Below are positions 1 through 64,000 of a stretch of DNA of 64,000 nucleotides, one piece after another. The stretch covers positions 1-64,000 of the forward strand of contig NZ_FNQB01000007.1 in NCBI RefSeq assembly GCF_900107455.1. The letters are read 5' to 3'. The first letter of the stretch is position 1, and the number at the start of each line of letters is the position of its first letter. The stretch comes from Asanoa ishikariensis. GTDB lineage: Bacteria > Actinomycetota > Actinomycetes > Mycobacteriales > Micromonosporaceae. Position numbers and translations under genes: made by a program. The notes under the pieces were generated by a model. It searched no databases. It was not told the origin of the DNA and saw only the letters and a program-made list of their open reading frames with translations.

Positions 1-95
1 ACCGTCTTCGGCTCCACACGCAGGTTGATGTTGTCGATCGCCTTGAACGAACCGTAGTAGGCGGTGACCCCGGTCGCCTCGACACGCTTGGCCAT
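1..95 (-). CDS. pstB: Phosphate ABC transporter ATP-binding protein PstB (partial, N-terminus only)
   Basis: Only the first 31-32 codons lie in the window; the gene runs off the left edge. The product starts MAKRVEATGVTAYYGSFKAI, which matches the opening of PstB ATPases, where the aromatic A-loop Tyr (here the Tyr-Tyr-Gly stretch) precedes the Walker A. The ATG at 93-95 follows the pstA stop by 21 bases. As last gene of pstS-C-A-B it should supply the cytoplasmic ATPase subunit that drives phosphate import. Walker motifs are outside the window, so the call rests on the N-terminus and gene order. Confidence 0.88.
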   Translation of the reverse strand, partial: MAKRVEATGVTAYYGSFKAIDNINLRVEPKT

Positions 96-116
96 GTGCA
101 GTCCTCGTTGCTGATG

Positions 117-1202
117 TCAACGGCGGAGGCGATTGCGCCCCGCGAGCAGTTTGGCGGCGATGGTCAGGATGAGCACCAACGCAACCAGGGTGAGCGCCGC
201 GGTCCAGGCGCGCGCCGGCGCGAATCGGGATGCGTCGCCCGCCTGCTGGAAGACGAATAGCGAAAGCGACGTCTGGTTGTTTTCAAATGGGTTGATGTTG
301 ACGGCATCGCTGCCGCCTGCCACTAAAAGTACCGGCGCGGTCTCCCCCGCCGCGCGTGCGATCGACAACATGATGCCCGTGATGATGCCGGGAAGAGCCG
401 TCGGGATCACAACCTTGACGATCGTCTTCCATTTGGGTACGCCGAGCGCGTACGCGCCTTCCCGCAATGGCGCCGGGACGAGCCGCAGCATCTCCTCTGT
501 CGACCGGACAATGGTCGGCAGCATCAGCACGCTCAGGGCCAGCGCGGCCGCGAAGCCCGAGAAGGTCGGCTGGCCGTTGTTGAACCAGGGCGTCACGATC
601 AGCACCCAGAACGACAGCACGAACAGGCCGGCGACGATCGACGGGATGCCGGTCATCACATCCACGAAGAACCGGATCGCGAGAGTGAACCGACCGCGGC
701 CGTACTCGACGATGTACACGGCGGCCAGCACCCCCAGCGGGATGGTGATCGCGGCGGCGATGGCGACCTGCTCCAGCGTGCCGATGATCGCGTGGACGGC
801 GCCGCCGTCGGGGTCCCGAGCGCCGATGTTGTTCATCGACGTGGTGAAGAAGTTGAGGTCGAGGCGCTCCCACCCTTTGGAGATCAGCGTCCAGACCACG
901 GAAACGAGCGGCAGCAGGGCGAGCACGAACGCCGAGCGGATCAGGACGCCCCAGGTGCGGTCGCGGGCGGCCCGACGACCCTCGTACCGGTTGACCGCGA
1001 CGAAGGCGCCGACCAGGTAGAGGATCAGGCCGAGGACGACGGTGAGGACCCAGCCGCCGAAGCCGGTGCCGTAACAGATCGCGGCCGAGATGCCGAGCGC
1101 CACGACCGCGACACCCGCCAGGACGAGCACGGGGGTACGGTGCCCGCGCAGCCCGGGGTCCCGCCCCGGAGCGGCGGACGGCGTCTGCGCCGGCGCGGTC
1201 AT
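117..1202 (-). CDS. pstA: Phosphate ABC transporter permease PstA
   Basis: 361-residue integral membrane protein. A cytoplasmic N-terminal tail of about 24 residues leads into hydrophobic segments near residues 25-45, 49-70 and 88-108, then a binding-protein-dependent transport permease domain. The EAA-like cytoplasmic loop that docks on the ATPase is visible as EGAYALGVPKWKTIVKVVIP. With PstC it forms the channel for phosphate. The extra N-terminal hydrophobic pair makes it longer than E. coli PstA (296 residues), as in many actinobacterial homologues. The ATG at 1202 has GGGAG upstream. It lies 46 bases after pstC and 21 bases before pstB. Confidence 0.95.
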   Translation of the reverse strand: MTAPAQTPSAAPGRDPGLRGHRTPVLVLAGVAVVALGISAAICYGTGFGGWVLTVVLGLILYLVGAFVAVNRYEGRRAARDRTWGVLIRSAFVLALLPLVSVVWTLISKGWERLDLNFFTTSMNNIGARDPDGGAVHAIIGTLEQVAIAAAITIPLGVLAAVYIVEYGRGRFTLAIRFFVDVMTGIPSIVAGLFVLSFWVLIVTPWFNNGQPTFSGFAAALALSVLMLPTIVRSTEEMLRLVPAPLREGAYALGVPKWKTIVKVVIPTALPGIITGIMLSIARAAGETAPVLLVAGGSDAVNINPFENNQTSLSLFVFQQAGDASRFAPARAWTAALTLVALVLILTIAAKLLAGRNRLRR

Positions 1203-1248
1203 CGCCGCTCCCGATGGTGCGCGGAGGCGCGCGACCGGCCGGGCGCGG

Positions 1249-2217
1249 TCATGCCGCCGACTCCGTGAACTCGCGGCGCCGGTAGATGATCGCCCGGGCA
1301 GCCATGTTGACGACGAGGGTGATGGCGAACAGGACGAGGCCGGAGGCGATCAACGCACCGCGGCCGATCTCGCCGGCCTCGCCGAAGCCGTTGGCGATGT
1401 TCGCGGCGATCGAGTTGCCGCCGTTCTGGATGATGTTGACCGTGATCTCGTTGATGAAGCCGAGCGTCAGCGCGAGCGCGATGGTCTCACCGAGCGCCCG
1501 ACCGAGGCCCAGCATCACGGAGGCGATCACACCCGGGCGCCCGTACGGCAGCACCGAAGTGCGGATCATCTCCCACCGCGTGGCGCCGAGCGACAGCGCG
1601 GCCTCCTCGTTCGCGGTGGGCGTCTGCCGGAAGACCTCGCGGGACAGCGCCGTGATGATCGGCAGCACCATGATGGCGAGCACCAGGCCGCCCAGCATGA
1701 ACGAGCGCCCGAACGGGCCGTCACCGCCGAACAGCGGGATCCAGCTGAAGTATTTGTTGAGCCAGACCGAGAAGCTGCGGACCGGCTCGATGAACACGGT
1801 GAAGCCCCACAGTCCGAACACGACACTCGGCACCGCGGCCAGCAGGTCGATGATGAAGCCGAACGTGGTGGCGATGCGCCGGTTGGCGTAGTGGGACAGG
1901 TAGAGCGCGATCCCCAACGCGACCGGCACGGCCACCACCAACGCGATCGCCGAGGTGACCAGCGTGCCCCACGCGAGCGCGGCGATGCCGAACTCGGGTG
2001 GCGTCTGGTTGGGGAACCACTGGGTCTCGGTGAAGAAGTTGACGCTGTCGGCCTGGAGCGCGGGCACGGCCTTCGCGATGAGGAAGACCGTGATCGCGAC
2101 GATGATGACCAGGACCATCGTGCCCGCCGCGAGGGTAACGGTGCGGAAGACGGACTCCGCACCGAAACCCTTGCGACGTGGCAGCGCACCGCCGCCCGAC
2201 CCGGAGTCCGCTGACAC
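1249..2217 (-). CDS. pstC: Phosphate ABC transporter permease PstC
   Basis: 322-residue membrane permease, partner of PstA. A Gly/Ser-rich cytoplasmic N-terminus of about 25 residues precedes the first membrane helix. The EAA loop reads EAALSLGATRWEMIRTSVLP and is followed by a helix beginning around RALGETIA, both typical of PstC. Translation starts at GTG 2217, three bases after the pstS stop. No strong Shine-Dalgarno is visible, so translational coupling to pstS is likely. Expected role: inner-membrane channel half of the high-affinity phosphate importer, induced by phosphate starvation. Confidence 0.95.
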   Translation of the reverse strand: MSADSGSGGGALPRRKGFGAESVFRTVTLAAGTMVLVIIVAITVFLIAKAVPALQADSVNFFTETQWFPNQTPPEFGIAALAWGTLVTSAIALVVAVPVALGIALYLSHYANRRIATTFGFIIDLLAAVPSVVFGLWGFTVFIEPVRSFSVWLNKYFSWIPLFGGDGPFGRSFMLGGLVLAIMVLPIITALSREVFRQTPTANEEAALSLGATRWEMIRTSVLPYGRPGVIASVMLGLGRALGETIALALTLGFINEITVNIIQNGGNSIAANIANGFGEAGEIGRGALIASGLVLFAITLVVNMAARAIIYRRREFTESAA

Positions 2218-2220
2218 CGG

Positions 2221-3327
2221 TCAGGAGATGCTGTTGACCGAGGTCTGGACCCGGGACTGGACGTTGCCCGGCAGCGGCGCGTAGCCCAGGCCGTTCAGGA
2301 TGCCCTGCCCCTCGGAGCTCGCCGTGTAGCCCAGGAAGCCCTTCAGCAGCGCGACCTTGTCCGACGGAGCGCCCTTGCTGCAGACGATCTCGTAGGTGGC
2401 CAGCACGATCGGATACGCACCCTGCGTCTTCGTGGCGTAGTCGATGTCCAGCGTCACGTCGTTGCCGCTACCCGTGATCGGAGCGCCCTCGATGGTCTTG
2501 CTGGCCGCCTCGGGTGTGAGCTCCTGGAACTGCCCCGCGCCGTTCTGGATCTTGGCCATGTTCAGCCCGGCGTTCTCCGCGAACGACAGCTCCATGTAGC
2601 CGATCGAGCCGTCGGTGCTCTTCACGGAGCTCGCCACACCGTCGGAGCCCTTGGAGCCGGTGCCGCCCGGTGCCTTCCAGGCCTTGCCGGCGCCGAAGGT
2701 CCAGCTGCTGCCGGCCGTGGCCGCCAGGTAGCTGGTGAAGTTGTCGGTCGTGCCCGACTCGTCCGACCGGTGCACGGTCTGGATCGTGGTCGACGGGAGC
2801 GACGCGTTCGCGTTGTCGGCCTTGATCGCGCCGTCGTCCCACTGCGTGATCTCGCCGGCGAAGATCTTGGCGAGGACGTCGGGCTTGAGCTGAAGGTCGT
2901 CGACACCCGACACGTTGTACGCGACCGCGATCGGACCGATGACCATCGGCAGGTTGACGGCCGGGCCGCCGTTGCACCGTGAGTTCGCCTGGGACTGCTC
3001 GTCCGCGGACAGCGCGCTGTCCGAGCCCGCGAAGTCGGCGGTGCCGGCGATGAACGCCTGCACACCGGCGCCCGAGCCGGACGGCTCGTAGTTGATCGTC
3101 GAGCCGTTGCACTGCTGCTGGTAGTTCTTGCGCCACTCGTCCATCGCGTTCTTCTGCGCGGACGAGCCCTGCGCGTTGAGGGTGCCCGTGGCGCAGTTGA
3201 TCGCCTGGGCGACCCCCGCGCCGGCCACCGTCGCGCCGGAGTCCGCACCGTCCGCACCACATGCGCTGAGCGCGAGCGTCGCCGTCACCGCGAGAGACGC
3301 GATGATGCCGTACCGCCGGAGTCTCAC
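2221..3327 (-). CDS. pstS: Phosphate-binding lipoprotein PstS
   Basis: 368-residue extracellular phosphate receptor. I chose GTG 3327 because AAGGGAAA lies just upstream and because it places a signal peptide directly at the N-terminus, ending in lipobox L-S-A-C (lipidated Cys about residue 23). The mature part shows PstS hallmarks: a GSSAQKNAMDEW stretch, EPSGSGAGVQAFIAGTADFA, a VHRSDESGTTDNF loop and a C-terminal AYPIVLATYEIVCSKG segment. Ser, Thr and Asp residues in these loops bind phosphate in the family. It is the first gene of pstSCAB. I looked for a PHO box in the 110 bases upstream and found no convincing direct repeat. Confidence 0.95.
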   Translation of the reverse strand: MRLRRYGIIASLAVTATLALSACGADGADSGATVAGAGVAQAINCATGTLNAQGSSAQKNAMDEWRKNYQQQCNGSTINYEPSGSGAGVQAFIAGTADFAGSDSALSADEQSQANSRCNGGPAVNLPMVIGPIAVAYNVSGVDDLQLKPDVLAKIFAGEITQWDDGAIKADNANASLPSTTIQTVHRSDESGTTDNFTSYLAATAGSSWTFGAGKAWKAPGGTGSKGSDGVASSVKSTDGSIGYMELSFAENAGLNMAKIQNGAGQFQELTPEAASKTIEGAPITGSGNDVTLDIDYATKTQGAYPIVLATYEIVCSKGAPSDKVALLKGFLGYTASSEGQGILNGLGYAPLPGNVQSRVQTSVNSIS

Positions 3328-3437
3328 CTGACGATTTCCCTTCGCGCGTCGTGCGGCGGTCCAGCCGACCACCAAGCACGAGTTAAGTGCACCTAAGGAA
3401 GGTTCGCGGGGGTTTCGTCGTAATAGTGCGGTATTCG

Positions 3438-4592
3438 CTAAGGCCGGGGTCCCCACGCGTGCCGGTTCTTGCGGGCGGCCTTCCTGCCGATCCGGCCCTC
3501 GCGCACCATGACCGCGAGCGCGTCGAGGACCACGCGGGAGCTGAGCAGGGCGGTCTGCTCCGCCCAGTCGTACGGTGGGGCGCACTCGACCACCTCGATG
3601 CCGGCGAGCCCAGGCGCGGCGACCGCCCGCACGAGGTTGAGCGCCTCGCGGGGCAACAGCCCGCCCGGCTCCGGCCATCCCGTCCCGGGCACGAACCCGG
3701 CGTCGATCACGTCGATGTCGAAGGACAGGTAGACGGCCTTCGCGCCCTTCCACGCCGTCTCCAGTGCCACCTCGGCGACCTTCTCGATGCCGACCCGCTC
3801 GACGTCGCCGACGGTGATGACGGTCGTGCCCCGCTCCCGGCCGACCTTGACCCCGGCGCGCGGCGACTGCCAGCCTCCGATGCCGACCTGGACCAGGTTG
3901 GTGGCCGGCGCGTTCCCGATGTTCGTCGCGTGGAACCACGGGGTCGTGTGCATGCGCTCGTCCAGGTCGGTCTCCTGGGTGTCGACATGCCGATCGAAGT
4001 GGATGATGCCGATGTTCCCGTCGACGTGCGGCGCGATGCCGCGGATCGTCGGGTAGCCGATGGAGTGGTCGCCGCCCAGGACCACCGGGAGCACGCCCCG
4101 CGCGTACACGTGGGAGATCGCCTGGCTGATCTGGTCGAAGCTCTTCTCCAGGTTGCCCGGGATCGTGAACACGTCACCGATGTCGACCAGGTTGAGCTGC
4201 TCGCGCAGGTCGACGCCGAGCTCGTAGCAGTAGGTGCCGAACAGGTTCGTCGAGCGACGGATGCCCTGGGGCCCGAAGCGCGCGCCGGGCCGGTACGTTG
4301 CCCCGGAGTCCAGCGGCGCGCCGAAGACGGCGACCTCGGCGTCCTCGACGTCGTTGACGTCCTCCAGGTACGGCGCGTTGAGGAAGCTGCCCCGCTCCCC
4401 CGCGAAGTGCGGTAGCTCGCCCCGCGAGAACGTCGGGATGGTCCGGTCGACCAGCGTCGGCGAGCCCGGCAGCCCGAACGCCAGGCCACGCTCGATCTCC
4501 TCGTCGTGGCGGAACAGCGACAGCCGCTCCTCGGCGAGCTGCGCCCACTGACCTTCCCGGTTCGCGAAGGCGTCACTGTGCGAGTGCGTCAT
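3438..4592 (-). CDS. Ureohydrolase-family enzyme, guanidine hydrolase-like (agmatinase/arginase fold)
   Basis: 384 residues, longer than typical agmatinases (about 300-320) because of an N-terminal extension of roughly 80 residues. Metal-binding motifs of the arginase fold are intact: GGDHS at 173-177, DRHVD at 200-204 and SFDID at 290-294. The second motif has Arg where agmatinases usually have Ala (FDAH), and it is followed by TQETDLDERMHTTPWFHATN; the third runs into DAGFVPGTGWPEPGG. From memory these match the Ni-dependent guanidine hydrolase group rather than agmatinase. If so it would split guanidine to urea and ammonia in the cytoplasm. Agmatinase or guanidinobutyrase remain alternatives. 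It is divergent from the PLP decarboxylase. Confidence 0.72.
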   Translation of the reverse strand: MTHSHSDAFANREGQWAQLAEERLSLFRHDEEIERGLAFGLPGSPTLVDRTIPTFSRGELPHFAGERGSFLNAPYLEDVNDVEDAEVAVFGAPLDSGATYRPGARFGPQGIRRSTNLFGTYCYELGVDLREQLNLVDIGDVFTIPGNLEKSFDQISQAISHVYARGVLPVVLGGDHSIGYPTIRGIAPHVDGNIGIIHFDRHVDTQETDLDERMHTTPWFHATNIGNAPATNLVQVGIGGWQSPRAGVKVGRERGTTVITVGDVERVGIEKVAEVALETAWKGAKAVYLSFDIDVIDAGFVPGTGWPEPGGLLPREALNLVRAVAAPGLAGIEVVECAPPYDWAEQTALLSSRVVLDALAVMVREGRIGRKAARKNRHAWGPRP

Positions 4593-4678
4593 TCCGGGGA
4601 CAATAGCCGCAAATCACCAACGTGAGCTTGACGACGTGCCCCTGCCGATTTCCGCAAGCGAGTGCCAGCCTTCGAGTT

Positions 4679-6094
4679 GTGGAGATCGAACCGGACCGCG
4701 CGCAGATGCTGGACCAGGGACGGCTGGTGCTGAACCGGCTGGCCGACTTCGTCGACCGGTTGCCGCAGCGCCCGGCCACCGACCTGACGCCGGTCCTGGG
4801 CTCCGCGGAGCTGCACAAGCTCGTCGACGAGCTCTTGGCGCCGCCGCCGGAGCACGGCGGTGACCTCGAAGGGCTGCTCTCGCTGGTCGACCGGGCCGCC
4901 GACGTGGCGCTGGAGACCGCGGGACCGGGCTACTTCGCGTACATCCCGGGCGGTGGGCTCTACAGCTCCGCGCTCGCCTCGTTCTACGGCCAGGTGCTCA
5001 ACCGCTACGGCAGCCTCGCCGCGACCGCGCCCGCGCTCACCGCCCTCGAGGAGAGCGTGCTGCGCTGGATCGCCCAGGACGTCTGCGGGCTCCCCGCGGG
5101 CAGCGGCGGCCTGCTGACTACCGGCGGGTCGTTGGCCAACCTCTCCGCCATCGTCGCCGCGCGGCACGACCGGCTCGGCGAGGACATCGCGGACGGCACC
5201 ATGTACGTCACGCCCCACGCTCACCACTCCGTGGCCAAGGCCGCCCGGATCGCCGGCATCGCCGGCGCCCGGATCAGGGTCGTGCCCAGCACACCGGACC
5301 TGCGCATGGACGTCGCCGCGGCCACCGCCATGATCAAGGCCGACCGGGCCGCCGGGCTGCGCCCGTTCCTCGTCGTCGGGTCGGCCGGCACCACGGACAC
5401 CGGGACCATCGACCCGCTGCGGCGGATCGCCGCACTGGCCGCTCGCGAGGACCTGTGGTTCCACGTCGACGCCGCGTACGGCGGGTTCTTCCGGCTGACC
5501 GACCGGGGCCGGGCCCGACTGACCGGCGTGGAGCTCGCCGACTCGGTCACGCTGGACCCGCACAAGACCCTGTTTCTGCCCTTCGGCACGGGCGCCCTCG
5601 TCGTACGCGACCCGGCCAAGTTGGCCGCGGCGCACGAGGGCACCGCCGACTACCTGCAGGACCTGGGCACGCTCGAACTGCCCGACTACGCCCACCTCGG
5701 CCCCGAGCTCAGCCACGAGGCGCGGGGACTGCGCGTCTGGCTGCCGCTGCACCTGCACGGTGTCGGCGCGTTCCGGGCGGCGCTGGACGAGAAGCTGGAC
5801 CTGACGGACCACGTGTACTCGGCGCTACGCGCGGTGCCGAACCTGGAGGTGCCGTGGCTGCCGGACCTGAGCACGGTCGCGTTCCGGGTCCGCGCGGCGG
5901 ACGACGACGCGGCCGACGCGGCCACCCGGGCGGTGCTGGCCCGCGTCAACGCGAGCCAGCGGGTCTACCTGTCCAGCACGGTGGTCGGCGGGCGCCAGAC
6001 GCTGCGGGTGACGGTCGTCGCGCACCGCAGCCACGCACCCCAGGTCGACGAGGCCATCGCCCTGATCACCGCTGCGGCTGCCGCGGTCGGGTAG
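4679..6094 (+). CDS. Group II pyridoxal-phosphate-dependent decarboxylase
   Basis: About 471 residues from GTG 4679. The frame is open further up to a GTG at 4622, and an ATG lies at 4706; none has a good ribosome-binding site, so the start is uncertain. Family signatures are clear: TTGGSLANLSA in the cofactor phosphate site, HVDAAYGG with the pyridine-binding Asp (about 264), and DPHKTLF with the Schiff-base Lys (about 296). Such enzymes decarboxylate aromatic amino acids, glutamate or 2,4-diaminobutyrate; the substrate cannot be read from sequence. The last 29 bases overlap the convergent hydrolase gene. Pairing with a divergent ureohydrolase may mean a shared amine or guanidine route. Confidence 0.86.
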   Translation: MEIEPDRAQMLDQGRLVLNRLADFVDRLPQRPATDLTPVLGSAELHKLVDELLAPPPEHGGDLEGLLSLVDRAADVALETAGPGYFAYIPGGGLYSSALASFYGQVLNRYGSLAATAPALTALEESVLRWIAQDVCGLPAGSGGLLTTGGSLANLSAIVAARHDRLGEDIADGTMYVTPHAHHSVAKAARIAGIAGARIRVVPSTPDLRMDVAAATAMIKADRAAGLRPFLVVGSAGTTDTGTIDPLRRIAALAAREDLWFHVDAAYGGFFRLTDRGRARLTGVELADSVTLDPHKTLFLPFGTGALVVRDPAKLAAAHEGTADYLQDLGTLELPDYAHLGPELSHEARGLRVWLPLHLHGVGAFRAALDEKLDLTDHVYSALRAVPNLEVPWLPDLSTVAFRVRAADDDAADAATRAVLARVNASQRVYLSSTVVGGRQTLRVTVVAHRSHAPQVDEAIALITAAAAAVG

Positions 6095-6956
6095 TCACCG
6101 TCCGGTCCAGGAAATTGTGGGTGAGCCGCGCGACCTCGTCGCCGTCCGACTCCAGCACGAAGTGGCCGCCGTCCAGCAGGTGGATCTCCGCGTCCTCGAC
6201 GTCGTCCGCGAAGGCGCTGGCGCCGTCGGGGCCGAAGATGGGGTCGTTGCGGCCCCAGACGGCCAGCACCGGCACCTGGGTGTCCCGCAGGTACGCGTGC
6301 AGGCGCGGGTACATCGGCGCGTTGGTCGCGTAGTCCCGGAACAGGGCTAGCTGCACCTTGTCGTTGCCCGGCCGGCTGACCAGCGCGTAGTCGTGGTTCC
6401 ACGTGTCCGGGCTGACCAGGCTCGGGTCGGGCGTGCCCGTGACGTACTGCCACTTGATCATGTCGAGGCTCAGCGCTTGGCGGATCGCGGCCTCGGTGTC
6501 CGGCGTCTGCGCGTGCTGGTAGTCCCAGATGGTCTTCCAGAAGCCCTCGACGAAGCCCGAGTCGTACGCGTTGCCGTTCTGCGTGACGATCGCCGTGACG
6601 GCGTCAGGCTTTCGCAAGGCGAGCCGCCAGCCGATCGGTGCGCCGTAGTCGTGTACGTAGACGGCGTAGCGTTCGATGCCCAACTGGCCCAGCAGCTCGG
6701 TCGTGTGATCGGCGAGGTTGTCGAACGTGTAGTCGAACTCGTCGACACCCGGAGCGTCGGAGAACCCGAACCCGATGTGGTCCGGGGCCACGACGTGGTA
6801 GCGGTCGGCGAGGGCCGGGATCAGGTCGCGGAACATGTACGAGCTGGCCGGAAAGCCGTGCAGCAGCACGATCGCCGGCGCGTCGGTCGGTCCCGCCTCC
6901 CGGTAGAACATCTGTCGGCCCTGGACGGTGGCGTAGCGGTGATGCGTGGTGTTCAT
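6066..6956 (-). CDS. Alpha/beta hydrolase, haloalkane dehalogenase/epoxide hydrolase type
   Basis: 296 residues. ATG 6956 is preceded by a strong AAGGAGG. The oxyanion motif HGFPASS is at 33-39. The nucleophile elbow reads VHDYGAP with Asp103 in place of Ser, so the enzyme belongs to the Asp-nucleophile branch (haloalkane dehalogenases, epoxide hydrolases). A late acid region NDPIFGPDG and the catalytic His in DGGHFVLES complete the triad. It is the last gene of the operon SDR, DUF427, SDR, hydrolase, 14 bases after the preceding gene. A soluble hydrolase acting on a small halogenated or epoxide substrate is plausible; the true substrate is unknown. Confidence 0.85.
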   Translation of the reverse strand: MNTTHHRYATVQGRQMFYREAGPTDAPAIVLLHGFPASSYMFRDLIPALADRYHVVAPDHIGFGFSDAPGVDEFDYTFDNLADHTTELLGQLGIERYAVYVHDYGAPIGWRLALRKPDAVTAIVTQNGNAYDSGFVEGFWKTIWDYQHAQTPDTEAAIRQALSLDMIKWQYVTGTPDPSLVSPDTWNHDYALVSRPGNDKVQLALFRDYATNAPMYPRLHAYLRDTQVPVLAVWGRNDPIFGPDGASAFADDVEDAEIHLLDGGHFVLESDGDEVARLTHNFLDRTVTTRPRQPQR

Positions 6957-6970
6957 GGCTGTTCCCTCCT

Positions 6971-7684
6971 TCAGACCAGGGTTTCCCCGCCGTCGACATG
7001 CAGGCAGACACCGGTCAGGAACGTGTTGGTCAGGGCGAAGACGACGGCATCCGCGACGTCGTCGGAGGTGCCGACGCGGTGGGCCGGCACGTGGGTGCGG
7101 CGCTGCTCGTACAACTCGGCCTTCTTCTGCTCTCCGAGTGCGTCGTAGGCGCCGGTGTCGATGGTGCCCGGCGAGATGGAGTTGACCCGGATCGGCGCGA
7201 GCTCCACCGACAGCGATCGGGCGACGGCGTCGACGGCGCCGTTGGTCGCGGCCACGGCGAGCATCCCGACCGTCGGCTTGTCCGCGGTCGCGCCGGAGAA
7301 CAGGACGAACGAGCCGTCCTCGGGCATCCGCCCAGCGAAGTGCTTCGCGAGCAGGATCGGGCCGACCACCTTGGTGTTGAAGGACGCCATGACGACCTCC
7401 GGCTTGAGGGCGTCGACCGTGCCACGGGCGCGGGCGGAGGCGGTGGAGACGACGTGGTCGACGTGGCCGAGCCGCTCGGCCAGAGACTCCACACTGGACT
7501 CTTCGGTGAGGTCGACGCTCTCGGCCACGATGCCGGGATCGTCGTAGGCCTCGTCGAGCGCGGCGGCGTCGCGGCTGGCGACTACCACCTTGGCGCCGGC
7601 GGCGCGGGCCGCGAGCGTGGTGGCCCGGGCGATGCCGCTGCCGCGGCCGACGACCAGGACTGTGCGGTCTAGCAGTGCGGACAT
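6971..7684 (-). CDS. Atypical short-chain dehydrogenase/reductase lacking the YxxxK motif
   Basis: 237 residues with a Rossmann fold. The dinucleotide loop GRGSGIAR is near the N-terminus, and the end carries the usual ELAPIRVNSISPG stretch and a C-terminal HVDGG. The catalytic Ser position (LFSG) is kept, but the expected Tyr-x-x-x-Lys is replaced by V-A-A-T-N before GAVDAVARSL. A classical hydride transfer through Tyr/Lys is therefore unlikely unless other residues take over. ATG 7684 has AGGAG upstream. It sits 9 bases after the DUF427 gene and is a full-length paralogue of the SDR at 8574-9293. Confidence 0.88.
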   Translation of the reverse strand: MSALLDRTVLVVGRGSGIARATTLAARAAGAKVVVASRDAAALDEAYDDPGIVAESVDLTEESSVESLAERLGHVDHVVSTASARARGTVDALKPEVVMASFNTKVVGPILLAKHFAGRMPEDGSFVLFSGATADKPTVGMLAVAATNGAVDAVARSLSVELAPIRVNSISPGTIDTGAYDALGEQKKAELYEQRRTHVPAHRVGTSDDVADAVVFALTNTFLTGVCLHVDGGETLV

Positions 7685-7693
7685 GGTTTTCTC

Positions 7694-8554
7694 CTATCTG
7701 GTGCTGGTGAAGACCTCGTCGAAGTCCCGGTCGATGCCGTGCGCGACGACGGACTGGCCAGGCTCGAGCGTGAGCCCGCACCCGTCGAGGTTCACGTCGA
7801 TCTTGTCGGGCTCGAACGAGACGAAGTTCGAGACGAGGTGGACCTCGGGCCACGCCTCCTCGTAGGACCAGGCGGCCCGGGCTCGGTCACCGATGTCGTA
7901 GTAGCTGGCGAGCCCCTTGTACGGGCAGAACGTCTGGCGGTCCACCGGGGCCAGCGCGCCGGCCTCGACGTCGGACCGCGGCACGTACCAGCGCGGTGCG
8001 AAGCCGGACTCGTAGAGGACGTGCGGCCGGACGGTGTCGGCGACGATCCGCTCGCCGTCGCGGACCACCAGGTGCCGCGAGGTCCGGCGGATGTCGATGC
8101 GGTGGTAGCTGTCGGCGGCGTGCCCGAGGATCCGTTCGTCCTCCTCGTAGAAGGCGTCCATCGGATGCCAGGCGAAGGCCGTCCGTCCCCGCAGCGGCTC
8201 CGCGTACGCGGGCAGGTCGGCGAACCGCCAGGCGGCGCGCTCGGCGTGCGTGTCCCCATGCTGGACGGTCAACCACCGCGTCGGCCCGAGTTGCGGGTGG
8301 TTGGTGACGTGGTCGGTCGCCCGCAGCGCGTCGGGTGCGATGGCCGGCTCCGGGAAGTACGCCACCGGGTAGCGGCCCGGCTCGTGCAGCAGCACGACGT
8401 CCTCGCTGTCGGCGATCCAGTCGCCGCCGAACCGGACCCGCAGGCGGCGACGCAGCGGCTCCGCGTACAACAGTCGCTCGGGCAGTGGATCGGGAACCAG
8501 GAAGCGACCGACGCTGTGCGCGGCCAGCGGCCCCTGCTGCCAGGAGAGTCCCAT
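7694..8554 (-). CDS. Double DUF427 domain protein
   Basis: 286 residues made of two DUF427 modules. The first (about 25-115) contains FGGDWIADSEDVVLLHEPGR and the second (about 155-260) contains IVADTVRPHVLYESGF, then the family signature FCPYKGLASYYDIGD and WSYEEAWPEV. No signal peptide or membrane helix is seen. DUF427 proteins have no established biochemical role. The gene lies between two SDR genes (9 and 19 base gaps) in one operon, so an oxidoreductive or small-molecule context is likely. ATG 8554 has AAAGGGA upstream. Confidence 0.9.
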   Translation of the reverse strand: MGLSWQQGPLAAHSVGRFLVPDPLPERLLYAEPLRRRLRVRFGGDWIADSEDVVLLHEPGRYPVAYFPEPAIAPDALRATDHVTNHPQLGPTRWLTVQHGDTHAERAAWRFADLPAYAEPLRGRTAFAWHPMDAFYEEDERILGHAADSYHRIDIRRTSRHLVVRDGERIVADTVRPHVLYESGFAPRWYVPRSDVEAGALAPVDRQTFCPYKGLASYYDIGDRARAAWSYEEAWPEVHLVSNFVSFEPDKIDVNLDGCGLTLEPGQSVVAHGIDRDFDEVFTSTR

Positions 8555-8573
8555 GGTCTGTCCCTTTCGCTTG

Positions 8574-9293
8574 TCAGGTCAGTGGCTCGCCGCCGTCGAT
8601 GTGCAGCGTCGTGCCGGTCAGGAAGGGGCTCGTCATCGCGAACAGCACACCGTCGGCGATGTCGCCCGTGGTGCCGATGCTGTGGGTGGGATTGCGGCGC
8701 CGGATGTTGTCGATGTAGGTGCGCTTGGCTTCGGCGCCCAGGTCGTCCCAGGCCCCGCTGTCGATCACGCCGGGAGAGATGGCGTTGACCCGGATCGGGG
8801 CGAGCTCCAGCGCGAGCGAGCGGGCCAGGATGTCGGCGGCGCCGTTCGTGATCGCCACGGCCATGGTGCCGACCGCGATCTTGGACGCGGCGACGCCGGA
8901 GAACACCGTGATCGACCCGCCCGCGCCCATTCGGTGCGCGAGATGCTTGGCCAGCATCAGCGGGCCGATCACCTTGGTGTCGAACGACTTGCGCACCGCA
9001 TCCCGGTCGAGGTCGGCCAAGTAGCCGCGGGCGCGCGCGGAGGCGGTCGAGACCACGTGGTCGACGGTGTCCAGGCGTTCGCCGAGCGCGGCGATCGAGG
9101 CCTCGTCGGTGAGGTCGACGGTGTCGGTGGTGATGTCCGGCTCCCCCGCGTACGCGTCGGCCAGCCCTCGCCCGTCACGGCCGGCGGCGACAACCCGTGC
9201 GCCGGCGTCCCGGGCAACGACCGCGACGGCGCGGGCGATCCCGCTGCCGCGCCCGACGACGAGCACCCTCTGGTCTTTCAGCAGCCCAGGCAT
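8574..9293 (-). CDS. Atypical short-chain dehydrogenase/reductase (paralogue), first gene of operon
   Basis: 239 residues. ATG 9293 follows GGGAGG. The nucleotide-binding loop is GRGSGIAR, a Ser sits in TVFSGV, and the C-terminal ELAPIRVNAISPG plus HIDGG are typical of SDRs. As in its downstream paralogue the catalytic Tyr-x-x-x-Lys is missing, here V-A-I-T-N before GAADILARSL. The two paralogues align over their whole length without large gaps. It heads the minus-strand operon SDR, DUF427, SDR, hydrolase and is divergent, across 99 bases, from a large LAL regulator that may control it. Confidence 0.88.
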   Translation of the reverse strand: MPGLLKDQRVLVVGRGSGIARAVAVVARDAGARVVAAGRDGRGLADAYAGEPDITTDTVDLTDEASIAALGERLDTVDHVVSTASARARGYLADLDRDAVRKSFDTKVIGPLMLAKHLAHRMGAGGSITVFSGVAASKIAVGTMAVAITNGAADILARSLALELAPIRVNAISPGVIDSGAWDDLGAEAKRTYIDNIRRRNPTHSIGTTGDIADGVLFAMTSPFLTGTTLHIDGGEPLT

Positions 9294-9392
9294 TTTTCCT
9301 CCCGGGGACAGATGGCTAATGCGAAAAGCTTGCTCGCCGGCGTTTGTGCGGCGCATCCGCCAGTGGCCAGCCGACCCCGCTAGCGTGGGGTT

Positions 9393-12110
9393 GTGCACGG
9401 CTCCGCCGGACTCACCGGCCGTCGCACCGAGTGCGCGGTGCTCGACGACCTGGTCAAGGCCGTCCGTGGGGGCGCGAGCCAGGTGCTGGTGTTGCACGGT
9501 GAGGCCGGTGTGGGCAAGACGGCGCTGCTGGACCACGTGGCCGCCCGGGTGGGTCCGTGCCGGGTCGTCCGGGCCGCCGGCGTCGAGTCGGAGATGGAGC
9601 TTCCGTACGCGGGCGTGCACCAGTTGTGCGGGCCGCTGCTCGACCTGCTCGACCGCCTGCCGACACCGCAGCGGGAGGCGCTGGGCACGACGTTCGGCAT
9701 CAGCGCGGGTCCGCCGCCCGAGCGGTTCCTCGTGGGACTGGCCGTGCTGAGCCTGTTGTCCGCGGTGGCCGCCGACCGGCCGCTGGTCTGCCTGGTCGAC
9801 GACCTGGAGTGGCTCGACCGGGAGTCGGCGCAGGTGCTCGCGTTCGTGGCCCGCCGTCTGGAGGTGGAGTCGGTCGGCCTGGTCCTCGCGGCCCGCGCCG
9901 TTCCCCCTTCGCTGGCACACCTGCCGTCGGCCGAGGTCGGCGCGCTGCCCGACCCGGATGCGCGCGCCCTGCTGGACGCGGCGCTGGCGGGTCCGATCGA
10001 CATCCGGGTACGCGACCAGATCGTCGCCGAGGCGCACGGCAACCCGCTCGCGCTGCTGGAACTGCCCCGCGGGATCGGCCCGGCCGACCTGGCGGGCGGG
10101 TTCGGCCTCCCGGCGGCGCTGACCGGCGGGATCGAGTCGCAGTTCCAGCGCCGGGTGGACCAGCTTCCGGAGCCAACCCGGCGGCTGTTGCTGCTGATGG
10201 CCGCGGACCCCTCTGGCGACGCCGCGCTGGTCGCCCGGGCAGCGCAGCGGTGGGGGGTCGACCGGTCGGCTTTCGGGCCGGCCGCCGACGCCGGACTGAC
10301 CGATGAGGGCGTCCGGTTCCGGCATCCGCTGGCCCGGTCCGCGGTCTACCTGGCGGCGCCGGCCGACGAACGACGCGCGGCGCACGAGATGCTGGCCGCC
10401 GCCACCGACGCCCGGACCGACCCCGACCGCCGAGCGTGGCACCGGGCCGCGGCCGCGGCCACCGAGGACGAGGACGTGGCGGTCGAGCTGGAGCGCTCGG
10501 CCGGGCGGGCGCAGGCGCGCGGCGGTCCGGCCGCGGCGGCCGCGTTCCTCCGGCGGGCGGCGGCACTGAGCCCCGCACCGGCGAAGCGCGGCGTGCGGGC
10601 GTTGGCGGCGGCGCAGGCGGAGGTGCGGGCCGGCGGGTTCGAGGCGGCGCGGGACCTGTTGGCCACGGCGGCCGCGGCGCCCTTGACCGACCAGCAGCGG
10701 GCTCAGGCGGATCTGACCTCGGCCGAGCTCGCCTTCGTGACGGACCGGGGCCACGACGCCGCACCGCTGCTGTTGCAGGCGGCGCAGCGGCTCGAACAGG
10801 TCGACGCGGCGTTGTCCCGGGCCACCTATTTGGAGGCGCTGTCGGCGTCGATCTTCGCCGGGCGGTTCGCCGTGCCGTCCGCCGACGTGCGGGCGGTGGC
10901 GCGAGCGGCGCGGGCCGCACCGCCGGCTCCGGCACCGTGCGCCGCGGACCTGCTCCTGGACGGGACGGCGCTGTCCTACGACGAGGGGTACGTGGCCGGG
11001 CTGCCGGTGCTGCGGGCGGCGCTGGCGAGGCTGCGATCCGCCTCCACCGCTTCCGGGGATGATCTGAATCTACTGTGGATGGCCGTGACGACGACGCTGC
11101 GCGTCTGGGACGACGACGGTTGGGACGCGCTGTCCGACCGGTACCTGCGGTTGGCCCGCGAGACCGGCGCGCTCGGCCACCTGCCACTGGCGCTCACGGC
11201 GCGGGCGTACCTCCAGCTCTTCAGCGGCAACCTGGCCACGGCGGCGTCGCTGACGGACGAGATGACCGCGATCACGGAGGCGACGGGCAGCAGCCAGGCG
11301 CCGTACGGGGCACTGGGCCTGGCCGCCTTCCGCGGCGACGCGAGCGCGGGCCCGGCGCTGGTCTCGGCAACCAAGGCGGACGTGGCGCGGCGGGGCGAGG
11401 GCGTGGGGCTCACCTTCGCGGAATGGGCGTACGCGTTGCTGCACAACAGCTTGGGCAACTATCCGGAGGCGCTGGCGGCCGCCGAGCGGGCCACGGCGTA
11501 CCCGCAGGATCCAGGATCGTTGATCTGGGCGGCGCCGGAACTGGTCGAGTCCGCGGTCCGGACGGGCCGACCGTCGGCCGCGCACGACGTCTTCGCGCTG
11601 CTGACCGACATGCGCGTGGCGTGCGGCACGGACTGGGCGCTGGGCATCCAGTCGCGCTCAGAGGCGCTGCTGACGGACTCCGAGCCGCTGTACCGGTCGG
11701 CGATCGAGCACCTCGGCCGCACCCGGATGCGGGTGGACCTGGCCCGGGCGCATCTCCTTTATGGCGAGTGGCTGCGGCGGCGGCGTCGGCGCACGGACGC
11801 CCGCGCTGAGCTGCGAACGGCGTACGACACGTTCACGGAGAGCGGTGCGACGGCGTTCGCGGCGCGGGCCGGCCGCGAACTGAGCGCGGCGGGCGGCAAC
11901 ACGCACCCGCGCGCGCCGGCCCGCGACCACAACCTGACCACCCAGGAGTCCCAGATCGCCCGCATGGCCGGCGAAGGCTTGTCGAACCCGGAGATCGCGA
12001 CGCGCCTGTTCATCAGCGCCCGCACGGTCCAGTACCACCTACGCAAGGTCTTCACAAAGCTCGGCATCACGTCCCGCACCCAACTCCCCCGGGTGCTCCC
12101 CACGCGGTAG
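9393..12110 (+). CDS. LAL-type LuxR family transcriptional regulator with AAA ATPase domain
   Basis: 905 residues from GTG 9393. Walker A GEAGVGKTAL is at 36-45 and Walker B LVCLVDDLEWLD follows near 130. The middle is an Ala/Leu-rich helical repeat region of TPR type. The last 65 residues are a LuxR helix-turn-helix (LTTQESQIARMAGEGLSNPE, then ARTVQYHLRKVF). This is the usual layout of large ATP-binding LuxR regulators, which sense ligands through the repeat region and bind DNA at the C-terminus. It is divergent from the SDR-DUF427 operon, so the 99-base gap probably holds its target promoter. The ligand is unknown. Confidence 0.92.
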   Translation: MHGSAGLTGRRTECAVLDDLVKAVRGGASQVLVLHGEAGVGKTALLDHVAARVGPCRVVRAAGVESEMELPYAGVHQLCGPLLDLLDRLPTPQREALGTTFGISAGPPPERFLVGLAVLSLLSAVAADRPLVCLVDDLEWLDRESAQVLAFVARRLEVESVGLVLAARAVPPSLAHLPSAEVGALPDPDARALLDAALAGPIDIRVRDQIVAEAHGNPLALLELPRGIGPADLAGGFGLPAALTGGIESQFQRRVDQLPEPTRRLLLLMAADPSGDAALVARAAQRWGVDRSAFGPAADAGLTDEGVRFRHPLARSAVYLAAPADERRAAHEMLAAATDARTDPDRRAWHRAAAAATEDEDVAVELERSAGRAQARGGPAAAAAFLRRAAALSPAPAKRGVRALAAAQAEVRAGGFEAARDLLATAAAAPLTDQQRAQADLTSAELAFVTDRGHDAAPLLLQAAQRLEQVDAALSRATYLEALSASIFAGRFAVPSADVRAVARAARAAPPAPAPCAADLLLDGTALSYDEGYVAGLPVLRAALARLRSASTASGDDLNLLWMAVTTTLRVWDDDGWDALSDRYLRLARETGALGHLPLALTARAYLQLFSGNLATAASLTDEMTAITEATGSSQAPYGALGLAAFRGDASAGPALVSATKADVARRGEGVGLTFAEWAYALLHNSLGNYPEALAAAERATAYPQDPGSLIWAAPELVESAVRTGRPSAAHDVFALLTDMRVACGTDWALGIQSRSEALLTDSEPLYRSAIEHLGRTRMRVDLARAHLLYGEWLRRRRRRTDARAELRTAYDTFTESGATAFAARAGRELSAAGGNTHPRAPARDHNLTTQESQIARMAGEGLSNPEIATRLFISARTVQYHLRKVFTKLGITSRTQLPRVLPTR

Positions 12111-12171
12111 TCGCCGCAGGAACTTCAGTCGGCGTTCGCTTCGCGAATGGCGCAGGGCGCCACGGAATGCC

Positions 12172-12200
12172 TTGATACTTCTAAATCTGTCTACTAGTTT
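12172..12200 (+). promoter_or_regulatory. Possible promoter of the peptidoglycan-binding protein gene
   Basis: TTGATA at 12172-12177 and TAGTTT at 12195-12200 are separated by 17 bases in an unusually AT-rich pocket, 54 bases before the GTG at 12254. This resembles a vegetative sigma promoter with a weak -10. The rest of the 143-base gap (12111-12253) shows no gene. Confidence 0.35.
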
Positions 12201-12253
12201 CCGCTCCGGAATGCGCTTTCTAGCGCTCTGTTACGGGGAAACGGGGTAGCGAA

Positions 12254-12679
12254 GTGTCCATCAAGTCACGAACTCTCAGCATCGTCGCGGCCGGCGCGCT
12301 CGGCGTCGCGGGCGCGGCCCTGCCCGCGTCGCCCAGCCTCGCGGCATTGCCAACCTGCAACACGGCCAGCCCGACTCCTAATGCAAGCGCCGTGCCGCTG
12401 TGGGCGACGTTCGGGCCGACCTGGGAGAGCAGTTGGGATTGCCTGCTGCGGCAGGGCAACACGGGCGACGGCGTCAAGTGGCTGCAGGAGAACCTGAACC
12501 GCTGTTACGGCGCCGGCCTCTCGGTCGACAGCAACTTCGGCCCCCGCACCCGGTCGGCACTCGTCTCGGCGCAGCGCCGCGCGGGCACAGGTGCCGACGG
12601 CGTGTACGGACCCAACACCCGCCGGGCACTCCTCTGGTTCGCCTACTTCCACCCGGGTTGCCAACACGCCGGCGTCTGA
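12254..12679 (+). CDS. Secreted peptidoglycan-binding domain protein
   Basis: 141 residues from GTG 12254. A Sec signal peptide (SIKSRTLSIVAAGALGVAGA, then LPASPSLA) probably ends after the LA-ALP junction near residue 31. The mature part is a PG_binding_1 fold: LRQGNTGDGVKWLQENLNRC, DSNFGPRTRSALVSAQRRAG and DGVYGPNTRRAL are its typical repeats. Several Cys residues suggest disulfides outside the cell. No catalytic domain is attached, so it probably binds the cell wall. A hairpin terminator follows 10 bases after the stop. Confidence 0.85.
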   Translation: MSIKSRTLSIVAAGALGVAGAALPASPSLAALPTCNTASPTPNASAVPLWATFGPTWESSWDCLLRQGNTGDGVKWLQENLNRCYGAGLSVDSNFGPRTRSALVSAQRRAGTGADGVYGPNTRRALLWFAYFHPGCQHAGV

Positions 12680-12688
12680 CCTGGCAAC

Positions 12689-12732
12689 GGCAGAGAACCG
12701 CCATCTGTCCGCTCAGGTGTCGGTTCTCTGCC
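12689..12732 (+). terminator. Hairpin terminator after the peptidoglycan-binding gene
   Basis: GGCAGAGAACCG at 12689-12700 pairs perfectly with CGGTTCTCTGCC at 12721-12732 across a 20-base loop. There is no U-tract, which is common in actinobacteria. It begins 10 bases after the stop at 12679 and also separates that gene from the decayed region on the other strand. Confidence 0.6.
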
Positions 12733-12809
12733 CCGGCGTCAGGGGCGCCGCTAGCCTTCACCGTTGTCGCGGGTCTCGATGGCCTTGATGGCGTGCTCGG
12801 CTGTGCCAA

Positions 12810-12896
12810 GTTGCCTGCGGCCTCCGGCTCGGGACGGTCGGCCAGCGTCATACCGGCCGTTCCCGCGGCCTCATCCGTGACCACAATCGCTTTCAT
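12810..12896 (-). pseudogene. Remnant of a zinc-type alcohol dehydrogenase/quinone oxidoreductase (first 29 codons)
   Basis: The frame from ATG 12896 starts MKAIVVTDEAAG and continues TAGMTLADRPEPEAAGN, the characteristic N-terminus of medium-chain NADP-dependent alcohol dehydrogenases. After about residue 29 the similarity stops abruptly and the frame runs into Ser/Pro/Arg-rich noise. The catalytic and Rossmann domains (about 300 residues) are gone. Its ATG overlaps the TGA of the NTF2-like remnant as ATGA, so the two were once a translationally coupled pair. I infer a deletion ending near 12810. Confidence 0.65.
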
Positions 12897-13153
12897 TGCC
12901 GCACCGTTGTCCCGAGGTTGTTGTCGATCACGTACCGCCAGAATCCGTCCGCGCCGCGGCGTACGACATCGCATGCCGAGCCTCCGACGTGCACGCGCTC
13001 GCCGTCGCGACCCGTGCCGTCGATCGACCAGTCCAGCACGATCTCGGCGACGTCGCCGGCGACGAACACGTGGCGGGCGATCTCGGTGTGGCCGGTGACG
13101 GTGCGCCCGTCTTGCACGACGAGCACGGCCTCCGGCTCGTACAAGGGCAGCAT
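12893..13153 (-). pseudogene. NTF2/SnoaL-like protein lacking its N-terminal end
   Basis: 86 codons from ATG 13153, with MLPLYEPEAVLVVQDG and a C-terminal WRYVIDNNLGT typical of SnoaL/DUF4440 polyketide-cyclase-like proteins. Upstream in the same frame the codons still read VNVNSGEVEAM, which is the usual continuation of the domain, but there is no start codon before an in-frame TAA. About 15-20 N-terminal residues, including the first helix, are missing. The gene may be translated from ATG 13153 as a short form, but decay is more likely because its partner downstream is also truncated. The TetR operator lies where the 5' end should be. Confidence 0.55.
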
Positions 13154-13181
13154 CGCTTCGACCTCGCCGGAGTTGACGTTA

Positions 13182-13203
13182 ACTGGACCATTTCGTCCAG
13201 TTT
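13182..13203. promoter_or_regulatory. TetR operator candidate, site 1
   Basis: AACTGGAC and GTCCAGTT form a perfect 8-base inverted repeat around a 6-base spacer, 33 bases before the TetR start. The core TGGAC-N6-GTCCA recurs on the far side of the same TetR gene at 13901-13916. This is the typical shape of a TetR-family operator and would give autoregulation. Confidence 0.6.
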
Positions 13204-13235
13204 AGCGAGGCGGTCGCACTGGATAGACTCCACTG

Positions 13236-13898
13236 GTGGGCGACGAGCTGATGGTTGCGCCGGCGAAGCGGCAGAGGATCAGCCAACGCGGGATAGCGAC
13301 CCGGGAGCGGATCCTCGATGCGGCGAATCGGCTGATGCTCGTGCGCGGTGTGAACGCCACGACTCTGGACGACGTCCGCGAGGCGAGCCAGACGAGCAAG
13401 TCTCAGCTTTACCGCCACTTCGCCGACAAGCAGGAGCTCGTGCGCGCGTTGGTCGAATATCGGGGCGCGCTCGTGCTGCAGCGCGAGCGCGGAGGGCTGG
13501 AGCGACTGAGATCGTTCTCGGGGCCGGTCCGGTGGCGCAACGCGCTGGTACAGGCCAACTCGCTGAACAACGGCAGGTACGGGTGTGGCCTCGGTTCGAT
13601 GGCCGTCGAGCTCTCCGATCAGGACGAGCAGTCTCGATCGATGCTGTCCGAGACGTTCGCGGAATGGGAAAAGCTCATCAGTGACGGTCTGCACCGGATG
13701 CGGGACAGCGGCGCACTGCGCCAGGACGCTGACCCGGAGAGGTTGGCCACGGGGTTGATGGCCGCCCTGCAAGGTGGCTACCTGCTGGCGAACGCCGCGC
13801 ACGACGTCGCACCCATGGAAGTCGCTCTCGACATGGCCCTGGAGCACATCAGGTCGTTCCTCGTCGAGCCGTCGACCGGCTCTGTCGGCCAGCCGTAA
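13236..13898 (+). CDS. TetR/AcrR family transcriptional regulator
   Basis: 220 residues from GTG 13236; an ATG six codons later is an alternative start. The helix-turn-helix is clear: ATRERILDAANRLML, then GVNATTLDDVREASQTSKSQ and LYRHFADKQELVRALVEY. The C-terminal ligand domain (about 75-205) contains YGCGLGSMAVELSD, as in TetR_C_6-like regulators. It probably represses itself and its neighbours: the same palindrome core occurs upstream (13182-13203) and directly after the stop, before msrB. The original divergent target, an NTF2-ADH operon, has decayed. Confidence 0.9.
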   Translation: MGDELMVAPAKRQRISQRGIATRERILDAANRLMLVRGVNATTLDDVREASQTSKSQLYRHFADKQELVRALVEYRGALVLQRERGGLERLRSFSGPVRWRNALVQANSLNNGRYGCGLGSMAVELSDQDEQSRSMLSETFAEWEKLISDGLHRMRDSGALRQDADPERLATGLMAALQGGYLLANAAHDVAPMEVALDMALEHIRSFLVEPSTGSVGQP

Positions 13899-13900
13899 AT

Positions 13901-13916
13901 TGGACCATACGGTCCA
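13901..13916. promoter_or_regulatory. TetR operator candidate, site 2, upstream of msrBA
   Basis: TGGACCATACGGTCCA shares the TGGAC-N6-GTCCA core and its CAT start of spacer with the site at 13182-13203. It begins two bases after the TetR stop and 118 bases before the msrB start, so it could bring the methionine sulfoxide reductase operon under the same repressor. Confidence 0.5.
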
Positions 13917-14033
13917 CCACCACAACGAGACCGCGGTCACAGCGAGGTTCTCAGGGGCCGAGGGACCAAAACCGTTCGCGGCAGTGTTGTTGCAGATGAC
14001 GCCGCAGCCAGCGGCGGCAGGAGGGAAGAGATC

Positions 14034-14504
14034 GTGTCACACGACTACAGCAAGACTCCGGAAGCACTCAGCCGCCTCACTGACAACCAGTTCCACGTCA
14101 CTCAGAAGGACGGCACCGAGCCCGCGTTCCGGAACGAGTACTGGGACAACCACGAGCCCGGGATCTACGTGGACGTGGTCTCCGGCCAGCCGCTGTTCTC
14201 GTCGACCGACAAGTACGACAGTGGCACCGGATGGCCCAGCTTCACCAAGCCGATCGAAGGCAACGTCGTCCGCACAAAGACCGACAGAACGCTCTGGATG
14301 AGCCGCACCGAGGTGCGGTCCGCCGGCGCCGACAGCCACCTCGGCCACCTTTTCGACGACGGCCCTGCCGACGCCGGAGGCCAGCGCTACTGCATGAACT
14401 CGGCCGCGCTGCGCTTCATCCCGGTCTCGGAGCTCGAGGCGCAGGGCTACGGGGAGTACCGCTCGCTGTTCGAGCCGGCCGTTACGAAGGAGAACGCATC
14501 ATGA
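14034..14504 (+). CDS. msrB: Peptide-methionine (R)-S-oxide reductase MsrB
   Basis: 156 residues from GTG 14034, preceded by AGGAGGG. It reduces the R epimer of methionine sulfoxide in proteins. Family motifs: [31 protein letters not shown] and the catalytic Cys in [13 protein letters not shown]. The two CxxC zinc pairs found in many MsrB proteins are absent, as in the metal-free subgroup. It is translationally coupled to msrA by an ATGA overlap. A TetR-type palindrome lies 118 bases upstream. Confidence 0.95.
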
Positions 14505-15055
14505 CCAGCGGAATCAACGACACCGGACGGGTCACCCGCGAACCGGGCACGGAGACGGCCGTCCTGGCCGGCGGGTGCTTCTGGGGCATGGAGGATCTCA
14601 TTCGCCGGCAGCCAGGGGTGGTGGACACGCGCGTCGGATACACCGGCGGCGACAACGACCACGCGACGTACCGCAACCATCCTGGCCACGCCGAGGCGGT
14701 CGAGATCGTCTTCGACCCGACGCAGACGACGTACCGCGACATCCTGGCGTTCTTCTTTCAGATCCACGACCCGTCGACGCTGAACCGCCAGGGCAACGAC
14801 ATGGGCTCGAGCTACCGCTCGGCGATCTTCCCGCTCACCGACGAGCAGGAGCGCGTCGCCCGCGACACGATCGCGGATGTCGATGCGTCAGGTTTGTGGC
14901 CGGGCGAGGCGGTCACGACGATCGAGCCGGCCGGCCCGTTCTGGGAGGCCGAGGCCGAGCACCAGGACTACCTGATCAACTACCCGAACGGCTACACCTG
15001 CCACTTCCCGCGGCCCGACTGGGTGCTGCCCAGGCGCACTGCGACCTCCGCCTGA
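14501..15055 (+). CDS. msrA: Peptide-methionine (S)-S-oxide reductase MsrA
   Basis: 184 residues. ATG 14501 overlaps the msrB stop and has GAAGGAGAACGC upstream. The catalytic motif GGCFWGME holds the reactive Cys; [19 protein letters not shown] and [22 protein letters not shown] are further MsrA signatures. The product repairs the S epimer of methionine sulfoxide, complementing MsrB from the same transcript. The C-terminus ends soon after the core domain, and there is one further Cys in GYTCHFPR that may act as resolving residue. Confidence 0.95.
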
Positions 15056-15068
15056 CGAGAGGCTGAGC

Positions 15069-15103
15069 GGGCGCGTTCACCGCCGACAGCGATGGACGCG
15101 CCC
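15069..15103. terminator. Bidirectional hairpin between msrA and the AMIN-like gene
   Basis: GGGCGCGT at 15069-15076 pairs with ACGCGCCC at 15096-15103 across 19 bases. It starts 14 bases after the msrA stop and lies 24 bases from the stop of the convergent gene, so it can serve both. Confidence 0.45.
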
Positions 15104-15126
15104 ATGGCCGTGGGCCGGGAAAGCAC

Positions 15127-15705
15127 CTACGACCAGCGATGAGCGACGTCGATGACGATTCTCGATCCCGCACCGGGACCGTCCAGCGTGAACGCCCGGA
15201 ACGGCAGGCGGGCGCGTACGCCGAGACCGATGGTGCTCTCGCCCTCGAAAGTGCCGCCCCAGCTCACTTGGCGGAACGTCCGCCATCCCGAGACATTGAC
15301 CAGCTCGGTTGGCTTCGCGGGTCGGTAGGTGGGCCGGTAGTCGTCGTCGTGCGCGGGAGCGAAGGCGATGATGGACAGGCGTGCGCCGCCGCGCAGCGGG
15401 ACCGGACGCCCGGATCCGCCCCGGTAGACCTGGGTCACGTACTCGACCCGGTATCCGTCGGCCTTGCCGGACACGTCGACGACCAGACGGTCGAAGCACG
15501 CATGCCGGCCGGCCCGCACGTTCACCAGCGGCGCCACCGCCGTCGCGGTGTGTTGCTCAAGCAGCGAGCCCCAGCGGAACCCGCAGTACGGGGTGGCCGC
15601 GGCCGAGGCTGCGACGGGCTGGGCCGCCGCGACCGTGGCAGTCGCCCCGACGTCGAGGACCGCGGCGGCCAACCCGACCACCAAGAATGTTCGCCAGTAA
15701 CGCAT
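15127..15705 (-). CDS. Secreted AMIN-like domain protein
   Basis: 192 residues with a signal peptide (hydrophobic residues 6-28, cleavage probably after an Ala-rich AAAQ or ASA site). The mature domain shows YCGFRWGSL, NVRAGRHACFDRLVVDV, VPLRGGARLSI, NVSGWRTFRQVSWGGTFEG and RLVIDVAHRW-like ending. This pattern belongs to an AMIN-like beta-sandwich family common in actinobacteria and presumed to act at the cell envelope. The two Cys in YCGF and HACF may form a disulfide. No enzyme motif is seen and the function is unknown. ATG 15705 is preceded by GGAGG. Confidence 0.78.
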   Translation of the reverse strand: MRYWRTFLVVGLAAAVLDVGATATVAAAQPVAASAAATPYCGFRWGSLLEQHTATAVAPLVNVRAGRHACFDRLVVDVSGKADGYRVEYVTQVYRGGSGRPVPLRGGARLSIIAFAPAHDDDYRPTYRPAKPTELVNVSGWRTFRQVSWGGTFEGESTIGLGVRARLPFRAFTLDGPGAGSRIVIDVAHRWS

Positions 15706-15808
15706 GGAAGCTCCCTCCTCGGGTCAGCCGGTTCTCCGGCGTGTGGAGGTGACGCGCATGCGGGTTCCGGCGTTGACCGGCCGTCAGCTATTTGTCACAC
15801 AACGCGAG

Positions 15809-16741
15809 TCAGCTCAAGACGGCTCGGGGTGTGCGGACCAGCGGTGAGTGCGCCAACCCGATGGCGCCGAAAGCGATGAGGGCGCCCGCGGCTGCCAGGC
15901 CGACCAGAGCGGCGGCCGTGTTCGGCGGCTCGACCGCGAACGCGTAGACGCCGAGCAGGTAGCTGGCCACCGGGTTCGTGATCGACATGGCGGCCACGGC
16001 GGACGGCAGCGATCCCGCCGCCAACGCGCCCTGGCCCAGGACCAGGCCGCTCAGCGTGGACGCCGCCAGGACGTAGCCGGGCCAGTCGCGGGCTGTCGCC
16101 AGCACGCCGCGTGCCAGTAGGTCGTCGGTCGTCAGCTTGATCATCGCGGCGCTGACCGCGTAGCAGATGCCGGCCGCGATCGCGATCATCGTCGCCCGGA
16201 CCAGGCGCGGGCGGCCCTCGCTGAGCGGCAGGATGAGCAGGACCGCCGCCGCCGCGACGATGCAGCCCAGCAGCAGGTGGGTCCGGTTGGGTTCGCCGTC
16301 CTGAGGTGCGATGCCGCGGACGGCGAAGAAGGTCACGAGGCCGCCGCAGATCAGGATCGCGGCCGTCCAGTCGCGCCGGCCGGGGCGGCGCCGCTGCCAG
16401 GCGGCCGCCATCGGCAGGGCGAAGAGCAACTGGGTGACCAGCAGCGGCTGCACGAGCGCGACCGACCCGAAGCGCAGCGCGATCGCCTGGGCGCCGAAGC
16501 CGCCGAGGTTGGTCACCCAGCCGATCAGCCACAGGGGCTCCCGGACGAGCCGCCTGATGAGCCGCACCAGGCCCACGAACACGTCCGTGCGCCGGTGCGG
16601 GCCGTCGTCGACCTGATGCCGCTGGGCTGCCTGTTGCTGGAGCGAGGCGGCGGAGGCGAACAGGAACGCCGCCAGTACGCCGAATCCAACAGCCAGGGTC
16701 ACGCCGCGGGACTCTACGACGCGCGCCGGGGTGGTGGCCAT
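15809..16741 (-). CDS. DMT-superfamily membrane transporter (EamA-like)
   Basis: 310 residues with about nine to ten hydrophobic helices. The N-terminus VTLAVGFGVLAAFLFASAASLQQQAAQ, the QPLLVTQLLFALPM loop and the second half beginning near IAIAAGICYAVSAAMIKLTT give the internal repeat typical of drug/metabolite transporters. The central loop carries a DGEPNRTH stretch. Substrate unknown. Homologues in actinobacteria are annotated simply as DMT family. It is the last gene on the minus strand before the AMIN-like gene and 34 bases downstream of the PepSY gene. Confidence 0.82.
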   Translation of the reverse strand: MATTPARVVESRGVTLAVGFGVLAAFLFASAASLQQQAAQRHQVDDGPHRRTDVFVGLVRLIRRLVREPLWLIGWVTNLGGFGAQAIALRFGSVALVQPLLVTQLLFALPMAAAWQRRRPGRRDWTAAILICGGLVTFFAVRGIAPQDGEPNRTHLLLGCIVAAAAVLLILPLSEGRPRLVRATMIAIAAGICYAVSAAMIKLTTDDLLARGVLATARDWPGYVLAASTLSGLVLGQGALAAGSLPSAVAAMSITNPVASYLLGVYAFAVEPPNTAAALVGLAAAGALIAFGAIGLAHSPLVRTPRAVLS

Positions 16742-16775
16742 CCGGCCGCCGCCCCGGCGCTCCTGCTCACACTGG

Positions 16776-17270
16776 TCAGTCGTCGGCCGTCTTGCTCAGC
16801 ACCTTGAACCCCGCGTCGAGATCGACGTTCCACTCGGCGTTGGCGGCGTCGCGGACGTCGACCTCGTAGGCGACGCCGTCGTCGCCGGCCTCCACCGAGG
16901 TCACCGTGCCACCGCCGACGGCCGCCACGGCCGCCTGCTCGGCCGAAGCCCGCTCGGCGGCGCTCAGCACCCGGTCGTCGCTGTCGGAGGCGTCCTGGCC
17001 GACCACCTTGAGGTCCTTGTCGAGGGCGACGTCCACCTCGGTGCCGTCGGCCTTGCGGACCTCCACCTCGTACGCCTCACCGGGGTCGTCGCTGGTCTCG
17101 ACGTCCTCCACCGTCCCCGGGACCGCCTGGGTGGCCGCGTTGGCGACCCGCTCGCGCTCGCCGCCGTCGACGTCGGAGGCGCTGGCCGTGGTGGCCCACA
17201 CCGTCCCACCGATTCCGAGGACGACGACGGCCGCGACGGTGGAGATGAGAACGCGCTTGGGAATCTTCAT
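16776..17270 (-). CDS. Exported double-PepSY domain protein
   Basis: 164 residues. An N-terminal hydrophobic anchor or signal (residues 7-27, VLISTVAAVVVLGIGGTVWA) is followed by two PepSY modules, each an Ala-rich helix ending in Gly-Thr-Val, then YEVEVRKADGTEVDVALDKD and YEVDVRDAANAEWNVDLDAG. PepSY proteins are thought to inhibit proteases or bind signals outside the membrane. The gene follows the sensor kinase by 57 bases in the same direction, so it may act as accessory ligand or output of that two-component system. Confidence 0.85.
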   Translation of the reverse strand: MKIPKRVLISTVAAVVVLGIGGTVWATTASASDVDGGERERVANAATQAVPGTVEDVETSDDPGEAYEVEVRKADGTEVDVALDKDLKVVGQDASDSDDRVLSAAERASAEQAAVAAVGGGTVTSVEAGDDGVAYEVDVRDAANAEWNVDLDAGFKVLSKTADD

Positions 17271-17327
17271 GGGACGCAGCGTGCCTGAAGGTCCCTGAAA
17301 CCCACCTGAATGCGCCTGAAGTCCGTT

Positions 17328-18617
17328 TCAGGAAGGGAGTCGTACGACGAACCTGGCCCCGCCGAGCGCCGACGACGAGACCGCGACGGTCCCGCCGTGG
17401 GCCGTGACGATCTCCTTGACGATCGCCAGGCCAAGACCGCTGCCGCCGGCATCCCGGGTACGCGCCTCGTCGAGCCGCACGAACCGCTCGAACACCCGCT
17501 CCCGCGCCGGCACGGGCACCCCGAGACCGTCGTCCTCGACCACGAGCTCGACCGAGCCGCCCGCCGACCGGACCGCCACGGCCACCTGCCCCTCGGCGTG
17601 CCGGGCGGCGTTGTCGACGAGGTTGCGCACCACCTGGCCGAGCGCGGTCGGGTCGCCCCGCACCCGCCCGGCCCCGACGCCGGCGGTGTCGACCTCTAGC
17701 CCGGTCCGGGCGACGCGGCGCGCCTCCGCCAGGGCCAGGTCGTCCAGGTCGACGTCGTGCGGTGCGGCGGCGACTCCGCGGGTGAGCAGCAACAGTTGCG
17801 ACACGAGCCGCTGCATGCGGGCCGACTCCTCCAGCACGGCGTCGGCGAGGTCGCCTTCGGGCAGGGCGCCGGGGTGGTCCCGGGCGACCTCGGCCGCCTG
17901 GCGGATGGAGGCCAGCGGCGAGCGGAGCTCGTGGGAGGCGTCGGCGACGAACCGCTGCTGCCGGTCGCGGGCGTCTTCCAGCCGGCCGAGCATCTGGTTC
18001 ATGGTGCGGGCCATGCGGTGGACCTCGTCGCGGGAACGCGGTTCGGGCACCCGCCGGTCGAGCCGGTCACCGGTGATCTCCTCGACCTCGCGCCGGATGC
18101 GCTCGATCGGGGCCAGCGCCCGGCCGGCGACCACCCACACCGTGCCGCCGACCAGCAGCAGGAGCGCCGGCACACCGACCACCAGCGGGGTGACCAGAGC
18201 GGCTGTCGAGTCGGCGACCTCCTCCAGGGAGACGGCGACGGAGACGACGTAATCCTGAGCGTCGGAACTCACGACCAGATAGCGGTCGTCGGCGCCCTCG
18301 ATCGTCGCCGAGCGCCTGTCCTCCGTGGGCAACGGCTCGCGCAGCGGCTGGGACGCACGCAGGACCGTGCCGTCGGTGGAGGCCACCTGCCAGACGAGGT
18401 CGTCCACCTCGTCGTCCGCCGGCCCCGCCGCGGGCAGGCCCGAGACCGCGATCTGCTCGGCGAGGCCCGTGGCGCGCTGCTCGGCCGTGGCCTCCAACCC
18501 GTCGCGCAGCGACGCGCGCATGAGTGCCACGAGGGCGAGCGCGCCCAGCAGCAGGGCGACCGCGACCACGAGCACGGCCACCGCCGTCGTGCGCAGGCGC
18601 ACCGAGGCCTCAGCCAT
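17328..18617 (-). CDS. Two-component sensor histidine kinase
   Basis: 429 residues. Membrane helices near 10-32 and 148-172 flank an extracytoplasmic sensor loop. They are followed by HAMP (PIERIRREVEEITGDRLDRR), HisKA with phospho-acceptor His in FVADASHELRSPLASIR, and HATPase with VVRNLVDNAARHA, DDGLGVPVP and GGSGLGLAIVKEI. ATG 18617 overlaps the response regulator stop by 8 bases, so the pair is translationally coupled. The signal is unknown. A PepSY protein encoded next may modulate the sensor loop. Confidence 0.93.
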   Translation of the reverse strand: MAEASVRLRTTAVAVLVVAVALLLGALALVALMRASLRDGLEATAEQRATGLAEQIAVSGLPAAGPADDEVDDLVWQVASTDGTVLRASQPLREPLPTEDRRSATIEGADDRYLVVSSDAQDYVVSVAVSLEEVADSTAALVTPLVVGVPALLLLVGGTVWVVAGRALAPIERIRREVEEITGDRLDRRVPEPRSRDEVHRMARTMNQMLGRLEDARDRQQRFVADASHELRSPLASIRQAAEVARDHPGALPEGDLADAVLEESARMQRLVSQLLLLTRGVAAAPHDVDLDDLALAEARRVARTGLEVDTAGVGAGRVRGDPTALGQVVRNLVDNAARHAEGQVAVAVRSAGGSVELVVEDDGLGVPVPARERVFERFVRLDEARTRDAGGSGLGLAIVKEIVTAHGGTVAVSSSALGGARFVVRLPS

Positions 18618-19269
18618 TGCGCAGTCGGTACCCCGCGCCGCGCAGGGTCTGGATCGCCTCTCGACCGACCTTGTTCCGCAGATGCCCGACGTACACCTCG
18701 ACGATGTTGGGATCGCCCACGAAGTCGACGTCCCAGACCCCGTCGAGGATCTGCCGTTTCGAGACCACGTCGCCCGGGCGGCGGGCCAGGAACGCGAGCA
18801 GCGCGAACTCGCGGGCGGTGAGCTCGACCTCGACGCCGGCCCGCCACACCCGCCGGGCGGCGGGGTCGAGCCGGATGTCGCCGACCTCGAGCGTGGCGGG
18901 CCGCTCGCGCGCGCCCCGCCGGGCCACGGCCCGCAGGCGCGCAACGAGCACGGGGAAGGAGAAGGGCTTGGTCAGGTAGTCGTCGGCGCCGGTGTCGAGC
19001 CCCTCCACCTGATCCCACTCGCCGTCCTTGGCGGTGAGCATCACGATCGGGGTCCAGTCCCGCTCCGCGCGCAGCGTCGCGCAGACCTGGTAGCCGTTCA
19101 GGCCCGGCAACATCAGGTCGAGGACGATCGCGTCGTACGCGTTCTCGCGCGCCAACCACAGCCCGTCGGTGCCGTCGTGGGCCAGGTCGACCGCGAAGCC
19201 TTCCGCCACGAGCCCGGCCCGCAGGGACGCGGCGAACCGCTTCTCGTCGTCGACGACGAGCACGCGCAT
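18610..19269 (-). CDS. OmpR-family response regulator
   Basis: 219 residues. Receiver domain: DDEK acidic pocket near residues 7-10, phospho-acceptor Asp in VLDLMLPGLNGY, Thr in VMLTAKD and Lys in YLTKPFSF. The C-terminal winged helix has LTAREFALLAFLARRPGDVV and VEVYVGHLRNKV. It is the cognate regulator of the kinase overlapping its 3' end. ATG 19269 is preceded by GGAGGAG. It probably activates its own operon and the PepSY gene. Confidence 0.93.
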   Translation of the reverse strand: MRVLVVDDEKRFAASLRAGLVAEGFAVDLAHDGTDGLWLARENAYDAIVLDLMLPGLNGYQVCATLRAERDWTPIVMLTAKDGEWDQVEGLDTGADDYLTKPFSFPVLVARLRAVARRGARERPATLEVGDIRLDPAARRVWRAGVEVELTAREFALLAFLARRPGDVVSKRQILDGVWDVDFVGDPNIVEVYVGHLRNKVGREAIQTLRGAGYRLRNG

Positions 19270-19331
19270 GAGCTCCTCCGAGGGCGGTCGGGAAGGACCA
19301 TCCTGGCCTACCCGGCTGAACCCGCGCTGAA

Positions 19332-19772
19332 TCAGCGCGCGACGAGGCGAACGACCTCTTCGACCAGCTCGTCCAGGCGATCGCGCACCGATGTGCCGTA
19401 CACCTCGGCGGTGATCTCGAGGTTGCGCCGCCGGCTGTAGGTCTGGTCGGCTCCGACGACGAGTTTGCCGGATCGGAGGTGCAGGCCTGTTTCGAGCAGC
19501 GAGATGGGTGCCGACGAACCCGCCGGGAACCACATGAGGATCAGGTCGGCGGCCTCGAGGGCGTGCAGTTCCCAACGGATCTGCTGGTCGAGCTCGGCCG
19601 GGTCGAAGTCCGGGCGCCGGGGGTTGAGCAGGACCAGGTCGTCGTGACCGGCCAGCGCCCGGATGACGTCGGCCTGCCAGTCCGGTGCCGCGCCCAGGTC
19701 GATGGCGCCACCCAGGAAGACCCGTTTCCCTGGCACGTCGACCGAGCCGGGTGGGCCGATCACCACCGTCAC
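19332..19772 (-). CDS. Nucleoside 2-deoxyribosyltransferase-like protein
   Basis: 146 residues from GTG 19772, whose GTGA overlaps the stop of the preceding gene. The motif KRVFLGGAIDLGAAPDWQ is the N-terminal hallmark of the deoxyribosyltransferase-like family (Nuc_deoxyrib_tr_2); LLNPRRPDFD, an Asp-Leu-Ile-Leu-Met-Trp-Phe strand and SLLETGLHL follow, the latter with the likely catalytic Glu. Such proteins exchange or hydrolyse nucleoside bases, but many members are uncharacterised. No signal peptide. Confidence 0.75.
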   Translation of the reverse strand: MTVVIGPPGSVDVPGKRVFLGGAIDLGAAPDWQADVIRALAGHDDLVLLNPRRPDFDPAELDQQIRWELHALEAADLILMWFPAGSSAPISLLETGLHLRSGKLVVGADQTYSRRRNLEITAEVYGTSVRDRLDELVEEVVRLVAR

Positions 19773-20743
19773 CGGGTTACCTCGGGCTCTCCCGGCGTCA
19801 GCTTTCCTTCCGCGTTCAGCGTCCAGATCGTGGTCGCTTCGCCGGTCGGGCAGCACGTCATGTCGCTCTGGCGGAACCAGACCTCGTGCGCGACCGCCGT
19901 GCCCGGCCTGAGCTCGAGCTTGTCGAACAGCGTCGGCAGGACTCCGTCTTCCTGCTGCTGCCCGTTGATCACGCCGAGCACCCGGAGCTCGTCCACTCCG
20001 CCAACATAGACGACGTACGCCCGCGCGATGCGCCCCGCGGCCAACCCACTGCCGGTCGTGCAGTCGAGCAACACCGCCACCTCGTCGGTGCCGTCGCCGT
20101 CGACGTCGCCGCGCACCTCCTCGCCGGAGAACACGTCGATGTGCGCCTCGCCCCACCGGCCCGAGTTGGTCACCGCACCGCCTTGCGACAACCGCACGAG
20201 CCCGTCCACACCGCAGAACTCCCCGGGTACGCATACGCCGTCCCAATCCGCGGCGATGGCGGCGTCGACACCCTGGCGCCCGCAGTCCGGCACGCCCTCC
20301 GTGGGTGGGGCGGACGTAGCGGCGGCGCAACCTCTGACCGCCCGAAGCTCGTCGGGCAGCCGGGTGCAGAGCTCGTCGTCCTCACCGAACTGACGCCAGT
20401 AGTCGTCGACCGTCCACTGCCAGGTGCCGTCCACGTACCGCAGGACGACCCAACCCGCGCGGCCGTTGTCGAACGAGACGTCGGCATGCGCCCAACCCGG
20501 CGCGCACGTGACGGCACCGTCGACCCGCACCGTCACCGACGATCCTTCGAAGATGACCGGTGCCAGCTCCGTCGCGCGGGCGGCGAACTCGTCCCCGCTC
20601 GGACACGGCGGGTGGGCACCGGCCGGCGGGGGTGCGGTGGTCGACGGTCTGTTGAGGAAGACGGCCGTCGCCACCAGAGCCAGGGTCAGCAGTGTGCAGC
20701 CCGCCAGCAGCCACCATCGGCGACGCCTCAGCCAGGAGAACAT
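19769..20743 (-). CDS. Membrane-anchored extracytoplasmic protein of unknown function
   Basis: 324 residues. A basic start (FSWLRRRRWW) leads into a hydrophobic helix at about 11-31, then a Pro/Thr-rich linker and an extracytoplasmic domain rich in Cys (ten or more). Visible pieces are a GRAGWVVLRYVDGTWQWTVDDYW repeat and a VDGDGTDEVAVLLDC stretch that resembles an FG-GAP calcium-binding loop. I do not recognise a defined family. The gene overlaps the deoxyribosyltransferase-like gene by 4 bases, so the two are coupled. ATG 20743 is preceded by a 165-base gap to the divergent TIR gene. Confidence 0.65.
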   Translation of the reverse strand: MFSWLRRRRWWLLAGCTLLTLALVATAVFLNRPSTTAPPPAGAHPPCPSGDEFAARATELAPVIFEGSSVTVRVDGAVTCAPGWAHADVSFDNGRAGWVVLRYVDGTWQWTVDDYWRQFGEDDELCTRLPDELRAVRGCAAATSAPPTEGVPDCGRQGVDAAIAADWDGVCVPGEFCGVDGLVRLSQGGAVTNSGRWGEAHIDVFSGEEVRGDVDGDGTDEVAVLLDCTTGSGLAAGRIARAYVVYVGGVDELRVLGVINGQQQEDGVLPTLFDKLELRPGTAVAHEVWFRQSDMTCCPTGEATTIWTLNAEGKLTPGEPEVTR

Positions 20744-20908
20744 GATCGACCGCCTCAGCCGGCAAACGTTGTGGGAAATCCAACCAACCGGATTCCTCCG
20801 GCAGTACCCACTTAGGGGTGAGGCCCAGCGACGATCGCCAATTCGCCCATCCGATCATCGGAAACAACGGGCGGATCGGGTTACCGGGGTATCCGGTATC
20901 AAATACGT

Positions 20909-23686
20909 ATGCGCCGGCCGGCACCTGAGCACTTCGATGCGTTCATCTCCTACAGCCAGGCCCTCAGCGGAGAGCTCGCGACCCAGCTCCAACGCTGGCT
21001 GGAACGGTTCGCGACGCCCTGGTACCGGCCGCGCACACAACGAATCTTCCGCGACTACACCAACCTGTCCTCGACCCACGACCTCACAGGCGCCATCTAC
21101 GACGCGCTGGCGATTTCCCGCTTTCTCGTGATCCTCGCGTCGCCGGCGGCGGCGCAGTCGAAATGGGTGAACAACGAGGTCACGTGGTGGCGTGAGAACC
21201 GACCGGCCGAGCAGGTCATCGTCGTGCTGACCGCCGGGGAGCTTCGGTGGGACGACGAGGCGAACGACTGGCACTGGGACGAGACGACGCCCCTGCCACC
21301 GGCCGCGCGCGGGATGTTCACCAGCCAACCACTGTGGACAGACCTGAGCTCGATCGGGGACGCGCGTGAGCTCGACCGGTCGAATCCCGTGCTGCTCAAC
21401 AGCGTCGCGCAGATAGCCGCGCGGCTCCGGAACACGGAGCTGGACCAGCTCGTCGGCGAACACATCCGGCTCCGGCGGCGCACCCGTAACACCATCCGAG
21501 CGGTTGTCGCCACCCTCACGATCCTGCTCCTCGCGACCCTCGCGGCGACCTGGGTGGCAGTGGACCAGCGCGACAGCGCGGTCGAGGCGGCCCGGATCGC
21601 GGTGTCGCGCCAACTCCTTGCCGAGTCGTCCAGCTTGCAGCTCCTCCAGCCCGGGCTCGCCCGACAACTGATGGCCGCCGCCTATCGGATGGCGCCGAAC
21701 GACCAGACCTACGGGGCGCTGCTGCAGAGCCCGGCCATGCCGGGAATGCTCCAGCGGGACGAGGACGTCAGCGCGGTCGCCTACACCGCGGACGGCCGGA
21801 CCCTCGCGGTCGCGGACGGCGACTCGATCTCGCTGATCGACACCACGGACGACGCGACCGTGAGCGTCCTTGCGGGCTTCGGACTCGGCGTGTCCGACAT
21901 CGGCTTCGACCGGTCGGGTCGGCGGCTCGTCGGCACCGGACGCGACGGGACGATCCGCGTCTGGGACCTCGCCGATCGGGAGAACCCGCGGCTGGTCGGG
22001 AGTACGTCCGTCGACGGCTCGATCGACCAGCTCGCGCTCAACGCCGACGGCACCCGGCTCGCGACCGTCGAACGCGGTCAGACCTGGCGGCTGTGGGACG
22101 TCAGCGACGCGGCGCCACCGACGGTCCTGGCGACCCTGCGGGGCCCCGGCACCACCGGCTCCCCGGTCATCGCGCTGACCGACGACGGTGCGCTCCTGGC
22201 GACCACGGACGAAGAAACCGGAATCCTGCTCTACAGCCTCGCGTCTCCGCGCAGCCCGAAGCTGGCGGCGACGCTCACCGGCCACACCGGCGTCGTCGAG
22301 ACCCTCGACTTCAGTCCGGGCGGTGCCGTGCTGGCATCGGGCGGCGCGGACGACACCGTCCGCCTGTGGGGCACGTCGAACCCGGGCAAGCCGCGACCCC
22401 TGCCTGCCCTCGTCGGACATGCGGGCAAGGTCGGCGTCGTGGCCTTCAACCGGGACGGAAGCCGGCTGGCGTCCGCCGACTGGACCGGCTCGGCGCGCAT
22501 CTGGGACACGTCCGACCCGGTGCGTCCCCCACTCGTCGCGGAGTTGGCGGGTCATCGCGAGTTCGTCAACGACGCGGCTTTCAGCCCCGACAGCCGGGTG
22601 CTGGCGACCGCGAGCAGCGATGACACCGTGCGGCTGTGGTACGCCCAGCGACCAGGAGCGTCCATGCCGCGTGCCGAGGTCAGCGCCGGCGCGTCACACG
22701 TTTTCGCCCTCGACCCACGCGCGCCGCGGCTCCTTGCCGGCTCCGCCCTCCGGATGTGGAACATCGCAGGGTCCACGGTCCCGGAGCCGACCAGACCGCT
22801 GGTCCCGACCCGGCCGGGACCCGACGCCGCCGCGTGGTCACCCGACGGGCGCCTGCTCGCGTCGGACGCCGACGCGGAAGGCGTCCGCTTCTGGGACACC
22901 GAAAACGCGGACGACGTCCGACCGGCGGGCCGGCTCCCCATCAGCAGCGGCACCGTCGACGCCCTGGTGTTCAGCCCTCGGGACAGGACCCTGGCCGTGG
23001 CCGGGGCCGATGCAGGCGTATTTCTCAGCGACGTCACCGATCCGCGCCGGCCCGGCCCTCCACGCACGGTTCCCGTGCAGCAACCGGTCGCTGGGGGCGA
23101 CCTCGCCATCAGCGGCGACGGTAACCGTCTTGCCGTCACGACGCCCGAAGGATTCGAGTTGTGGAACATCGCCGACTGGCGGGAGCGGACACCGTCCCGC
23201 GTCGCCGCCGTCACCGACGTCGGCCGGGTCGACGCGGTCGCGTTCGCGCCCGGCACGACGAGGCTTGCCACGGCCGGGGAAGACGGACAGATCCGCATCT
23301 GGGACCACGGCTCCGACACCTGGCGACAGGTGAACAGCATCTCCGGCCACCGCGGCGCGGTCAGCGCCCTGACCTATCTGCCCGACGGCCGCACGCTGGC
23401 ATCGGGCGGCGAGGACCAGACCGTCCGCCTGTGGCGCACGCCGCCGGACGGCGACCCCGCGTCGGTCGCCACGTTCTCCGGGCACGCCACGTCCGTCTGG
23501 GGGCTGGCGGCCGCCGCGGATGGGAGCATCCTGGTCTCGGCGGACCAGAACGGATACGCGTTCGTCTGGCAACTCGACCCAGAAACGCTGCTGAGCGACC
23601 TCTGCCGGCACAGCGGTCCCTCGATCACCGCCGACCAGTGGCGGGTGTATGTCGGTGAGGCCGATTTCCGGCCACCCTGCGTCTAG
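20909..23686 (+). CDS. TIR domain - transmembrane - WD40 repeat protein
   Basis: 925 residues. Residues 8-130 form a TIR domain (FDAFISYSQ, then RDYTNLSS, FLVILASPAAAQSKWVNNE); Glu90 in that last motif aligns with the catalytic Glu of NAD-cleaving TIRs. A single membrane helix follows near 195-218, after a basic LRRRTRN stop. A helical Leu/Gln-rich stretch leads to about a dozen WD40 repeats (roughly 280-925), each ending with an RLW, RIW or RVW dipeptide context. The propeller region is probably the sensor or scaffold and TIR the effector. This architecture is common in actinobacteria and not proven to be defence. It ends with TAG sharing CTAG with the convergent gene. Confidence 0.88.
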   Translation: MRRPAPEHFDAFISYSQALSGELATQLQRWLERFATPWYRPRTQRIFRDYTNLSSTHDLTGAIYDALAISRFLVILASPAAAQSKWVNNEVTWWRENRPAEQVIVVLTAGELRWDDEANDWHWDETTPLPPAARGMFTSQPLWTDLSSIGDARELDRSNPVLLNSVAQIAARLRNTELDQLVGEHIRLRRRTRNTIRAVVATLTILLLATLAATWVAVDQRDSAVEAARIAVSRQLLAESSSLQLLQPGLARQLMAAAYRMAPNDQTYGALLQSPAMPGMLQRDEDVSAVAYTADGRTLAVADGDSISLIDTTDDATVSVLAGFGLGVSDIGFDRSGRRLVGTGRDGTIRVWDLADRENPRLVGSTSVDGSIDQLALNADGTRLATVERGQTWRLWDVSDAAPPTVLATLRGPGTTGSPVIALTDDGALLATTDEETGILLYSLASPRSPKLAATLTGHTGVVETLDFSPGGAVLASGGADDTVRLWGTSNPGKPRPLPALVGHAGKVGVVAFNRDGSRLASADWTGSARIWDTSDPVRPPLVAELAGHREFVNDAAFSPDSRVLATASSDDTVRLWYAQRPGASMPRAEVSAGASHVFALDPRAPRLLAGSALRMWNIAGSTVPEPTRPLVPTRPGPDAAAWSPDGRLLASDADAEGVRFWDTENADDVRPAGRLPISSGTVDALVFSPRDRTLAVAGADAGVFLSDVTDPRRPGPPRTVPVQQPVAGGDLAISGDGNRLAVTTPEGFELWNIADWRERTPSRVAAVTDVGRVDAVAFAPGTTRLATAGEDGQIRIWDHGSDTWRQVNSISGHRGAVSALTYLPDGRTLASGGEDQTVRLWRTPPDGDPASVATFSGHATSVWGLAAAADGSILVSADQNGYAFVWQLDPETLLSDLCRHSGPSITADQWRVYVGEADFRPPCV

Positions 23687-24732
23687 GGGAAGGCCGGCAT
23701 CACCTCGTCGTGGATGAGCTGTAGCTGCTCGTTGACCGAGGCGACATTGTCGAGGTCCCGGCCCATCAGGGCCTTCACCAGTGCGGCGTCGGTGATCGCG
23801 AAGATCAGGTGGTTGACGCCCGCGTCGACGATCTCGCTGCGCAGCTTGGCCACGCACTCCTCCGGTGTGCCCGCCACCGACAGCCGTTCGGCGACCTCCG
23901 GCGGGGTGAGGTCGATGGCGCCGGCCAGGTCTCCCTTGCCGAGTACCTCGATGACCGGCTGCAGGTCGGCCGGGTCGACTCCGTTGCGCCGGAGTTGCTC
24001 CTCGGGCATGGACGACGCGTACAGGCCGACCATACTGCGCGCCGCCTCCTTCGCCGCCGCCGAGTCGCGGCCGACCGCGAAGACGATCCAGGCTCCGATG
24101 TCCAGCGACTGCCAGTCCCGGCCCGCCTTCTCAGCGCCCTGGCGGACGTTGGAGACCAGATAGTCGTACGCCTCCCGCGTGTAGCTCAACGCGTGGTGCA
24201 CGCCGTCGGAGATCTCGCCGGCCTTGCGGAACGAGCGCGGACCACGCATCGCGCCGAGCAGCAGCGGCATCCGTTCCTGCACCGGCCGGGCGAAGGTGAA
24301 CAGGCCCGTGTACTTGTAGAACTCGCCCTCGAAGTTGATCGCGCCCTCGTCCAGCAGGGTCCGCATCACGTGGTGGGCTTCCAGCGTCCGGGACAACGGC
24401 CGGGTCTGCGCCCAGTCGATGTGGTACTGAGCGAGGAGCCCGAAGTTGCCGCAGGAGATGACGCACTCGGCGCGCCCGCCGGTCAGTTCGTCCAATGTGG
24501 CCGCCGCCTGTGCGATCAGCGTCGGCTCGCGCAGCACGACACCGGACAGCGAAGGCCCGAACCGGATGTTGGTGGTCTTGTCGGCCGCGGCGGCGAACAG
24601 CAGCCACATGTCCTTGTGCCACGTCTCATCGGCCGCGTAGCAGCCGTAGAAGCCGAGCTCGTCAGCCTTCTTGATGGACTCCATCGAGTCGGCGAGCGGA
24701 TAGTCGGGAAGCATCACATAGCTGAACCTCAT
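23683..24732 (-). CDS. LLM-class flavin/F420-dependent oxidoreductase
   Basis: 349 residues, a TIM-barrel of the luciferase-like family. Typical pieces: SMESIKKADELGFYGCYAADE, NIRFGPSLSGVVLREP, a TLDELTGGRAECVISCGNFG cofactor segment and a C-terminal GTPEECVAKLRSEIVDAGVNHLIFA. In actinobacteria many members use F420, for example methylene-tetrahydromethanopterin reductase-like enzymes. It is the last gene of a four-gene operon with Fe-S and FAD subunits, so it may feed electrons to or from that module. The stop codon overlaps the TIR gene's stop. ATG 24732 has GAGG upstream. Confidence 0.88.
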   Translation of the reverse strand: MRFSYVMLPDYPLADSMESIKKADELGFYGCYAADETWHKDMWLLFAAAADKTTNIRFGPSLSGVVLREPTLIAQAAATLDELTGGRAECVISCGNFGLLAQYHIDWAQTRPLSRTLEAHHVMRTLLDEGAINFEGEFYKYTGLFTFARPVQERMPLLLGAMRGPRSFRKAGEISDGVHHALSYTREAYDYLVSNVRQGAEKAGRDWQSLDIGAWIVFAVGRDSAAAKEAARSMVGLYASSMPEEQLRRNGVDPADLQPVIEVLGKGDLAGAIDLTPPEVAERLSVAGTPEECVAKLRSEIVDAGVNHLIFAITDAALVKALMGRDLDNVASVNEQLQLIHDEVMPAFP

Positions 24733-24742
24733 CGGGGAGTCC

Positions 24743-24994
24743 TCACTCTTCGGCGGACATCAGCTCCTCGCCGGACACGACCGAATCGGCCCAGTGGGCG
24801 TGCATCCACGCCAGGTGCTCCCACCGGCTGTCGACGATGCGGCGCGTGTCCCACGCCGGTAGGTCGTGCTGCTGGAAGTGGTCCCGCATCAGGGCGGGGT
24901 CCACTTCGTACACGTGGTCGAAGCGTTGCACCACCACGTCGTTGACCCGCCGCGGATCCGGCGGGCGTTGGGCCGACAACCGAAAACCGATCAT
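24743..24994 (-). CDS. Small protein of unknown function in the redox operon
   Basis: 83 residues with no family I recognise. It is soluble, rich in Asp, Arg, His and Trp (AWDTRRIVDSRWEHLAWMHAHW), without Cys and without signal peptide. ATG 24994 overlaps the stop of the FAD-binding gene as ATGA, and the next gene starts 10 bases after it. That tight coupling argues that it is real and works with the oxidoreductases, perhaps as a small subunit. Confidence 0.7.
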   Translation of the reverse strand: MIGFRLSAQRPPDPRRVNDVVVQRFDHVYEVDPALMRDHFQQHDLPAWDTRRIVDSRWEHLAWMHAHWADSVVSGEELMSAEE

Positions 24995-26502
24995 GACGGG
25001 CCGTCCTCGTACGCCTGGTCGAGCAAGTATTTGCCGGGGTTCATGATGTTGAGCGGGTCGAGCACTCGCTTGACCTTCTTCATCACGTCCCAGCCGCCGC
25101 CAAGCTCTTCGGGCACCAGGTCGACCTCGCCTTCGCGGCAGGCGCCGTGGCAGGCGCTGATCGAGCCGCCGTGCGCGATCGACACCGCCGCGATGTCGCG
25201 CTTGGCGGTCACCCACGCGTCCCACGCCTCGTCGTCGAGCTCCTGCTCCCAGATGCCGACATCGATCTCCGTGAGGTAGTCGCCCCACGGTTTGAAGGCG
25301 CCGTTGGTGTAGGCGAACATGCCCCAGTCGTCGAAGATCCGGAAGCGGTCGCCGAGCCGGGCGACGATGTCGTGCCACTTCTCCCGCACCGCAGGCAACT
25401 GCGTCCAGTTGATCGACGCGTCCTCGCAGTGCCAGCTCATCGGCACCACCTGGCCGTCGCGCAGCCGGCCGTGCAGCGGTGTCGCGTAGCGGTCGTGGCG
25501 CGAGGCCCAGTCGCCCTGCGAGATCTCGTCACCGAGGTACGCGCCTCCGGTGTCCTTCCCGATCCGCAGCAACCGCTTGGCGCCGGGGCGCACCTCGTCG
25601 GTGGTGCCGTACATCGCCGTCGCGACCACGCAGCGCACGTCGTCGGGCTGCGGGATGTATGCCTCGTCGTCGCGGCGCAGGTAGGCCAGCTTCCACTCGT
25701 CGAAGAGCACGACACCGGCGAGCGTGGCCAGGCCGGATTTCGCGAGCGCACCGGTCGACCGCCAGGCCGTCTCGTAGTCGGGGTACGAGAAGAACGCCGC
25801 GAACTCGGCCTCGGGGCGCGGCACCAGCTCGAGGACGGCCTCGGTGACGATGCCCAGCGTGCCCTGGTGACCCATGAAGAGGTGCTTGAGCTGGTAGCCG
25901 GTCGAGGACTTGCGCACCTTGCGGCCGCCGCCGTCACCCACCCAGATCAGCTCGCCGGTGGGCAGCACGATCTGGAAGCTGATCACCAGGTCGCGGGTGT
26001 GCCCGTACCGGCCGCCGATCAGCGACCAGCCGCTCGTGCCGATCCGGCCGCCGACCAGGGAGCACGGGTAGGACGCCGGGTCGTCGGGGTAGATCACCCC
26101 GTGCTTCTGGAGCTCCTCGTTGAGCTTGAGCATGTTGATGCCGGGCTGCACGGTCACCGTGCGGTCGTCGAGGTCGAGCTCCAGGATCTTGTTCATCAGC
26201 TTGACGTCGACGACGATGCCCTGCCGCAGCGGCACCGCGCCGTCGGTCAACCCGGTGCCGCCCGCCCGGGGCACCACCGGGATCCGGTAACGGTTGGCGA
26301 GCTTGACGACCTCGGAGATCTGCTCGGCGGTGGTCGGGAGCACGACGACATCGGGTACGTGCTCCGCCCACCGGTGCACCGGGAACGGTGCCGGCACCCG
26401 GGCCCGGTTGACCCGCGAGGACCTGTCGGCGAACACGTTGTCGGGGCCGCAGATGCCGATCAGCTCGTCGATCACCGGGTCGGTGACCATGGTGGCGGTC
26501 AT
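24991..26502 (-). CDS. FAD-binding oxidoreductase, GlcD/alkyl-DHAP synthase-like
   Basis: 503 residues. The PCMH-type FAD domain shows PDVVVLPTTAEQISEVVKLANRY, VVPRAGGTGLTDGAVPLRQG and the segment SLVGGRIGTSGWSLIGGRYG; the C-terminal cap ends AHGGSISACHGACREGEVDLV then LDPLNIMNPGKYLLDQ, as in D-lactate and glycolate dehydrogenases. It oxidises a 2-hydroxy acid or a related substrate in that family. The adjacent Fe-S protein (one base overlap, TGATG) would be its electron acceptor, as GlcF is for GlcD. ATG 26502 is set by that coupling. Confidence 0.88.
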   Translation of the reverse strand: MTATMVTDPVIDELIGICGPDNVFADRSSRVNRARVPAPFPVHRWAEHVPDVVVLPTTAEQISEVVKLANRYRIPVVPRAGGTGLTDGAVPLRQGIVVDVKLMNKILELDLDDRTVTVQPGINMLKLNEELQKHGVIYPDDPASYPCSLVGGRIGTSGWSLIGGRYGHTRDLVISFQIVLPTGELIWVGDGGGRKVRKSSTGYQLKHLFMGHQGTLGIVTEAVLELVPRPEAEFAAFFSYPDYETAWRSTGALAKSGLATLAGVVLFDEWKLAYLRRDDEAYIPQPDDVRCVVATAMYGTTDEVRPGAKRLLRIGKDTGGAYLGDEISQGDWASRHDRYATPLHGRLRDGQVVPMSWHCEDASINWTQLPAVREKWHDIVARLGDRFRIFDDWGMFAYTNGAFKPWGDYLTEIDVGIWEQELDDEAWDAWVTAKRDIAAVSIAHGGSISACHGACREGEVDLVPEELGGGWDVMKKVKRVLDPLNIMNPGKYLLDQAYEDGPS

Positions 26503-27782
26503 CAGTCCTCCAGGCCCGCGGACAGCGCGACGATCTCCAGCAGGTCGAGCACCTCGATCGGGTCGGCCCGCTTGCCGCCCTGCTCGGTCAACGGCCGCTC
26601 GGACCAGACGCATGCGCTGACCAGCGTGTCGACGTCGAGGGCGGCGGCCTGTTCGACACGGCGCCGGCTGATCTCCGCGGTGAGGTCGGGCCGCTCGATC
26701 GGCAGCCCGCCACCGGCACCCGAGCAGTAGGACCACTGGGTGACGTGGTCGACGTCCTTGAACGTGATGCCGGGGACCGCCCGCAGCACCTCTCTCGGCG
26801 CCGCGTGGATGCCCTTGCGCTTGTTGAGGCGACAGGCGTCGTGGTACGTGACGACCCGGTCGACGGGGTTCGTCAGCTCGAGCCGGCCGTCCCGGATCAG
26901 CTCCGCGAGTAGCTCGACGAAGAGCACGATCTCGAAGTCGTACTCGTCGCCGAAGTAGCTCGGGTAGTCCTCGGTGAACGAGATGTAGTCGTGGGGGTCG
27001 AAGACGATGATCCTGCGCGCGCCGACAGCCCGCCAGTCGTCCACGTTGTGCCGGGCGAACTCCTTGGCCCGCTCGACGTAGCCCATCTCGGCGGCGGGGC
27101 CGCCGCAGCACCACTGCTCGCGCATCAGGCCGAACTCGACGCCGGCCGCTTTGAGGATCTTCGCGGCGGCGCGGGGCACCGAGGTGCGGTGGAAGGCGCC
27201 CTCGCAGTCGCAGAAGAGGATGGTCTCGCCGCCGATGGGTAGGTCGAGGCCGGCCGCCCAGTCGGCCACGTGCTCCTGGCTGACCGGCACCTCTCCGCCG
27301 AGCACGGGCTCGGACTTCTGCCGACTGGTCGCCTCGACCCAGCGCTGCCAACCGGGCTGGTGGATGCCCTCGTCGACGGCCAGGGCGCGGGCGGCCTTGA
27401 CGAGCTGCACGGTGCGGGTGCGGAAGCGGTAGAAGTCGCCGGTGAAAAGCGTGTTCGGGCAGCGCAGCTCACAGGCGCCGCAGCCGGTGCAGTGCACGTA
27501 GTCGCGGGCCACGTCCGCAATGGACAGCAGGCCCTTCTCCATCGCGACGACGTTCGCGTGGAAGGCCGTGGGCGTGTGCACCTCGTTGCGGGTCACCTGC
27601 ATCACGGGACAGACCTCGCGGCAGAACTTGTGCCCAGAGCTGTAGCAGTTGTAGGCAGCATTGCGCCATTCCTGGACGAACTCGGCCGTGCCGGCCTCGT
27701 CATCCGGCTCTTTATCCGTCCCGCCAGCGGGCTCTTCTTCCGTCCCGCCAACGGGATCATGCGCGCGTTCGGTCGAAGACAT
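26502..27782 (-). CDS. Fe-S oxidoreductase subunit with CCG domains (HdrD/GlcF-like)
   Basis: 426 residues from ATG 27782, which has GGGAGGA upstream; an in-frame ATG 24 codons earlier lacks one. A complete ferredoxin motif CTGCGACELRCP is visible; an earlier cluster region CYSSGHKFCREVCP is irregular. Two CCG-type Cys motifs follow, EQWCCGGPAAEMGY and WSYCSGAGGGLP, as in heterodisulfide reductase and glycolate oxidase iron-sulfur subunits. The first 30 residues are an acidic linker. It heads the operon Fe-S, FAD, small protein, LLM. No membrane anchor is seen, so the complex is probably soluble or peripheral. Confidence 0.88.
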   Translation of the reverse strand: MSSTERAHDPVGGTEEEPAGGTDKEPDDEAGTAEFVQEWRNAAYNCYSSGHKFCREVCPVMQVTRNEVHTPTAFHANVVAMEKGLLSIADVARDYVHCTGCGACELRCPNTLFTGDFYRFRTRTVQLVKAARALAVDEGIHQPGWQRWVEATSRQKSEPVLGGEVPVSQEHVADWAAGLDLPIGGETILFCDCEGAFHRTSVPRAAAKILKAAGVEFGLMREQWCCGGPAAEMGYVERAKEFARHNVDDWRAVGARRIIVFDPHDYISFTEDYPSYFGDEYDFEIVLFVELLAELIRDGRLELTNPVDRVVTYHDACRLNKRKGIHAAPREVLRAVPGITFKDVDHVTQWSYCSGAGGGLPIERPDLTAEISRRRVEQAAALDVDTLVSACVWSERPLTEQGGKRADPIEVLDLLEIVALSAGLED

Positions 27783-27864
27783 CGTCGTCCTCCCATGTCG
27801 CGTGACCATCGTGCCCCGTGGGGCCGGTGCGCGTAAAGGGGGTCGACTGTTCACGTGCCGCTCG

Positions 27865-28464
27865 ATGATCGTCTATCGATTCATGTTCGGCTATGCCACG
27901 ATCGATCGGCTCACCCGCGAGTTGACGGTGACGCTGCGCGACCCCTCTGCGATCCTTCGCGCCGCTGGCGAGTCGGTTGATCTGTCCATGGTGGACGCCG
28001 GCTCGCGCTTCCGTCGCGCCGTCGAGCGGGCCAACGCCGACGTCGCCGCGGCCAAGGGCCTTCCCGCCGGCGCCGTGCTGCTCGTCGAGGTCGACACGGC
28101 GAAGGCGCTCGACCTGGGCGTCACCGTGATCAAGAGCGAGTTGGCCGCGCGCGGGCGGCTCGCCGCCGCTCCGACGCGGGCCCGGGCGGCCGGATACTGG
28201 GCCACCAAGGTCAACGCCGTTCGGCTCAGCGACGACGAGGAGCCGTGGATCAAGGGCGGCGCGGAGATCTTCAGCGTGGTCACCGGCTTCGGCCTCGACG
28301 GCGTGCCCCGAGCCGACATCGTGCAGATGCCGTACCGCGACAACGACGGCACGACCTACTATCCGAACCAGCTCCTGGTGCACTTCTCGGCGTACAAGTA
28401 CAACCTCACCGACGTGGTCATGATGGGGGACGACGGGGACACCAACTACCAGGCGCTGGCTTAG
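27865..28464 (+). CDS. DUF3103-like protein, cut by an in-frame amber codon
   Basis: 199 codons from ATG 27865 (ATG 27883 is an alternative). There is no clear signal peptide. Recognisable conserved stretch: KGGAEIFSVVTGFGLDGVPR, then DIVQMPYRDNDGTTYYPNQL and LVHFSAYKYNLTDVVMMGDDGDTNYQALA. From memory this resembles DUF3103 proteins, whose role is unknown. The TAG at 28462 interrupts the domain: the same frame continues with matching sequence to 28680. The position normally would be Gln (CAG), so a single C-to-T change explains the stop. The gene is divergent from the redox operon. Confidence 0.6.
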   Translation: MIVYRFMFGYATIDRLTRELTVTLRDPSAILRAAGESVDLSMVDAGSRFRRAVERANADVAAAKGLPAGAVLLVEVDTAKALDLGVTVIKSELAARGRLAAAPTRARAAGYWATKVNAVRLSDDEEPWIKGGAEIFSVVTGFGLDGVPRADIVQMPYRDNDGTTYYPNQLLVHFSAYKYNLTDVVMMGDDGDTNYQALA

Positions 28465-28680
28465 GCCATCGCGACGGCGCTGTTGACCATTCTCGATCTC
28501 GGCGTGTACGCGCCGCTGGTCGACGCGGTCCTCGCCGCGATACCGACCTCGTGGTACACCGACGACCCGGACTACGTCGACTCCTGGTGCACGCTCTCGA
28601 CCGCCAGCAGCGGTCGGCTCAACGGCGCGGCCGGCAACGGCTGGCTGGACGTCAGCCCGTACTACGTCCAGCCCCTGTAG
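28465..28680 (+). pseudogene. C-terminal part of the DUF3103-like gene after the amber codon
   Basis: The frame stays open for 71 codons after the TAG at 28462-28464 and keeps coding character: AIATALLTILDLGVYAPL, then AIPTSWYTDDPDYVDSWCTL and a final SPYYVQPL. The DDDYVDS-type motif is what I expect near the end of DUF3103 proteins. No start codon with ribosome-binding site lies at its beginning. Unless the amber codon is read through, this segment is not translated. Confidence 0.6.
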
Positions 28681-28787
28681 CCCACCTCGGTTTCGGCGGC
28701 GCGGCGGCATTCTCGCTAGCATCCCGGCGGGCGCCCATCCGGGCGCCCGTCGGCCGCCGGCCGATCCGTCCGAGCCCGAGGTGGCGT

Positions 28788-30560
28788 GTGAGCCAGCACC
28801 CGCAAGCCAGCGATGCACCGACCGTGCAGTTCCCGGTGCAACGCCTGGGAGAGCCGTCGGCACCGCAGGCCACCCCCGTCGAAGCGTTGCGCCCGCGACG
28901 CCGGCTCTTCATGGTCGGCGGCCTCGCCGCGGCCGTGCTGGGCGCGATCGGTGGGGCGGGCGCCTACGCGTACGCCGGTGAGGTGCCGCGCGGCACGTCG
29001 GTGTTGGGTGTCGACATCGGCGGCAAGAGCCGGTCCGAGGCGGTCGCCGCGCTCAAGTCCGGGCTGGCCTGGAAGGTGCGGACGCTCGGCGCCCCGGTGC
29101 CGGTCCGGGTGGGCGAGCAGGCCGCCGAGGTCAACCCGGCCGACGTCGGCCTCGCGGTCGACGTCGAGGCGACCGTCGCGGCCGCCATCGAGCGGAGTGC
29201 CGACCCGGTCAGCCTCCTGTTCGGCTCGCATGAGCTCGACCCGGTCGTCACGGTCGACGAGGGCAAGCTCCACGACGTGCTGGGCGCGGCCCTCGGCAAG
29301 GACGCGCGGGCGATGAAACTGCCGTCGATCACGTTCGCGGGCACGACGCCGAAGGCGACCTACCCGGTGCCAGGGCGTGGCCTGCACGCCGAGAAATCGG
29401 CGGACGCGGTGCGCGACGGCTGGCTCGGTGGCGCGCCGGTGGTCGTGCCGATCGTCGAGATCCATCCCACGACGACGAAGGAAGACGTCGACAAGCTGAT
29501 CGCCGAGTTCGCCCGGCCGGCGGTGGCGGCCCCGGTCACCGTCACGACCGAGCGGGGCGACGTGACGGTCGCCCCGGCGGCGATCGCGAAGAGCCTGCGG
29601 CTGGTCGCCGACAAGTCCGGCCGGATCGAGCCGGGGCTGGACGCGAAGAAGTTGCGCGCCGCGCTCGCCGGCCCGCTCGGCGCGGTCGAGGTGGCGCCGA
29701 AGGATGCCCAGGTCTCGATCGTGGGCGGGAAGCCCCGGGTGACCGAGGGCGCGGAGGGCCGACAGGTCGACGTCGGCGCGCTCGCCCCCGCGCTGTTGGA
29801 GGTGCTGCCGCTGCGAGACGGGCGCACGGTCGCCGGCAAGCTCGTGACCGCGAAGCCCGCGACCAGCGCGGCCGACATCGCCAAGCTCGGCATCAAGGAG
29901 CGGGTCTCGACGTTCACCACGAACTTCACCGGCGGCCTGTCCGCGCCGCGCAGCCAGAACATCGTCCAGGCCGCCAAGGAGGTCGACGGCGCGCTGGTCA
30001 AGCCGGGCGCGGTGTTCTCGCTCAACGGCCGCACGGGCGAGCGCGGCTACGCGCAGGGCTACCGGGACGCGCCGGTCATCCTCGACGGCAAGCTGGTGCC
30101 GGGCGTCGGCGGCGGCACGTCGCAGTTCACCACCACCCTGTTCAACGCGGCCTACTACGCCGGGCTCGAGGACATCGAGCACAAGCCGCACTCGTACTAT
30201 TTCAGCCGTTATCCCGCGGTCATCGAGTCGACGATCTTCTGGCCGAACCTCGACCTGAAGTTCCGGAACGACACCGACTACGGCATCGTCATCGACACCT
30301 CGTGGACCGCCGACTCGATCACGGTCTCGATGTACAGCACGAAGGTCTGGGACAGCGTGAAGACCCAGTACGGCCCGCGGCGCGACATCACCAGCCCGAA
30401 GGTGACCAAGCTGCCGAAGGGTCCGACCTGCATCCCCACCAACGGCATCCCCGGCTTCACCCAGGACGCCTTCCGGGTCTTCAGGAAGGCCGGCAAAGAG
30501 GTCAAGCGGGAGAAGTTCACGTGGACCTACCTCGCGGAGCCGCGCTTCACCTGCGGGTGA
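28788..30560 (+). CDS. VanW family protein with N-terminal membrane anchor
   Basis: 590 residues from GTG 28788 (GAGGTGG upstream). A cytoplasmic tail of about 40 residues precedes a helix at roughly 42-64 (FMVGGLAAAVLGAIGGAGAY). Putative peptidoglycan-binding repeats (YoaR-like) follow, with VLGVDIGGKSRSEA and a second copy near PAVAAPVTVTTERGDV. The VanW domain is at about 385-540, with AKEVDGALVKPGAVFSLNGRTG, GVGGGTSQFTTTLFNAAYY and HKPHSYYFSRYPAV. VanW-type proteins are linked to the cell envelope; their activity is unknown, and they are not by themselves evidence of vancomycin resistance. Confidence 0.88.
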   Translation: MSQHPQASDAPTVQFPVQRLGEPSAPQATPVEALRPRRRLFMVGGLAAAVLGAIGGAGAYAYAGEVPRGTSVLGVDIGGKSRSEAVAALKSGLAWKVRTLGAPVPVRVGEQAAEVNPADVGLAVDVEATVAAAIERSADPVSLLFGSHELDPVVTVDEGKLHDVLGAALGKDARAMKLPSITFAGTTPKATYPVPGRGLHAEKSADAVRDGWLGGAPVVVPIVEIHPTTTKEDVDKLIAEFARPAVAAPVTVTTERGDVTVAPAAIAKSLRLVADKSGRIEPGLDAKKLRAALAGPLGAVEVAPKDAQVSIVGGKPRVTEGAEGRQVDVGALAPALLEVLPLRDGRTVAGKLVTAKPATSAADIAKLGIKERVSTFTTNFTGGLSAPRSQNIVQAAKEVDGALVKPGAVFSLNGRTGERGYAQGYRDAPVILDGKLVPGVGGGTSQFTTTLFNAAYYAGLEDIEHKPHSYYFSRYPAVIESTIFWPNLDLKFRNDTDYGIVIDTSWTADSITVSMYSTKVWDSVKTQYGPRRDITSPKVTKLPKGPTCIPTNGIPGFTQDAFRVFRKAGKEVKREKFTWTYLAEPRFTCG

Positions 30561-30566
30561 ACCTGT

Positions 30567-30591
30567 CATTGACATCCGTCTATTGTTAATG
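30567..30591. promoter_or_regulatory. Imperfect inverted repeat upstream of the GH43 gene
   Basis: CATTGACA and TGTTAATG form 8-base arms with one mismatch around a 9-base centre, 33 bases before the GH43 start, in an AT-rich patch. It may be an operator for a sugar-responsive repressor. No matching copy was seen elsewhere in the window. Confidence 0.3.
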
Positions 30592-30623
30592 GTGACGCCG
30601 TTCTATCCCAGTGGGAGGGCGTC

Positions 30624-31598
30624 ATGGCCTCATGTGCGCGCATCGCCGGCTCGTTCGTCGCCGTGGTCCTCGCCGTCACCGGTATGACCGTGATCGACGT
30701 CCGACCGGCGTCCGCGGCGTACCCCAACCCGGGACGGGTGACCGGGGACGTGACGGTGCACGACCCGGCGATTGTCCGGCGGCCGGGCGGCGGATACCTG
30801 TTGGCCCACACCGGCAACGGCATCAGCCTGAAGACATCCTCGGATCGCACGGCGTTCCGCGCCGCCGGCGCGGCCTTCCCCGGCGGCGCCTCGTGGACGA
30901 CGACCTACACGGCCGGCAGCCGCAACCTGTGGGCGCCGGATCTGACCTACCGCAACGGCCGTTACTGGATGTACTACTCGGCGTCGACGTTCGGCTCCAA
31001 CCGGTCGGCCATCTTCCTGGCGACCAGCACGACCGGTGGCTCCGGCACCTGGACGCACGCGGGCCTGGTCGTCGAGTCCCGCACGACCGACAATTTCAAC
31101 GCCATCGACCCCAACCTGGTGGTGGACGCCGCCGGCCGATGGTGGTTGAGCTTCGGGTCGTTCTGGTCCGGGATCAAGCTGGTGGCGCTCAACCCGTCGA
31201 CAGGGCTGCGCTCAGACGGCACGATCGTGAGCGTCGCAGGCCGCAACGGCGGGGCGATCGAGGCGCCGTTCATCGCGCGACGCGGTTCGTACTACTACCT
31301 CTGGGTGTCGTTCGACCGCTGCTGCCAGGGGGCGTCGAGCACGTACCGCGTGATGGTCGGTCGTTCGACCAGTGTCACCGGACCGTACGTCGACCGCAAC
31401 GGCGTGGCGATGACGGCGGGCGGCGGCACACAGGTGCTGGCCGGCCACGGCAGCATCCACGGCCCGGGCCACCAGGCGGTGCTCGCCGACACCGACGGCG
31501 ACGTGCTCGTCTACCACTACTACGCCGACAACGGCACCTCGCTGCTGGGCATCAACCGCATCGCGTACGACAGCGCCGGCTGGCCCTACGTCTACTGA
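30624..31598 (+). CDS. Secreted GH43 glycoside hydrolase (arabinan endo-1,5-alpha-arabinosidase-like)
   Basis: 324 residues. The signal peptide ends near PASA-AYPNP (residue 32). The five-blade propeller has the GH43 triad: base Asp47 in VHDPAI, the pKa-modulating Asp in NAIDPNLV and acid Glu in GAIEAPFI. A late HGSIHGPGHQA loop carries the His typical of arabinanases that binds a metal at the propeller centre. It would cut alpha-1,5-arabinan in plant pectin outside the cell. The gene stands alone after vanW; ATG 30624 follows GGGAGG. Confidence 0.9.
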   Translation: MASCARIAGSFVAVVLAVTGMTVIDVRPASAAYPNPGRVTGDVTVHDPAIVRRPGGGYLLAHTGNGISLKTSSDRTAFRAAGAAFPGGASWTTTYTAGSRNLWAPDLTYRNGRYWMYYSASTFGSNRSAIFLATSTTGGSGTWTHAGLVVESRTTDNFNAIDPNLVVDAAGRWWLSFGSFWSGIKLVALNPSTGLRSDGTIVSVAGRNGGAIEAPFIARRGSYYYLWVSFDRCCQGASSTYRVMVGRSTSVTGPYVDRNGVAMTAGGGTQVLAGHGSIHGPGHQAVLADTDGDVLVYHYYADNGTSLLGINRIAYDSAGWPYVY

Positions 31599-31659
31599 GG
31601 AGCGTGCACGTCGGGCACGCTGTGCATGGCGAGGCCGGCGGCAGGGTATTACCGCGGGT

Positions 31660-32718
31660 GTGTCGATCGCGGAGCTCAGGACGCGCGGGGTGAAGTCATG
31701 GCTGCGCGCCCGCGACCGGCACGCCTGGCTGGACCACGTGGCCCGCGCGGTGGTGCGCTACGACCAGGCCGACGGTGGCCGTCTCGCCGCCGCGGTGACC
31801 TACTACGCGTTCTTCGCCACGTTCGCACTGGCCCTGTTGAGCTTCGCGTTGTTCGCGTTCGTGCTCGACGACCCAGTGGTGCTCCGGGCGATCCAGGGGT
31901 ACCTCACCGAGAACCTTCCCCGGGTCGACGTCCAGGCGGTACGCGACGCCCGCGGCACCGTCGGCGTGATCGGGTTCATCGGCCTGCCGATCATCGGCTG
32001 GTTCTGGGTCGACGCGCTGCGCTCATCGATCAGAGCGGTCTGGGGACTGCCCGAGTATCCGGGCAGGTTGCTGGTCCGCGTTCTGATCGACCTGCTCGTG
32101 CTGATCGGGCTCGGCCTCCTGCTGGCTGTGTCGCTGGCCGCGGTGTTCACCACCGAAGCGGGCGCGGGCTGGCTGGTCACCGCCGCCGGCGTCGACGGCG
32201 CACCTTCCCGATGGCTGCTAGGTGCTCTCGGGTTCGTGCTGGAAGCCAGCGTCAACACCCTGTTGGCGATGGCCATCCTCACGGCGCTGCCCCGGCTGCG
32301 CATGCCGCTGCGCCGGGCCCTGGGACCAGCGCTGTTCGTCGCCGCCGGGCTGGAGTTGCTCAAGACCCTCGGCCGGCTCTACGTGCGAGGCGCCGAGAAC
32401 AACGCGGCTTACCTGGTCGTTGCCGGCGCGGTCGGGTTGCTGGTCTTCCTCAACGTCGTCAACCAACTGATCCTGTTCGCCGCGACGCTGGCCGCCACCA
32501 GCATCAACGGGCAGGTCACCGACCTGGCCGCACGCCCGCGCGAACGCCAGGTCACCGGCCTTCTGGGCCGCCGGTCGGCCATACCACTTCCAGGCCGTGG
32601 TCGGTGGCGTAGAGCAGGTACGGCCGCAACTCAGGGGCGTACTCCAGGTCGCGGCGCAGCGCGTACAGAGGAGCTGACCTCGCCGCCAGGAACGGTTGGG
32701 CGGCGAGCAGGCCCCTGA
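31660..32718 (+). CDS. YihY/BrkB family membrane protein
   Basis: 352 residues from GTG 31660. Six or so membrane helices; the family motif GGRLAAAVTYYAFFATFALALL is at residues 39-60, and VVNQLILFAATLAA closes the domain. Family members are inner-membrane proteins of unclear function, not RNase BN. The C-terminal tail after about residue 297 is Arg/Gly/Pro-rich and its last 167 coding bases lie antisense to the SUKH-like gene. The tail may be a run-on after loss of an earlier stop. Confidence 0.85.
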   Translation: MSIAELRTRGVKSWLRARDRHAWLDHVARAVVRYDQADGGRLAAAVTYYAFFATFALALLSFALFAFVLDDPVVLRAIQGYLTENLPRVDVQAVRDARGTVGVIGFIGLPIIGWFWVDALRSSIRAVWGLPEYPGRLLVRVLIDLLVLIGLGLLLAVSLAAVFTTEAGAGWLVTAAGVDGAPSRWLLGALGFVLEASVNTLLAMAILTALPRLRMPLRRALGPALFVAAGLELLKTLGRLYVRGAENNAAYLVVAGAVGLLVFLNVVNQLILFAATLAATSINGQVTDLAARPRERQVTGLLGRRSAIPLPGRGRWRRAGTAATQGRTPGRGAARTEELTSPPGTVGRRAGP

Positions 32719-33160
32719 GATCCCCGAACCGCCAATCCGCACCCAGCAGCTTCCTTGCCCGCACCAGGAGCTGAACTCCATCGACCGGAACCTTGCCCAC
32801 ATAGACGTCGGCGGTTGGCGGCAGGTCCGGCTCCGGGTCGGCCGGCAGAGCGAAGCCGGAACGCAGCCACACCTCGAACGCGGGGGCGGCGACGTTGAGG
32901 TCGACTTCGCCGCGACCGCCCAGGTCGGCCCAGAACACCGCGCCGCCGCCGTCGTCGCACCCGAGGAAGAATCCCCGATCGCTTTCTTGGCCGATCATGA
33001 GGTAGCGCGTGAGCCACTGGCCGATTCCGTAGGTCGTGTTGCGCTCCAGCAGGGACTCCAGGCAGTACACGACGACGCCATCGGCGACGACGTCGTCGGT
33101 GACCGACGCCAACCATCGCTGGTAAGCGGCATCCGTCCGGGAAATGAGCTGCTCGACCAT
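32552..33160 (-). CDS. SUKH (SMI1/KNR4)-like protein
   Basis: 202 residues from ATG 33160, which has AAGGA 10 bases upstream; GTG 33169 is an alternative. The pattern YGIGQWLTRYLMIGQESDRGFF then LGCDDGGGAVFWADLGG is that of SMI1/KNR4-type proteins, several of which are immunity proteins against contact-dependent toxins. No toxin gene is seen next to it. It lies 26 bases after the haemoglobin gene in the same direction. Its 3' end overlaps the convergent YihY gene by 167 bases, which is unusual. Confidence 0.6.
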   Translation of the reverse strand: MVEQLISRTDAAYQRWLASVTDDVVADGVVVYCLESLLERNTTYGIGQWLTRYLMIGQESDRGFFLGCDDGGGAVFWADLGGRGEVDLNVAAPAFEVWLRSGFALPADPEPDLPPTADVYVGKVPVDGVQLLVRARKLLGADWRFGDLRGLLAAQPFLAARSAPLYALRRDLEYAPELRPYLLYATDHGLEVVWPTGGPEGR

Positions 33161-33186
33161 CTCCACCAAATCCTTAGCGGGCTTGA

Positions 33187-33636
33187 TCAGGTCGTGTCTT
33201 GGCGCGCCCAGGTCCAGGCTGGAACGGCGCGGATCGGATGCAGGTCGGCGTCGGTCTCGGCCAACGAGTTCTGTTGGGCGACCTGGGCGCCGAACTCGAC
33301 ATGCTCGCGGACCGCCGTGCGGAAATCGGGGTCGTCGGGCAGCCCGGCTTCGTCGATGGCCTCCAGGTAGACCTCGACGAACCGATCCCGTTGCTCGTCG
33401 GTGATCTTCAGGTGACGGTGGACGTCGATCAGGTATTGGAAGCCGAGCGCCGTGGTGAATCGGTCCGGGCCGCCGAAGGACTCGGCAGTGAACCACGTCA
33501 GGTGGTCGACGTGGCCGGGCTGGCGGACCGGAAACACCTCGCGCAGCACGGGATCGGCCAACGCCTTGGCGTAGAACAGCTCTTCGAGGCGGTGCAACGC
33601 CTCGTCACCGCCGGCGAACTCGAAAAGAGTTGTCAT
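33187..33636 (-). CDS. Group II truncated haemoglobin-like globin
   Basis: 149 residues with the two-on-two globin pattern: LFEFAGGDEALHRLEELFYAK (helices A-B), DHLTWFTAESFGGPDRFTTA (E-helix region), then YLIDVHRHLKITDEQRDRFV, which holds the proximal His. Group II globins bind oxygen or nitric oxide and help in redox defence. The family usually ends near residue 130; here the last 20 residues are an extra tail with Trp residues. ATG 33636 has a weak upstream site. The SUKH-like gene follows. Confidence 0.85.
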   Translation of the reverse strand: MTTLFEFAGGDEALHRLEELFYAKALADPVLREVFPVRQPGHVDHLTWFTAESFGGPDRFTTALGFQYLIDVHRHLKITDEQRDRFVEVYLEAIDEAGLPDDPDFRTAVREHVEFGAQVAQQNSLAETDADLHPIRAVPAWTWARQDTT

Positions 33637-33683
33637 CGCTTTGGCACCCTACGCTGTCCGCCGCGCGCCCAGTGCCGGGCGGA

Positions 33684-35126
33684 TCAGGCCGACGGCCACG
33701 CCGGCGGGTCGGCGCCGTAGGGCACCAGTCGGTCGGCGGCGGGCAGGGTCAGGTTGGTGAACGTGACCGCCGGAGCCAGGAAGGTCACGGCACCATAGGT
33801 GGTGTCGACGGAGAACGTCTCCGCCGGGTAGGTGTCGGTTCCGGGGACCTCGTCCTGGGTCGCGACATCGAGCAGGCCGAGATCCTGGACCCACATGACG
33901 CTGCGGGTCAACGACAGTTTCACCTGGTACGAGCCGCCTTCCGTGGCGCGCAGCAGCAGGGCCGCCATCATTCCGGCGGCGGCGCAGTAGCCGGTGATCA
34001 GATCGGCCACGTAGAAGACGGGCGAGAACTTCGGCGGGCCGCCCTGGCCTTCCTCAAGCGCGAACCCCGAGGTCACCTGCCCGTTCTGGTCGAACCCGGG
34101 CCGTCGCGCCCACGGGCCGTCGTGGCCGTAGGCGTTGGCGGACATGTAGACCATCCCGCGTTCGCTGGCGGCGGCCAGGTTTTGCGGCCCCAGGCCGAAA
34201 CGCTCGATCACCGTGGGGCGGTAGGTGCAGGCGAAAACGTCGGCGGTCGCGGCGAGCCCGCGCATCGTCGCCAGGTCGTCGTCGGAGCGCAGGTCGAGGT
34301 AGGCGTCGTACTTGCCGGCGTCGACACCGAGGTGCTGCGCGAGCGAGTCGGCGAACCACGGCGAGCTGATGTGGAGTACGTCGGCGCCGTACTCCGCGAG
34401 CGTCCGGGCGCTGCGGGGGCCGGCCAACACGTGCGTGAAGTCGAGCACCCGTACGCCATCCAGGGGTGAGGTCGGGTTGTCCGCGAAGGGAACCGGGTCG
34501 CCGTCGGCGAGCTTGACGATCTCGATCTGTGGCACCGCCGCGAGTGCCTGACCCTGCGGGTGGGCGAGCCAGTCCGCGCGGGTCCTGGCCCGGCAGGCAG
34601 GGAGTCCGGCGTCCGAGAGCGCCTGCACCAGATCGTCGGCGGCCCAGGTGGCGACCTCGCGGGCGAAGGACTTCTTGTTGTTGCCGCAGTCGAAGAAGTT
34701 GAGGTAGCCGTTGAGCAGCTTCTGGTACGGCGGCCCCGCCTCGAGCATCACATGGTGGCCGTCGCGGGTCGGGAAGACGCCGTTGACCTGCACGAACTCG
34801 GCTCCGACGTTGCTGGAGTAGCCGGCCTGCTCGACGAAATGGGTCGGGTGCAGATGATGCAGTCCGTGCACGACATCCATCGAGATGTCGGTGGGCTCGC
34901 CGCCGCGGTGCTCCCAGATCGCCGCGCCGGCGGCGGCGATCAGCAGGTGCGCGGTGCAGGATGCCTCCGCGAGGCGGTGCGGCGAGCGGATGACCGGATC
35001 CGACCCGAAAATGGTCGCTTCACCGGTGAACCGCCCGGCCAGTCCGACCTGCGCCATGAGGTCTGCCAGCGGCTCCAACTCACCACGCCGAAGACGGCGC
35101 GCGTCGATTCCCATGACATCCACCAT
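33684..35126 (-). CDS. Class III CoA transferase (CaiB/BaiF family), unusual domain order
   Basis: 480 residues, longer than the usual 380-420. The family opening motif LDGVRVLDFTHVLAGPRSARTL, normally at the N-terminus, appears only near residue 225, followed by ADVLHISSPW and YMSANAYGHDGPWARRPGFD. Residues 45-220 resemble the middle and C-terminal part of the same family (PTRDGHHVMLEAGPPYQKLL; ARTRADWLAHPQGQAL). The gene therefore looks like a partly duplicated or circularly rearranged transferase. It moves CoA between carboxylic acids. It starts 7 bases after the TetR gene and is co-transcribed with it. Confidence 0.82.
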   Translation of the reverse strand: MVDVMGIDARRLRRGELEPLADLMAQVGLAGRFTGEATIFGSDPVIRSPHRLAEASCTAHLLIAAAGAAIWEHRGGEPTDISMDVVHGLHHLHPTHFVEQAGYSSNVGAEFVQVNGVFPTRDGHHVMLEAGPPYQKLLNGYLNFFDCGNNKKSFAREVATWAADDLVQALSDAGLPACRARTRADWLAHPQGQALAAVPQIEIVKLADGDPVPFADNPTSPLDGVRVLDFTHVLAGPRSARTLAEYGADVLHISSPWFADSLAQHLGVDAGKYDAYLDLRSDDDLATMRGLAATADVFACTYRPTVIERFGLGPQNLAAASERGMVYMSANAYGHDGPWARRPGFDQNGQVTSGFALEEGQGGPPKFSPVFYVADLITGYCAAAGMMAALLLRATEGGSYQVKLSLTRSVMWVQDLGLLDVATQDEVPGTDTYPAETFSVDTTYGAVTFLAPAVTFTNLTLPAADRLVPYGADPPAWPSA

Positions 35127-35133
35127 TCTTCTC

Positions 35134-35730
35134 CTACCGCTCGCCGGAGACGAGCGGTAGGAACAGGTCGTCCACGATCTCCAGGATCCGCTTGTCGCTG
35201 ATGGGCTGGAACGTCATCAGCATGTCGTGGCGCATGAGGTCGAAGGGCATCGTCAGGACGACCGGGGGGATGCGGGCCAGGTCGATCTCGCCCCGCTCGT
35301 GCGCCCGACGGTAGAGCTCCGCGGACCTTGGCTGGCGGTTGCCGAGCAGCTTCTCGCGCACCTGGGCCGGAGTGAGGCCGCTGCTGGCCAGCAGGCCCGA
35401 GAAGGCCGCGCTGACGACCGTGACGAACGCGATGCGGCCGCTGCTGGCTCCCCTGAGCAACGCGACCAGGTCGCCGCGCAGGCTGCCGGTATCGGGGATC
35501 TCGACGGGGTGCGTATCGCCGAAGTGCTGGATCGCGGCGAGCGCCAGGTCGTCCTTGCGCGGCCAGCGCCGGTAGAGCACCGCGACCCCCGTCTTCGCCC
35601 GGGCCGCGACCGACTCCATCGTCAGCCGGGCGAAGCCGACCTCGACGAGCTCGTCCCACGCGGTCTCCAGCAGCGCGGTCTCGAGCGCCTCCCCGCGTCG
35701 GCGCCGTGCGGGCGCAGCCTGTTCGGTCAT
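35134..35730 (-). CDS. TetR family transcriptional regulator
   Basis: 198 residues. The helix-turn-helix is LETALLETAWDELVEVGFARL, then TMESVAARAKTGVAVLYRRW and PRKDDLALAAIQHF. The C-terminal ligand domain is of TetR_C_11 type by pattern. It is divergent from an MFS exporter, and two copies of an ATAAGAGA-based operator lie in the 98-base gap, so it should repress both the exporter and itself together with the CoA transferase. The exporter's substrate or an acyl-CoA related compound may be the inducer. Confidence 0.9.
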   Translation of the reverse strand: MTEQAAPARRRRGEALETALLETAWDELVEVGFARLTMESVAARAKTGVAVLYRRWPRKDDLALAAIQHFGDTHPVEIPDTGSLRGDLVALLRGASSGRIAFVTVVSAAFSGLLASSGLTPAQVREKLLGNRQPRSAELYRRAHERGEIDLARIPPVVLTMPFDLMRHDMLMTFQPISDKRILEIVDDLFLPLVSGER

Positions 35731-35749
35731 GCCCCACAGCCTAGCAGCG

Positions 35750-35773
35750 ATAAGAGAGGCTTGCGTTTCTTAA
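35750..35773. promoter_or_regulatory. TetR operator candidate A (imperfect)
   Basis: ATAAGAGA, 8 bases, TTTCTTAA: the arms match at six of eight positions and have the same 8-N8-8 geometry as the perfect site 41 bases downstream. It lies 20 bases before the TetR start, where it would block the regulator's own promoter. Confidence 0.5.
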
Positions 35774-35790
35774 CGGTACGACCTAGCTTC

Positions 35791-35814
35791 ATAAGAGAAA
35801 GAGACCTCTCTTAT
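35791..35814. promoter_or_regulatory. TetR operator candidate B (perfect)
   Basis: ATAAGAGA and TCTCTTAT form a perfect 8-base inverted repeat with an 8-base spacer (9 bases if the flanking C and G are counted). It ends 14 bases before the MFS start, so repressor binding would cover the transcription or translation start of the exporter. Confidence 0.65.
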
Positions 35815-35828
35815 GAAGGCGGGCCGGC

Positions 35829-37268
35829 ATGGTCACGACATCCGAGAAGCTCGACCCAGGGGTGGTCAGGACAGCCCTGATCCTCATCGTCGGCGCGATG
35901 GCCGTCGTCTTCGACACGACGATCGTCAGCGTCGCCCTGCACACCCTCGCCGCGGACCTGGACACCTCGGTCACCACGATCCAGTGGGTGACCACCGGCT
36001 ATCTGCTGGCCCTCGGCATCGCGGTGCCGCTGAGCACCTGGGGTCTCCAGCGGTTCGGCGGCAAACGGCTGTGGATGTTCTCCCTGGCCGTGTTCCTCGC
36101 CGGCTCGATCGGGGCCAGCCTCGCGTGGAACGTCGACTCGCTCATCGGCGCTCGGGTGGTCCAGGGCATCGGCGGTGGTCTCATGCTCCCGCTGATGACC
36201 ACGCTCATCTTCCAGGCGGCGCACGGCAGGTCGCTGGGACGGCTCGTCACCTACGTCGCGCTGCCGGTGCTGCTCGGCCCGATTCTCGGACCGCTGCTCG
36301 GCGGCGCGATCCTGACGCACCTGAGCTGGCGGTTCATGTTCGCGGTGAACGTGCCGTTCTGCGTGGCCGGCCTCCTGCTCGCGCGGCGTTACCTGCACCT
36401 CGACACCCCGGACCCCACCAGCGACAAGCCGAGACTCGATGTCCGCGGGCTCGTCCTCCTCGCGCCGGGCATCCTGCTCGTCCTGCTGGGCTTGGCCAAC
36501 GCCGGCGCCGCCGCCGGGTTCGCCCACCCGGACGTCGTCGTCCCGCTGATCGTCGGAATCACACTGCTGGCAACCTTCATCGGGTACGCGCTGCGCAAGA
36601 GCCACCCGCTCGTCGAGATCGGCCTGCTGGCCAAGCGGTCGGTCGCCTCCTCGAGCGCGGTGCTGTTCTTCTCCGGCTTCTCCCTGTACGGCGCGATGCT
36701 CCTGATGCCCCTGTACTACCAGGGCGTGCGCGGCACCACCGCGCTGACCGCCGGCCTCATGCTCGTACCCCAGGGGGTCGGCGCCCTCTTGTCCCGCACC
36801 GTCGTCGGGAGCAACGTCGACCGGCTCGGTGCACGCGTCATCGCCCTCGCCGGCTTCGCCGTCGTCGCCGTCGCGACCGTTCCGTTCGCCCTGGCCGGGC
36901 CGCATACCAGCGCCTGGCTGCTCGCCTTCTGGATGGTCGTGCGCGGCTTCGGTCTCGGTGCCGTCACCATGCCCGTGATGGTCGCCGGCTACCTCGGCCT
37001 GGACAAGCAGCAGATCCCGCACTCCAGCGTCCTGACCCGCACCGCGCAGCAGATCGGCGGCTCGTTCGGCACGGCCGTCCTCGCGGTCATCCTCGCGACC
37101 GCCACCACCGCGCACCACGAGTCGCTGGCCCAGGCGTTCCACGTCGCCTTCTGGTGGTCGGTCGGCTTCTCCGCCGTCGCCGTGGTCCTGTCCCTGTGGC
37201 TGCCCGGAGCGCAACAGTCCCAACAGCGTCAGGCGGTGGTGCCCGGTCGCACCAGTCCCGTCTCGTAG
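35829..37268 (+). CDS. MFS drug exporter of the DHA2 (EmrB/QacA) family
   Basis: 479 residues, 14 predicted membrane helices. Motif A-like and motif C-like regions are visible: TGYLLALGIAVPLSTWGLQR then FGGKRLW, and LLGPILGPLLGGAILTHLSWR, which is typical of antiporters. Asp in AVVFDTTIVSVALHTLAADL in helix 1 is the DHA2 hallmark for cation coupling. It probably exports a toxic compound in exchange for protons. It is controlled by the divergent TetR through two operators. The last 40 bases overlap the convergent response-regulator gene. Confidence 0.92.
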   Translation: MVTTSEKLDPGVVRTALILIVGAMAVVFDTTIVSVALHTLAADLDTSVTTIQWVTTGYLLALGIAVPLSTWGLQRFGGKRLWMFSLAVFLAGSIGASLAWNVDSLIGARVVQGIGGGLMLPLMTTLIFQAAHGRSLGRLVTYVALPVLLGPILGPLLGGAILTHLSWRFMFAVNVPFCVAGLLLARRYLHLDTPDPTSDKPRLDVRGLVLLAPGILLVLLGLANAGAAAGFAHPDVVVPLIVGITLLATFIGYALRKSHPLVEIGLLAKRSVASSSAVLFFSGFSLYGAMLLMPLYYQGVRGTTALTAGLMLVPQGVGALLSRTVVGSNVDRLGARVIALAGFAVVAVATVPFALAGPHTSAWLLAFWMVVRGFGLGAVTMPVMVAGYLGLDKQQIPHSSVLTRTAQQIGGSFGTAVLAVILATATTAHHESLAQAFHVAFWWSVGFSAVAVVLSLWLPGAQQSQQRQAVVPGRTSPVS

Positions 37269-37894
37269 GCCAGCACCGCGGCCTGGACGCGGTCGCGCAG
37301 GTCGAGCTTGGTCAGGATGGCCGAGATGTGCGTCTTGACCGTGGCCTGCGTGAGGAAGAGCCGTTCGGCGATCTCGGCGTTGGTCATCGCCCGCGCGACC
37401 AGGGTCAGCACCTCGACCTCCCGGGCGGTGAGCGGTTCGAGCCGCCGGTCCGGCCCCGACCGGGCCGGCAGGCCGGTCGCGAACCGGTCCAGGAGGCGCC
37501 GGGTCACCGTCGGGGCGAGCAGCGCCTCGCCGCGGGCCACCACCCGGACCGCGTCGGCCAGGTCGGCCGGGCGGATGTCCTTGAGCAGGAAGCCGCTGGC
37601 CCCCGCCCGCAGCGCCGCGAACACGGGCTCGTCGAGGTCGAACGTGGTGAGCATGACGACCCGGGCGGTGCTGCCCGCGTCGACGATCCGGCGGGTCGCC
37701 TCGATGCCGTCGAGCCGGGGCATCCGGACGTCCATCAGCACCACGTCGGGCTTGGTCTCGGCGGCCAGCGCCACCGCCTCCAGGCCGTCGCCGGCCTCGC
37801 CGACCACCTCGATGTCGTCACGGGCGCCGAGGATCATCGCGAAGCCGGCCCGGACCAGCTCCTGGTCGTCGGCGAGCAGGACGGTGATGGTCAC
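37229..37894 (-). CDS. NarL/FixJ-family response regulator
   Basis: 221 residues from GTG 37894. Receiver: acidic pair in LLADDQELVR, phospho-acceptor Asp in VVLMDVRMPRLDG, Thr in VVMLTTFD and Lys in SGFLLKDIRP. The LuxR helix-turn-helix at about 150-210 reads LTAREVEVLTLVARAMTNAE and TQATVKTHISAILTKL. GTGA overlap with the kinase stop shows coupling. It probably regulates the divergent DUF6069 gene or unlinked targets. Its 3' end overlaps the MFS gene. Confidence 0.93.
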   Translation of the reverse strand: MTITVLLADDQELVRAGFAMILGARDDIEVVGEAGDGLEAVALAAETKPDVVLMDVRMPRLDGIEATRRIVDAGSTARVVMLTTFDLDEPVFAALRAGASGFLLKDIRPADLADAVRVVARGEALLAPTVTRRLLDRFATGLPARSGPDRRLEPLTAREVEVLTLVARAMTNAEIAERLFLTQATVKTHISAILTKLDLRDRVQAAVLAYETGLVRPGTTA

Positions 37895-39000
37895 GCGGAT
37901 GCTCCCAGGGGCAGGCAGGCCGAGACACGGAACCCGCCCTCGTGCAGCGGACCGGCGTCGAGGCTACCGCCGACCAGCCGGGCACGTTCGCGCATACCGG
38001 CCAGGCCCGCGCCGGACCCACCACCGAACGCGGCCGGTACGCGGGCCGCGCTGGCCGTGCCGTCGTCGGTGATCTCGAGGTGCAACGCGGCGTCGGTCCA
38101 GCGCAGGTGCACCTCGGCCCGGGTCGCGCGGGCGTGCCGCAGGGTGTTGGTCAGCGACTCCTGGACGATGCGATAGACCGACAGGCTCACGTCGGCGGGC
38201 ACGTCGCGGGCGTCCCCGGCCCGGTTGACGGCGACCGGCAGCCCGACCGCCCCGAGCGAGGCCGCCAGCGAGTCGAGCTGGTCGAGGCCGGGCTGCGGCG
38301 CCCTCGGCTCGGTGCCGTCGGGGCGCAGCGTCTGGAGCATGGCCCGCAGCTCGCCGAGGGCGGAGCGGCCGGCCTCCTGGATGGTGTCGAGGGCGGCCAG
38401 GGCCTGGTCGGGCCGCCGTTCGAAGACGTCGGCGGCGGCACCGGCCTGCACCACCATCAGCGACACGTTGTGCGCGACCACGTCGTGCAGTTCCCGGGCC
38501 AGCCGCGCGCGCTCGTCGGAGACGATCCGCCGGCGTTCCTGCTCACGCCGGATGCACCGGGACCGGTCGAGCTCACCCCACGTCCAGCCGAGCAGCGACG
38601 CGAAGACGGCGATGACCACCTCACGCCAGCCGCCGCCGTCCACCAGCTTCCACGGGGTCAGCGCCACCATCACGCCGAGCGCCCAGAGCGACACTCTCGG
38701 CGGCCGGATCCGGGCGAACGCGATCAGCGGACCCGCCGCCAGGCCCAGCCAGCCGACCTGCGGCGCGAACGCCTCGACGCCGATGCCCGCGGCGATCGCG
38801 AGGGTGATCGCCCACTCCGGCCGCCGCCCGATCAGCAGGACCGACGCCGCCTGCGCGAGCCCACAGGCCAGGGCCAGGGCCGTCGTCAGGGGTGTGTCGG
38901 GGCCGCCCGGCACGACCAGGATCAGCACGGTGAGCAGGACCGCGACCACGCCGGCCCACGTCGCGCCGACCGCCCTCGGTGGAACCCGGGAAGACTTCAT
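37891..39000 (-). CDS. NarL-type two-component sensor histidine kinase
   Basis: 369 residues from ATG 39000; a GTG three codons earlier is an alternative. Four or five membrane helices in the first 140 residues form the input region. The HisKA_3 dimerisation helix is RARLARELHDVVAHNVSLMV with the phospho-acceptor His in ELHD. HATPase pieces are VYRIVQESLTNTLRHA, LEITDDGTA and GAGLAGMRERARLVGG. This is the usual membrane-sensing kinase of actinobacterial NarL pairs; its signal is not evident. Confidence 0.92.
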   Translation of the reverse strand: MKSSRVPPRAVGATWAGVVAVLLTVLILVVPGGPDTPLTTALALACGLAQAASVLLIGRRPEWAITLAIAAGIGVEAFAPQVGWLGLAAGPLIAFARIRPPRVSLWALGVMVALTPWKLVDGGGWREVVIAVFASLLGWTWGELDRSRCIRREQERRRIVSDERARLARELHDVVAHNVSLMVVQAGAAADVFERRPDQALAALDTIQEAGRSALGELRAMLQTLRPDGTEPRAPQPGLDQLDSLAASLGAVGLPVAVNRAGDARDVPADVSLSVYRIVQESLTNTLRHARATRAEVHLRWTDAALHLEITDDGTASAARVPAAFGGGSGAGLAGMRERARLVGGSLDAGPLHEGGFRVSACLPLGASA

Positions 39001-39178
39001 GTGCTTCACCGTAGGCGGCCGGCGGCAACGGTCCATCGGCCGCCAGACCGACCCGGTCGCCCGCCCGCATCCGTCCGCAGACGGAGATCGGATCCCGTCC
39101 CGCGCCCGATCCGGGATGAGGCCCGCACACCGGAGAGTGATGCCAGACAACGAACAGCGCCGATCCGAGGAGTACGAC

Positions 39179-39622
39179 ATGACGACCACCGCCACCACGG
39201 CCACCCGCACTCTCACCCCCGCCGAATGCGCCCGCAAGCGCCGCCGTGCCCGTGGCCTGGCCGTGGTGGCGGCCACCGCGGCGACGTTCACGGTGTGGAC
39301 GGTCGCTCACCAGATCGCCGGCGTCGACCTGGTCGTCGACTCCGGTTCGGGCGCCACCACGGTGACACCGCGTGCCGTGGTCCTCGTGACGGTCCTGGCC
39401 GGCCTGGCCGCGTGGGGGCTGCTGGCCCTGCTCGAGCGCTCCACCAGTCGGGGCACGCGAATCTGGACCTGGATCGCCTCGGCCGTCCTGGCGGTCTCGC
39501 TGCTCGGCCCGGTCGGCTCCGCCGACGGGACCGGCGCGACGCTGGCTCTGCTGGCGATGCACCTCGCGACCGGTGCGGTGCTGATCCCGATCATGGCTCG
39601 CAGCAACCGCCACCCCGCCTGA
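39179..39622 (+). CDS. Small four-helix membrane protein (DUF6069-like)
   Basis: 147 residues. A Thr-rich cytoplasmic start and a basic ARKRRRAR patch precede membrane helices at about 26-46, 66-86, 96-112 and 121-140. The pattern WTVAHQIAGVDLVV after helix 1 and AWGLLALLERSTSRGTRIWT is that of DUF6069 proteins, whose function is unknown. ATG 39179 follows GAGGAG. It is divergent from the NarL-type kinase and may be a target of that system. Confidence 0.72.
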   Translation: MTTTATTATRTLTPAECARKRRRARGLAVVAATAATFTVWTVAHQIAGVDLVVDSGSGATTVTPRAVVLVTVLAGLAAWGLLALLERSTSRGTRIWTWIASAVLAVSLLGPVGSADGTGATLALLAMHLATGAVLIPIMARSNRHPA

Positions 39623-39632
39623 CCCGCAACTT

Positions 39633-39667
39633 GCTGGCCCGGTGCGCCGCGTGCGTGCCGGGCCAGC
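39633..39667. terminator. Bidirectional terminator between DUF6069 and amidohydrolase genes
   Basis: GCTGGCCCGG at 39633-39642 pairs perfectly with CCGGGCCAGC at 39658-39667 across a 15-base loop. It lies 10 bases after one stop and immediately before the other, between convergent genes, so it marks the end of the long minus-strand sugar operon. Confidence 0.7.
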
Positions 39668-39668
39668 T

Positions 39669-40715
39669 TCAGTCGGACAGGCCCAGTAGGCGCAGGGCGT
39701 TGGCCGCGTACACCTGGGTCAGGACTTCCGTCGGGAGGTTGACGGCGGAGATGTCCCAGCGGCCCTGTGGCGGGATCGGACAGCCCGGGGCGTACGGGAA
39801 GCACTCGTCCTCGGTCTCGAGGAAACGCCAGTAGACCTCGTACGCCGCCCGGCCGGGTGGGAAGGCGTCCGAGCCGAACAGGACGCGGTCCGGGTGGGCC
39901 AGGATCAGGCGGCGGGTGGCGCGTGGCTGGCGGCCCAGTTCGGCCAGCCGGCCGCCCAGGTCGACGTGGAAGTTGGGGTGGCGGGTCAGCATGCCGTCGA
40001 CCCAGCCCAGGTCCTCAGCCGCGCAGCCCACGTGCGCGCCGATGAACGTCGTGCCCGGTGCGGCCGCCACCACCGTCTCCAGCGCGGTCATCAGGCGGTC
40101 GAACGTGGGATAGCCGGGTGCCCCGAACCACCACGAAGGGTTCTCCGCCAGCTCCTCCCACCGCTCGTTGCGGGCGTCGAGCGGCGCGAAGAACGCGATC
40201 GGGTCCGCGGTGTGGATGAGGATCGGCAGGCCCAGCTCCCCCGCCGCCGCGAACACGTCGGTCAGGCGCGGGTCGTCCGGCAGCACCTTCGCGCCGGTGT
40301 CGTCGGTGACGGTGAGGCCGAGGTCCTTCCACACCTTGACCCCTCGGGCTCCGGCGTCGCGAGCGCGGCGCAACGAGGCGATCAGCGCGCCGGCCGGGTC
40401 GGGGCCGTGCAGCAGCGACCAGTCGAGATGGCAGAAGGTCACGAAGCGATCGGGATGGACCGCGTCGAGGCGCGCGATGTTGGCCGATAGCTCGGCGTCC
40501 CAGCGGCCGTCGAGGTTGACGATCGTGCGGACGCCGACCTCGTCCATCAGGTCGATCAGCGCGGGCACATCGGGCACGAGCCAGTCGCCGTCGCCCAGCC
40601 AGCGGCCGAGGTGGTTGTGCGCGTCCACGGCGGGCACCGCCGCCCGCGGCACATGGGTCGACGGGCGACGGATGGCCGGCACCGGCGCGTAGTCGCGCAG
40701 CCGCAGATCCGTCAT
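39669..40715 (-). CDS. Amidohydrolase family protein (amidohydrolase_2 type)
   Basis: 348 residues. Metal-dependent TIM-barrel signatures: HxH motif in VDAHNHLG, Lys in GVKVWKDLGL, His in LPILIHTAD, His in TTFIGAHVGC and Asp in RVLFGSDAFPPG. The family includes decarboxylases, lactonases and amidases; the exact reaction is not readable. ATG 40715 overlaps the GH4 stop as ATGA, making it the fifth and last gene of the DUF4832-GH4 operon. A lactonase-like or other sugar-acid step fits that setting but is only inference. Confidence 0.82.
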   Translation of the reverse strand: MTDLRLRDYAPVPAIRRPSTHVPRAAVPAVDAHNHLGRWLGDGDWLVPDVPALIDLMDEVGVRTIVNLDGRWDAELSANIARLDAVHPDRFVTFCHLDWSLLHGPDPAGALIASLRRARDAGARGVKVWKDLGLTVTDDTGAKVLPDDPRLTDVFAAAGELGLPILIHTADPIAFFAPLDARNERWEELAENPSWWFGAPGYPTFDRLMTALETVVAAAPGTTFIGAHVGCAAEDLGWVDGMLTRHPNFHVDLGGRLAELGRQPRATRRLILAHPDRVLFGSDAFPPGRAAYEVYWRFLETEDECFPYAPGCPIPPQGRWDISAVNLPTEVLTQVYAANALRLLGLSD

Positions 40716-41998
40716 GCGCGCAGTCCTTCGGGCAGGAGGTCGCCGTGCGCCGAGGTCAAGGCGTCGCACAGGTCCCAGATCGCGTCCACCGTCAGCGAGG
40801 CGGCGGTGTTGGGGTCGACCATCGCGGCCTGGCGGACGAAACGCGGGTCCCCGGTGACCGCAGCCTCGACCGTGAGCTCGCCGACGCTGACGTAGGGCCG
40901 GTTGACCGCGGCTAACTGCACCGGCAACGAGCCGACCGGCGAGGGTCGGGCGCCCGTGCCGTCGACGGTCGTCGGCACCTCGACCGCGAACCCGGACGGC
41001 AGGTTGTCGATCAGGCCGCGGTTAGCGACGTTTGCGACGATCCGGCGCGGTGTGCCCGTCACCATGCTGTGGATGACCTGCGGTGCGTACTCGGTGGTGT
41101 CCCGCGACAGGTCGACCTCGGCAACGCCGTCCCGGGTCGCTGCATACGAAGCCAGGTTGGCCTCGCTGACCGCCAGGTACTCCCCCACCGGAATGCGCAG
41201 CCGCGAGATCTCCGTGTCGTGGCGCAGGTACCAGGGCACGTACTCGGCGGAGTGCTCGCTCGTCTCGGTCGGGTAGTAGCCGAGCCTGCGGTACAGGTCC
41301 ACGCGTACGCGCCGGCGAAGTTGAGGATCGCGAGCGATTGCCGCGTCGAGCAACGGGTAGAGGTCGACGCCGTCCCGTTCCCAGCGCAGGATCCACGCCT
41401 GGTGGTTGACGCCGGCACTCTCGAACCGGACCTCTTCGAACGGCACGTCGACGAGGGAGCAGAGGCCCTGCACGGTCCAGTAGACCGAGTGGCACAGGCC
41501 GAGCACCTTGAGCTGTGGTGCGATCCGGGCCAGGTACGTGATGTTCATGGCCATCGGGTTGGTGTAGTTCAGCAACCATGCGTCCGGACAGAGCGCGGCC
41601 ATATCGGCGGCGATGCCGGCCAGCACCGGGAACGTCCGCAGACCCCTGAAGATGCCGCCGATGCCGATCGTGTCGCCGATCGTCTGGCGCAGGCCGAACC
41701 GGGCCGGCACGTCGAAGTCGACGCGGGTGGCCGCGTACATGCCGACCTGGATGGAGTTGATGACGAAGTCGGCGCCGTCGAGAGCGGCGCGGCGGTCGAG
41801 GGTGGCGACGATCGACGGCCGGACACCGTACGCGTCGGCGACGCGGCCGGCGAGCGCCTCGGCGGTCGCGAGCCGCTCCGGGTCGATGTCGTGCAGCACG
41901 ATCCGCGCGTCGGCGAGCTCAGGGAAGCCGAGGATGTCGACGAGCAGCTCGCGGGTGAAGACGACGCTGCCCGCGCCGAGGAAAACGATGGTTGTCAT
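40712..41998 (-). CDS. GH4 family alpha-galactosidase/6-phospho-glycosidase
   Basis: 428 residues. The N-terminal NAD-binding strand TIVFLGAGSVVFTRELLVDI and the Mn-binding motifs NYTNPM and GLCHSVYWT are those of MelA-type GH4 enzymes; SAGVNHQAW supplies the metal His. GH4 enzymes cut glycosides by an NAD-dependent redox-elimination route in the cytoplasm. MelA-like spacing suggests alpha-galactosidase or alpha-glucuronidase-like activity. It lies 40 bases after a DUF4832 gene and overlaps the amidohydrolase gene. With the GH36 enzyme across the locus it suggests alpha-galactoside use. Confidence 0.88.
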   Translation of the reverse strand: MTTIVFLGAGSVVFTRELLVDILGFPELADARIVLHDIDPERLATAEALAGRVADAYGVRPSIVATLDRRAALDGADFVINSIQVGMYAATRVDFDVPARFGLRQTIGDTIGIGGIFRGLRTFPVLAGIAADMAALCPDAWLLNYTNPMAMNITYLARIAPQLKVLGLCHSVYWTVQGLCSLVDVPFEEVRFESAGVNHQAWILRWERDGVDLYPLLDAAIARDPQLRRRVRVDLYRRLGYYPTETSEHSAEYVPWYLRHDTEISRLRIPVGEYLAVSEANLASYAATRDGVAEVDLSRDTTEYAPQVIHSMVTGTPRRIVANVANRGLIDNLPSGFAVEVPTTVDGTGARPSPVGSLPVQLAAVNRPYVSVGELTVEAAVTGDPRFVRQAAMVDPNTAASLTVDAIWDLCDALTSAHGDLLPEGLRA

Positions 41999-42038
41999 GC
42001 CTGTCCTCCGAAAACGACGCGGGCAGCGCCTGATGTGC

Positions 42039-43067
42039 CTACTGGAAAGAGAAGTGGTCGATGGTGATGGTCGAGGTGCCGCCGTACCAGAAGCCCATGG
42101 CGAGCTGCGAGGGCGAGTTGCGGTTGATGCCGTTGGCCGCCATGGGAATGCGGATGTCCTGATAGCTGGTCGTGATGACCGGGTGGGCACCGCCGTCCAA
42201 AGTGAAGTCCGCGAACAGCTTCGTCGACCCGCCGAGGCCGAGGTTGAAGCGGTTCTGCTCTCCCCCGGCCGCACCCTTGATGCGCACGACCAGATAGGTC
42301 CGCGAGCTCAGGTCGACACCGACGTCGGAGCCGAACCAGCCACAGTTGTTGTAGCGCAGGCTCAACGCCCCACCCGTGACCACGCCGGCGCCACCGCCGT
42401 CCAGGAAGCAGTTCCCACCCGTCCACTTACCCAGATCATTCGTGGAGGGGTACGCCGGTGTCCCGTCGAAGTTGTCCAACACCAGCCCTGTCGGCGGTGG
42501 TGGAGTCGCGTCGGTGGTTACGGCGACCGCATTGCTGGCCACCGAACGGTTCCCGGCCGCATCCCGCGCCTTGACCGTGTACGAGTAGGCCGTCGAGGCG
42601 GTCAGACCCGTGTCGGTGAAAGACGTCCCGGCCGGGCTGCCGACCAACGTCACACCCCGGAACACCTCGTACCCGGTCACGCCGACGGTGTCCGTCGAAC
42701 CCGTCCACGAGAGCGAGACCGTGGTGTCGCTCTTCGAAGGCGACGACAGCGTCGGCGCACTCGGCGCGGTGCAGTCGCCCGAACACCCGCTCGTGGTCCC
42801 CGACGCCGTCGCCGACAGACCAGACTGATTGCCCGCGGCATCGACCGCCCGCACCTGGTACTGGTACGTCTGTCCCGGCGAACGTCCGGTGTCCGTGAAC
42901 GAGGTGCCCGTCGGCGAACCGGCCAGCACGCCGTTGCGCCACACCTGGTAGCCGGTAACGCCCACGTTGTCGGTGGCGGCCGACCACGACAGGGACACGC
43001 TCGTGTTCGTCACCCCCGACACCGCGAGCCCGGACGGCACCGACGGCGCGGTGCAGTCACCCGTGCA
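42039..43067. repeat. 1,029-bp direct repeat, copy A (FN3-FN3-CBM module)
   Basis: This segment codes for the C-terminal 342 residues of its gene and is nearly identical in DNA to 44555-45583, with equal length and no net insertion or deletion. Differences are scattered, mostly single bases. Both copies stay in frame. The start boundary is the CTGDCTAPSVPSG stretch. Confidence 0.85.
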
Positions 43068-44543
43068 CGACCCGACGGTCACCGAGTTGGCCAGGACGTT
43101 GTAGCCCTTGGTCGCGTCCCAGGTGCCGGTGTTCGCCAGCCGCACGGAGTAGGCCGGCCGGCTCTGGAGCGCGGCCACCGGGTCGGGCAGCCACAGAGCC
43201 AGCTTGTACGTGCCCGCGACCGCACCACCGGGAACGGTGACGCCGCCGGTGACAGTGCTCGCGCCGGCCAGCCAGGTACGCGGGTCGACGCCGGACAGCG
43301 GCAGGTTGTAGCGCTGCGTCCCGTTGTCGAGCACGAGATAGACCTGCCGGGTCTTGACGAGCCCGGACCAGCCGTCGTTGGACAGGTGCGCGGTGACGCT
43401 CAGACCGCCACCGGGTGCGACGGTCGTCGGGAAGGTCGCGTCGAGCAGCCTGAGCCGATAGCCGAGCTTGCGCTTGATGCGGACAAAGCAGGTCTCGGCC
43501 GGGTCGTTGCCGCTGGCGGCGAGGTTGGCCGCCTTCCACTTGTCGGTGTTGACCGCCGCGTAGTCCTCGTTGATCTCGGTGAAGTTGAGCTTCTGCATCT
43601 CGGACTGCGCGTTGACGCACGCGGCGTCGTTGTAGCCGTCGGCGCCGCACGTCTCGCCGCCGACCATCTTGTTGTGCCCAGCCGAGGTGGCCAGGTCGTA
43701 CATCCACTGCTTCTTCTGCTCGATGTAGTACCAACCCATCCAGGACGGGTTGTCGTAGGTGCCCATGTCGTTGTAGTCGGCCAGGAAACAGTCGTTGTGG
43801 AAGCCGATCCGGTCCTTCTGCGCCTGCGTCAGGTTGCACCCGCCCGGCACGACACACGAGGTGGGATCGACCACCTCCTTGATGTAGATGGGGTAGCGCA
43901 TCGCGAGCGGGATGGTGGCTGGGGTGGTGTCGGCGATCCGCTTCATGATGCGGTAGCGGGCCGGCGCCTCCTCGACCGACGACGGGTTGGTCAGCCCGCC
44001 GGTGTGCCACTCGCCCCACGCGCCGAGGTAGCCGGTCTCCAGGTGCAGGACCACGTCGGCGTTGGCGGTGATGACGGCGTTGAGCTGGCTGATATGCGCC
44101 AGGATCTGCGCCTCGTCGACGCTGACATAGCCGTCCCAGGTGTACGCGGGCCGCAGCACGGCCTTCATGCCGGCCGCCCGGACCGCCGCGAGGCCCGATG
44201 CGAGATTGTCCAGCAACGCCTGCGGCAGGGCCTGCGTCCTGTACTTGTCGAGGTGGACATAGCTGTGGATCAGCGTGTTGCCGTTGTTCCTGGCCCGAGT
44301 AAAGGTCCGGTCGAGCAGGTCCGGGTTGAAGCCAGGAATGGTGGCGGCGTTGACGTAGTCGTTGACAGCCGGGTCGTTGATGATCTCGTAGCGGTTGTGG
44401 TAGCCGCGTTCCGGGTTGGCGACCGCGGAGGCCAGATCCGCCTGGTAGGTCACGGTGGCGGCCTGGGCCGGCGCGGCACCGATCGCCACCGTTGCCGTGA
44501 GCACCGTGCCCACGGTCAGCACCCGCAGGGTGCGAGCGAACAT
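42039..44543 (-). CDS. Secreted DUF4874/DUF4832 protein with two FN3 domains and a carbohydrate-binding-like module
   Basis: 834 residues. Signal peptide 1-28 (ends APAQA). DUF4874-like part has NPERGYHNRYE and a first barrel strand set with HLETGYLGAWGEWHTGG near 185-205; DUF4832-like part has RIGFHNDCFLADYNDMG. FN3 domains lie at about 497-585 and 592-680, each with NTSVSLSWSA- and VTGYEVFR-type strands. The last 145 residues are a beta-sandwich (VLDNFDGTPAY to the end), probably carbohydrate-binding. Expected outside the cell; activity unknown. The GEWHT Glu is a candidate catalytic residue. The last 342 residues are almost duplicated in the next gene. Confidence 0.85.
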   Translation of the reverse strand: MFARTLRVLTVGTVLTATVAIGAAPAQAATVTYQADLASAVANPERGYHNRYEIINDPAVNDYVNAATIPGFNPDLLDRTFTRARNNGNTLIHSYVHLDKYRTQALPQALLDNLASGLAAVRAAGMKAVLRPAYTWDGYVSVDEAQILAHISQLNAVITANADVVLHLETGYLGAWGEWHTGGLTNPSSVEEAPARYRIMKRIADTTPATIPLAMRYPIYIKEVVDPTSCVVPGGCNLTQAQKDRIGFHNDCFLADYNDMGTYDNPSWMGWYYIEQKKQWMYDLATSAGHNKMVGGETCGADGYNDAACVNAQSEMQKLNFTEINEDYAAVNTDKWKAANLAASGNDPAETCFVRIKRKLGYRLRLLDATFPTTVAPGGGLSVTAHLSNDGWSGLVKTRQVYLVLDNGTQRYNLPLSGVDPRTWLAGASTVTGGVTVPGGAVAGTYKLALWLPDPVAALQSRPAYSVRLANTGTWDATKGYNVLANSVTVGSCTGDCTAPSVPSGLAVSGVTNTSVSLSWSAATDNVGVTGYQVWRNGVLAGSPTGTSFTDTGRSPGQTYQYQVRAVDAAGNQSGLSATASGTTSGCSGDCTAPSAPTLSSPSKSDTTVSLSWTGSTDTVGVTGYEVFRGVTLVGSPAGTSFTDTGLTASTAYSYTVKARDAAGNRSVASNAVAVTTDATPPPPTGLVLDNFDGTPAYPSTNDLGKWTGGNCFLDGGGAGVVTGGALSLRYNNCGWFGSDVGVDLSSRTYLVVRIKGAAGGEQNRFNLGLGGSTKLFADFTLDGGAHPVITTSYQDIRIPMAANGINRNSPSQLAMGFWYGGTSTITIDHFSFQ

Positions 44544-44554
44544 GATGCTCTCCC

Positions 44555-45583
44555 CTACTCGAAGCTGATGTGGTCGATGGAGATGGTGGAGTTGCCGCCG
44601 TACCAGAAGCCCATCGCGAGCTGCGACGGCGAGTTGCGGTTGATCCCGTTGGCCGCCATCGGGATCCGGATGTCCTGATAGCTCGTGGTGATGACCGGGT
44701 GGCCGCCACCGTCCAACGTGAAGTCGCCGAACACCTTGGTGGAGCCGCCGAGCCCGAGGTTGAAGTGGCTCTGCTCCCCGCCGGCCGCACCCTTGATGCG
44801 CACGACCAGATAGGTCCGCGAGCTCAGGTCGACACCGACGTCGGAGCCGAACCAGCCACAGTTGTTGTAGCGCAGGCTCAACGCGCCACCCGTCACTACT
44901 CCAGAACCACCACCGTCGAGGAAGCAGTTCCCACCCGTCCACTTATTCAGATCATTCGTGGAGGGGTACGCCGGGGTGCCGTCGAAGTTGTCCAACACCA
45001 GCCCGGTCGGTGGCGGCGTCGCGGCGTTGGTGGTCACCGTGACCGTGTTGCTGGCGGCGGACCGGTTGCCGGCCGCGTCGCGAGCCTTGACCGTGTACGA
45101 GTAGGCCGTCGAAGCGGTCAGACCGGTGTCGGTGAAGGACGTCCCGGTCGGGCTGCCCACCAACGTCGCACCGCGGAACACCTCGTACCCGGTGACACCG
45201 ACGCTGTCCGTCGCGCCCGTCCACGAGAGCGAGACCGAGGTGTCGGTCTTCGCGGGCGACGACAGCGTCGGCGCGCTCGGTGCCGTGCAGTCGCCCGAAC
45301 ACCCGCTCGTGGTCCCGTTCACCGTCGCCGACAGACCGGACTGGTTGCCCGCGGCGTCGACCGCGCGCACCTGGTACTGGTACGTCTGCCCAGGCGAACG
45401 GCCGGTGTCCGTGAACGAGGTGCCGGTCGGCGAACCGGCCAGGACGCCGTTGCGCAGCACCTGATACCCGGTCACACCCACGTTGTCGGCGGACGCCGAC
45501 CACGACAGGGACACGCTCGTGTTCGTCACCCCCGACACCGCGAGCCCGGAGGGCACCGACGGCGCGGTGCAGTCACCCGTACA
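44555..45583. repeat. 1,029-bp direct repeat, copy B (FN3-FN3-CBM module)
   Basis: This is the partner of 42039-43067, in the same orientation and at the 3' end of the neighbouring gene. The high DNA identity argues for recent duplication or gene conversion within the operon. Confidence 0.85.
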
Positions 45584-47215
45584 CCCGCCGGTGGTCATGC
45601 TGCCGAGGTTGACCCAGCCGTCCGTGCCCTGGTTGGCGTTGGCGAACGACAGCGGCAGAGCCGGCCGCCACTGGTCGATGATCCAGTCGGTGAGCCGGCT
45701 GGCGGCCGGACGCGCGCGCAGCACGTCGGCCGTCACGGTTTCGAGGGGGTTGCGGACCTTCAACACCAGGCTGTACGAGCCGGCGGGCACACCGGCCGTG
45801 CTGAGGTTCGCGGAGAAGTTGACCGGGCGGCCGAAGTCGAGATAGGTCGGGTCGCCGCCCACGTTCCAGTCGGGGAACGCCCGGATCCGCAACGGCTGCA
45901 CCTGCCGCAGGTCCCAGCTCGTGTCCCAGGTCTTGACGATCGCCCCGGACGCGTTGCGCAGGCCGATGACCGTCGTCCACGGGTAGTAGAACGGCGCCAC
46001 ACCGTTGTTCTGCATGGTGACGCCGACCTTGAACGTACCCGAGGCGCCGCTGTTGAAGTTGGCCTGCGGGATGTGCAGGTTGTAGCCCATCTTGCGGACG
46101 CCGGCGGAGACCTTCGCGTCGCCGGTGCTGTAGCCGCCGGCCCCGGTCTGGTTGATCATCCAACTGATGTGGGTGAGCTCGGTCGCGGCGAGCACGTCGT
46201 CGACCTGGCCCGAGCCGCCGGGCCAGTTGGCGTACAGGCTGCCCTGGATCTCGGGCCGGGCCTCGCCGCCGATCGACTGGGTGACCCACCGGTTCTCGGT
46301 GCCGGTGTTGAGCTGCAACTGGAGGAACGCGTCGTCCCAGCCGTTCATCGAGACGGGCAGGGTCATGCCTTTGAGCGCGTTGCCGCGCCATTCCTTGTAC
46401 GGCCAGGAGTCGTCGTGGAAACCGATGTTCGCGTTCTCGGTGCCGGCCAGCGGGTAGCGGACCTCGAGCTGGATGTTGTTGAAAGCCGTGTCGAAGGCAC
46501 CCATCAGCGTGCGGATGGTGGTGTCCGTGGGCATCAGGTTGGGGTAGCCGTCGGCCAGGTCGCGGTCGTAGGGCCAGGTGTGCCACTCACCCCAGAGGCC
46601 GACCAGGCCCATCGTCATGAACCCGATGCGCGGGTCCGCGGTGCCGCCGGGACCGGCCCGGTCGTAGCGGTTCGCGAAGGCATTGATGAAGCTGGTGAGC
46701 GCCGCGATGACGTCGGGGTCGTCGTAGTCCGGGCTGACGGTGCCCCAGAAGCCGTTGGTACGCAACGCCATCTTGCCGTTCAGGCACGGCGGGATGCCGT
46801 TGCCGGGGTGCGTTCCGCTGCCGCCGGGATACTCGACGTAGAACCGGAAGGCGACCTGGCGGCCCCAGACGGCGGCTTCGTCGAGCGCCTTCTCGAAGAC
46901 GCTCCAGTCGAAGACCGAGCAGCTACTGGGGTCCTTCATCACCTCGTTGAGGGCGAAGTAGCTCCAGACGAGGCCGCCGGGATACTTCGCGCCCAGGTTG
47001 TCGCCGGGGAACAGGTAGGGAGCGAAGCCCTTGAGCGGTTGCCCGAGCGGGGCGTCGGCGTAGGTGTAGGAGTGGGTGGCCAGGCTCGTGTCGGGACCGG
47101 GGCCGGCCGGCGGGCGGGACGGTGGGCCCGCCGGCGCGGCGACCGCGGTGCTCGACGCCAGCACCAGGGTGAGCACCGCGGCGCTGGTGACGAGCAGCTT
47201 GCGTAGTGATGCCAT
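44555..47215 (-). CDS. Secreted DUF4832 protein with two FN3 domains and a carbohydrate-binding-like module
   Basis: 886 residues. Signal peptide 1-26 (LLVTSAAVLTLVLASSTAVA). The catalytic-like region (about 45-540) has LGQPLKGFAPYLFPG, FRFYVEYPGG, GLVGLWGEWHTWPYD, NIGFHDDSW and a C-terminal beta domain with KVGVTMQNNGVAPFYY and NFSANLSTAG. FN3 repeats at about 549-637 and 644-732 and a final binding module follow, shared with the downstream gene. An upstream in-frame GTG is a weaker start. It resembles the third gene (47269-48633) more closely in its N-terminal part than it does the first. Confidence 0.85.
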   Translation of the reverse strand: MASLRKLLVTSAAVLTLVLASSTAVAAPAGPPSRPPAGPGPDTSLATHSYTYADAPLGQPLKGFAPYLFPGDNLGAKYPGGLVWSYFALNEVMKDPSSCSVFDWSVFEKALDEAAVWGRQVAFRFYVEYPGGSGTHPGNGIPPCLNGKMALRTNGFWGTVSPDYDDPDVIAALTSFINAFANRYDRAGPGGTADPRIGFMTMGLVGLWGEWHTWPYDRDLADGYPNLMPTDTTIRTLMGAFDTAFNNIQLEVRYPLAGTENANIGFHDDSWPYKEWRGNALKGMTLPVSMNGWDDAFLQLQLNTGTENRWVTQSIGGEARPEIQGSLYANWPGGSGQVDDVLAATELTHISWMINQTGAGGYSTGDAKVSAGVRKMGYNLHIPQANFNSGASGTFKVGVTMQNNGVAPFYYPWTTVIGLRNASGAIVKTWDTSWDLRQVQPLRIRAFPDWNVGGDPTYLDFGRPVNFSANLSTAGVPAGSYSLVLKVRNPLETVTADVLRARPAASRLTDWIIDQWRPALPLSFANANQGTDGWVNLGSMTTGGCTGDCTAPSVPSGLAVSGVTNTSVSLSWSASADNVGVTGYQVLRNGVLAGSPTGTSFTDTGRSPGQTYQYQVRAVDAAGNQSGLSATVNGTTSGCSGDCTAPSAPTLSSPAKTDTSVSLSWTGATDSVGVTGYEVFRGATLVGSPTGTSFTDTGLTASTAYSYTVKARDAAGNRSAASNTVTVTTNAATPPPTGLVLDNFDGTPAYPSTNDLNKWTGGNCFLDGGGSGVVTGGALSLRYNNCGWFGSDVGVDLSSRTYLVVRIKGAAGGEQSHFNLGLGGSTKVFGDFTLDGGGHPVITTSYQDIRIPMAANGINRNSPSQLAMGFWYGGNSTISIDHISFE

Positions 47216-47268
47216 GAACCGTGTTCCCTTCGGGACGGAGTTAGGAACAGGTGCGGGGGTGCGTGCCG

Positions 47269-48633
47269 TCAGCGGGTCGTGACGGCACCGAGGTGCAGCC
47301 AGCCGGACTGGTTGTCCTGACCGGTGTTCGCGAACCGCAACGGGATGCCGTTGCGCAGCGGGTTGGGCACGCGCAGGACGATGTCGTAGCTGCCGCGCCG
47401 CAGGCCGTGGGTGTTGATCCGGGTGCTCAGCAGCGTCGGGTCCTGGCCCGGCTGGATGCCCGCCACGGACCACGGGGTGTGCCAGCGCTTGACGATGCGG
47501 CCCCGGCTGTCGACCGCGGCGAGCTCGGCGGGCCAGTCGTAGTAGAACGGCGCGGCGCCGCGGTTGGCCACTTTGACGGAGACGCGGTCGCGGGACAGCG
47601 CCGCCTGGGTGACGGTCAGCTCGTAGCCCAGCGACCGGGACGCGGCCAGCGCGCGGGCCTTGTTGTCGCCGTCGTAGCCTTCGCCGGCGAACGCCGCGTG
47701 GTTGATGAGCCACGACGCGTGGGTCCGCTCGACCGACTCCGCGTAGTCCTCGTACTGGCCGCAGCTCACCGGCTGGTCCCACAGGCACGACTGGATCTCG
47801 GGTCGCAGCTCCCCGCCGATGGGCTCCTGGCGCCACTTCTCGGTCACGCCCTCGTCGATCAGGCGCTGCACGAAGTGCCACGACTGGTTGGGCAGCGTCT
47901 CGAAGGCGAACGAGTCGTCGTGGTAGCCGATGCCGAGGCTCTTGTTCTCGGGGCTGGGATAGCGGGCCAGCAGCCTGGTCTCGTCGAACGCGGCCTCGTA
48001 GCTGCCGAGCACGCGGGACAGCACGTCGGTGCCGGGCATCCAGTTCTCCGGCTGGGTCCAGCCGTCGTACGGCCAGGTGTGCCACTCACCCCAGAAGCCG
48101 ACCAGGCCCAGGGTGATGAACCCGATCCGCGGGTCGCCGTCGTACCGCCGGCCCAGCGCGCTGATGAAGCTCTCCAGCGCCGAGACGAGCCGTGGGTCGG
48201 TGTAGTCCGGCGAGACGCTGACGCCGTTGTTGCCGAAGTCCGGGTACGGGCGGGTGACCAGGCCCTGGTCCAGCAGGTACTGCGGGATGCCGGTCGGCTT
48301 GCCGGGATAGTCGAGGTAGAACCGGAACACCGCCTGGTGGCCGCGCGACGAGATGTCGTCGAGCTGCTGTTCGAGCGCGTCCCACCGGAACTTCTTCGGC
48401 CCGGTCATCACGTCGTTCAGCGGCAGGTAGAACCACTCCATGCTGTACGGGAAGGTCTCGTAGCTGCCGGCGTACGGCAGGAAGCCCTTGAGCGGGTTGT
48501 CGGCGGGCGCGGGTGCGTAGGCCAACTGCGTCCACTGTGGATGTGATGGTGGCTGGGCCACGGCGGGTGTGCCCGTGGCGAGCACCAGGCTCGCCAGCAG
48601 GGCTATGGACAGGCGCAGGGCGCGACGGATCAT
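47269..48633 (-). CDS. Secreted DUF4832 protein, catalytic-like domain only
   Basis: 454 residues from ATG 48633, which has GAGGAGG eight bases upstream. Signal peptide 1-25 (ends TPAVA-QP). The single region carries NPLKGFLPYAGSYETFPYS, VFRFYLDYPGKPTG, GLVGFWGEWHTWPYD, LGIGYHDDSFAFE and a C-terminal beta domain with SVKVANRGAAPFYYDWP. It lacks the FN3 and binding modules of its two downstream relatives. It is the first gene of the minus operon and faces the ABC transporter genes across a 109-base regulatory gap with a ROK-type site. Confidence 0.85.
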   Translation of the reverse strand: MIRRALRLSIALLASLVLATGTPAVAQPPSHPQWTQLAYAPAPADNPLKGFLPYAGSYETFPYSMEWFYLPLNDVMTGPKKFRWDALEQQLDDISSRGHQAVFRFYLDYPGKPTGIPQYLLDQGLVTRPYPDFGNNGVSVSPDYTDPRLVSALESFISALGRRYDGDPRIGFITLGLVGFWGEWHTWPYDGWTQPENWMPGTDVLSRVLGSYEAAFDETRLLARYPSPENKSLGIGYHDDSFAFETLPNQSWHFVQRLIDEGVTEKWRQEPIGGELRPEIQSCLWDQPVSCGQYEDYAESVERTHASWLINHAAFAGEGYDGDNKARALAASRSLGYELTVTQAALSRDRVSVKVANRGAAPFYYDWPAELAAVDSRGRIVKRWHTPWSVAGIQPGQDPTLLSTRINTHGLRRGSYDIVLRVPNPLRNGIPLRFANTGQDNQSGWLHLGAVTTR

Positions 48634-48662
48634 GATCGCGGCCTCCTCGGCAGCTTCTGAAG

Positions 48663-48687
48663 TAATACGAAGAGGTGTTGACAAAAT
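48663..48687. promoter_or_regulatory. Bipartite operator ATTTTGT-N11-CGTATTA, divergent promoter copy
   Basis: Read on the minus strand it is ATTTTGT, 11 bases, CGTATTA; on the plus strand TAATACG, 11 bases, ACAAAAT. The same two half-elements with identical spacing occur at 53509-53533 before the ROK gene. It overlaps the -35 of the candidate MalF promoter and lies 30 bases from the DUF4832 start, so one bound regulator could control both operons. Confidence 0.65.
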
Positions 48688-48708
48688 TCCGAAGGTCTAC
48701 ATCATTAT
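48678..48708 (+). promoter_or_regulatory. Candidate promoter of the sugar ABC transporter operon
   Basis: TTGACA at 48678-48683 and CATTAT at 48703-48708 with a 19-base spacer, 52 bases before ATG 48761. The region is clearly AT-rich compared with its surroundings. The -35 lies inside the ROK-type site, which fits repression. Confidence 0.45.
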
Positions 48709-48760
48709 TCGAGAACGGGGCGGCTGGCAAGAGCCAGGCGAGATGGATCAGAGGCGATCT

Positions 48761-49639
48761 ATGAAGACGAAACGGCGCGACGACCGTCGAGCGGCGTGGT
48801 GGTTCCTGTTACCGGTGCTGGTGGGCTTCGCCGTCTTCTACGGCTACCCGGCCATCCGCGGCGCCTGGTACTCGGTCACCGACTACACGATGCTCAACCA
48901 GCCCTCGTTCGTGGGCGCGGACAACTACACGGAGCTCGCCCGCGACGGCGAGTTCTGGCACTCGCTCCTGGTCACCGTCTGGTACGTGGTCCTCAACATC
49001 GGCTCACAGACCCTGCTCGCGCTGGGCGTCGCGTCGCTCATGCACCGGCTGACCCGTTCGACGGTGCTGCGGGCCGCGTTGCTGCTGCCCTGGCTCGTAC
49101 CCAACGTCACCGTGGGTCTGCTCTGGATGTGGCTGCTGGACACCAACCTCGGGTTCGTCAACCACCTGCTGACCTCGCTCGGCGTCGGCCCGGTCGGGTT
49201 CCTCACGGACGCGACCTGGGCGATGCCGTCGGTCGCGGCGATCAACACCTGGGCCTACACCGGCTACACCGCGCTGCTGCTGTACGCCGGGATGCTCCAG
49301 ATACCGCAGTACCTCTACGAGAGCGCCGCGATCGACGGTGCCAACGAGTGGCGGATGTTCCGGCGGATCACGCTGCCGCTGCTGCGTCCGGTCCTGGCGC
49401 TGGTGCTCGTGGTCTCGCTGATCGGCTCGTTCCAGATCTTCGACACGATCGCGGTCACCACGTTCGGCGGCCCGGTCTCGGCGACGCGGGTCATCTACTA
49501 CTTCATCTACGAGCAGGCGTTCCGGTATTTCCACATGGGCTATGCCGCCGCCGCGGCGATCTGCCTCGCGCTGATCCTCGGCGTGCTCACCGCGATCCAG
49601 ATGCGCCTGCTGCGCGCGTCCCGGTCGGACCTGGCGTAG
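48761..49639 (+). CDS. Carbohydrate ABC transporter permease (MalF/UgpA type)
   Basis: 292 residues from ATG 48761 (GAGG six bases upstream); ATG 48743 in the same frame is an alternative. Six membrane helices. The EAA loop reads YLYESAAIDGANEWRMFRRI then TLPLLRPVL, as in CUT1 sugar permeases. It forms the membrane channel with the next gene's product and takes substrate from the lipoprotein encoded third. No ATPase gene is in the locus, so a shared MsiK-type ATPase elsewhere is likely. It is the first gene of the plus-strand operon. Confidence 0.93.
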   Translation: MKTKRRDDRRAAWWFLLPVLVGFAVFYGYPAIRGAWYSVTDYTMLNQPSFVGADNYTELARDGEFWHSLLVTVWYVVLNIGSQTLLALGVASLMHRLTRSTVLRAALLLPWLVPNVTVGLLWMWLLDTNLGFVNHLLTSLGVGPVGFLTDATWAMPSVAAINTWAYTGYTALLLYAGMLQIPQYLYESAAIDGANEWRMFRRITLPLLRPVLALVLVVSLIGSFQIFDTIAVTTFGGPVSATRVIYYFIYEQAFRYFHMGYAAAAAICLALILGVLTAIQMRLLRASRSDLA

Positions 49640-49649
49640 GGGGCCTCGC

Positions 49650-50534
49650 ATGCGTACCCGAAATCTGAGTGCCGGCCGGGTCTTCGCCTGGATCGCGATG
49701 ATCACGTTCCTGGTGGTCACGATCTTCCCGTTCTGGTGGATGGTCCGCACCGCGCTCACGCCGGCCGGCGACCTGTTCACCGACAACGCCGGGTTGCTGC
49801 CACACGACCCGACGTTCATCAACTTCCTCCGGGTGCTCGGCCTGACCACCGAAGCCGAGGCCCGCGCCGCCGGCGGTTCCGGCGCGAAGATCGACTTCGC
49901 CCGGTACCTGCTCAACTCGATCATCTACTGCGGACTGATCGCCGGGTTCCAGACGCTGTTCTGCGCGATGGCCGGCTACGCCTTCGCCCGGCTGCGTTTC
50001 CCCGGTCGCGACGCGGTCTTCGCGATCCTGATCGCCGCCCTGATGGTCCCGCCGATCTTCACGCTGCTGCCCAACTTCATCCTGGTCAAGGACCTCGGTC
50101 TGATCAACACGATGGCCGGCATGGTCGCGCCCACGATCCTGATGACGCCGTTCGCGGTGTTCTTCCTGCGCCAGTTCTTCCTGTCGCTGCCGCGCGACGT
50201 GGAGGAGGCGGCGATCCTCGACGGCAACGGCCCTTGGGGCATCTTCTGGCGGATCGCGCTGCCGATGAGCCGCGGCCCGCTGATCACCATCGGGCTGACC
50301 ACGATCGTGTGGGCCTGGAAGGACTTCCTGTGGCCGCTGCTGGTCGGCCGCGGCGAGGACAACCGCCTTGTCACCGTCGCGCTCGGCGTGTTCCGCCAGC
50401 AGTCGCCCAACACCGCACCGGACTGGACCGGCCTGATGGCCGCCTCGACGCTCTCGGTCCTGCCGGTCCTGATCCTGCTGGTCTTCATGGGCAAGCGCCT
50501 GGTCCAGTCACTGAACTTCACCGGTAGTAAGTGA
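49650..50534 (+). CDS. Carbohydrate ABC transporter permease (MalG/UgpE type)
   Basis: 294 residues, six membrane helices. The EAA loop is DVEEAAILDGNGPWGIFWRI followed by ALPMSRGPL; the preceding VFFLRQFFLSLP is typical of MalG-like CUT1 permeases. ATG 49650 lies 10 bases after the previous stop. A periplasmic-side loop near residues 45-85 with LTTEAEARAAGGSGAKIDFA is longer than usual. It pairs with the MalF-like protein to import an oligosaccharide, probably an alpha-galactoside judging by the linked hydrolases. Confidence 0.93.
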   Translation: MRTRNLSAGRVFAWIAMITFLVVTIFPFWWMVRTALTPAGDLFTDNAGLLPHDPTFINFLRVLGLTTEAEARAAGGSGAKIDFARYLLNSIIYCGLIAGFQTLFCAMAGYAFARLRFPGRDAVFAILIAALMVPPIFTLLPNFILVKDLGLINTMAGMVAPTILMTPFAVFFLRQFFLSLPRDVEEAAILDGNGPWGIFWRIALPMSRGPLITIGLTTIVWAWKDFLWPLLVGRGEDNRLVTVALGVFRQQSPNTAPDWTGLMAASTLSVLPVLILLVFMGKRLVQSLNFTGSK

Positions 50535-50589
50535 TCACTAACCAGCAAGCGAGTGAGCGATTACCAACCCGCAGAGAGAGAAGGACGAG

Positions 50590-51951
50590 ATGATCCGCAG
50601 ATCACGCGCCGGGGCAGCTCTGCTGTCCTTGGCGATGGCCGCCGGCCTGGCCGGCCTGGCCGCCTGTAGTGGCGACGACTCCGGCGACGGGGCCGACGGC
50701 GCCGTGACGCTGGACTACTGGCTGTGGGACGACAACCAGAAGGCGTCGTACCAGGCCTGCGCCGACGCGTTCCACACCTCGAACCCGAACATCACGGTCC
50801 GGATCACGCAGTCGGCGTGGGACCAGTACTGGCAGAACCTGACCACCCAGCTCGCCGCCGGCGAGGCGCCCGACGTGTGGACCAACCAGGGCTCGTACTA
50901 CCCGCAGTTCGTCACCTCGGGTCAGATCCTCGACCTCCAGCCGTACGTCAAGGCCGACAACGTCGACCTGTCGCAGTACCAGGGCGGCCTGGCCGACCTG
51001 TTCGTCAAGGACGACGCCCGTTACGGGCTCCCGAAGGACTGGGACACCATGGCCCTGGTCTTCAACACCGACCACCTCAAGGCCCAGGGCGTCGACGCGG
51101 CTTCGCTGAAGGACCTGACCTGGAACCCGACCGACGGCGGTACGTTCGAACAGCTCATCGCCAAGGCCACTGTGGACGCCAAGGGCAAGAACGGGCTGGA
51201 CCCCGCGTTCGACAAGTCGAAGATCAAGACGTTCGGCTTCCTGCCGGAGTTCAAGGACGGCTCGCAGGGCCAGAACGGCTGGGGCAACTTCGCCGCCTCG
51301 CTCGGCTTCACGTACCTCGACAAGAACCCGTGGGGCACGCAGTACAAGTACGACGACCCGCGGCTGGCCCAGGTGATCGACTGGTACAAGTCGCTGATCG
51401 CCAAGGGCTACAGCCCGGCGCTGGACAAGGCCTCCACGCTCGCCAACGACGCGCTGATGAACGCGGGCAAGGGCGCCATCACCATCACCGGCTCCTGGAT
51501 GATCAACAGCTACCTCGGTGACACCGCGAAGGTGAAGTTCGCGTTCGCACCGCTGCCGGCCGGTCCGCAGGGCCGCAAGTCGGCGATCAACGGCCTGTCG
51601 GACGCGATCTGGACGGGCACCGAGCACAAGGACGAGGCCTGGAAGTGGGTCAAGTTCCTCGCCTCCCCCGACTGCCAGAACATCGTCGGTGGCAACGCCG
51701 TGGTCTTCCCCGCCCTCAAGGACGCCAGTGAGAAGGCGCTCGACGCCCACAAAGCCAAGGGACGCGACGTGCAGGCGTTCATCGACGAGGCCTCGGCACC
51801 CGGCGGCACGTTCTTCCTGCCCATCACCGACCACGGCAGCGAGGTCAGCCAGATCGTGCAGGACGCGATCCAGTCGGCCGTGCTCGGCCAGACCGACTCG
51901 GCCTCCGCGCTGAAGAAGGCCAACGACCAGGTCAACGCGCTCTTCAAGTAG
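50590..51951 (+). CDS. Sugar-binding lipoprotein of the ABC importer
   Basis: 453 residues. The signal peptide ends with lipobox L-A-A-C (Cys about residue 26). The mature protein is a family 1 extracellular solute-binding protein: VTLDYWLWDDNQKAS, EAPDVWTNQGSYY, YGLPKDWDTMALVFNTD and a late GKGAITITGSWMI. It would capture the oligosaccharide outside the membrane and deliver it to the two permeases encoded upstream. ATG 50590 follows GAGAAGGACGAG. The 55-base gap before it holds no obvious extra signal. Confidence 0.93.
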   Translation: MIRRSRAGAALLSLAMAAGLAGLAACSGDDSGDGADGAVTLDYWLWDDNQKASYQACADAFHTSNPNITVRITQSAWDQYWQNLTTQLAAGEAPDVWTNQGSYYPQFVTSGQILDLQPYVKADNVDLSQYQGGLADLFVKDDARYGLPKDWDTMALVFNTDHLKAQGVDAASLKDLTWNPTDGGTFEQLIAKATVDAKGKNGLDPAFDKSKIKTFGFLPEFKDGSQGQNGWGNFAASLGFTYLDKNPWGTQYKYDDPRLAQVIDWYKSLIAKGYSPALDKASTLANDALMNAGKGAITITGSWMINSYLGDTAKVKFAFAPLPAGPQGRKSAINGLSDAIWTGTEHKDEAWKWVKFLASPDCQNIVGGNAVVFPALKDASEKALDAHKAKGRDVQAFIDEASAPGGTFFLPITDHGSEVSQIVQDAIQSAVLGQTDSASALKKANDQVNALFK

Positions 51952-52012
51952 CCCAACCGGTGCGGCGGGGCGCCCTGGCCCCGCCGCACCTCTCACCTCG
52001 CCGAGGAGAACA

Positions 52013-53500
52013 ATGGCACTGCTGATCGAGCTGGCCGGGCGCACCTTCGCCCTCGAACACGACGGCACCGGCAGCCCGCAAGCAGCCGACGGGGGTCTGA
52101 TCCTCCCGCCCGGACGCGTCGCACTGTTGCACGGACTGGGCGACGCCCTGTTCTACCGGCACGGGCAGAACTCCTGGAGCCCCTGCGGATGGCGGCGGCT
52201 GAGCGAGCCCCCGCTGCGCATCGCCAACCCGCAACGACGCGTCACGGCCGACGACGACGTCTGGGACGACCCGGCCCGCCACCACTCCTCCGCCGTGGCC
52301 GCGCTCGACACCGGCGACGGCAACGTCCTGCTGCTCGGCGCGCTCGGCCTGGGCACGCCCCGGCTGACGGCCGACCGCGACACCCTGGCCGGCTGGTACG
52401 AGCGCGGTGCGTCACCGTGGTTCGCCGCTTACGGCCCTGAGGAAGAGGTGTTCGCCGCGTACACCCGGCACCTGGCGGCCAGGCTCGGCAGCAGCACCCG
52501 CCGGGCGGGCAACGTCTGGTGCTCCTGGTACGCGTACTACGAGACCATCACCGAGCAGCAGCTCGCCAAGGACATCAACGACCTGCGCGGCCTGCCGTTC
52601 GACGTCGTGCAGATCGACGACGGCTGGGAGCGGCTCGTCGGCGACTGGCAGCCCAACCACAAGTTCCCGTCGGGCATGCGGGCGCTGGTCGACCGCATCA
52701 CCGACGTCGGCATGGTGGCCGGACTGTGGCTGGCCCCGTTCATCGCCCTGCCCTCGGCTGGCGTCCCGCGGTCGCTCCTGCTGCGCGACGCCCGGGGCGA
52801 CCTGGTGATCGCCGGGCACAACTGGGGCACCGGCTACCACGCCCTGGACCTGTCCCGCTCTGACACCCTCGACTATCTCGGCTCGCTGATCGACCGGGTG
52901 GTCCACGAGTGGGGATTCCGCTATCTCAAACTCGACTTCATCAATGCGGGAGCGGTCCCTGGGGTACGTCTTGACGACGCCGAGCGGGAACAGACGTACC
53001 GTGATGCCCTCGCCCTTGTGCGCCAGGTCGCCGGTGACGACGTCTATCTGCTCGGCAGCGGCGCGATCCTGCTGCCGTCCCTGGGGATCCTCGACGGGCT
53101 GCGCAGCGGACCCGACGTGGCGCCGATGTGGCAGAACTACGCGAGCGACGACCCGTCCGACGCGATGGCCCGCAACGCCGTGGTCAACACGCTGCACCGG
53201 CTGTGGCACCAGCCGGTGGTCGAGGTCGACCCCGACGTCATCTACTTCCGCAGCCGGCTCAACCTGCTCACCGACCAGCAGCTCGCGTGGCTGCGGGACC
53301 TGGCCGACGTGAGCCGGTTCCGGGCCGTGTCCGACCCGCCGAGCTGGCTGACGCCCGGCGAGCTCGACGACATGCGGACGTACCTGTCGACGCGACCGGA
53401 GATCCGGCGGTTGAGCCGCTACGAGTACACGATCGACGGGCGGGCCGCCGACTTCACCGGCGCCGTTAGTCCCGCGGCGGCCGCGTACCCCATCTCGTGA
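52013..53500 (+). CDS. GH36 family alpha-galactosidase
   Basis: 495 residues, cytoplasmic (no signal peptide). An N-terminal beta domain is followed by a TIM barrel with NVWCSWYAYYETI, VVQIDDGWERLVGDW, GLWLAPFIA, and the nucleophile Asp in RYLKLDFINAGAV. The segment GILDGLRSGPDVAPMWQNY should hold the acid/base Asp. The protein is shorter than classical GH36 (about 700), closer to the compact subgroup seen in thermophiles and actinobacteria. It would release galactose from the imported oligosaccharide. ATG 52013 follows GAGGAGAACA, and the gene ends 69 bases before the ROK gene. Confidence 0.88.
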   Translation: MALLIELAGRTFALEHDGTGSPQAADGGLILPPGRVALLHGLGDALFYRHGQNSWSPCGWRRLSEPPLRIANPQRRVTADDDVWDDPARHHSSAVAALDTGDGNVLLLGALGLGTPRLTADRDTLAGWYERGASPWFAAYGPEEEVFAAYTRHLAARLGSSTRRAGNVWCSWYAYYETITEQQLAKDINDLRGLPFDVVQIDDGWERLVGDWQPNHKFPSGMRALVDRITDVGMVAGLWLAPFIALPSAGVPRSLLLRDARGDLVIAGHNWGTGYHALDLSRSDTLDYLGSLIDRVVHEWGFRYLKLDFINAGAVPGVRLDDAEREQTYRDALALVRQVAGDDVYLLGSGAILLPSLGILDGLRSGPDVAPMWQNYASDDPSDAMARNAVVNTLHRLWHQPVVEVDPDVIYFRSRLNLLTDQQLAWLRDLADVSRFRAVSDPPSWLTPGELDDMRTYLSTRPEIRRLSRYEYTIDGRAADFTGAVSPAAAAYPIS

Positions 53501-53508
53501 GGGTTGCT

Positions 53509-53533
53509 ATTTTGTAAAGGTCAAAGCGTATTA
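53509..53533. promoter_or_regulatory. Bipartite operator ATTTTGT-N11-CGTATTA, ROK promoter copy
   Basis: ATTTTGT at 53509-53515 and CGTATTA at 53527-53533, exactly as at 48663-48687. It lies 36 bases before the GTG of the ROK gene in an AT-rich pocket between GH36 and ROK, where autoregulation would act. Confidence 0.65.
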
Positions 53534-53569
53534 GCGCGGGCCCACCGCGCTCAGGAAAAGGGATGCAAC

Positions 53570-54739
53570 GTGACAGAACTGGCGACGACCGGCGCGGACC
53601 TGTCGCGGCTGCGTGAGCTCAACTCGCTGAGCATCGTGCGTGCGCTGCGGCAGCACCCACCGTCGACCGTCACCGAGCTGTCGCAGCGCACGGGACTGTC
53701 CCGGCCCGCCGTCGACGTCATCGCCCAGGGGCTGGTCACGGACGGTTGGGCCAGCGTGATCGAGCCCGGAGCGAGCAGCGCGGTCGGCCGGCCGGCACGC
53801 CGCTACCAGTTCCGGGCGGACGCCGGCCACGTGCTCGGCGTCGACGTCGGCGCCCACAAAATACTGGCGCTGCTGGCCGACCTCGACGGCAACATCGTGC
53901 AGACGGTGCGGCACTCCGTCTCCCCGGATGCAGGGCCGGAAGAGCGGCTCGCCGAGCTCGACAGCGTCATCAACGCGTGCGTGTCCGAGGCCGGCAAGTC
54001 GTTCGGCGACATCTGGGCGGTGACGGTCGCGGTCACCGGTGCCGTCGACGCGGCTGGGCAGACCAGCTTTTTCACCCCCCTTCCCGGTTGGCAGCAGGTC
54101 AACCTGGCCAGCCATCTGGGTGCCCGGTTCACCTGCCCGATCCTTGTTGAGAACGACTGTAAGTTGGCAGCGTTGGCCGAGCGTTGGAAGGGCGCGGCCC
54201 GCGACGCGGACGACATCGTCTATCTGCTGGCCGGCATGCGCAACGGCGCTGGCCTGATCATCGATGGCGTGCTGCGCCGGGGTTTCGGCGGCGCGGCGGG
54301 CGAAATCGGTGCGCTCAAACAGGTTCGGTGGCTGAACGCGCCGGAGCACCTGCAGAACTGCCCGGGAGTGCCATCCACCGTCAGCCCCGACGACGCGGCG
54401 GCATGGGTGTTCAACGCGGCCCGCTCCGGCAACCGGGCGGCGCGGGCCGCGGTCAACCGCTACGTCAAGGACCTGGCCGTCGGTGCCGCCGCGCTCGTAC
54501 TCACGCTCGACCCGCAGGTGGTTATCTTCGGCGGCGGCTTCTCGCGTTCGGCGGACCTCGTGCTAGACCCGCTGCGCAACGAGCTCGAGCGGTTGTGCAT
54601 TCGCCTGCCAGAAGTCCGCGCCTCGACGCTCGGCGCGGACTCCGTGGCCCTTGGCGCGTTGAAGCTGTCGCTCAACGAGGTGGACGACCGGTTGTTCAGC
54701 GCTGGGCTTTCCGCTCCGGTCGCCCCCCGCCGTCAGTAA
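53570..54739 (+). CDS. ROK family transcriptional regulator
   Basis: 389 residues from GTG 53570 (GGAAAAGGGA upstream). The MarR-like helix-turn-helix is NSLSIVRALRQHPPSTVTEL, then SQRTGLSRPAVDVIAQGLV. The ROK sugar-kinase-like part has VLGVDVGAHKILALLADLDG, VTVAVTGAVD, ILVENDCKLAALAE and GFGGAAGEIGALKQ. The Cys-x-Cys-Gly-x-x-Gly-Cys zinc motif is replaced by HLQNCPGVPS, so metal binding seems lost. It probably binds the two ATTTTGT-N11-CGTATTA sites and responds to a sugar made from the imported glycan. Confidence 0.9.
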   Translation: MTELATTGADLSRLRELNSLSIVRALRQHPPSTVTELSQRTGLSRPAVDVIAQGLVTDGWASVIEPGASSAVGRPARRYQFRADAGHVLGVDVGAHKILALLADLDGNIVQTVRHSVSPDAGPEERLAELDSVINACVSEAGKSFGDIWAVTVAVTGAVDAAGQTSFFTPLPGWQQVNLASHLGARFTCPILVENDCKLAALAERWKGAARDADDIVYLLAGMRNGAGLIIDGVLRRGFGGAAGEIGALKQVRWLNAPEHLQNCPGVPSTVSPDDAAAWVFNAARSGNRAARAAVNRYVKDLAVGAAALVLTLDPQVVIFGGGFSRSADLVLDPLRNELERLCIRLPEVRASTLGADSVALGALKLSLNEVDDRLFSAGLSAPVAPRRQ

Positions 54740-55213
54740 CTAGCTCCACTGGCCCGGCTGGTAGTCGCCGGCCGGCTGCTGGGTAATGACGTTCACCCGG
54801 TTGAAGGTGTTGATGATGGCGATCGTCAGCACGAGGGCGGCGAGCTCATCCTCGTCGTAGTGCTTGGCCGCGTTCGCCCACGCCTCGTCCGTGACACCGC
54901 CGGCCGCGTCGGCGATCCTGGTCCCCTGCTCGGCCAGCTCCAGAGCGGCCCGCTCGGCGTCGGTGAACACGTTGGCCTCCCGCCAGGCGGCGACCAGGTT
55001 CAGGCGCAACGCGCTCTCCCCGGCATGCGCGGCGTCCTTGGTGTGCATGTCGACGCAGTACCCGCAGCCGTTGATCTGGCTGGCCCGCAGCCGGACCAGC
55101 TCCTGCGTAGCGGCGGGCAGGGTCGAGTCGGCGGTCGCCTTGCCGGCCGACGCGAGGTACTTGAAAGCCTTGGTCGCGACCGGGCTACCGAAGAGGTTCA
55201 AACGGGGATCCAT
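54740..55213 (-). CDS. Carboxymuconolactone decarboxylase/AhpD-family protein
   Basis: 157 residues. ATG 55213 has AGGAG eight bases upstream; a GTG three codons earlier overlaps that site and is less likely. The redox motif is NGCGYCVDMHTKDA, with C-x-x-C and the downstream His of AhpD-type alkyl hydroperoxide reductases; LASAGKATADSTLPAATQEL precedes it. Such proteins take part in thiol-dependent peroxide defence. The stop directly abuts the stop of the convergent ROK gene (no base between). Confidence 0.88.
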   Translation of the reverse strand: MDPRLNLFGSPVATKAFKYLASAGKATADSTLPAATQELVRLRASQINGCGYCVDMHTKDAAHAGESALRLNLVAAWREANVFTDAERAALELAEQGTRIADAAGGVTDEAWANAAKHYDEDELAALVLTIAIINTFNRVNVITQQPAGDYQPGQWS

Positions 55214-55298
55214 GGTTCGCACTCCTGTGCCGTCGGTTGTGATGCCTACTCACATCCGACGAGGTGGCCCGCCGGGATGTGAGGTCAGCGCCGACGGA

Positions 55299-56645
55299 CT
55301 AGGCGCGATGTCGACCGACCGCGTCGGCTTCGGCTTGGTGGTCGGCCCGGGCTTCGGCTCCGGCTTTGACCTGGTGCTCGGCCCAGGCGCCGGCTCCGGC
55401 TTCGGCTTGGTACTCGGCCGGGGCTTCGGCTTGGTACTCGGCCGGGGCTTCGGCCCCGGCGTCGGCTTGGTGCTCGGCTCCGGCTCCGGCTTGGTGCTCG
55501 GCCCAGGCTTCGGCCCCGGCGTCCGCTTGGTGCTCGGCCCAGGCGCTGGCCCCAGCGTCAGCTTGGTGCTCGGCCCAGGCGCCGGCTCCGGCTTCGGCCT
55601 GGTGCTCGGCCCGGACTTCGGCCCAGGCGCCGGCTCCGGCTTGGTGCTCGGCCCGGGCTTCGGCTTGGTGCTCGGCCCAGGCGCTGGCTCCGGCGCCGGC
55701 TCCGGCGTCGGTTTCGGCCTCTGCCAGGTCCGTCGGGGCCTCCGCGGCCGTGCGGGTCCACGGTGACAGCGCCTCGTCGGGTTCGTCCGCCGGCGGCGGT
55801 AGCGCCAAGGGTGGCAGGTGCACGCGCGCGTCGACGGCGTCGGCCAGGAGCAGGGCCGTCGCGAAGCTGCTGGGACGGGCGGCCGGATCAGGGTCCAGGC
55901 AGGACAGGCAGATGTCGGCGACCTCGCTCGGCAGGCCCGGGATCGCCGGCAGCCGCGGCGGCTCCGCCGGCGGGGTGGCCACCCGGCGTCCCGACATGAG
56001 CAGCGGCGGGAACGGGAGGCGCCCGGCGAGGCAGAGGAAGAGCAGCACGCCGAGCGCGTACATGTCGCTCGCCGGTGCCGCCGGCAGGCCGCGGAAGCGT
56101 TCCGGCGCGATGAAGGCCGGTGTGCCGACGATCGCGCCGTCGGAGTGGCCGTCCTGGCTGCCGGCCATGATCGAGATGCCGAAGTCGAGGACCTTGACGC
56201 CGTACGGGGTGAGCACGACGTTGGCCGGCTTGACGTCCCGGTGCACCAGCCCGGCCAGGTGCGCGGCGGCGAGGGCGGCACTGACCTCGGCGCAGACCCG
56301 GACCGCGATCTGCCAGTCCAGGGCGCCGGCCCGCAGGTGCTTCGCGAGCGTCTCACCCTCGGCGAGCTCCATCACGATGTAGCGCAGCGCCGGGCCCTCC
56401 GGGACGCTCCAGACACCGATGTCGAACACCTCGGCGATGTTCGGGTGAGCCAGCGCCGCCACGGAGCGGGCCTCCGCCAGCACAGGCTCCGGCCCCTCGT
56501 CCATGGCGGCCATCACCTTGACCGCGACCGGGCGGCCGAGCGTCTCGTCATGACCGCGCCACACTTCGGAGGCACCGCCGATCGCGATCCGGCGCTCCAG
56601 CCGGTATCGGTCGTTGAGACGCCGCTCCTCGTTCATCGCTGACAA
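55299..56645 (-). CDS. Serine/threonine protein kinase with repetitive C-terminal tail
   Basis: 448 residues as read. The kinase domain (about 14-275) has the Gly-rich loop IAIGGASEVW, Lys43 in PVAVKVM, catalytic HRDVKPANVV with Asp137, DFG at 154-156 and APERFRG. After residue 310 the tail is Ala/Glu/His/Gln-rich and made of repeats (AWAEHQAEAG-like). In the other frame the same DNA reads Pro/Lys/Ser/Thr repeats (PGPSTKPKPGPSTKPEP-like) with higher third-position GC. A frameshift near 55705-55735 is therefore likely, with the real tail ending near 55250. No membrane helix or PASTA domain is visible. Confidence 0.85.
   Translation of the reverse strand: MSAMNEERRLNDRYRLERRIAIGGASEVWRGHDETLGRPVAVKVMAAMDEGPEPVLAEARSVAALAHPNIAEVFDIGVWSVPEGPALRYIVMELAEGETLAKHLRAGALDWQIAVRVCAEVSAALAAAHLAGLVHRDVKPANVVLTPYGVKVLDFGISIMAGSQDGHSDGAIVGTPAFIAPERFRGLPAAPASDMYALGVLLFLCLAGRLPFPPLLMSGRRVATPPAEPPRLPAIPGLPSEVADICLSCLDPDPAARPSSFATALLLADAVDARVHLPPLALPPPADEPDEALSPWTRTAAEAPTDLAEAETDAGAGAGASAWAEHQAEARAEHQAGAGAWAEVRAEHQAEAGAGAWAEHQADAGASAWAEHQADAGAEAWAEHQAGAGAEHQADAGAEAPAEYQAEAPAEYQAEAGAGAWAEHQVKAGAEARADHQAEADAVGRHRA
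55330..55715. repeat. Degenerate tandem repeat encoding the kinase tail
   Basis: About a dozen or more imperfect units built on GGCTTGGTGCTCGGC plus CCAGGCGCCGGCTCC-like blocks, with unit length varying in multiples of three. All three frames of the minus strand and at least one plus-strand frame are open over long parts. Such tracts change length easily by slippage or recombination. Confidence 0.75.
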
Positions 56646-56680
56646 GAGCTACCCAGCCGCCGGACGCGGAAAACCCCAGA

Positions 56681-57730
56681 TCAGGCGTTCGGGCGTACCC
56701 CGTTGATCGTGGTGTTGCCCTGCTGCGCCGGGAACCCGAACGTCGCCAGGAACGTGGCCGGGAAGTTGAGGTCCGGCACGGTCAGGCTGTCGAGCTCGGC
56801 CAGCTCCTTGCGAGTCAGCTCGACGTCGAGCGAGGCCAGGTTCGCCGCGAGCTGGTGGGGAGTGCGCGCGCCGAGCACGGTCGAGGTGACCAGGGGCTGC
56901 TGGCGTACCCAGGCCAGCGCGACGGCGGCCGGCGTGGCGGCGTGCGCGTCGGCGATGCGGCCGAGCGCGTCCAACAGCTCGAACGTGCGCTCGCGCAGGT
57001 GCCGGCCGACGAAGATGCCCCGACCGGAGCCGTCCGGGTAGTGGTTGGCGCGGGTGTACTTGCCGGTCAGCACGCCGTTCGCGAGCGGGCTCCAGGGCAG
57101 GACGGCCAGGCCGAGCGCGCGGGCGGCGCCGAAGAGCTCGCCCTCGGAGGTGCGCTCCAGCAGGTTGTACTCGACCTGGATCGCGGCGACCGGCGCCCAC
57201 CCGCGCCACTCGGCCAGGGTCGCCATCCGGGCCACCGCCCACGCCGGCGTGTCCGAGAGGCCGAGGTAGCGGACCTTGCCCTCGCGTACCAGGTCGTCCA
57301 ATGTGGAAAGGGTTTCGTCAAGGGGTGTGTGGGGGTCCCAGTTGTGCTGCCAGTAGAGGTCGAGATAGTCGGTGCCGAGCCGGGCCAGGGACTCCTCGAC
57401 GCGGCGGCGGATCGCCTTGCGGCCCGCGCCACCGTTGTTCGGGTCGTCCGGGTCCATGCTGAGCGCGAACTTGGTCGAGATGACCAGGCGGTCGCGCAGG
57501 CCGGGACGCTTGGCGAGGTAGGTGCCGAGCACCTCTTCGGCCCGCCCGCCCATGTAGGCGTTGGCGGTGTCGACGAAGTTGCCGCCGGCCTCGAGGTAGG
57601 CGGACAGGATCTCGCCGGACGTCGCGTCGTCGGCACCCCAGGACGGGTCGCCGAAGGTCATCGTGCCCAGCGCCAGGGGGCTGACGCGGAGTCCGGAGCG
57701 GCCGAGGGTGCGGAAGTCGGTCAGGTTCAT
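56681..57730 (-). CDS. Aldo/keto reductase
   Basis: 349 residues from ATG 57730 (GGGAGC upstream). The NADPH-dependent barrel shows GRSGLRVSPLALGTMTFG, GGNFVDTANAY with catalytic Asp and Tyr, the Lys in LVISTKFALS, and YWQHNWDPHTPLDET with catalytic His. Later pieces are YLGLSDTPAWA and VAAIQVEYNLLER. It reduces aldehydes or ketones in the cytoplasm; the substrate is unknown. The gene is divergent from a TetR regulator, with palindromic sites in the 135-base gap, so expression is probably induced by the substrate. Confidence 0.92.
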   Translation of the reverse strand: MNLTDFRTLGRSGLRVSPLALGTMTFGDPSWGADDATSGEILSAYLEAGGNFVDTANAYMGGRAEEVLGTYLAKRPGLRDRLVISTKFALSMDPDDPNNGGAGRKAIRRRVEESLARLGTDYLDLYWQHNWDPHTPLDETLSTLDDLVREGKVRYLGLSDTPAWAVARMATLAEWRGWAPVAAIQVEYNLLERTSEGELFGAARALGLAVLPWSPLANGVLTGKYTRANHYPDGSGRGIFVGRHLRERTFELLDALGRIADAHAATPAAVALAWVRQQPLVTSTVLGARTPHQLAANLASLDVELTRKELAELDSLTVPDLNFPATFLATFGFPAQQGNTTINGVRPNA

Positions 57731-57748
57731 GATCTTTGCTCCCAACGA

Positions 57749-57764
57749 AACCAACTAGTTGGTT
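57749..57764. promoter_or_regulatory. TetR operator candidate, AKR side
   Basis: AACCAACTAGTTGGTT is a perfect 16-base palindrome, 18 bases before the AKR start. The core AACCAAC / GTTGGTT recurs at 57791-57808, and a half-site occurs at 57840-57847. Confidence 0.65.
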
Positions 57765-57790
57765 GGATTGGGCAACGGTAGCTCCGAAAC

Positions 57791-57808
57791 AAACCAACTG
57801 GTTGGTTT
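57791..57808. promoter_or_regulatory. TetR operator candidate, centre of the divergent gap
   Basis: AAACCAAC and GTTGGTTT flank a two-base centre TG, a perfect 8-base inverted repeat. A third, poorly matched copy (AAACCAAC followed by CGTTTGTATT) at 57840-57857 overlaps the region just before the TetR start. Confidence 0.65.
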
Positions 57809-57865
57809 CATCTTGTGACCTACGTCGCCGCCCGGGTTTAAACCAACCGTTTGTATTGTTGGGCG

Positions 57866-58435
57866 ATGCCGTACGACTCATCGGCCACCCGCGACCGGCT
57901 CATCGAGGCGGCCTACTGGGAGTTTGCCGAGTTCGGTCTCGCCGGCGGCCGGGTCGACCGCATCGCTACCGCCGCGGGAGCCAACAAGCAGGCCATCTAC
58001 GCCTACTACGGCTCGAAGGAAAACCTGTTCGACGCGATGCTGCTCCAGCGCATCGACGTGCTGTCCGACACGGTGCCCTTCGATCCGGGCGACCTGCCGG
58101 GCTACGCGGGCGCGCTGTTCGACGCCCTCAACGCCACCCCGGAACTGCTGCGACTGACGAGCTGGCGGATGCTCGAGCGCGACGACGCCCCCGCCGGTTG
58201 GGTCAGCTCGCACCTGGCCAAGGCCAGCGAGCTACGGGCGGCCAGCCGCTTGCCCGACGACGCGACGGCGCTCGACGTGCTGGAGATCGTGATCGCGATC
58301 AGCAGCGCCTGGGTCGGTCTGCCCTCGGAGTTGCGGTCGGCCGGCGGCACGGCACCGACCAAACGCCAGAAGGCCCACCGCGCGATGGTGGTCCAGGCGG
58401 TCACCGCCATCCAGGACGCTCTCCTCAAAGACTGA
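57866..58435 (+). CDS. TetR family transcriptional regulator
   Basis: 189 residues from ATG 57866; the frame is open five codons further to a TTG, which is not favoured. There is no clear ribosome-binding site, so a very short leader is possible. The helix-turn-helix is TRDRLIEAAYWEFAEFGLAG, then GRVDRIATAAGANKQAIYAY and GSKENLFDAML. The C-terminal ligand domain has LTSWRMLERDDAP. It probably represses the divergent aldo/keto reductase gene and itself through the AACCAAC palindromes. Confidence 0.9.
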   Translation: MPYDSSATRDRLIEAAYWEFAEFGLAGGRVDRIATAAGANKQAIYAYYGSKENLFDAMLLQRIDVLSDTVPFDPGDLPGYAGALFDALNATPELLRLTSWRMLERDDAPAGWVSSHLAKASELRAASRLPDDATALDVLEIVIAISSAWVGLPSELRSAGGTAPTKRQKAHRAMVVQAVTAIQDALLKD

Positions 58436-58624
58436 CCAGAGGGTCACGACCTGGGCCGACGATGGCGGCCGGGCTTGTGCCTACACGCCCAAAGCACGTA
58501 AGCCCAAAAAGACACCTACCGGACCGGGGGGAGTAAGTCCGCGACGCTGCGAGATGGCGGACGCCGCGCCAACCCGCGGCCATGACCGCCGCGTCCCGCA
58601 GCACCCGCGTCGGGCCACACGGTG

Positions 58625-58666
58625 GACGCCGGTCGGCCGGCCCTGTTCGGGCCGGCAACCGGCGTC
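58625..58666. terminator. Strong composite hairpin between TetR and sortase genes
   Basis: An outer stem GACGCCGGT / ACCGGCGTC and an inner stem GCCGGCCC / GGGCCGGC with loop TGTTC form one long hairpin. It ends 5 bases before the sortase stop, between convergent genes. The rest of the gap (58436-58624) shows no gene. Confidence 0.7.
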
Positions 58667-58671
58667 GTGGG

Positions 58672-59352
58672 TCAGGCCGCGGTCGCGAAGACGACCACGT
58701 TGTCCAGATAGTTGTGGGCCTTGGCGTCGAACTTGCCGCCGCAGGTGACCAGGCGTAGGCCGGCTCGTTCGTTCGGGCCGTACACGAGGTCGGTCGGGAA
58801 CTTCTTCTTCGGGTACGCCTTCACGCCGTCGACGGTGAAGTTGACCCTGCTGCCGTCCTTGCGTTTGATCATGATCTTGTCGTCCTTCTTCAGTTCGCCC
58901 AGCCGGAAGAAGACCGCGGTGTTCTCCTTGGTCGTCACATGGCCGACGACGACCGCGTTGCCGAGCTCTCCGGGCGAGGCGCCCAGCGAGTACCACCCGG
59001 CCATCTCGGCCTTGTCCAGCGGCGGGACCTGGAGCGTGTCGTCCTCGTTGAGGCCGAGATTCATGATCTTGGCCTTCACGCCGATCCGGCTGATGTGGAT
59101 GGACGCGGGCTCCGAGCGGGCCAGGCGGGCGGGTGCGGCCGTCGTGCTGGTCGTCGGCGCCGGGACGGGGTCGAACATCGGTGCGTCCGCGGCGGCCGGC
59201 TGCGGCGGGGTGGGCGTCTCACTGAAGGACGCGCCGAGCAGGCCCGCTCCGAACAGCGCTGTCACGGCGACGAGGACGGCGCCGGCGGCGCGCCACAGTT
59301 TCTCGTGGCGGCCGCCGGTTTGCCCCGTCGTGGAATCAGGCCAGCGAGCCAT
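58672..59352 (-). CDS. Class F sortase
   Basis: 226 residues. An N-terminal membrane anchor (about 19-39, LWRAAGAVLVAVTALFGAGL) and a Pro/Thr-rich stalk precede the sortase barrel at about 82-226. Catalytic His is in NAVVVGHVTTKENTAVFFRL and Cys in LRLVTCGGKFD; DNVVVFA ends the domain. The Arg usually two or three residues before that ending is not obvious, so the Arg in NERAGLRLV may serve. It should join a surface protein to the cell wall. It overlaps by 17 bases the gene of a candidate substrate upstream. Confidence 0.9.
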   Translation of the reverse strand: MARWPDSTTGQTGGRHEKLWRAAGAVLVAVTALFGAGLLGASFSETPTPPQPAAADAPMFDPVPAPTTSTTAAPARLARSEPASIHISRIGVKAKIMNLGLNEDDTLQVPPLDKAEMAGWYSLGASPGELGNAVVVGHVTTKENTAVFFRLGELKKDDKIMIKRKDGSRVNFTVDGVKAYPKKKFPTDLVYGPNERAGLRLVTCGGKFDAKAHNYLDNVVVFATAA

Positions 59353-59752
59353 CGGTCCGGCGACGACGCAGGAGAACGAGCCCACCGAGCGACGCGGCGC
59401 CCAGCAGGGTGCCACCCGCGGTGAAGAGCTTGATGTCGGTGCTGGTGCCACCGGCGCCACCGTCGACCCAGCCCTTGGGAGCGTCGCACTCCTTCTTGTC
59501 CTCGTCACCGCCCGGCTTGCCGTGCTCGTCAGCCTTGGCCGACTCGGGCTTGGCCTCCGCACCCGGCTTGCCCTCGGCGCCCGGCTTGGCTTCCTCGCCC
59601 GGCTTGCCGTGCTCGCCACCCTGCTCGGCGCACGCCTGCGGCCAGTCGTGGCTGCCAGGCTCGTCGGCCAGCGCGATGCCGGGCGCGATCAGCAGCGCCG
59701 CGCCGCTGAGTGCGGCGGTGGCGATGACCTTGCCCAAGAACTTCTTCGACAT
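59336..59752 (-). CDS. Cell-surface protein, probable substrate of the class F sortase
   Basis: 138 residues. Signal peptide 1-29 (ends GIALA-DEP). The mature middle is a low-complexity Glu/Lys/Gly/Pro region (EAKPGAEGKPGAEAKPES-like). The C-terminus has a hydrophobic helix (LFTAGGTLLGAASLGGLVLL) and RRRR tail, the shape of a wall-sorting signal, but no LPxTG. Instead PKGWVDGGAGGTST precedes the helix. Linkage and overlap with the sortase gene suggest that this Gly-rich motif is the recognition site. ATG 59752 begins 139 bases after the SARP gene; I see no clear promoter there. Confidence 0.72.
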   Translation of the reverse strand: MSKKFLGKVIATAALSGAALLIAPGIALADEPGSHDWPQACAEQGGEHGKPGEEAKPGAEGKPGAEAKPESAKADEHGKPGGDEDKKECDAPKGWVDGGAGGTSTDIKLFTAGGTLLGAASLGGLVLLRRRRTDGSLA

Positions 59753-59891
59753 GATTCGATGTACCTTCCCTTGCCCGGTGCCCCATTTGCCCGACGAAGG
59801 TCGGGCCATGACCGACACTAACCCTTTTGCGAAGTTCGTTCCGGTATGATCGGTAAACTTCACTTTTGCCGATTGTGGGACAGGAGTGGTG

Positions 59892-62672
59892 CTATCGGGC
59901 GCGTGGGACTCCGGCCGAGCGCAACCGGGTCCGCAGGTCCGCAGCCACCTGGTCGGTCGATCCGTCGAGCACCGCGAGCGCTTCTGACCACGCGGCCCGC
60001 GCGCTCGCCGCGTCGCCGGCCTCGGCCCGGGCGTCGCCGAGATCGGTCAACACCTCGGCCAACGCGGCGTGGGTGGCGAGGCGCCGATAGCAACTCGCCG
60101 CCCGCTCCCAGCTCGCCACCGCCCGATCCCGGTCACCGACCTGCCGATGCGCCTTGCCGATCAGCACCCAGCTATAGCCGACGCCCTGGACGTCTCCGAT
60201 CGCCTCCGACAGCGCGAGCGTCTCGTGCAGCAGGTCGATGCCCTCCGCCACCCGCCCCGACGCCGCCGTGCTGCCCGCGATGACCCGTCTGACCCGGACC
60301 TGGTCGCGCTTCTGGTCGACCGACTCCAGCAGGGCAAGCGCGCGGCGGCCGTGTGCGATGGCGTCGTCGTGGCGGTTCTGCTCGGCGCGGACGTAGGCGC
60401 GGTTCAGTTCGATGATCGCCAACTCGTGCTGGTTCCCGAGCGGCGAGGCCAGTTCCTCGGCGCGCGCCAGCCACGCCATCGCGCCGTCCAGGTCGTGCGC
60501 CACGAACAGCGCGCCGGCCAGGCTGCGGGACAACCGCGCCTCGACTTCGACGTCACCGCTGGCCGTCGCGGTGGCCAGACCGCGCCGCATGATGGCGGCC
60601 CACTCCGGCGTGCGGCCGGTGAAATGCAGGAAGTTCTGCATCGTCAGCGCGATGTGCGTGGCCACCGCGGAGGCACCGTGGGCTGCCGCCAATGAGATGA
60701 CCGCGGTCAGCACCCGCCGCTCGACGGCGAACCACGCCATCGCCTCCTCCGACCCGGCCAGCGGTTCGGGTGTCACCCCGGCCTCGGGGCCGGGTGGCCG
60801 GCGCGCGGGCAGTTGCGGCTCCATCAGCAGGTGAGCGGCGTGCGCGGTGGACCGGTAGTGGTCGAACATCCGCGCCAGGGCGGCTTCCCGGTCCCGCGGC
60901 GCGTCTTCCTCGTCGCTGAGCCCGGCCGCGTACGCCCGGAGCAGATCGTGCAGGTGGTAGCGGCCCGACCGCTTCTGGACGAGGACGTGCGCCGTCAGCT
61001 CGGCCAGCAGCGCCCGCCCGGCGCGCGGATCGAGTCCGGCCAGGCTCGCCGCCGCGGCGTCTGACACGTCAGGGCCCGGGTGCAGCGACAGGAGCCGGAA
61101 CATCCGTTGTGCCACCGGGGTGAGCGCCCGGTACGACCAGGAGAACACCGCGGGCAAATCGGCGTCGAAGCTGTCGAGGCGTTCGCGGGAAAGGGTCAAC
61201 TCGGCGGCGATCTCCGCGAGTGGGGTCTCCGGCATGGCCGCCGCCCGCGCCGCGACGACGGCCAACGCCAGCGGGAGGCGGCCGCAGCGCTCGATGATCT
61301 CCGCCACCGCGGCGGGTTCGCGCGCCATCCGGTCGGCACCGAGGCGCCGGGTCAGGCCGTCCCGGGCCTCGTCGGCGGCGGGCAGGTCCAACGGCACCGG
61401 ATGCGCGCCGCCGGTGGTGATCAGGCCGGTGATCCGGTTGCGGCTGGTGACGATCGCCAGGCTGCCCGGCGCGCTCGGCAGCAGGTGCCGGATCTGCTCG
61501 AAGTCACGGCAGTTGTCGAGCACCACCAGCACCCGACGGTCGGCGAGAATGCTGCGGTACAGCCCGGCGAGCGCGTGCAACTCGGCCGGCAGCGTCTCCT
61601 GCGGCACGCCCAGCGAGCTCAGGAAACCGCGCAGCGCCTCCGTGGCGGTCATCACGAGGCCTTGCGCGGCGAACCCGCGCAGGTCGGCGTAGAGCTGCCC
61701 GTCGGGATAGGCGGGGGCCAGCCGATGCCCCAGATGCACCGCCAGGGTCGTCTTGCCGACGCCGGGCATGCCGTCGACGGCGAGCGCCACCGTGTCCCGC
61801 CCGAGCCGCCGATCATCGTCCAAAAGGGACTGAGCCCGGGCCAGCACGTCGTCTCGCCCGCTGAAGAAGGGATGATCCGGCGGAAGCTGGGCCGGCGTGG
61901 GCATCGTGGGCTCCGCACTCTTGTCGCCCTGGTGCAGCAGCCGGTCGTACGCGTCGAGCAGCTCTGGACCGGGGCTGATGCCCAGTTCGTCGCGGAGCCG
62001 CCGGCGGACGACCTGGAACAGCACGATCGCCTCCGCCTGCCGGCTGTCGGCCGCGAGAGCCGACAGCAGCCGGGCCTGCAGCGCCTCGTCCAGCGGGTGC
62101 ACGGCGGCCGCCTGGCGCAGGGCCGGCAGGACCAGCCTGACGTGCCCGCCGCGCAGGGCGATGTCGGCGGCGTCCCGGACGGCCTGGGCGCGCTCGGCCT
62201 CGATGGCGACGAACGCGGGATGGGTACGCGCGACGGGCTCCAACCCGGCCGCGCAGTGCCCGTTCCACAACGCGAACGCCTCGGCGTACAGGCGGACCGC
62301 CTCGCCCGCCTCCTCCGACTGCCGCGCCCGCCCGACCAGAGCACGGAAGCGCAGCAGGTCCAGCGACTCCTCGGTGACCCGCAAGCGGTAGCCACCACCG
62401 TGCCGCAAGAGGTAAGCGCCGGCCGAGCGGACGGGCAGGTCGGGCTCGATCAGGCGGCGCAGCGTGCCGATGTAGCGGTGCACGACGTTGACCGCGCTGC
62501 TCGGCGGATCGTCTTCCCACACGGTGTCGACGAGGTCGGCCAGGCTGACCACCGACCCCGCCCCGGCCAGCAACAGCGCCAGCACGAGCCGCTGCTGGCG
62601 ACCGCCGAGGTCGAGGTCGGCCGGGTCCCGCCGGGCTCGCACGGGACCCAGGATGGTGAAGCGCACAGTCAC
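59892..62672 (-). CDS. SARP/BTAD - NB-ARC - TPR transcriptional regulator (AfsR-like)
   Basis: 926 residues from GTG 62672 (GGGGGA upstream). Layout: OmpR-like winged helix (1-95, FTILGPVRARRDPADLDLGG), bacterial transcriptional activation domain (about 100-245, ending LRDELGISPGPELLDAYDRL), NB-ARC ATPase from about 275 with P-loop DGMPGVGKTTLA and ILADRRVLVVLDN, then TPR-like helices to the end (LAEVLTDLGDARAEAGDAAS). AfsR-like proteins switch on secondary metabolite genes or morphogenesis. No biosynthetic cluster is seen nearby; the target may be the sortase pair downstream or unlinked. Confidence 0.93.
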   Translation of the reverse strand: MTVRFTILGPVRARRDPADLDLGGRQQRLVLALLLAGAGSVVSLADLVDTVWEDDPPSSAVNVVHRYIGTLRRLIEPDLPVRSAGAYLLRHGGGYRLRVTEESLDLLRFRALVGRARQSEEAGEAVRLYAEAFALWNGHCAAGLEPVARTHPAFVAIEAERAQAVRDAADIALRGGHVRLVLPALRQAAAVHPLDEALQARLLSALAADSRQAEAIVLFQVVRRRLRDELGISPGPELLDAYDRLLHQGDKSAEPTMPTPAQLPPDHPFFSGRDDVLARAQSLLDDDRRLGRDTVALAVDGMPGVGKTTLAVHLGHRLAPAYPDGQLYADLRGFAAQGLVMTATEALRGFLSSLGVPQETLPAELHALAGLYRSILADRRVLVVLDNCRDFEQIRHLLPSAPGSLAIVTSRNRITGLITTGGAHPVPLDLPAADEARDGLTRRLGADRMAREPAAVAEIIERCGRLPLALAVVAARAAAMPETPLAEIAAELTLSRERLDSFDADLPAVFSWSYRALTPVAQRMFRLLSLHPGPDVSDAAAASLAGLDPRAGRALLAELTAHVLVQKRSGRYHLHDLLRAYAAGLSDEEDAPRDREAALARMFDHYRSTAHAAHLLMEPQLPARRPPGPEAGVTPEPLAGSEEAMAWFAVERRVLTAVISLAAAHGASAVATHIALTMQNFLHFTGRTPEWAAIMRRGLATATASGDVEVEARLSRSLAGALFVAHDLDGAMAWLARAEELASPLGNQHELAIIELNRAYVRAEQNRHDDAIAHGRRALALLESVDQKRDQVRVRRVIAGSTAASGRVAEGIDLLHETLALSEAIGDVQGVGYSWVLIGKAHRQVGDRDRAVASWERAASCYRRLATHAALAEVLTDLGDARAEAGDAASARAAWSEALAVLDGSTDQVAADLRTRLRSAGVPRAR

Positions 62673-62751
62673 GTCGTCCCCCTGCTCTTGAGGAACCTCT
62701 GGGGTTCACCAAGCAGAGACAGGCGACCGGTGCGGCTTGTGACACGACGAC

Positions 62752-62790
62752 GCGGCGGGTGACGAGGAGAACCTCCCCGCCACCCGCCGC
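62752..62790 (-). terminator. Hairpin terminator after the secreted hydrolase gene
   Basis: GCGGCGGGT at 62752-62760 pairs with ACCCGCCGC at 62782-62790, and GAGG / CCTC nest inside. It starts 12 bases after the hydrolase stop at 62802 on the minus strand and isolates it from the SARP promoter region. Confidence 0.6.
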
Positions 62791-62801
62791 CGCCCCTTCA
62801 A

Positions 62802-63614
62802 TCAGGCGGTCTCGCGTGCGGCCCGCTCGATGAACGCCGCCGTCGGGCCGGGCCGGGACACGAAGACCGCGTGGGACGCGCCCTTGACGCTCTCCGTGAC
62901 CGCGTGCGCCCGATCGGCCATGAAGTGCTGGACCCGGGCTGGAATGTTCTTGTCAGCCTCGGCGATGAGCTGGTAGCTGGGGATGGTGTGCCAGGCCGGC
63001 TCCCCCGCCCCTTCGTTCAGCGCCGCCGCGGTGACCGGGCGCTGCGCCACGGCCATCAGGGCCGCGTCCTTCTTCGGCACGTCCGCGGCGAACTGGTCGG
63101 GGAACCGCTTCTGGTCGACGTAGAGGTCGACGTTGCCGTCCGGCAGCCCGACCGTCGTCAGCGTCTCCCCGAGGGTGCTGCCGGGGAACTTGCTCGACAG
63201 GTCGAACGCGCTCTCACCCTGCTCCGGCGAGAAGGCCGCGACGAAGACGAGCGCCTTGACGTCCGGGTCGCCGGTGGCGGCGGTCGAGATGACGCTGCCC
63301 CCGTACGAGTGTCCGACCAGGACGATCGGGCCGTCGATGGACTCCAGGAAGGCGCGGACGCTGGCCGCGTCGGAGGACACACCCCGCAACGGGTTCGCGG
63401 CCGCGACGACCGGGTAGCCGTCGTCCCGCAGGCGGCGGGTCACCTCGCTCCAGCCGCTGGAGTCGGCGAACGCGCCGTGCACGAGGACGACGGTCGGCTT
63501 CGCGGCACGGTCGCGGTTGGCCTCGGCGCCGCTGCCGATCGCCAGCACACCGCCGGCGGTGAGCAGGGCGGAGGCGGCCGCCGCGATGCCGAACAGGCGG
63601 AAGTTCTTGTTCAT
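62802..63614 (-). CDS. Secreted alpha/beta hydrolase
   Basis: 270 residues. An N-terminal hydrophobic segment (6-28) acts as signal peptide or anchor. The oxyanion loop is VVLVHGAFADSSGW, and the nucleophile Ser is in VLVGHSYGGSVI; the catalytic His is in VKGASHAVFVSRPG. The family is close to Streptomyces esterase/AB hydrolase_6 proteins of unknown substrate. The His segment with Ala-His-Ala-Val is typical. It is 25 bases downstream of a second hydrolase gene in the same direction, probably co-transcribed. Confidence 0.88.
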   Translation of the reverse strand: MNKNFRLFGIAAAASALLTAGGVLAIGSGAEANRDRAAKPTVVLVHGAFADSSGWSEVTRRLRDDGYPVVAAANPLRGVSSDAASVRAFLESIDGPIVLVGHSYGGSVISTAATGDPDVKALVFVAAFSPEQGESAFDLSSKFPGSTLGETLTTVGLPDGNVDLYVDQKRFPDQFAADVPKKDAALMAVAQRPVTAAALNEGAGEPAWHTIPSYQLIAEADKNIPARVQHFMADRAHAVTESVKGASHAVFVSRPGPTAAFIERAARETA

Positions 63615-63639
63615 GGGAAATGCTCCTTCGAAAGAGTCC

Positions 63640-64000
63640 TTAGCGGACGGTGAACGCGTAACGCAGAGCGCCGATCGCCTGCGCCGTGGCCGCGCGGGCG
63701 GCCCGGGTGTCCTTGAGCGGGTTGAGCATCATGAAGTCGTGGCAGATGCCGTCGTAGCGCACCGTCGTGACCGGCACCCCGGCGGCACGGAGCTTGGCCG
63801 CGTAGGCCTCTCCCTCGTCGCGCAGCACGTCAGCCTCGGCGACGACCACGAAGGCCGTCGGCAGGCCGCGCAGTTCCTCCGTGCTCGCGCGCAACGGCGA
63901 CGCCGTGAGCTCCCGGCGTACCGCGTCGTCCGGGGCGTAGTTGTCCCAGAACCAGGCCATCGCCTTGGCCGTCAGGTTGGTCCCCTCGGCGAACTCGACG
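63640..64000 (-). CDS. Alpha/beta hydrolase fold-3 esterase (partial, C-terminal part)
   Basis: About 120 C-terminal residues are visible; the gene continues past the right edge, since the frame is open to 64000 with coding pattern VEFAEGTNLTAKAMAWFWDN. An ATG at 63960 is internal and not the start. Family pieces: SPLRASTEELRGLPTAFVVVAEADVLRDEGEAYA with the catalytic Asp, and catalytic His in GICHDFMMLN. These are the late residues of HSL/fold-3 esterases. The nucleophile is outside the window. Confidence 0.85.
   Translation of the reverse strand, partial: VEFAEGTNLTAKAMAWFWDNYAPDDAVRRELTASPLRASTEELRGLPTAFVVVAEADVLRDEGEAYAAKLRAAGVPVTTVRYDGICHDFMMLNPLKDTRAARAATAQAIGALRYAFTVR

What the first reader, a model, noticed from the sequence alone, without database searches (positions are those of the whole stretch)
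39669..54739. A complete, regulated glycan-use locus with three secreted DUF4832 proteins of unknown activity
A minus operon (three secreted DUF4832 proteins, GH4, amidohydrolase) faces a plus operon (MalFG-type permeases, binding lipoprotein, GH36, ROK). GH4 and GH36 both point to alpha-galactosides. All three DUF4832 proteins share G-x-W-G-E-W-H-T and I-G-(F/Y)-H-(D/N)-D motifs, each with invariant acidic residues, and two carry FN3 and binding modules like those of glycosidases. They may be undescribed extracellular glycoside hydrolases that release the oligosaccharide the transporter takes up.
Basis: partly seen in the sequence, partly recalled or inferred. Interest (0 to 1): 0.75.

Follow-up and report, generated by a model that had tools for sequence, protein, structure and literature searches.

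The report
Probable α-galactan scavenging locus, DUF4832 enzymes
A soil actinobacterium carries three secreted proteins of a barely studied family that look like sugar-polymer-cutting enzymes, next to a sugar importer and two α-galactosidases; similar pairings recur in several bacterial phyla, so they probably break down an α-galactose-containing polymer for food.

The parts
39669..40715 (-). Amidohydro_2 protein, no signal peptide seen, role unknown
   Evidence: Pfam 80 bits; start; no PDB relative at E<=0.01; tblastn matches in L018, L040, L044, L046, L050, L069 of 111 loci, several of which are too short to tell
40712..41998 (-). GH4 alpha-galactosidase-type protein, no signal peptide seen
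   Evidence: NCBIfam PRK15076 550.8 bits over cut-off 486; Pfam GH4
42039..44543 (-). DUF4832 protein 1: signal peptide, DUF4874+DUF4832 catalytic half, two FN3, C-terminal module
   Evidence: Pfam; start and motifs; acids E150, D223, E269 invariant in 16 of 16
44555..47215 (-). DUF4832 protein 2: signal peptide, barrel-type half + DUF4832 domain, two FN3, C-terminal module
   Evidence: Pfam; start and motifs
47269..48633 (-). DUF4832 protein 3: signal peptide, barrel + DUF4832 domain only
   Evidence: Pfam; AlphaFold2 model pLDDT 94.3, pTM 0.92
48085..48087 (-). codon of E157 (mature numbering) of protein 3, the GEWHT Glu after barrel strand 4, candidate catalytic acid
   Evidence: invariant 57 of 57, 209 of 209; strand positions
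47914..47916 (-). codon of D214 of protein 3 (IGYHDD), barrel strand 6
   Evidence: invariant 57 of 57, 208 of 209
47809..47811 (-). codon of E249 of protein 3 (GGE), barrel strand 7, candidate catalytic base or nucleophile
   Evidence: invariant 57 of 57, 209 of 210
48664..48711 (.). nearly invariant 48-bp block between the two operons, probable shared promoter/operator
   Evidence: MAFFT of the window and 5 other Micromonosporaceae loci; an 18-base piece has no other site in the genome at up to 2 mismatches
48761..49639 (+). ABC sugar permease 1 (start may be 48743)
   Evidence: BPD_transp_1 64 bits
49650..50534 (+). ABC sugar permease 2
   Evidence: BPD_transp_1 71 bits
50590..51951 (+). 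sugar-binding lipoprotein (LAACSG lipobox read from the sequence)
   Evidence: SBP_bac_1 98 bits; PDB relative 5k2x, 119 bits
52013..53500 (+). GH36 alpha-galactosidase-type protein, no signal peptide seen
   Evidence: Melibiase 41.6 bits; 6lcj alpha-galactosidase 349 bits
53504..54739 (+). ROK-family transcriptional regulator with N-terminal HTH
   Evidence: Pfam ROK 140 bits + HTH

Best explanation
This is a nutrient-scavenging locus for an alpha-galactose-containing polymer. Three secreted DUF4832 proteins are TIM-barrel glycoside hydrolases, probably of different specificity, two of them carrying FN3 and C-terminal modules that may hold the substrate; they cut the polymer outside the cell (fold and residues supported by prediction and conservation; activity inferred). 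The fragments are caught by the binding lipoprotein and imported by the two permeases, powered by an ATPase encoded elsewhere (inferred). Inside, GH36 and GH4 alpha-galactosidases release galactose (inferred from family). A ROK regulator next to the GH36 gene probably controls both operons through the conserved intergenic block (inferred). The likeliest chemistry is hydrolysis of alpha-galactosyl or alpha-galactosaminyl bonds, with E157 as acid and E249 as partner; the substrate may resemble Pel or fungal galactosaminogalactan.
Against: No activity is shown for any protein here. 30 of 79 loci lack an alpha-galactosidase match at 100 bits; 14 of these (L096, L098, L099, L101-L111; MAGs of Spirochaetales, archaea, deltaproteobacteria, Myxococcota, planctomycetes and others) show no transporter either, and neighbours scanned in five of them are unrelated to sugar use, so the family also works in other settings. 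5 of 14 Micrococcales-order loci show none of the partners tested. GH31 and GH36 are distantly related (25% over 158 residues; clan GH-D, recalled), so the swap is weaker evidence than two unrelated folds would be. The own genome has two PelF-family glycosyltransferases over the model's cut-off elsewhere, so recycling of self-made polymer is not excluded. No GalNAc-specific gene was recognised among the ten, which fits galactose better than Pel's GalNAc. Deleting SIR_1591 gave no aggregation phenotype. Protein 1's model is poor. SIR_1591 was not aligned with these proteins. Relatedness of genomes makes the Fisher value (2.7e-25) an overstatement.
Confidence: 0.72

Rival explanations
1. The locus uses ordinary plant alpha-galactosides (galactomannan side chains, raffinose-type sugars); DUF4832 proteins debranch or trim these.
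For: GH36 and GH4 both fit melibiose- and raffinose-type substrates by family; nearest named relatives are actinobacteria of soil-dwelling genera (habitat recalled).
Against: Small plant alpha-galactosides need no secreted depolymerase; no mannanase was recognised among the ten genes; DUF4832 relatives sit in pel-type and galE polysaccharide clusters.
Confidence: 0.2
2. The DUF4832 enzymes are beta-galactanases (their barrel also resembles GH35, GH42 and GH5), and the alpha-galactosidases only remove alpha-Gal caps from the released oligosaccharides.
Confidence: 0.1
3. The locus serves turnover of the bacterium's own Pel-like matrix (dispersal and recycling), not feeding on foreign polymer.
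For: SIR_1591 and the Paenarthrobacter relative lie in biosynthetic clusters; the own genome has two PelF-family matches over cut-off.
Against: Those PelF matches are on other contigs (C2, C4), and that model also rings over its cut-off in 1 of 14 control genomes; the locus has importer, intracellular alpha-galactosidases and a sugar-type regulator but no synthesis gene among its ten.
Confidence: 0.12
4. The DUF4832 proteins are non-catalytic carbohydrate-binding or structural proteins.
For: FN3 and a putative binding module in two of three; one Cohnella paralogue (L076) has Ser at the E249 site, so some members may be inactive.
Against: Conserved acids at barrel strand ends; a family member disrupts polymer aggregates.
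Confidence: 0.04

Closest known systems
SIR_1591, DUF4832 hydrolase of the Streptococcus intermedius pel operon (PMC12345266; passages seen)
   Different: Lies in a polysaccharide biosynthesis operon; acts on GalNAc-rich Pel; its sequence was not compared here
GH14 beta-amylases
   Different: No Pfam GH14 match; 10-13% identity in the aligned core; partners are alpha-galactosidases
ABC-transporter glycan-use loci of actinobacteria with a ROK regulator (type recalled)
   Same: Binding lipoprotein, two permeases, intracellular exo-glycosidases, ROK regulator, no own ATPase
   Different: Three secreted DUF4832 proteins as the depolymerising arm
GH31 alpha-galactosidases (8j50-8j53 by sequence; human MYORG, PMC9491548, passages seen)
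   Same: Stand in the place of GH36 beside DUF4832 in Anaerolineae, a Bacteroidetes MAG, Paenibacillaceae and a Herbinix MAG
   Different: Not in this window; specificity of the bacterial ones for alpha-1,4-galactobiose is recalled, the paper was not held

Membership tests
Pfam DUF4832 (PF16116) | score over the curated cut-off of 29.2 bits | tested here: met
   166.6, 33.4 and 32.6 bits for proteins 1-3
Pfam DUF4874 (PF16173) | score over the curated cut-off of 30.1 bits | tested here: inconclusive
   protein 1 met (104.8); protein 2 below (20.4); protein 3 no match
Glycoside hydrolase (any) | hydrolysis of a glycosidic bond | not testable with these tools
   inferred from fold, conserved acids, context and SIR_1591
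Glycoside hydrolase with (beta/alpha)8 barrel | barrel with conserved carboxylates at strand ends | tested here: met
   protein 3 model, matches, conserved E157, D214, E249; protein 1 model too poor, protein 2 not modelled
GH14 beta-amylase | sequence match to the family | tested here: not met
   no GH14 match for proteins 1-3 in Pfam at E 1e-3; fold resemblance only
GH4 alpha-galactosidase (PRK15076) | score over curated cut-off 486 | tested here: met
   550.8 bits
GH36 (Melibiase PF02065) | score over curated cut-off 27 | tested here: met
   41.6 bits; 349 bits to 6lcj
Pel biosynthesis locus | pelF and partner genes beside the hydrolase | tested here: not met
   none among the ten genes; PelF-family matches over cut-off are on other contigs
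Complete ABC importer operon | ATPase gene in the operon | tested here: not met
   no ABC ATPase match among the ten genes

The most novel reading that the evidence does not exclude
DUF4832 proteins form a family of 'galacto-amylases': beta-amylase-like, possibly inverting enzymes that release alpha-1,4-galactobiose or larger alpha-galactosyl(galactosaminyl) oligosaccharides, used both to trim Pel-type matrix at home and, in bacteria of several phyla, to eat such polymers of other microbes or fungi, with a GH36 or a GH31 alpha-galactosidase, sometimes joined by a GH4, as the finishing enzyme.
Probability: 0.3. Interest if true: 0.82.

Novelty: new variant of a known kind. Interest (0 to 1): 0.6.

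Why it matters
If right, it gives a function, candidate catalytic residues and a substrate class to a widespread, barely annotated family, and joins two settings: matrix-polysaccharide (Pel-type) operons and nutrient-uptake loci. It would show that alpha-linked galactose or galactosamine polymers, usually discussed as biofilm glue, are food for soil bacteria, and would offer new enzymes that cut them. The prediction can be tested with three secreted proteins.

Tried and rejected
A sequence search of solved structures with a 57-sequence profile of protein 3 gave no relative (19 rows, best E 0.048, 17 of them one unrelated toxin component by chance, 2 a release factor; not followed). The full-length model of protein 1 was poor (pLDDT 62), probably for its shallow 16-row alignment, so fold claims rest on protein 3 and on profile comparison; protein 2 was not modelled. 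The Gfo/Idh/MocA gene of one recurring cluster (10 loci) was considered as a possible GH109 alpha-GalNAcase, but the member tested matched dehydrogenases. No inverted repeat of 8 or more bases was found in the intergenic region; a search for the block elsewhere found one 3-mismatch site. The C-terminal module has no Pfam match in the window's two copies; a Cohnella version touches CBM30 and CBM11 below cut-off. The nine DUF4832 genomes without the GH36 (of 42) include seven with matches of 217-232 bits, the range of another subtype; of two such loci scanned one sits by a sugar transporter (L131) and one by beta-lactamase-like and P450 genes (L130); a third (L132) was fetched but not scanned. 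Paper searches: DUF4832 4 papers, DUF4874 1 (passages of three seen, PMC6258164 only listed); no held paper on GH31 alpha-galactosidases and galactobiose that fits; searches on galactosaminogalactan and Pel with soil gave listings only.

Rows dropped and biases: one search kept the best 80 of 94 relatives (79 loci), and records near the window's genome may be left out by the tool. For A1, 55 of 79 loci were chosen by eye for diversity, plus proteins 3 and 2 of the window. A first family-wide check (19 of 19 for all three acids) picked the frames of some loci by the WGE motif and so dropped four loci (L112, L113, L118, L119); one search repeats it without that filter on 137 loci: 215 stretches in 134 loci, 209 covering E157; exceptions are Ser at D214 in L119 and Ser at E249 in one L076 protein; L114-L116 gave no hit. 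The loci overlap in origin, so these counts are not independent. Outside the Glu, the GEWHT motif varies (for example GEHHV in Treponema). Of 14 genomes with a protein-3 relative among 396 of the order of L071, 8 hold an alpha-galactosidase nearby (one of them L071, already counted), 1 a pel-type cluster, 5 neither (one, L152, at a contig end); some may be the same organisms as.
Full report
What is there. Minus strand: three secreted DUF4832 proteins, a GH4 and an Amidohydro_2 protein. Plus strand: two sugar permeases, a binding lipoprotein, a GH36 and a ROK regulator. The nearest named relative of protein 3 is from Asanoa hainanensis (91-92%), whose locus L069 holds matches to all ten genes, so the host is probably an Asanoa species (inference). 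A Pfam search finds only these three DUF4832 genes in the 9.09-Mb genome.

The enzymes next door. The GH4 passes NCBIfam's alpha-galactosidase model (550.8 bits, cut-off 486). The GH36 is over Pfam's Melibiase cut-off and is closest among solved structures to an alpha-galactosidase, 6lcj, at 349 bits. I see no signal peptide on either. None of the ten genes is an ABC ATPase; many actinobacteria share one ATPase among such importers (recalled).

The acids. The three are invariant in 57 of 57 protein-3-type sequences (protein 2 included) and their counterparts in 16 of 16 protein-1-type sequences. In a check over 137 loci that did not select by motif, E157 is kept in 209 of 209 covered stretches, D214 in 208 of 209 and E249 in 209 of 210, while H212 and D213 vary; the set reaches an E. 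coli plasmid protein at about 25% identity. Profile comparison aligns the same three sites of proteins 1 and 3 (98.6-99.0% probability). Protein 1's own model is poor.

The genomic link. In 150 genomes of the window's family, own genome counted, 42 have DUF4832 and 33 have the GH36 ortholog at E 1e-100 or better. All 33 are among the 42, and in all 33 the two genes are 4,112-4,629 bases apart. Of 79 public loci with protein-3 relatives, 49 hold an alpha-galactosidase at 100 bits or more (36 GH36, 13 GH31; the GH4 only ever comes with a GH36), 51 a sugar transporter at 80 bits or more, 48 both. Chance would give about 0.02 per 21 kb from the 8 Melibiase and GH4 matches of the own genome (GH31 not counted). 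GH36 stands in Micromonosporaceae, Streptosporangiaceae, Kribbella and four Micrococcales loci; GH31 in Anaerolineae, a Bacteroidetes MAG, Paenibacillaceae and a Herbinix MAG (family names recalled). The two GH31 proteins tested are closest to a solved GH31 alpha-galactosidase (449 and 463 bits). GH31 and GH36 are distantly related, so this is replacement by another family, not by an unrelated fold; it still argues that the DUF4832 product carries alpha-galactose. One Anaerolineae locus (L081) also has galactose-1-phosphate uridylyltransferase. In the order of L071, 14 of 396 genomes have a protein-3 relative: 8 with an alpha-galactosidase nearby, 1 with a pel-type cluster, 5 with neither.

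What does not fit. 30 of 79 loci have no alpha-galactosidase match: six actinobacterial loci (four Dactylosporangium, two at contig ends), six Cohnella loci (all six with a solute-binding protein of another type), four assorted MAGs and 14 MAG loci of Spirochaetales, archaea, deltaproteobacteria, Myxococcota, planctomycetes and others. In five of these last, the neighbours I scanned include UvrB and ArsP_2 and no sugar enzyme. Plasmid-borne relatives in Treponema and Actinomyces also lie among unrelated genes. The family clearly has other settings.

The Pel link. PMC7112168 names DUF4832 as an accessory gene of pel loci in Streptococci and Clostridia (passages). PMC12345266 reports that recombinant SIR_1591 disperses aggregates of a GalNAc-rich polymer that alpha-1,4-N-acetylgalactosaminidases also disperse; deleting the gene gave no aggregation phenotype (passages). 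PelG was not recognised there by Pfam or NCBIfam. A distant DUF4832 gene lies in an E. coli plasmid glycosyltransferase cluster beside galE. So one subfamily occurs in two settings, polymer synthesis with galE and oligosaccharide uptake with alpha-galactosidase; both point to galactose-configured, alpha-linked polymers.

Regulation. A 48-bp block (48664-48711) between the operons is nearly invariant in six Micromonosporaceae loci and suits a shared promoter-operator for the ROK regulator; no inverted repeat was detected in the region.

Judgement. Supported by computation: gene content, fold of protein 3, conserved acids, conserved pairing. Shown by others: hydrolase-type activity of one DUF4832 protein, by an aggregate-dispersal assay. 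Inferred: that proteins 1-3 are active, on an alpha-galactosyl polymer, and that the importer carries the products. Open: polymer, linkage, endo or exo action, inverting or retaining.

Noticed in passing
42039-43070 and 44555-45590: The 3' halves of DUF4832 genes 1 and 2 (two FN3 + C-terminal module) are 89% identical in DNA over 1029 bases while their catalytic halves are far less alike; in the five genomes compared, copies within a genome are about as similar as or more similar than orthologs in other genera, which suggests gene conversion of the module.
   Followed up: partly
L076:3285-8819 and 293-3211: A Cohnella gene encodes protein-1-type and protein-2-type DUF4832 regions in one frame of about 1,849 residues; a second gene nearby carries DUF4832, FN3 and an alpha-galactosidase-type CBM13-like domain and has Ser at the E249 site.
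   Followed up: partly
38344-38439: ARAGORN calls a tRNA-Ser here, overlapping a long kinase-like reading frame on the other strand; possibly a false call.
   Followed up: no
L098, L099, L101-L108: Short DUF4832 proteins in archaeal, deltaproteobacterial, myxococcal and planctomycete MAGs; no sugar gene among the neighbours scanned, role unclear.
   Followed up: no
G000:C2:1973619 and C4:1047341 (own genome, outside the window): Two glycosyltransferases over the PelF model's cut-off; whether they belong to Pel-type clusters was not checked.
   Followed up: no
39669-40715: The Amidohydro_2 protein has no PDB relative at E 0.01 and was found only in Asanoa and Actinoplanes-type loci and one family genome; role unknown.
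   Followed up: no
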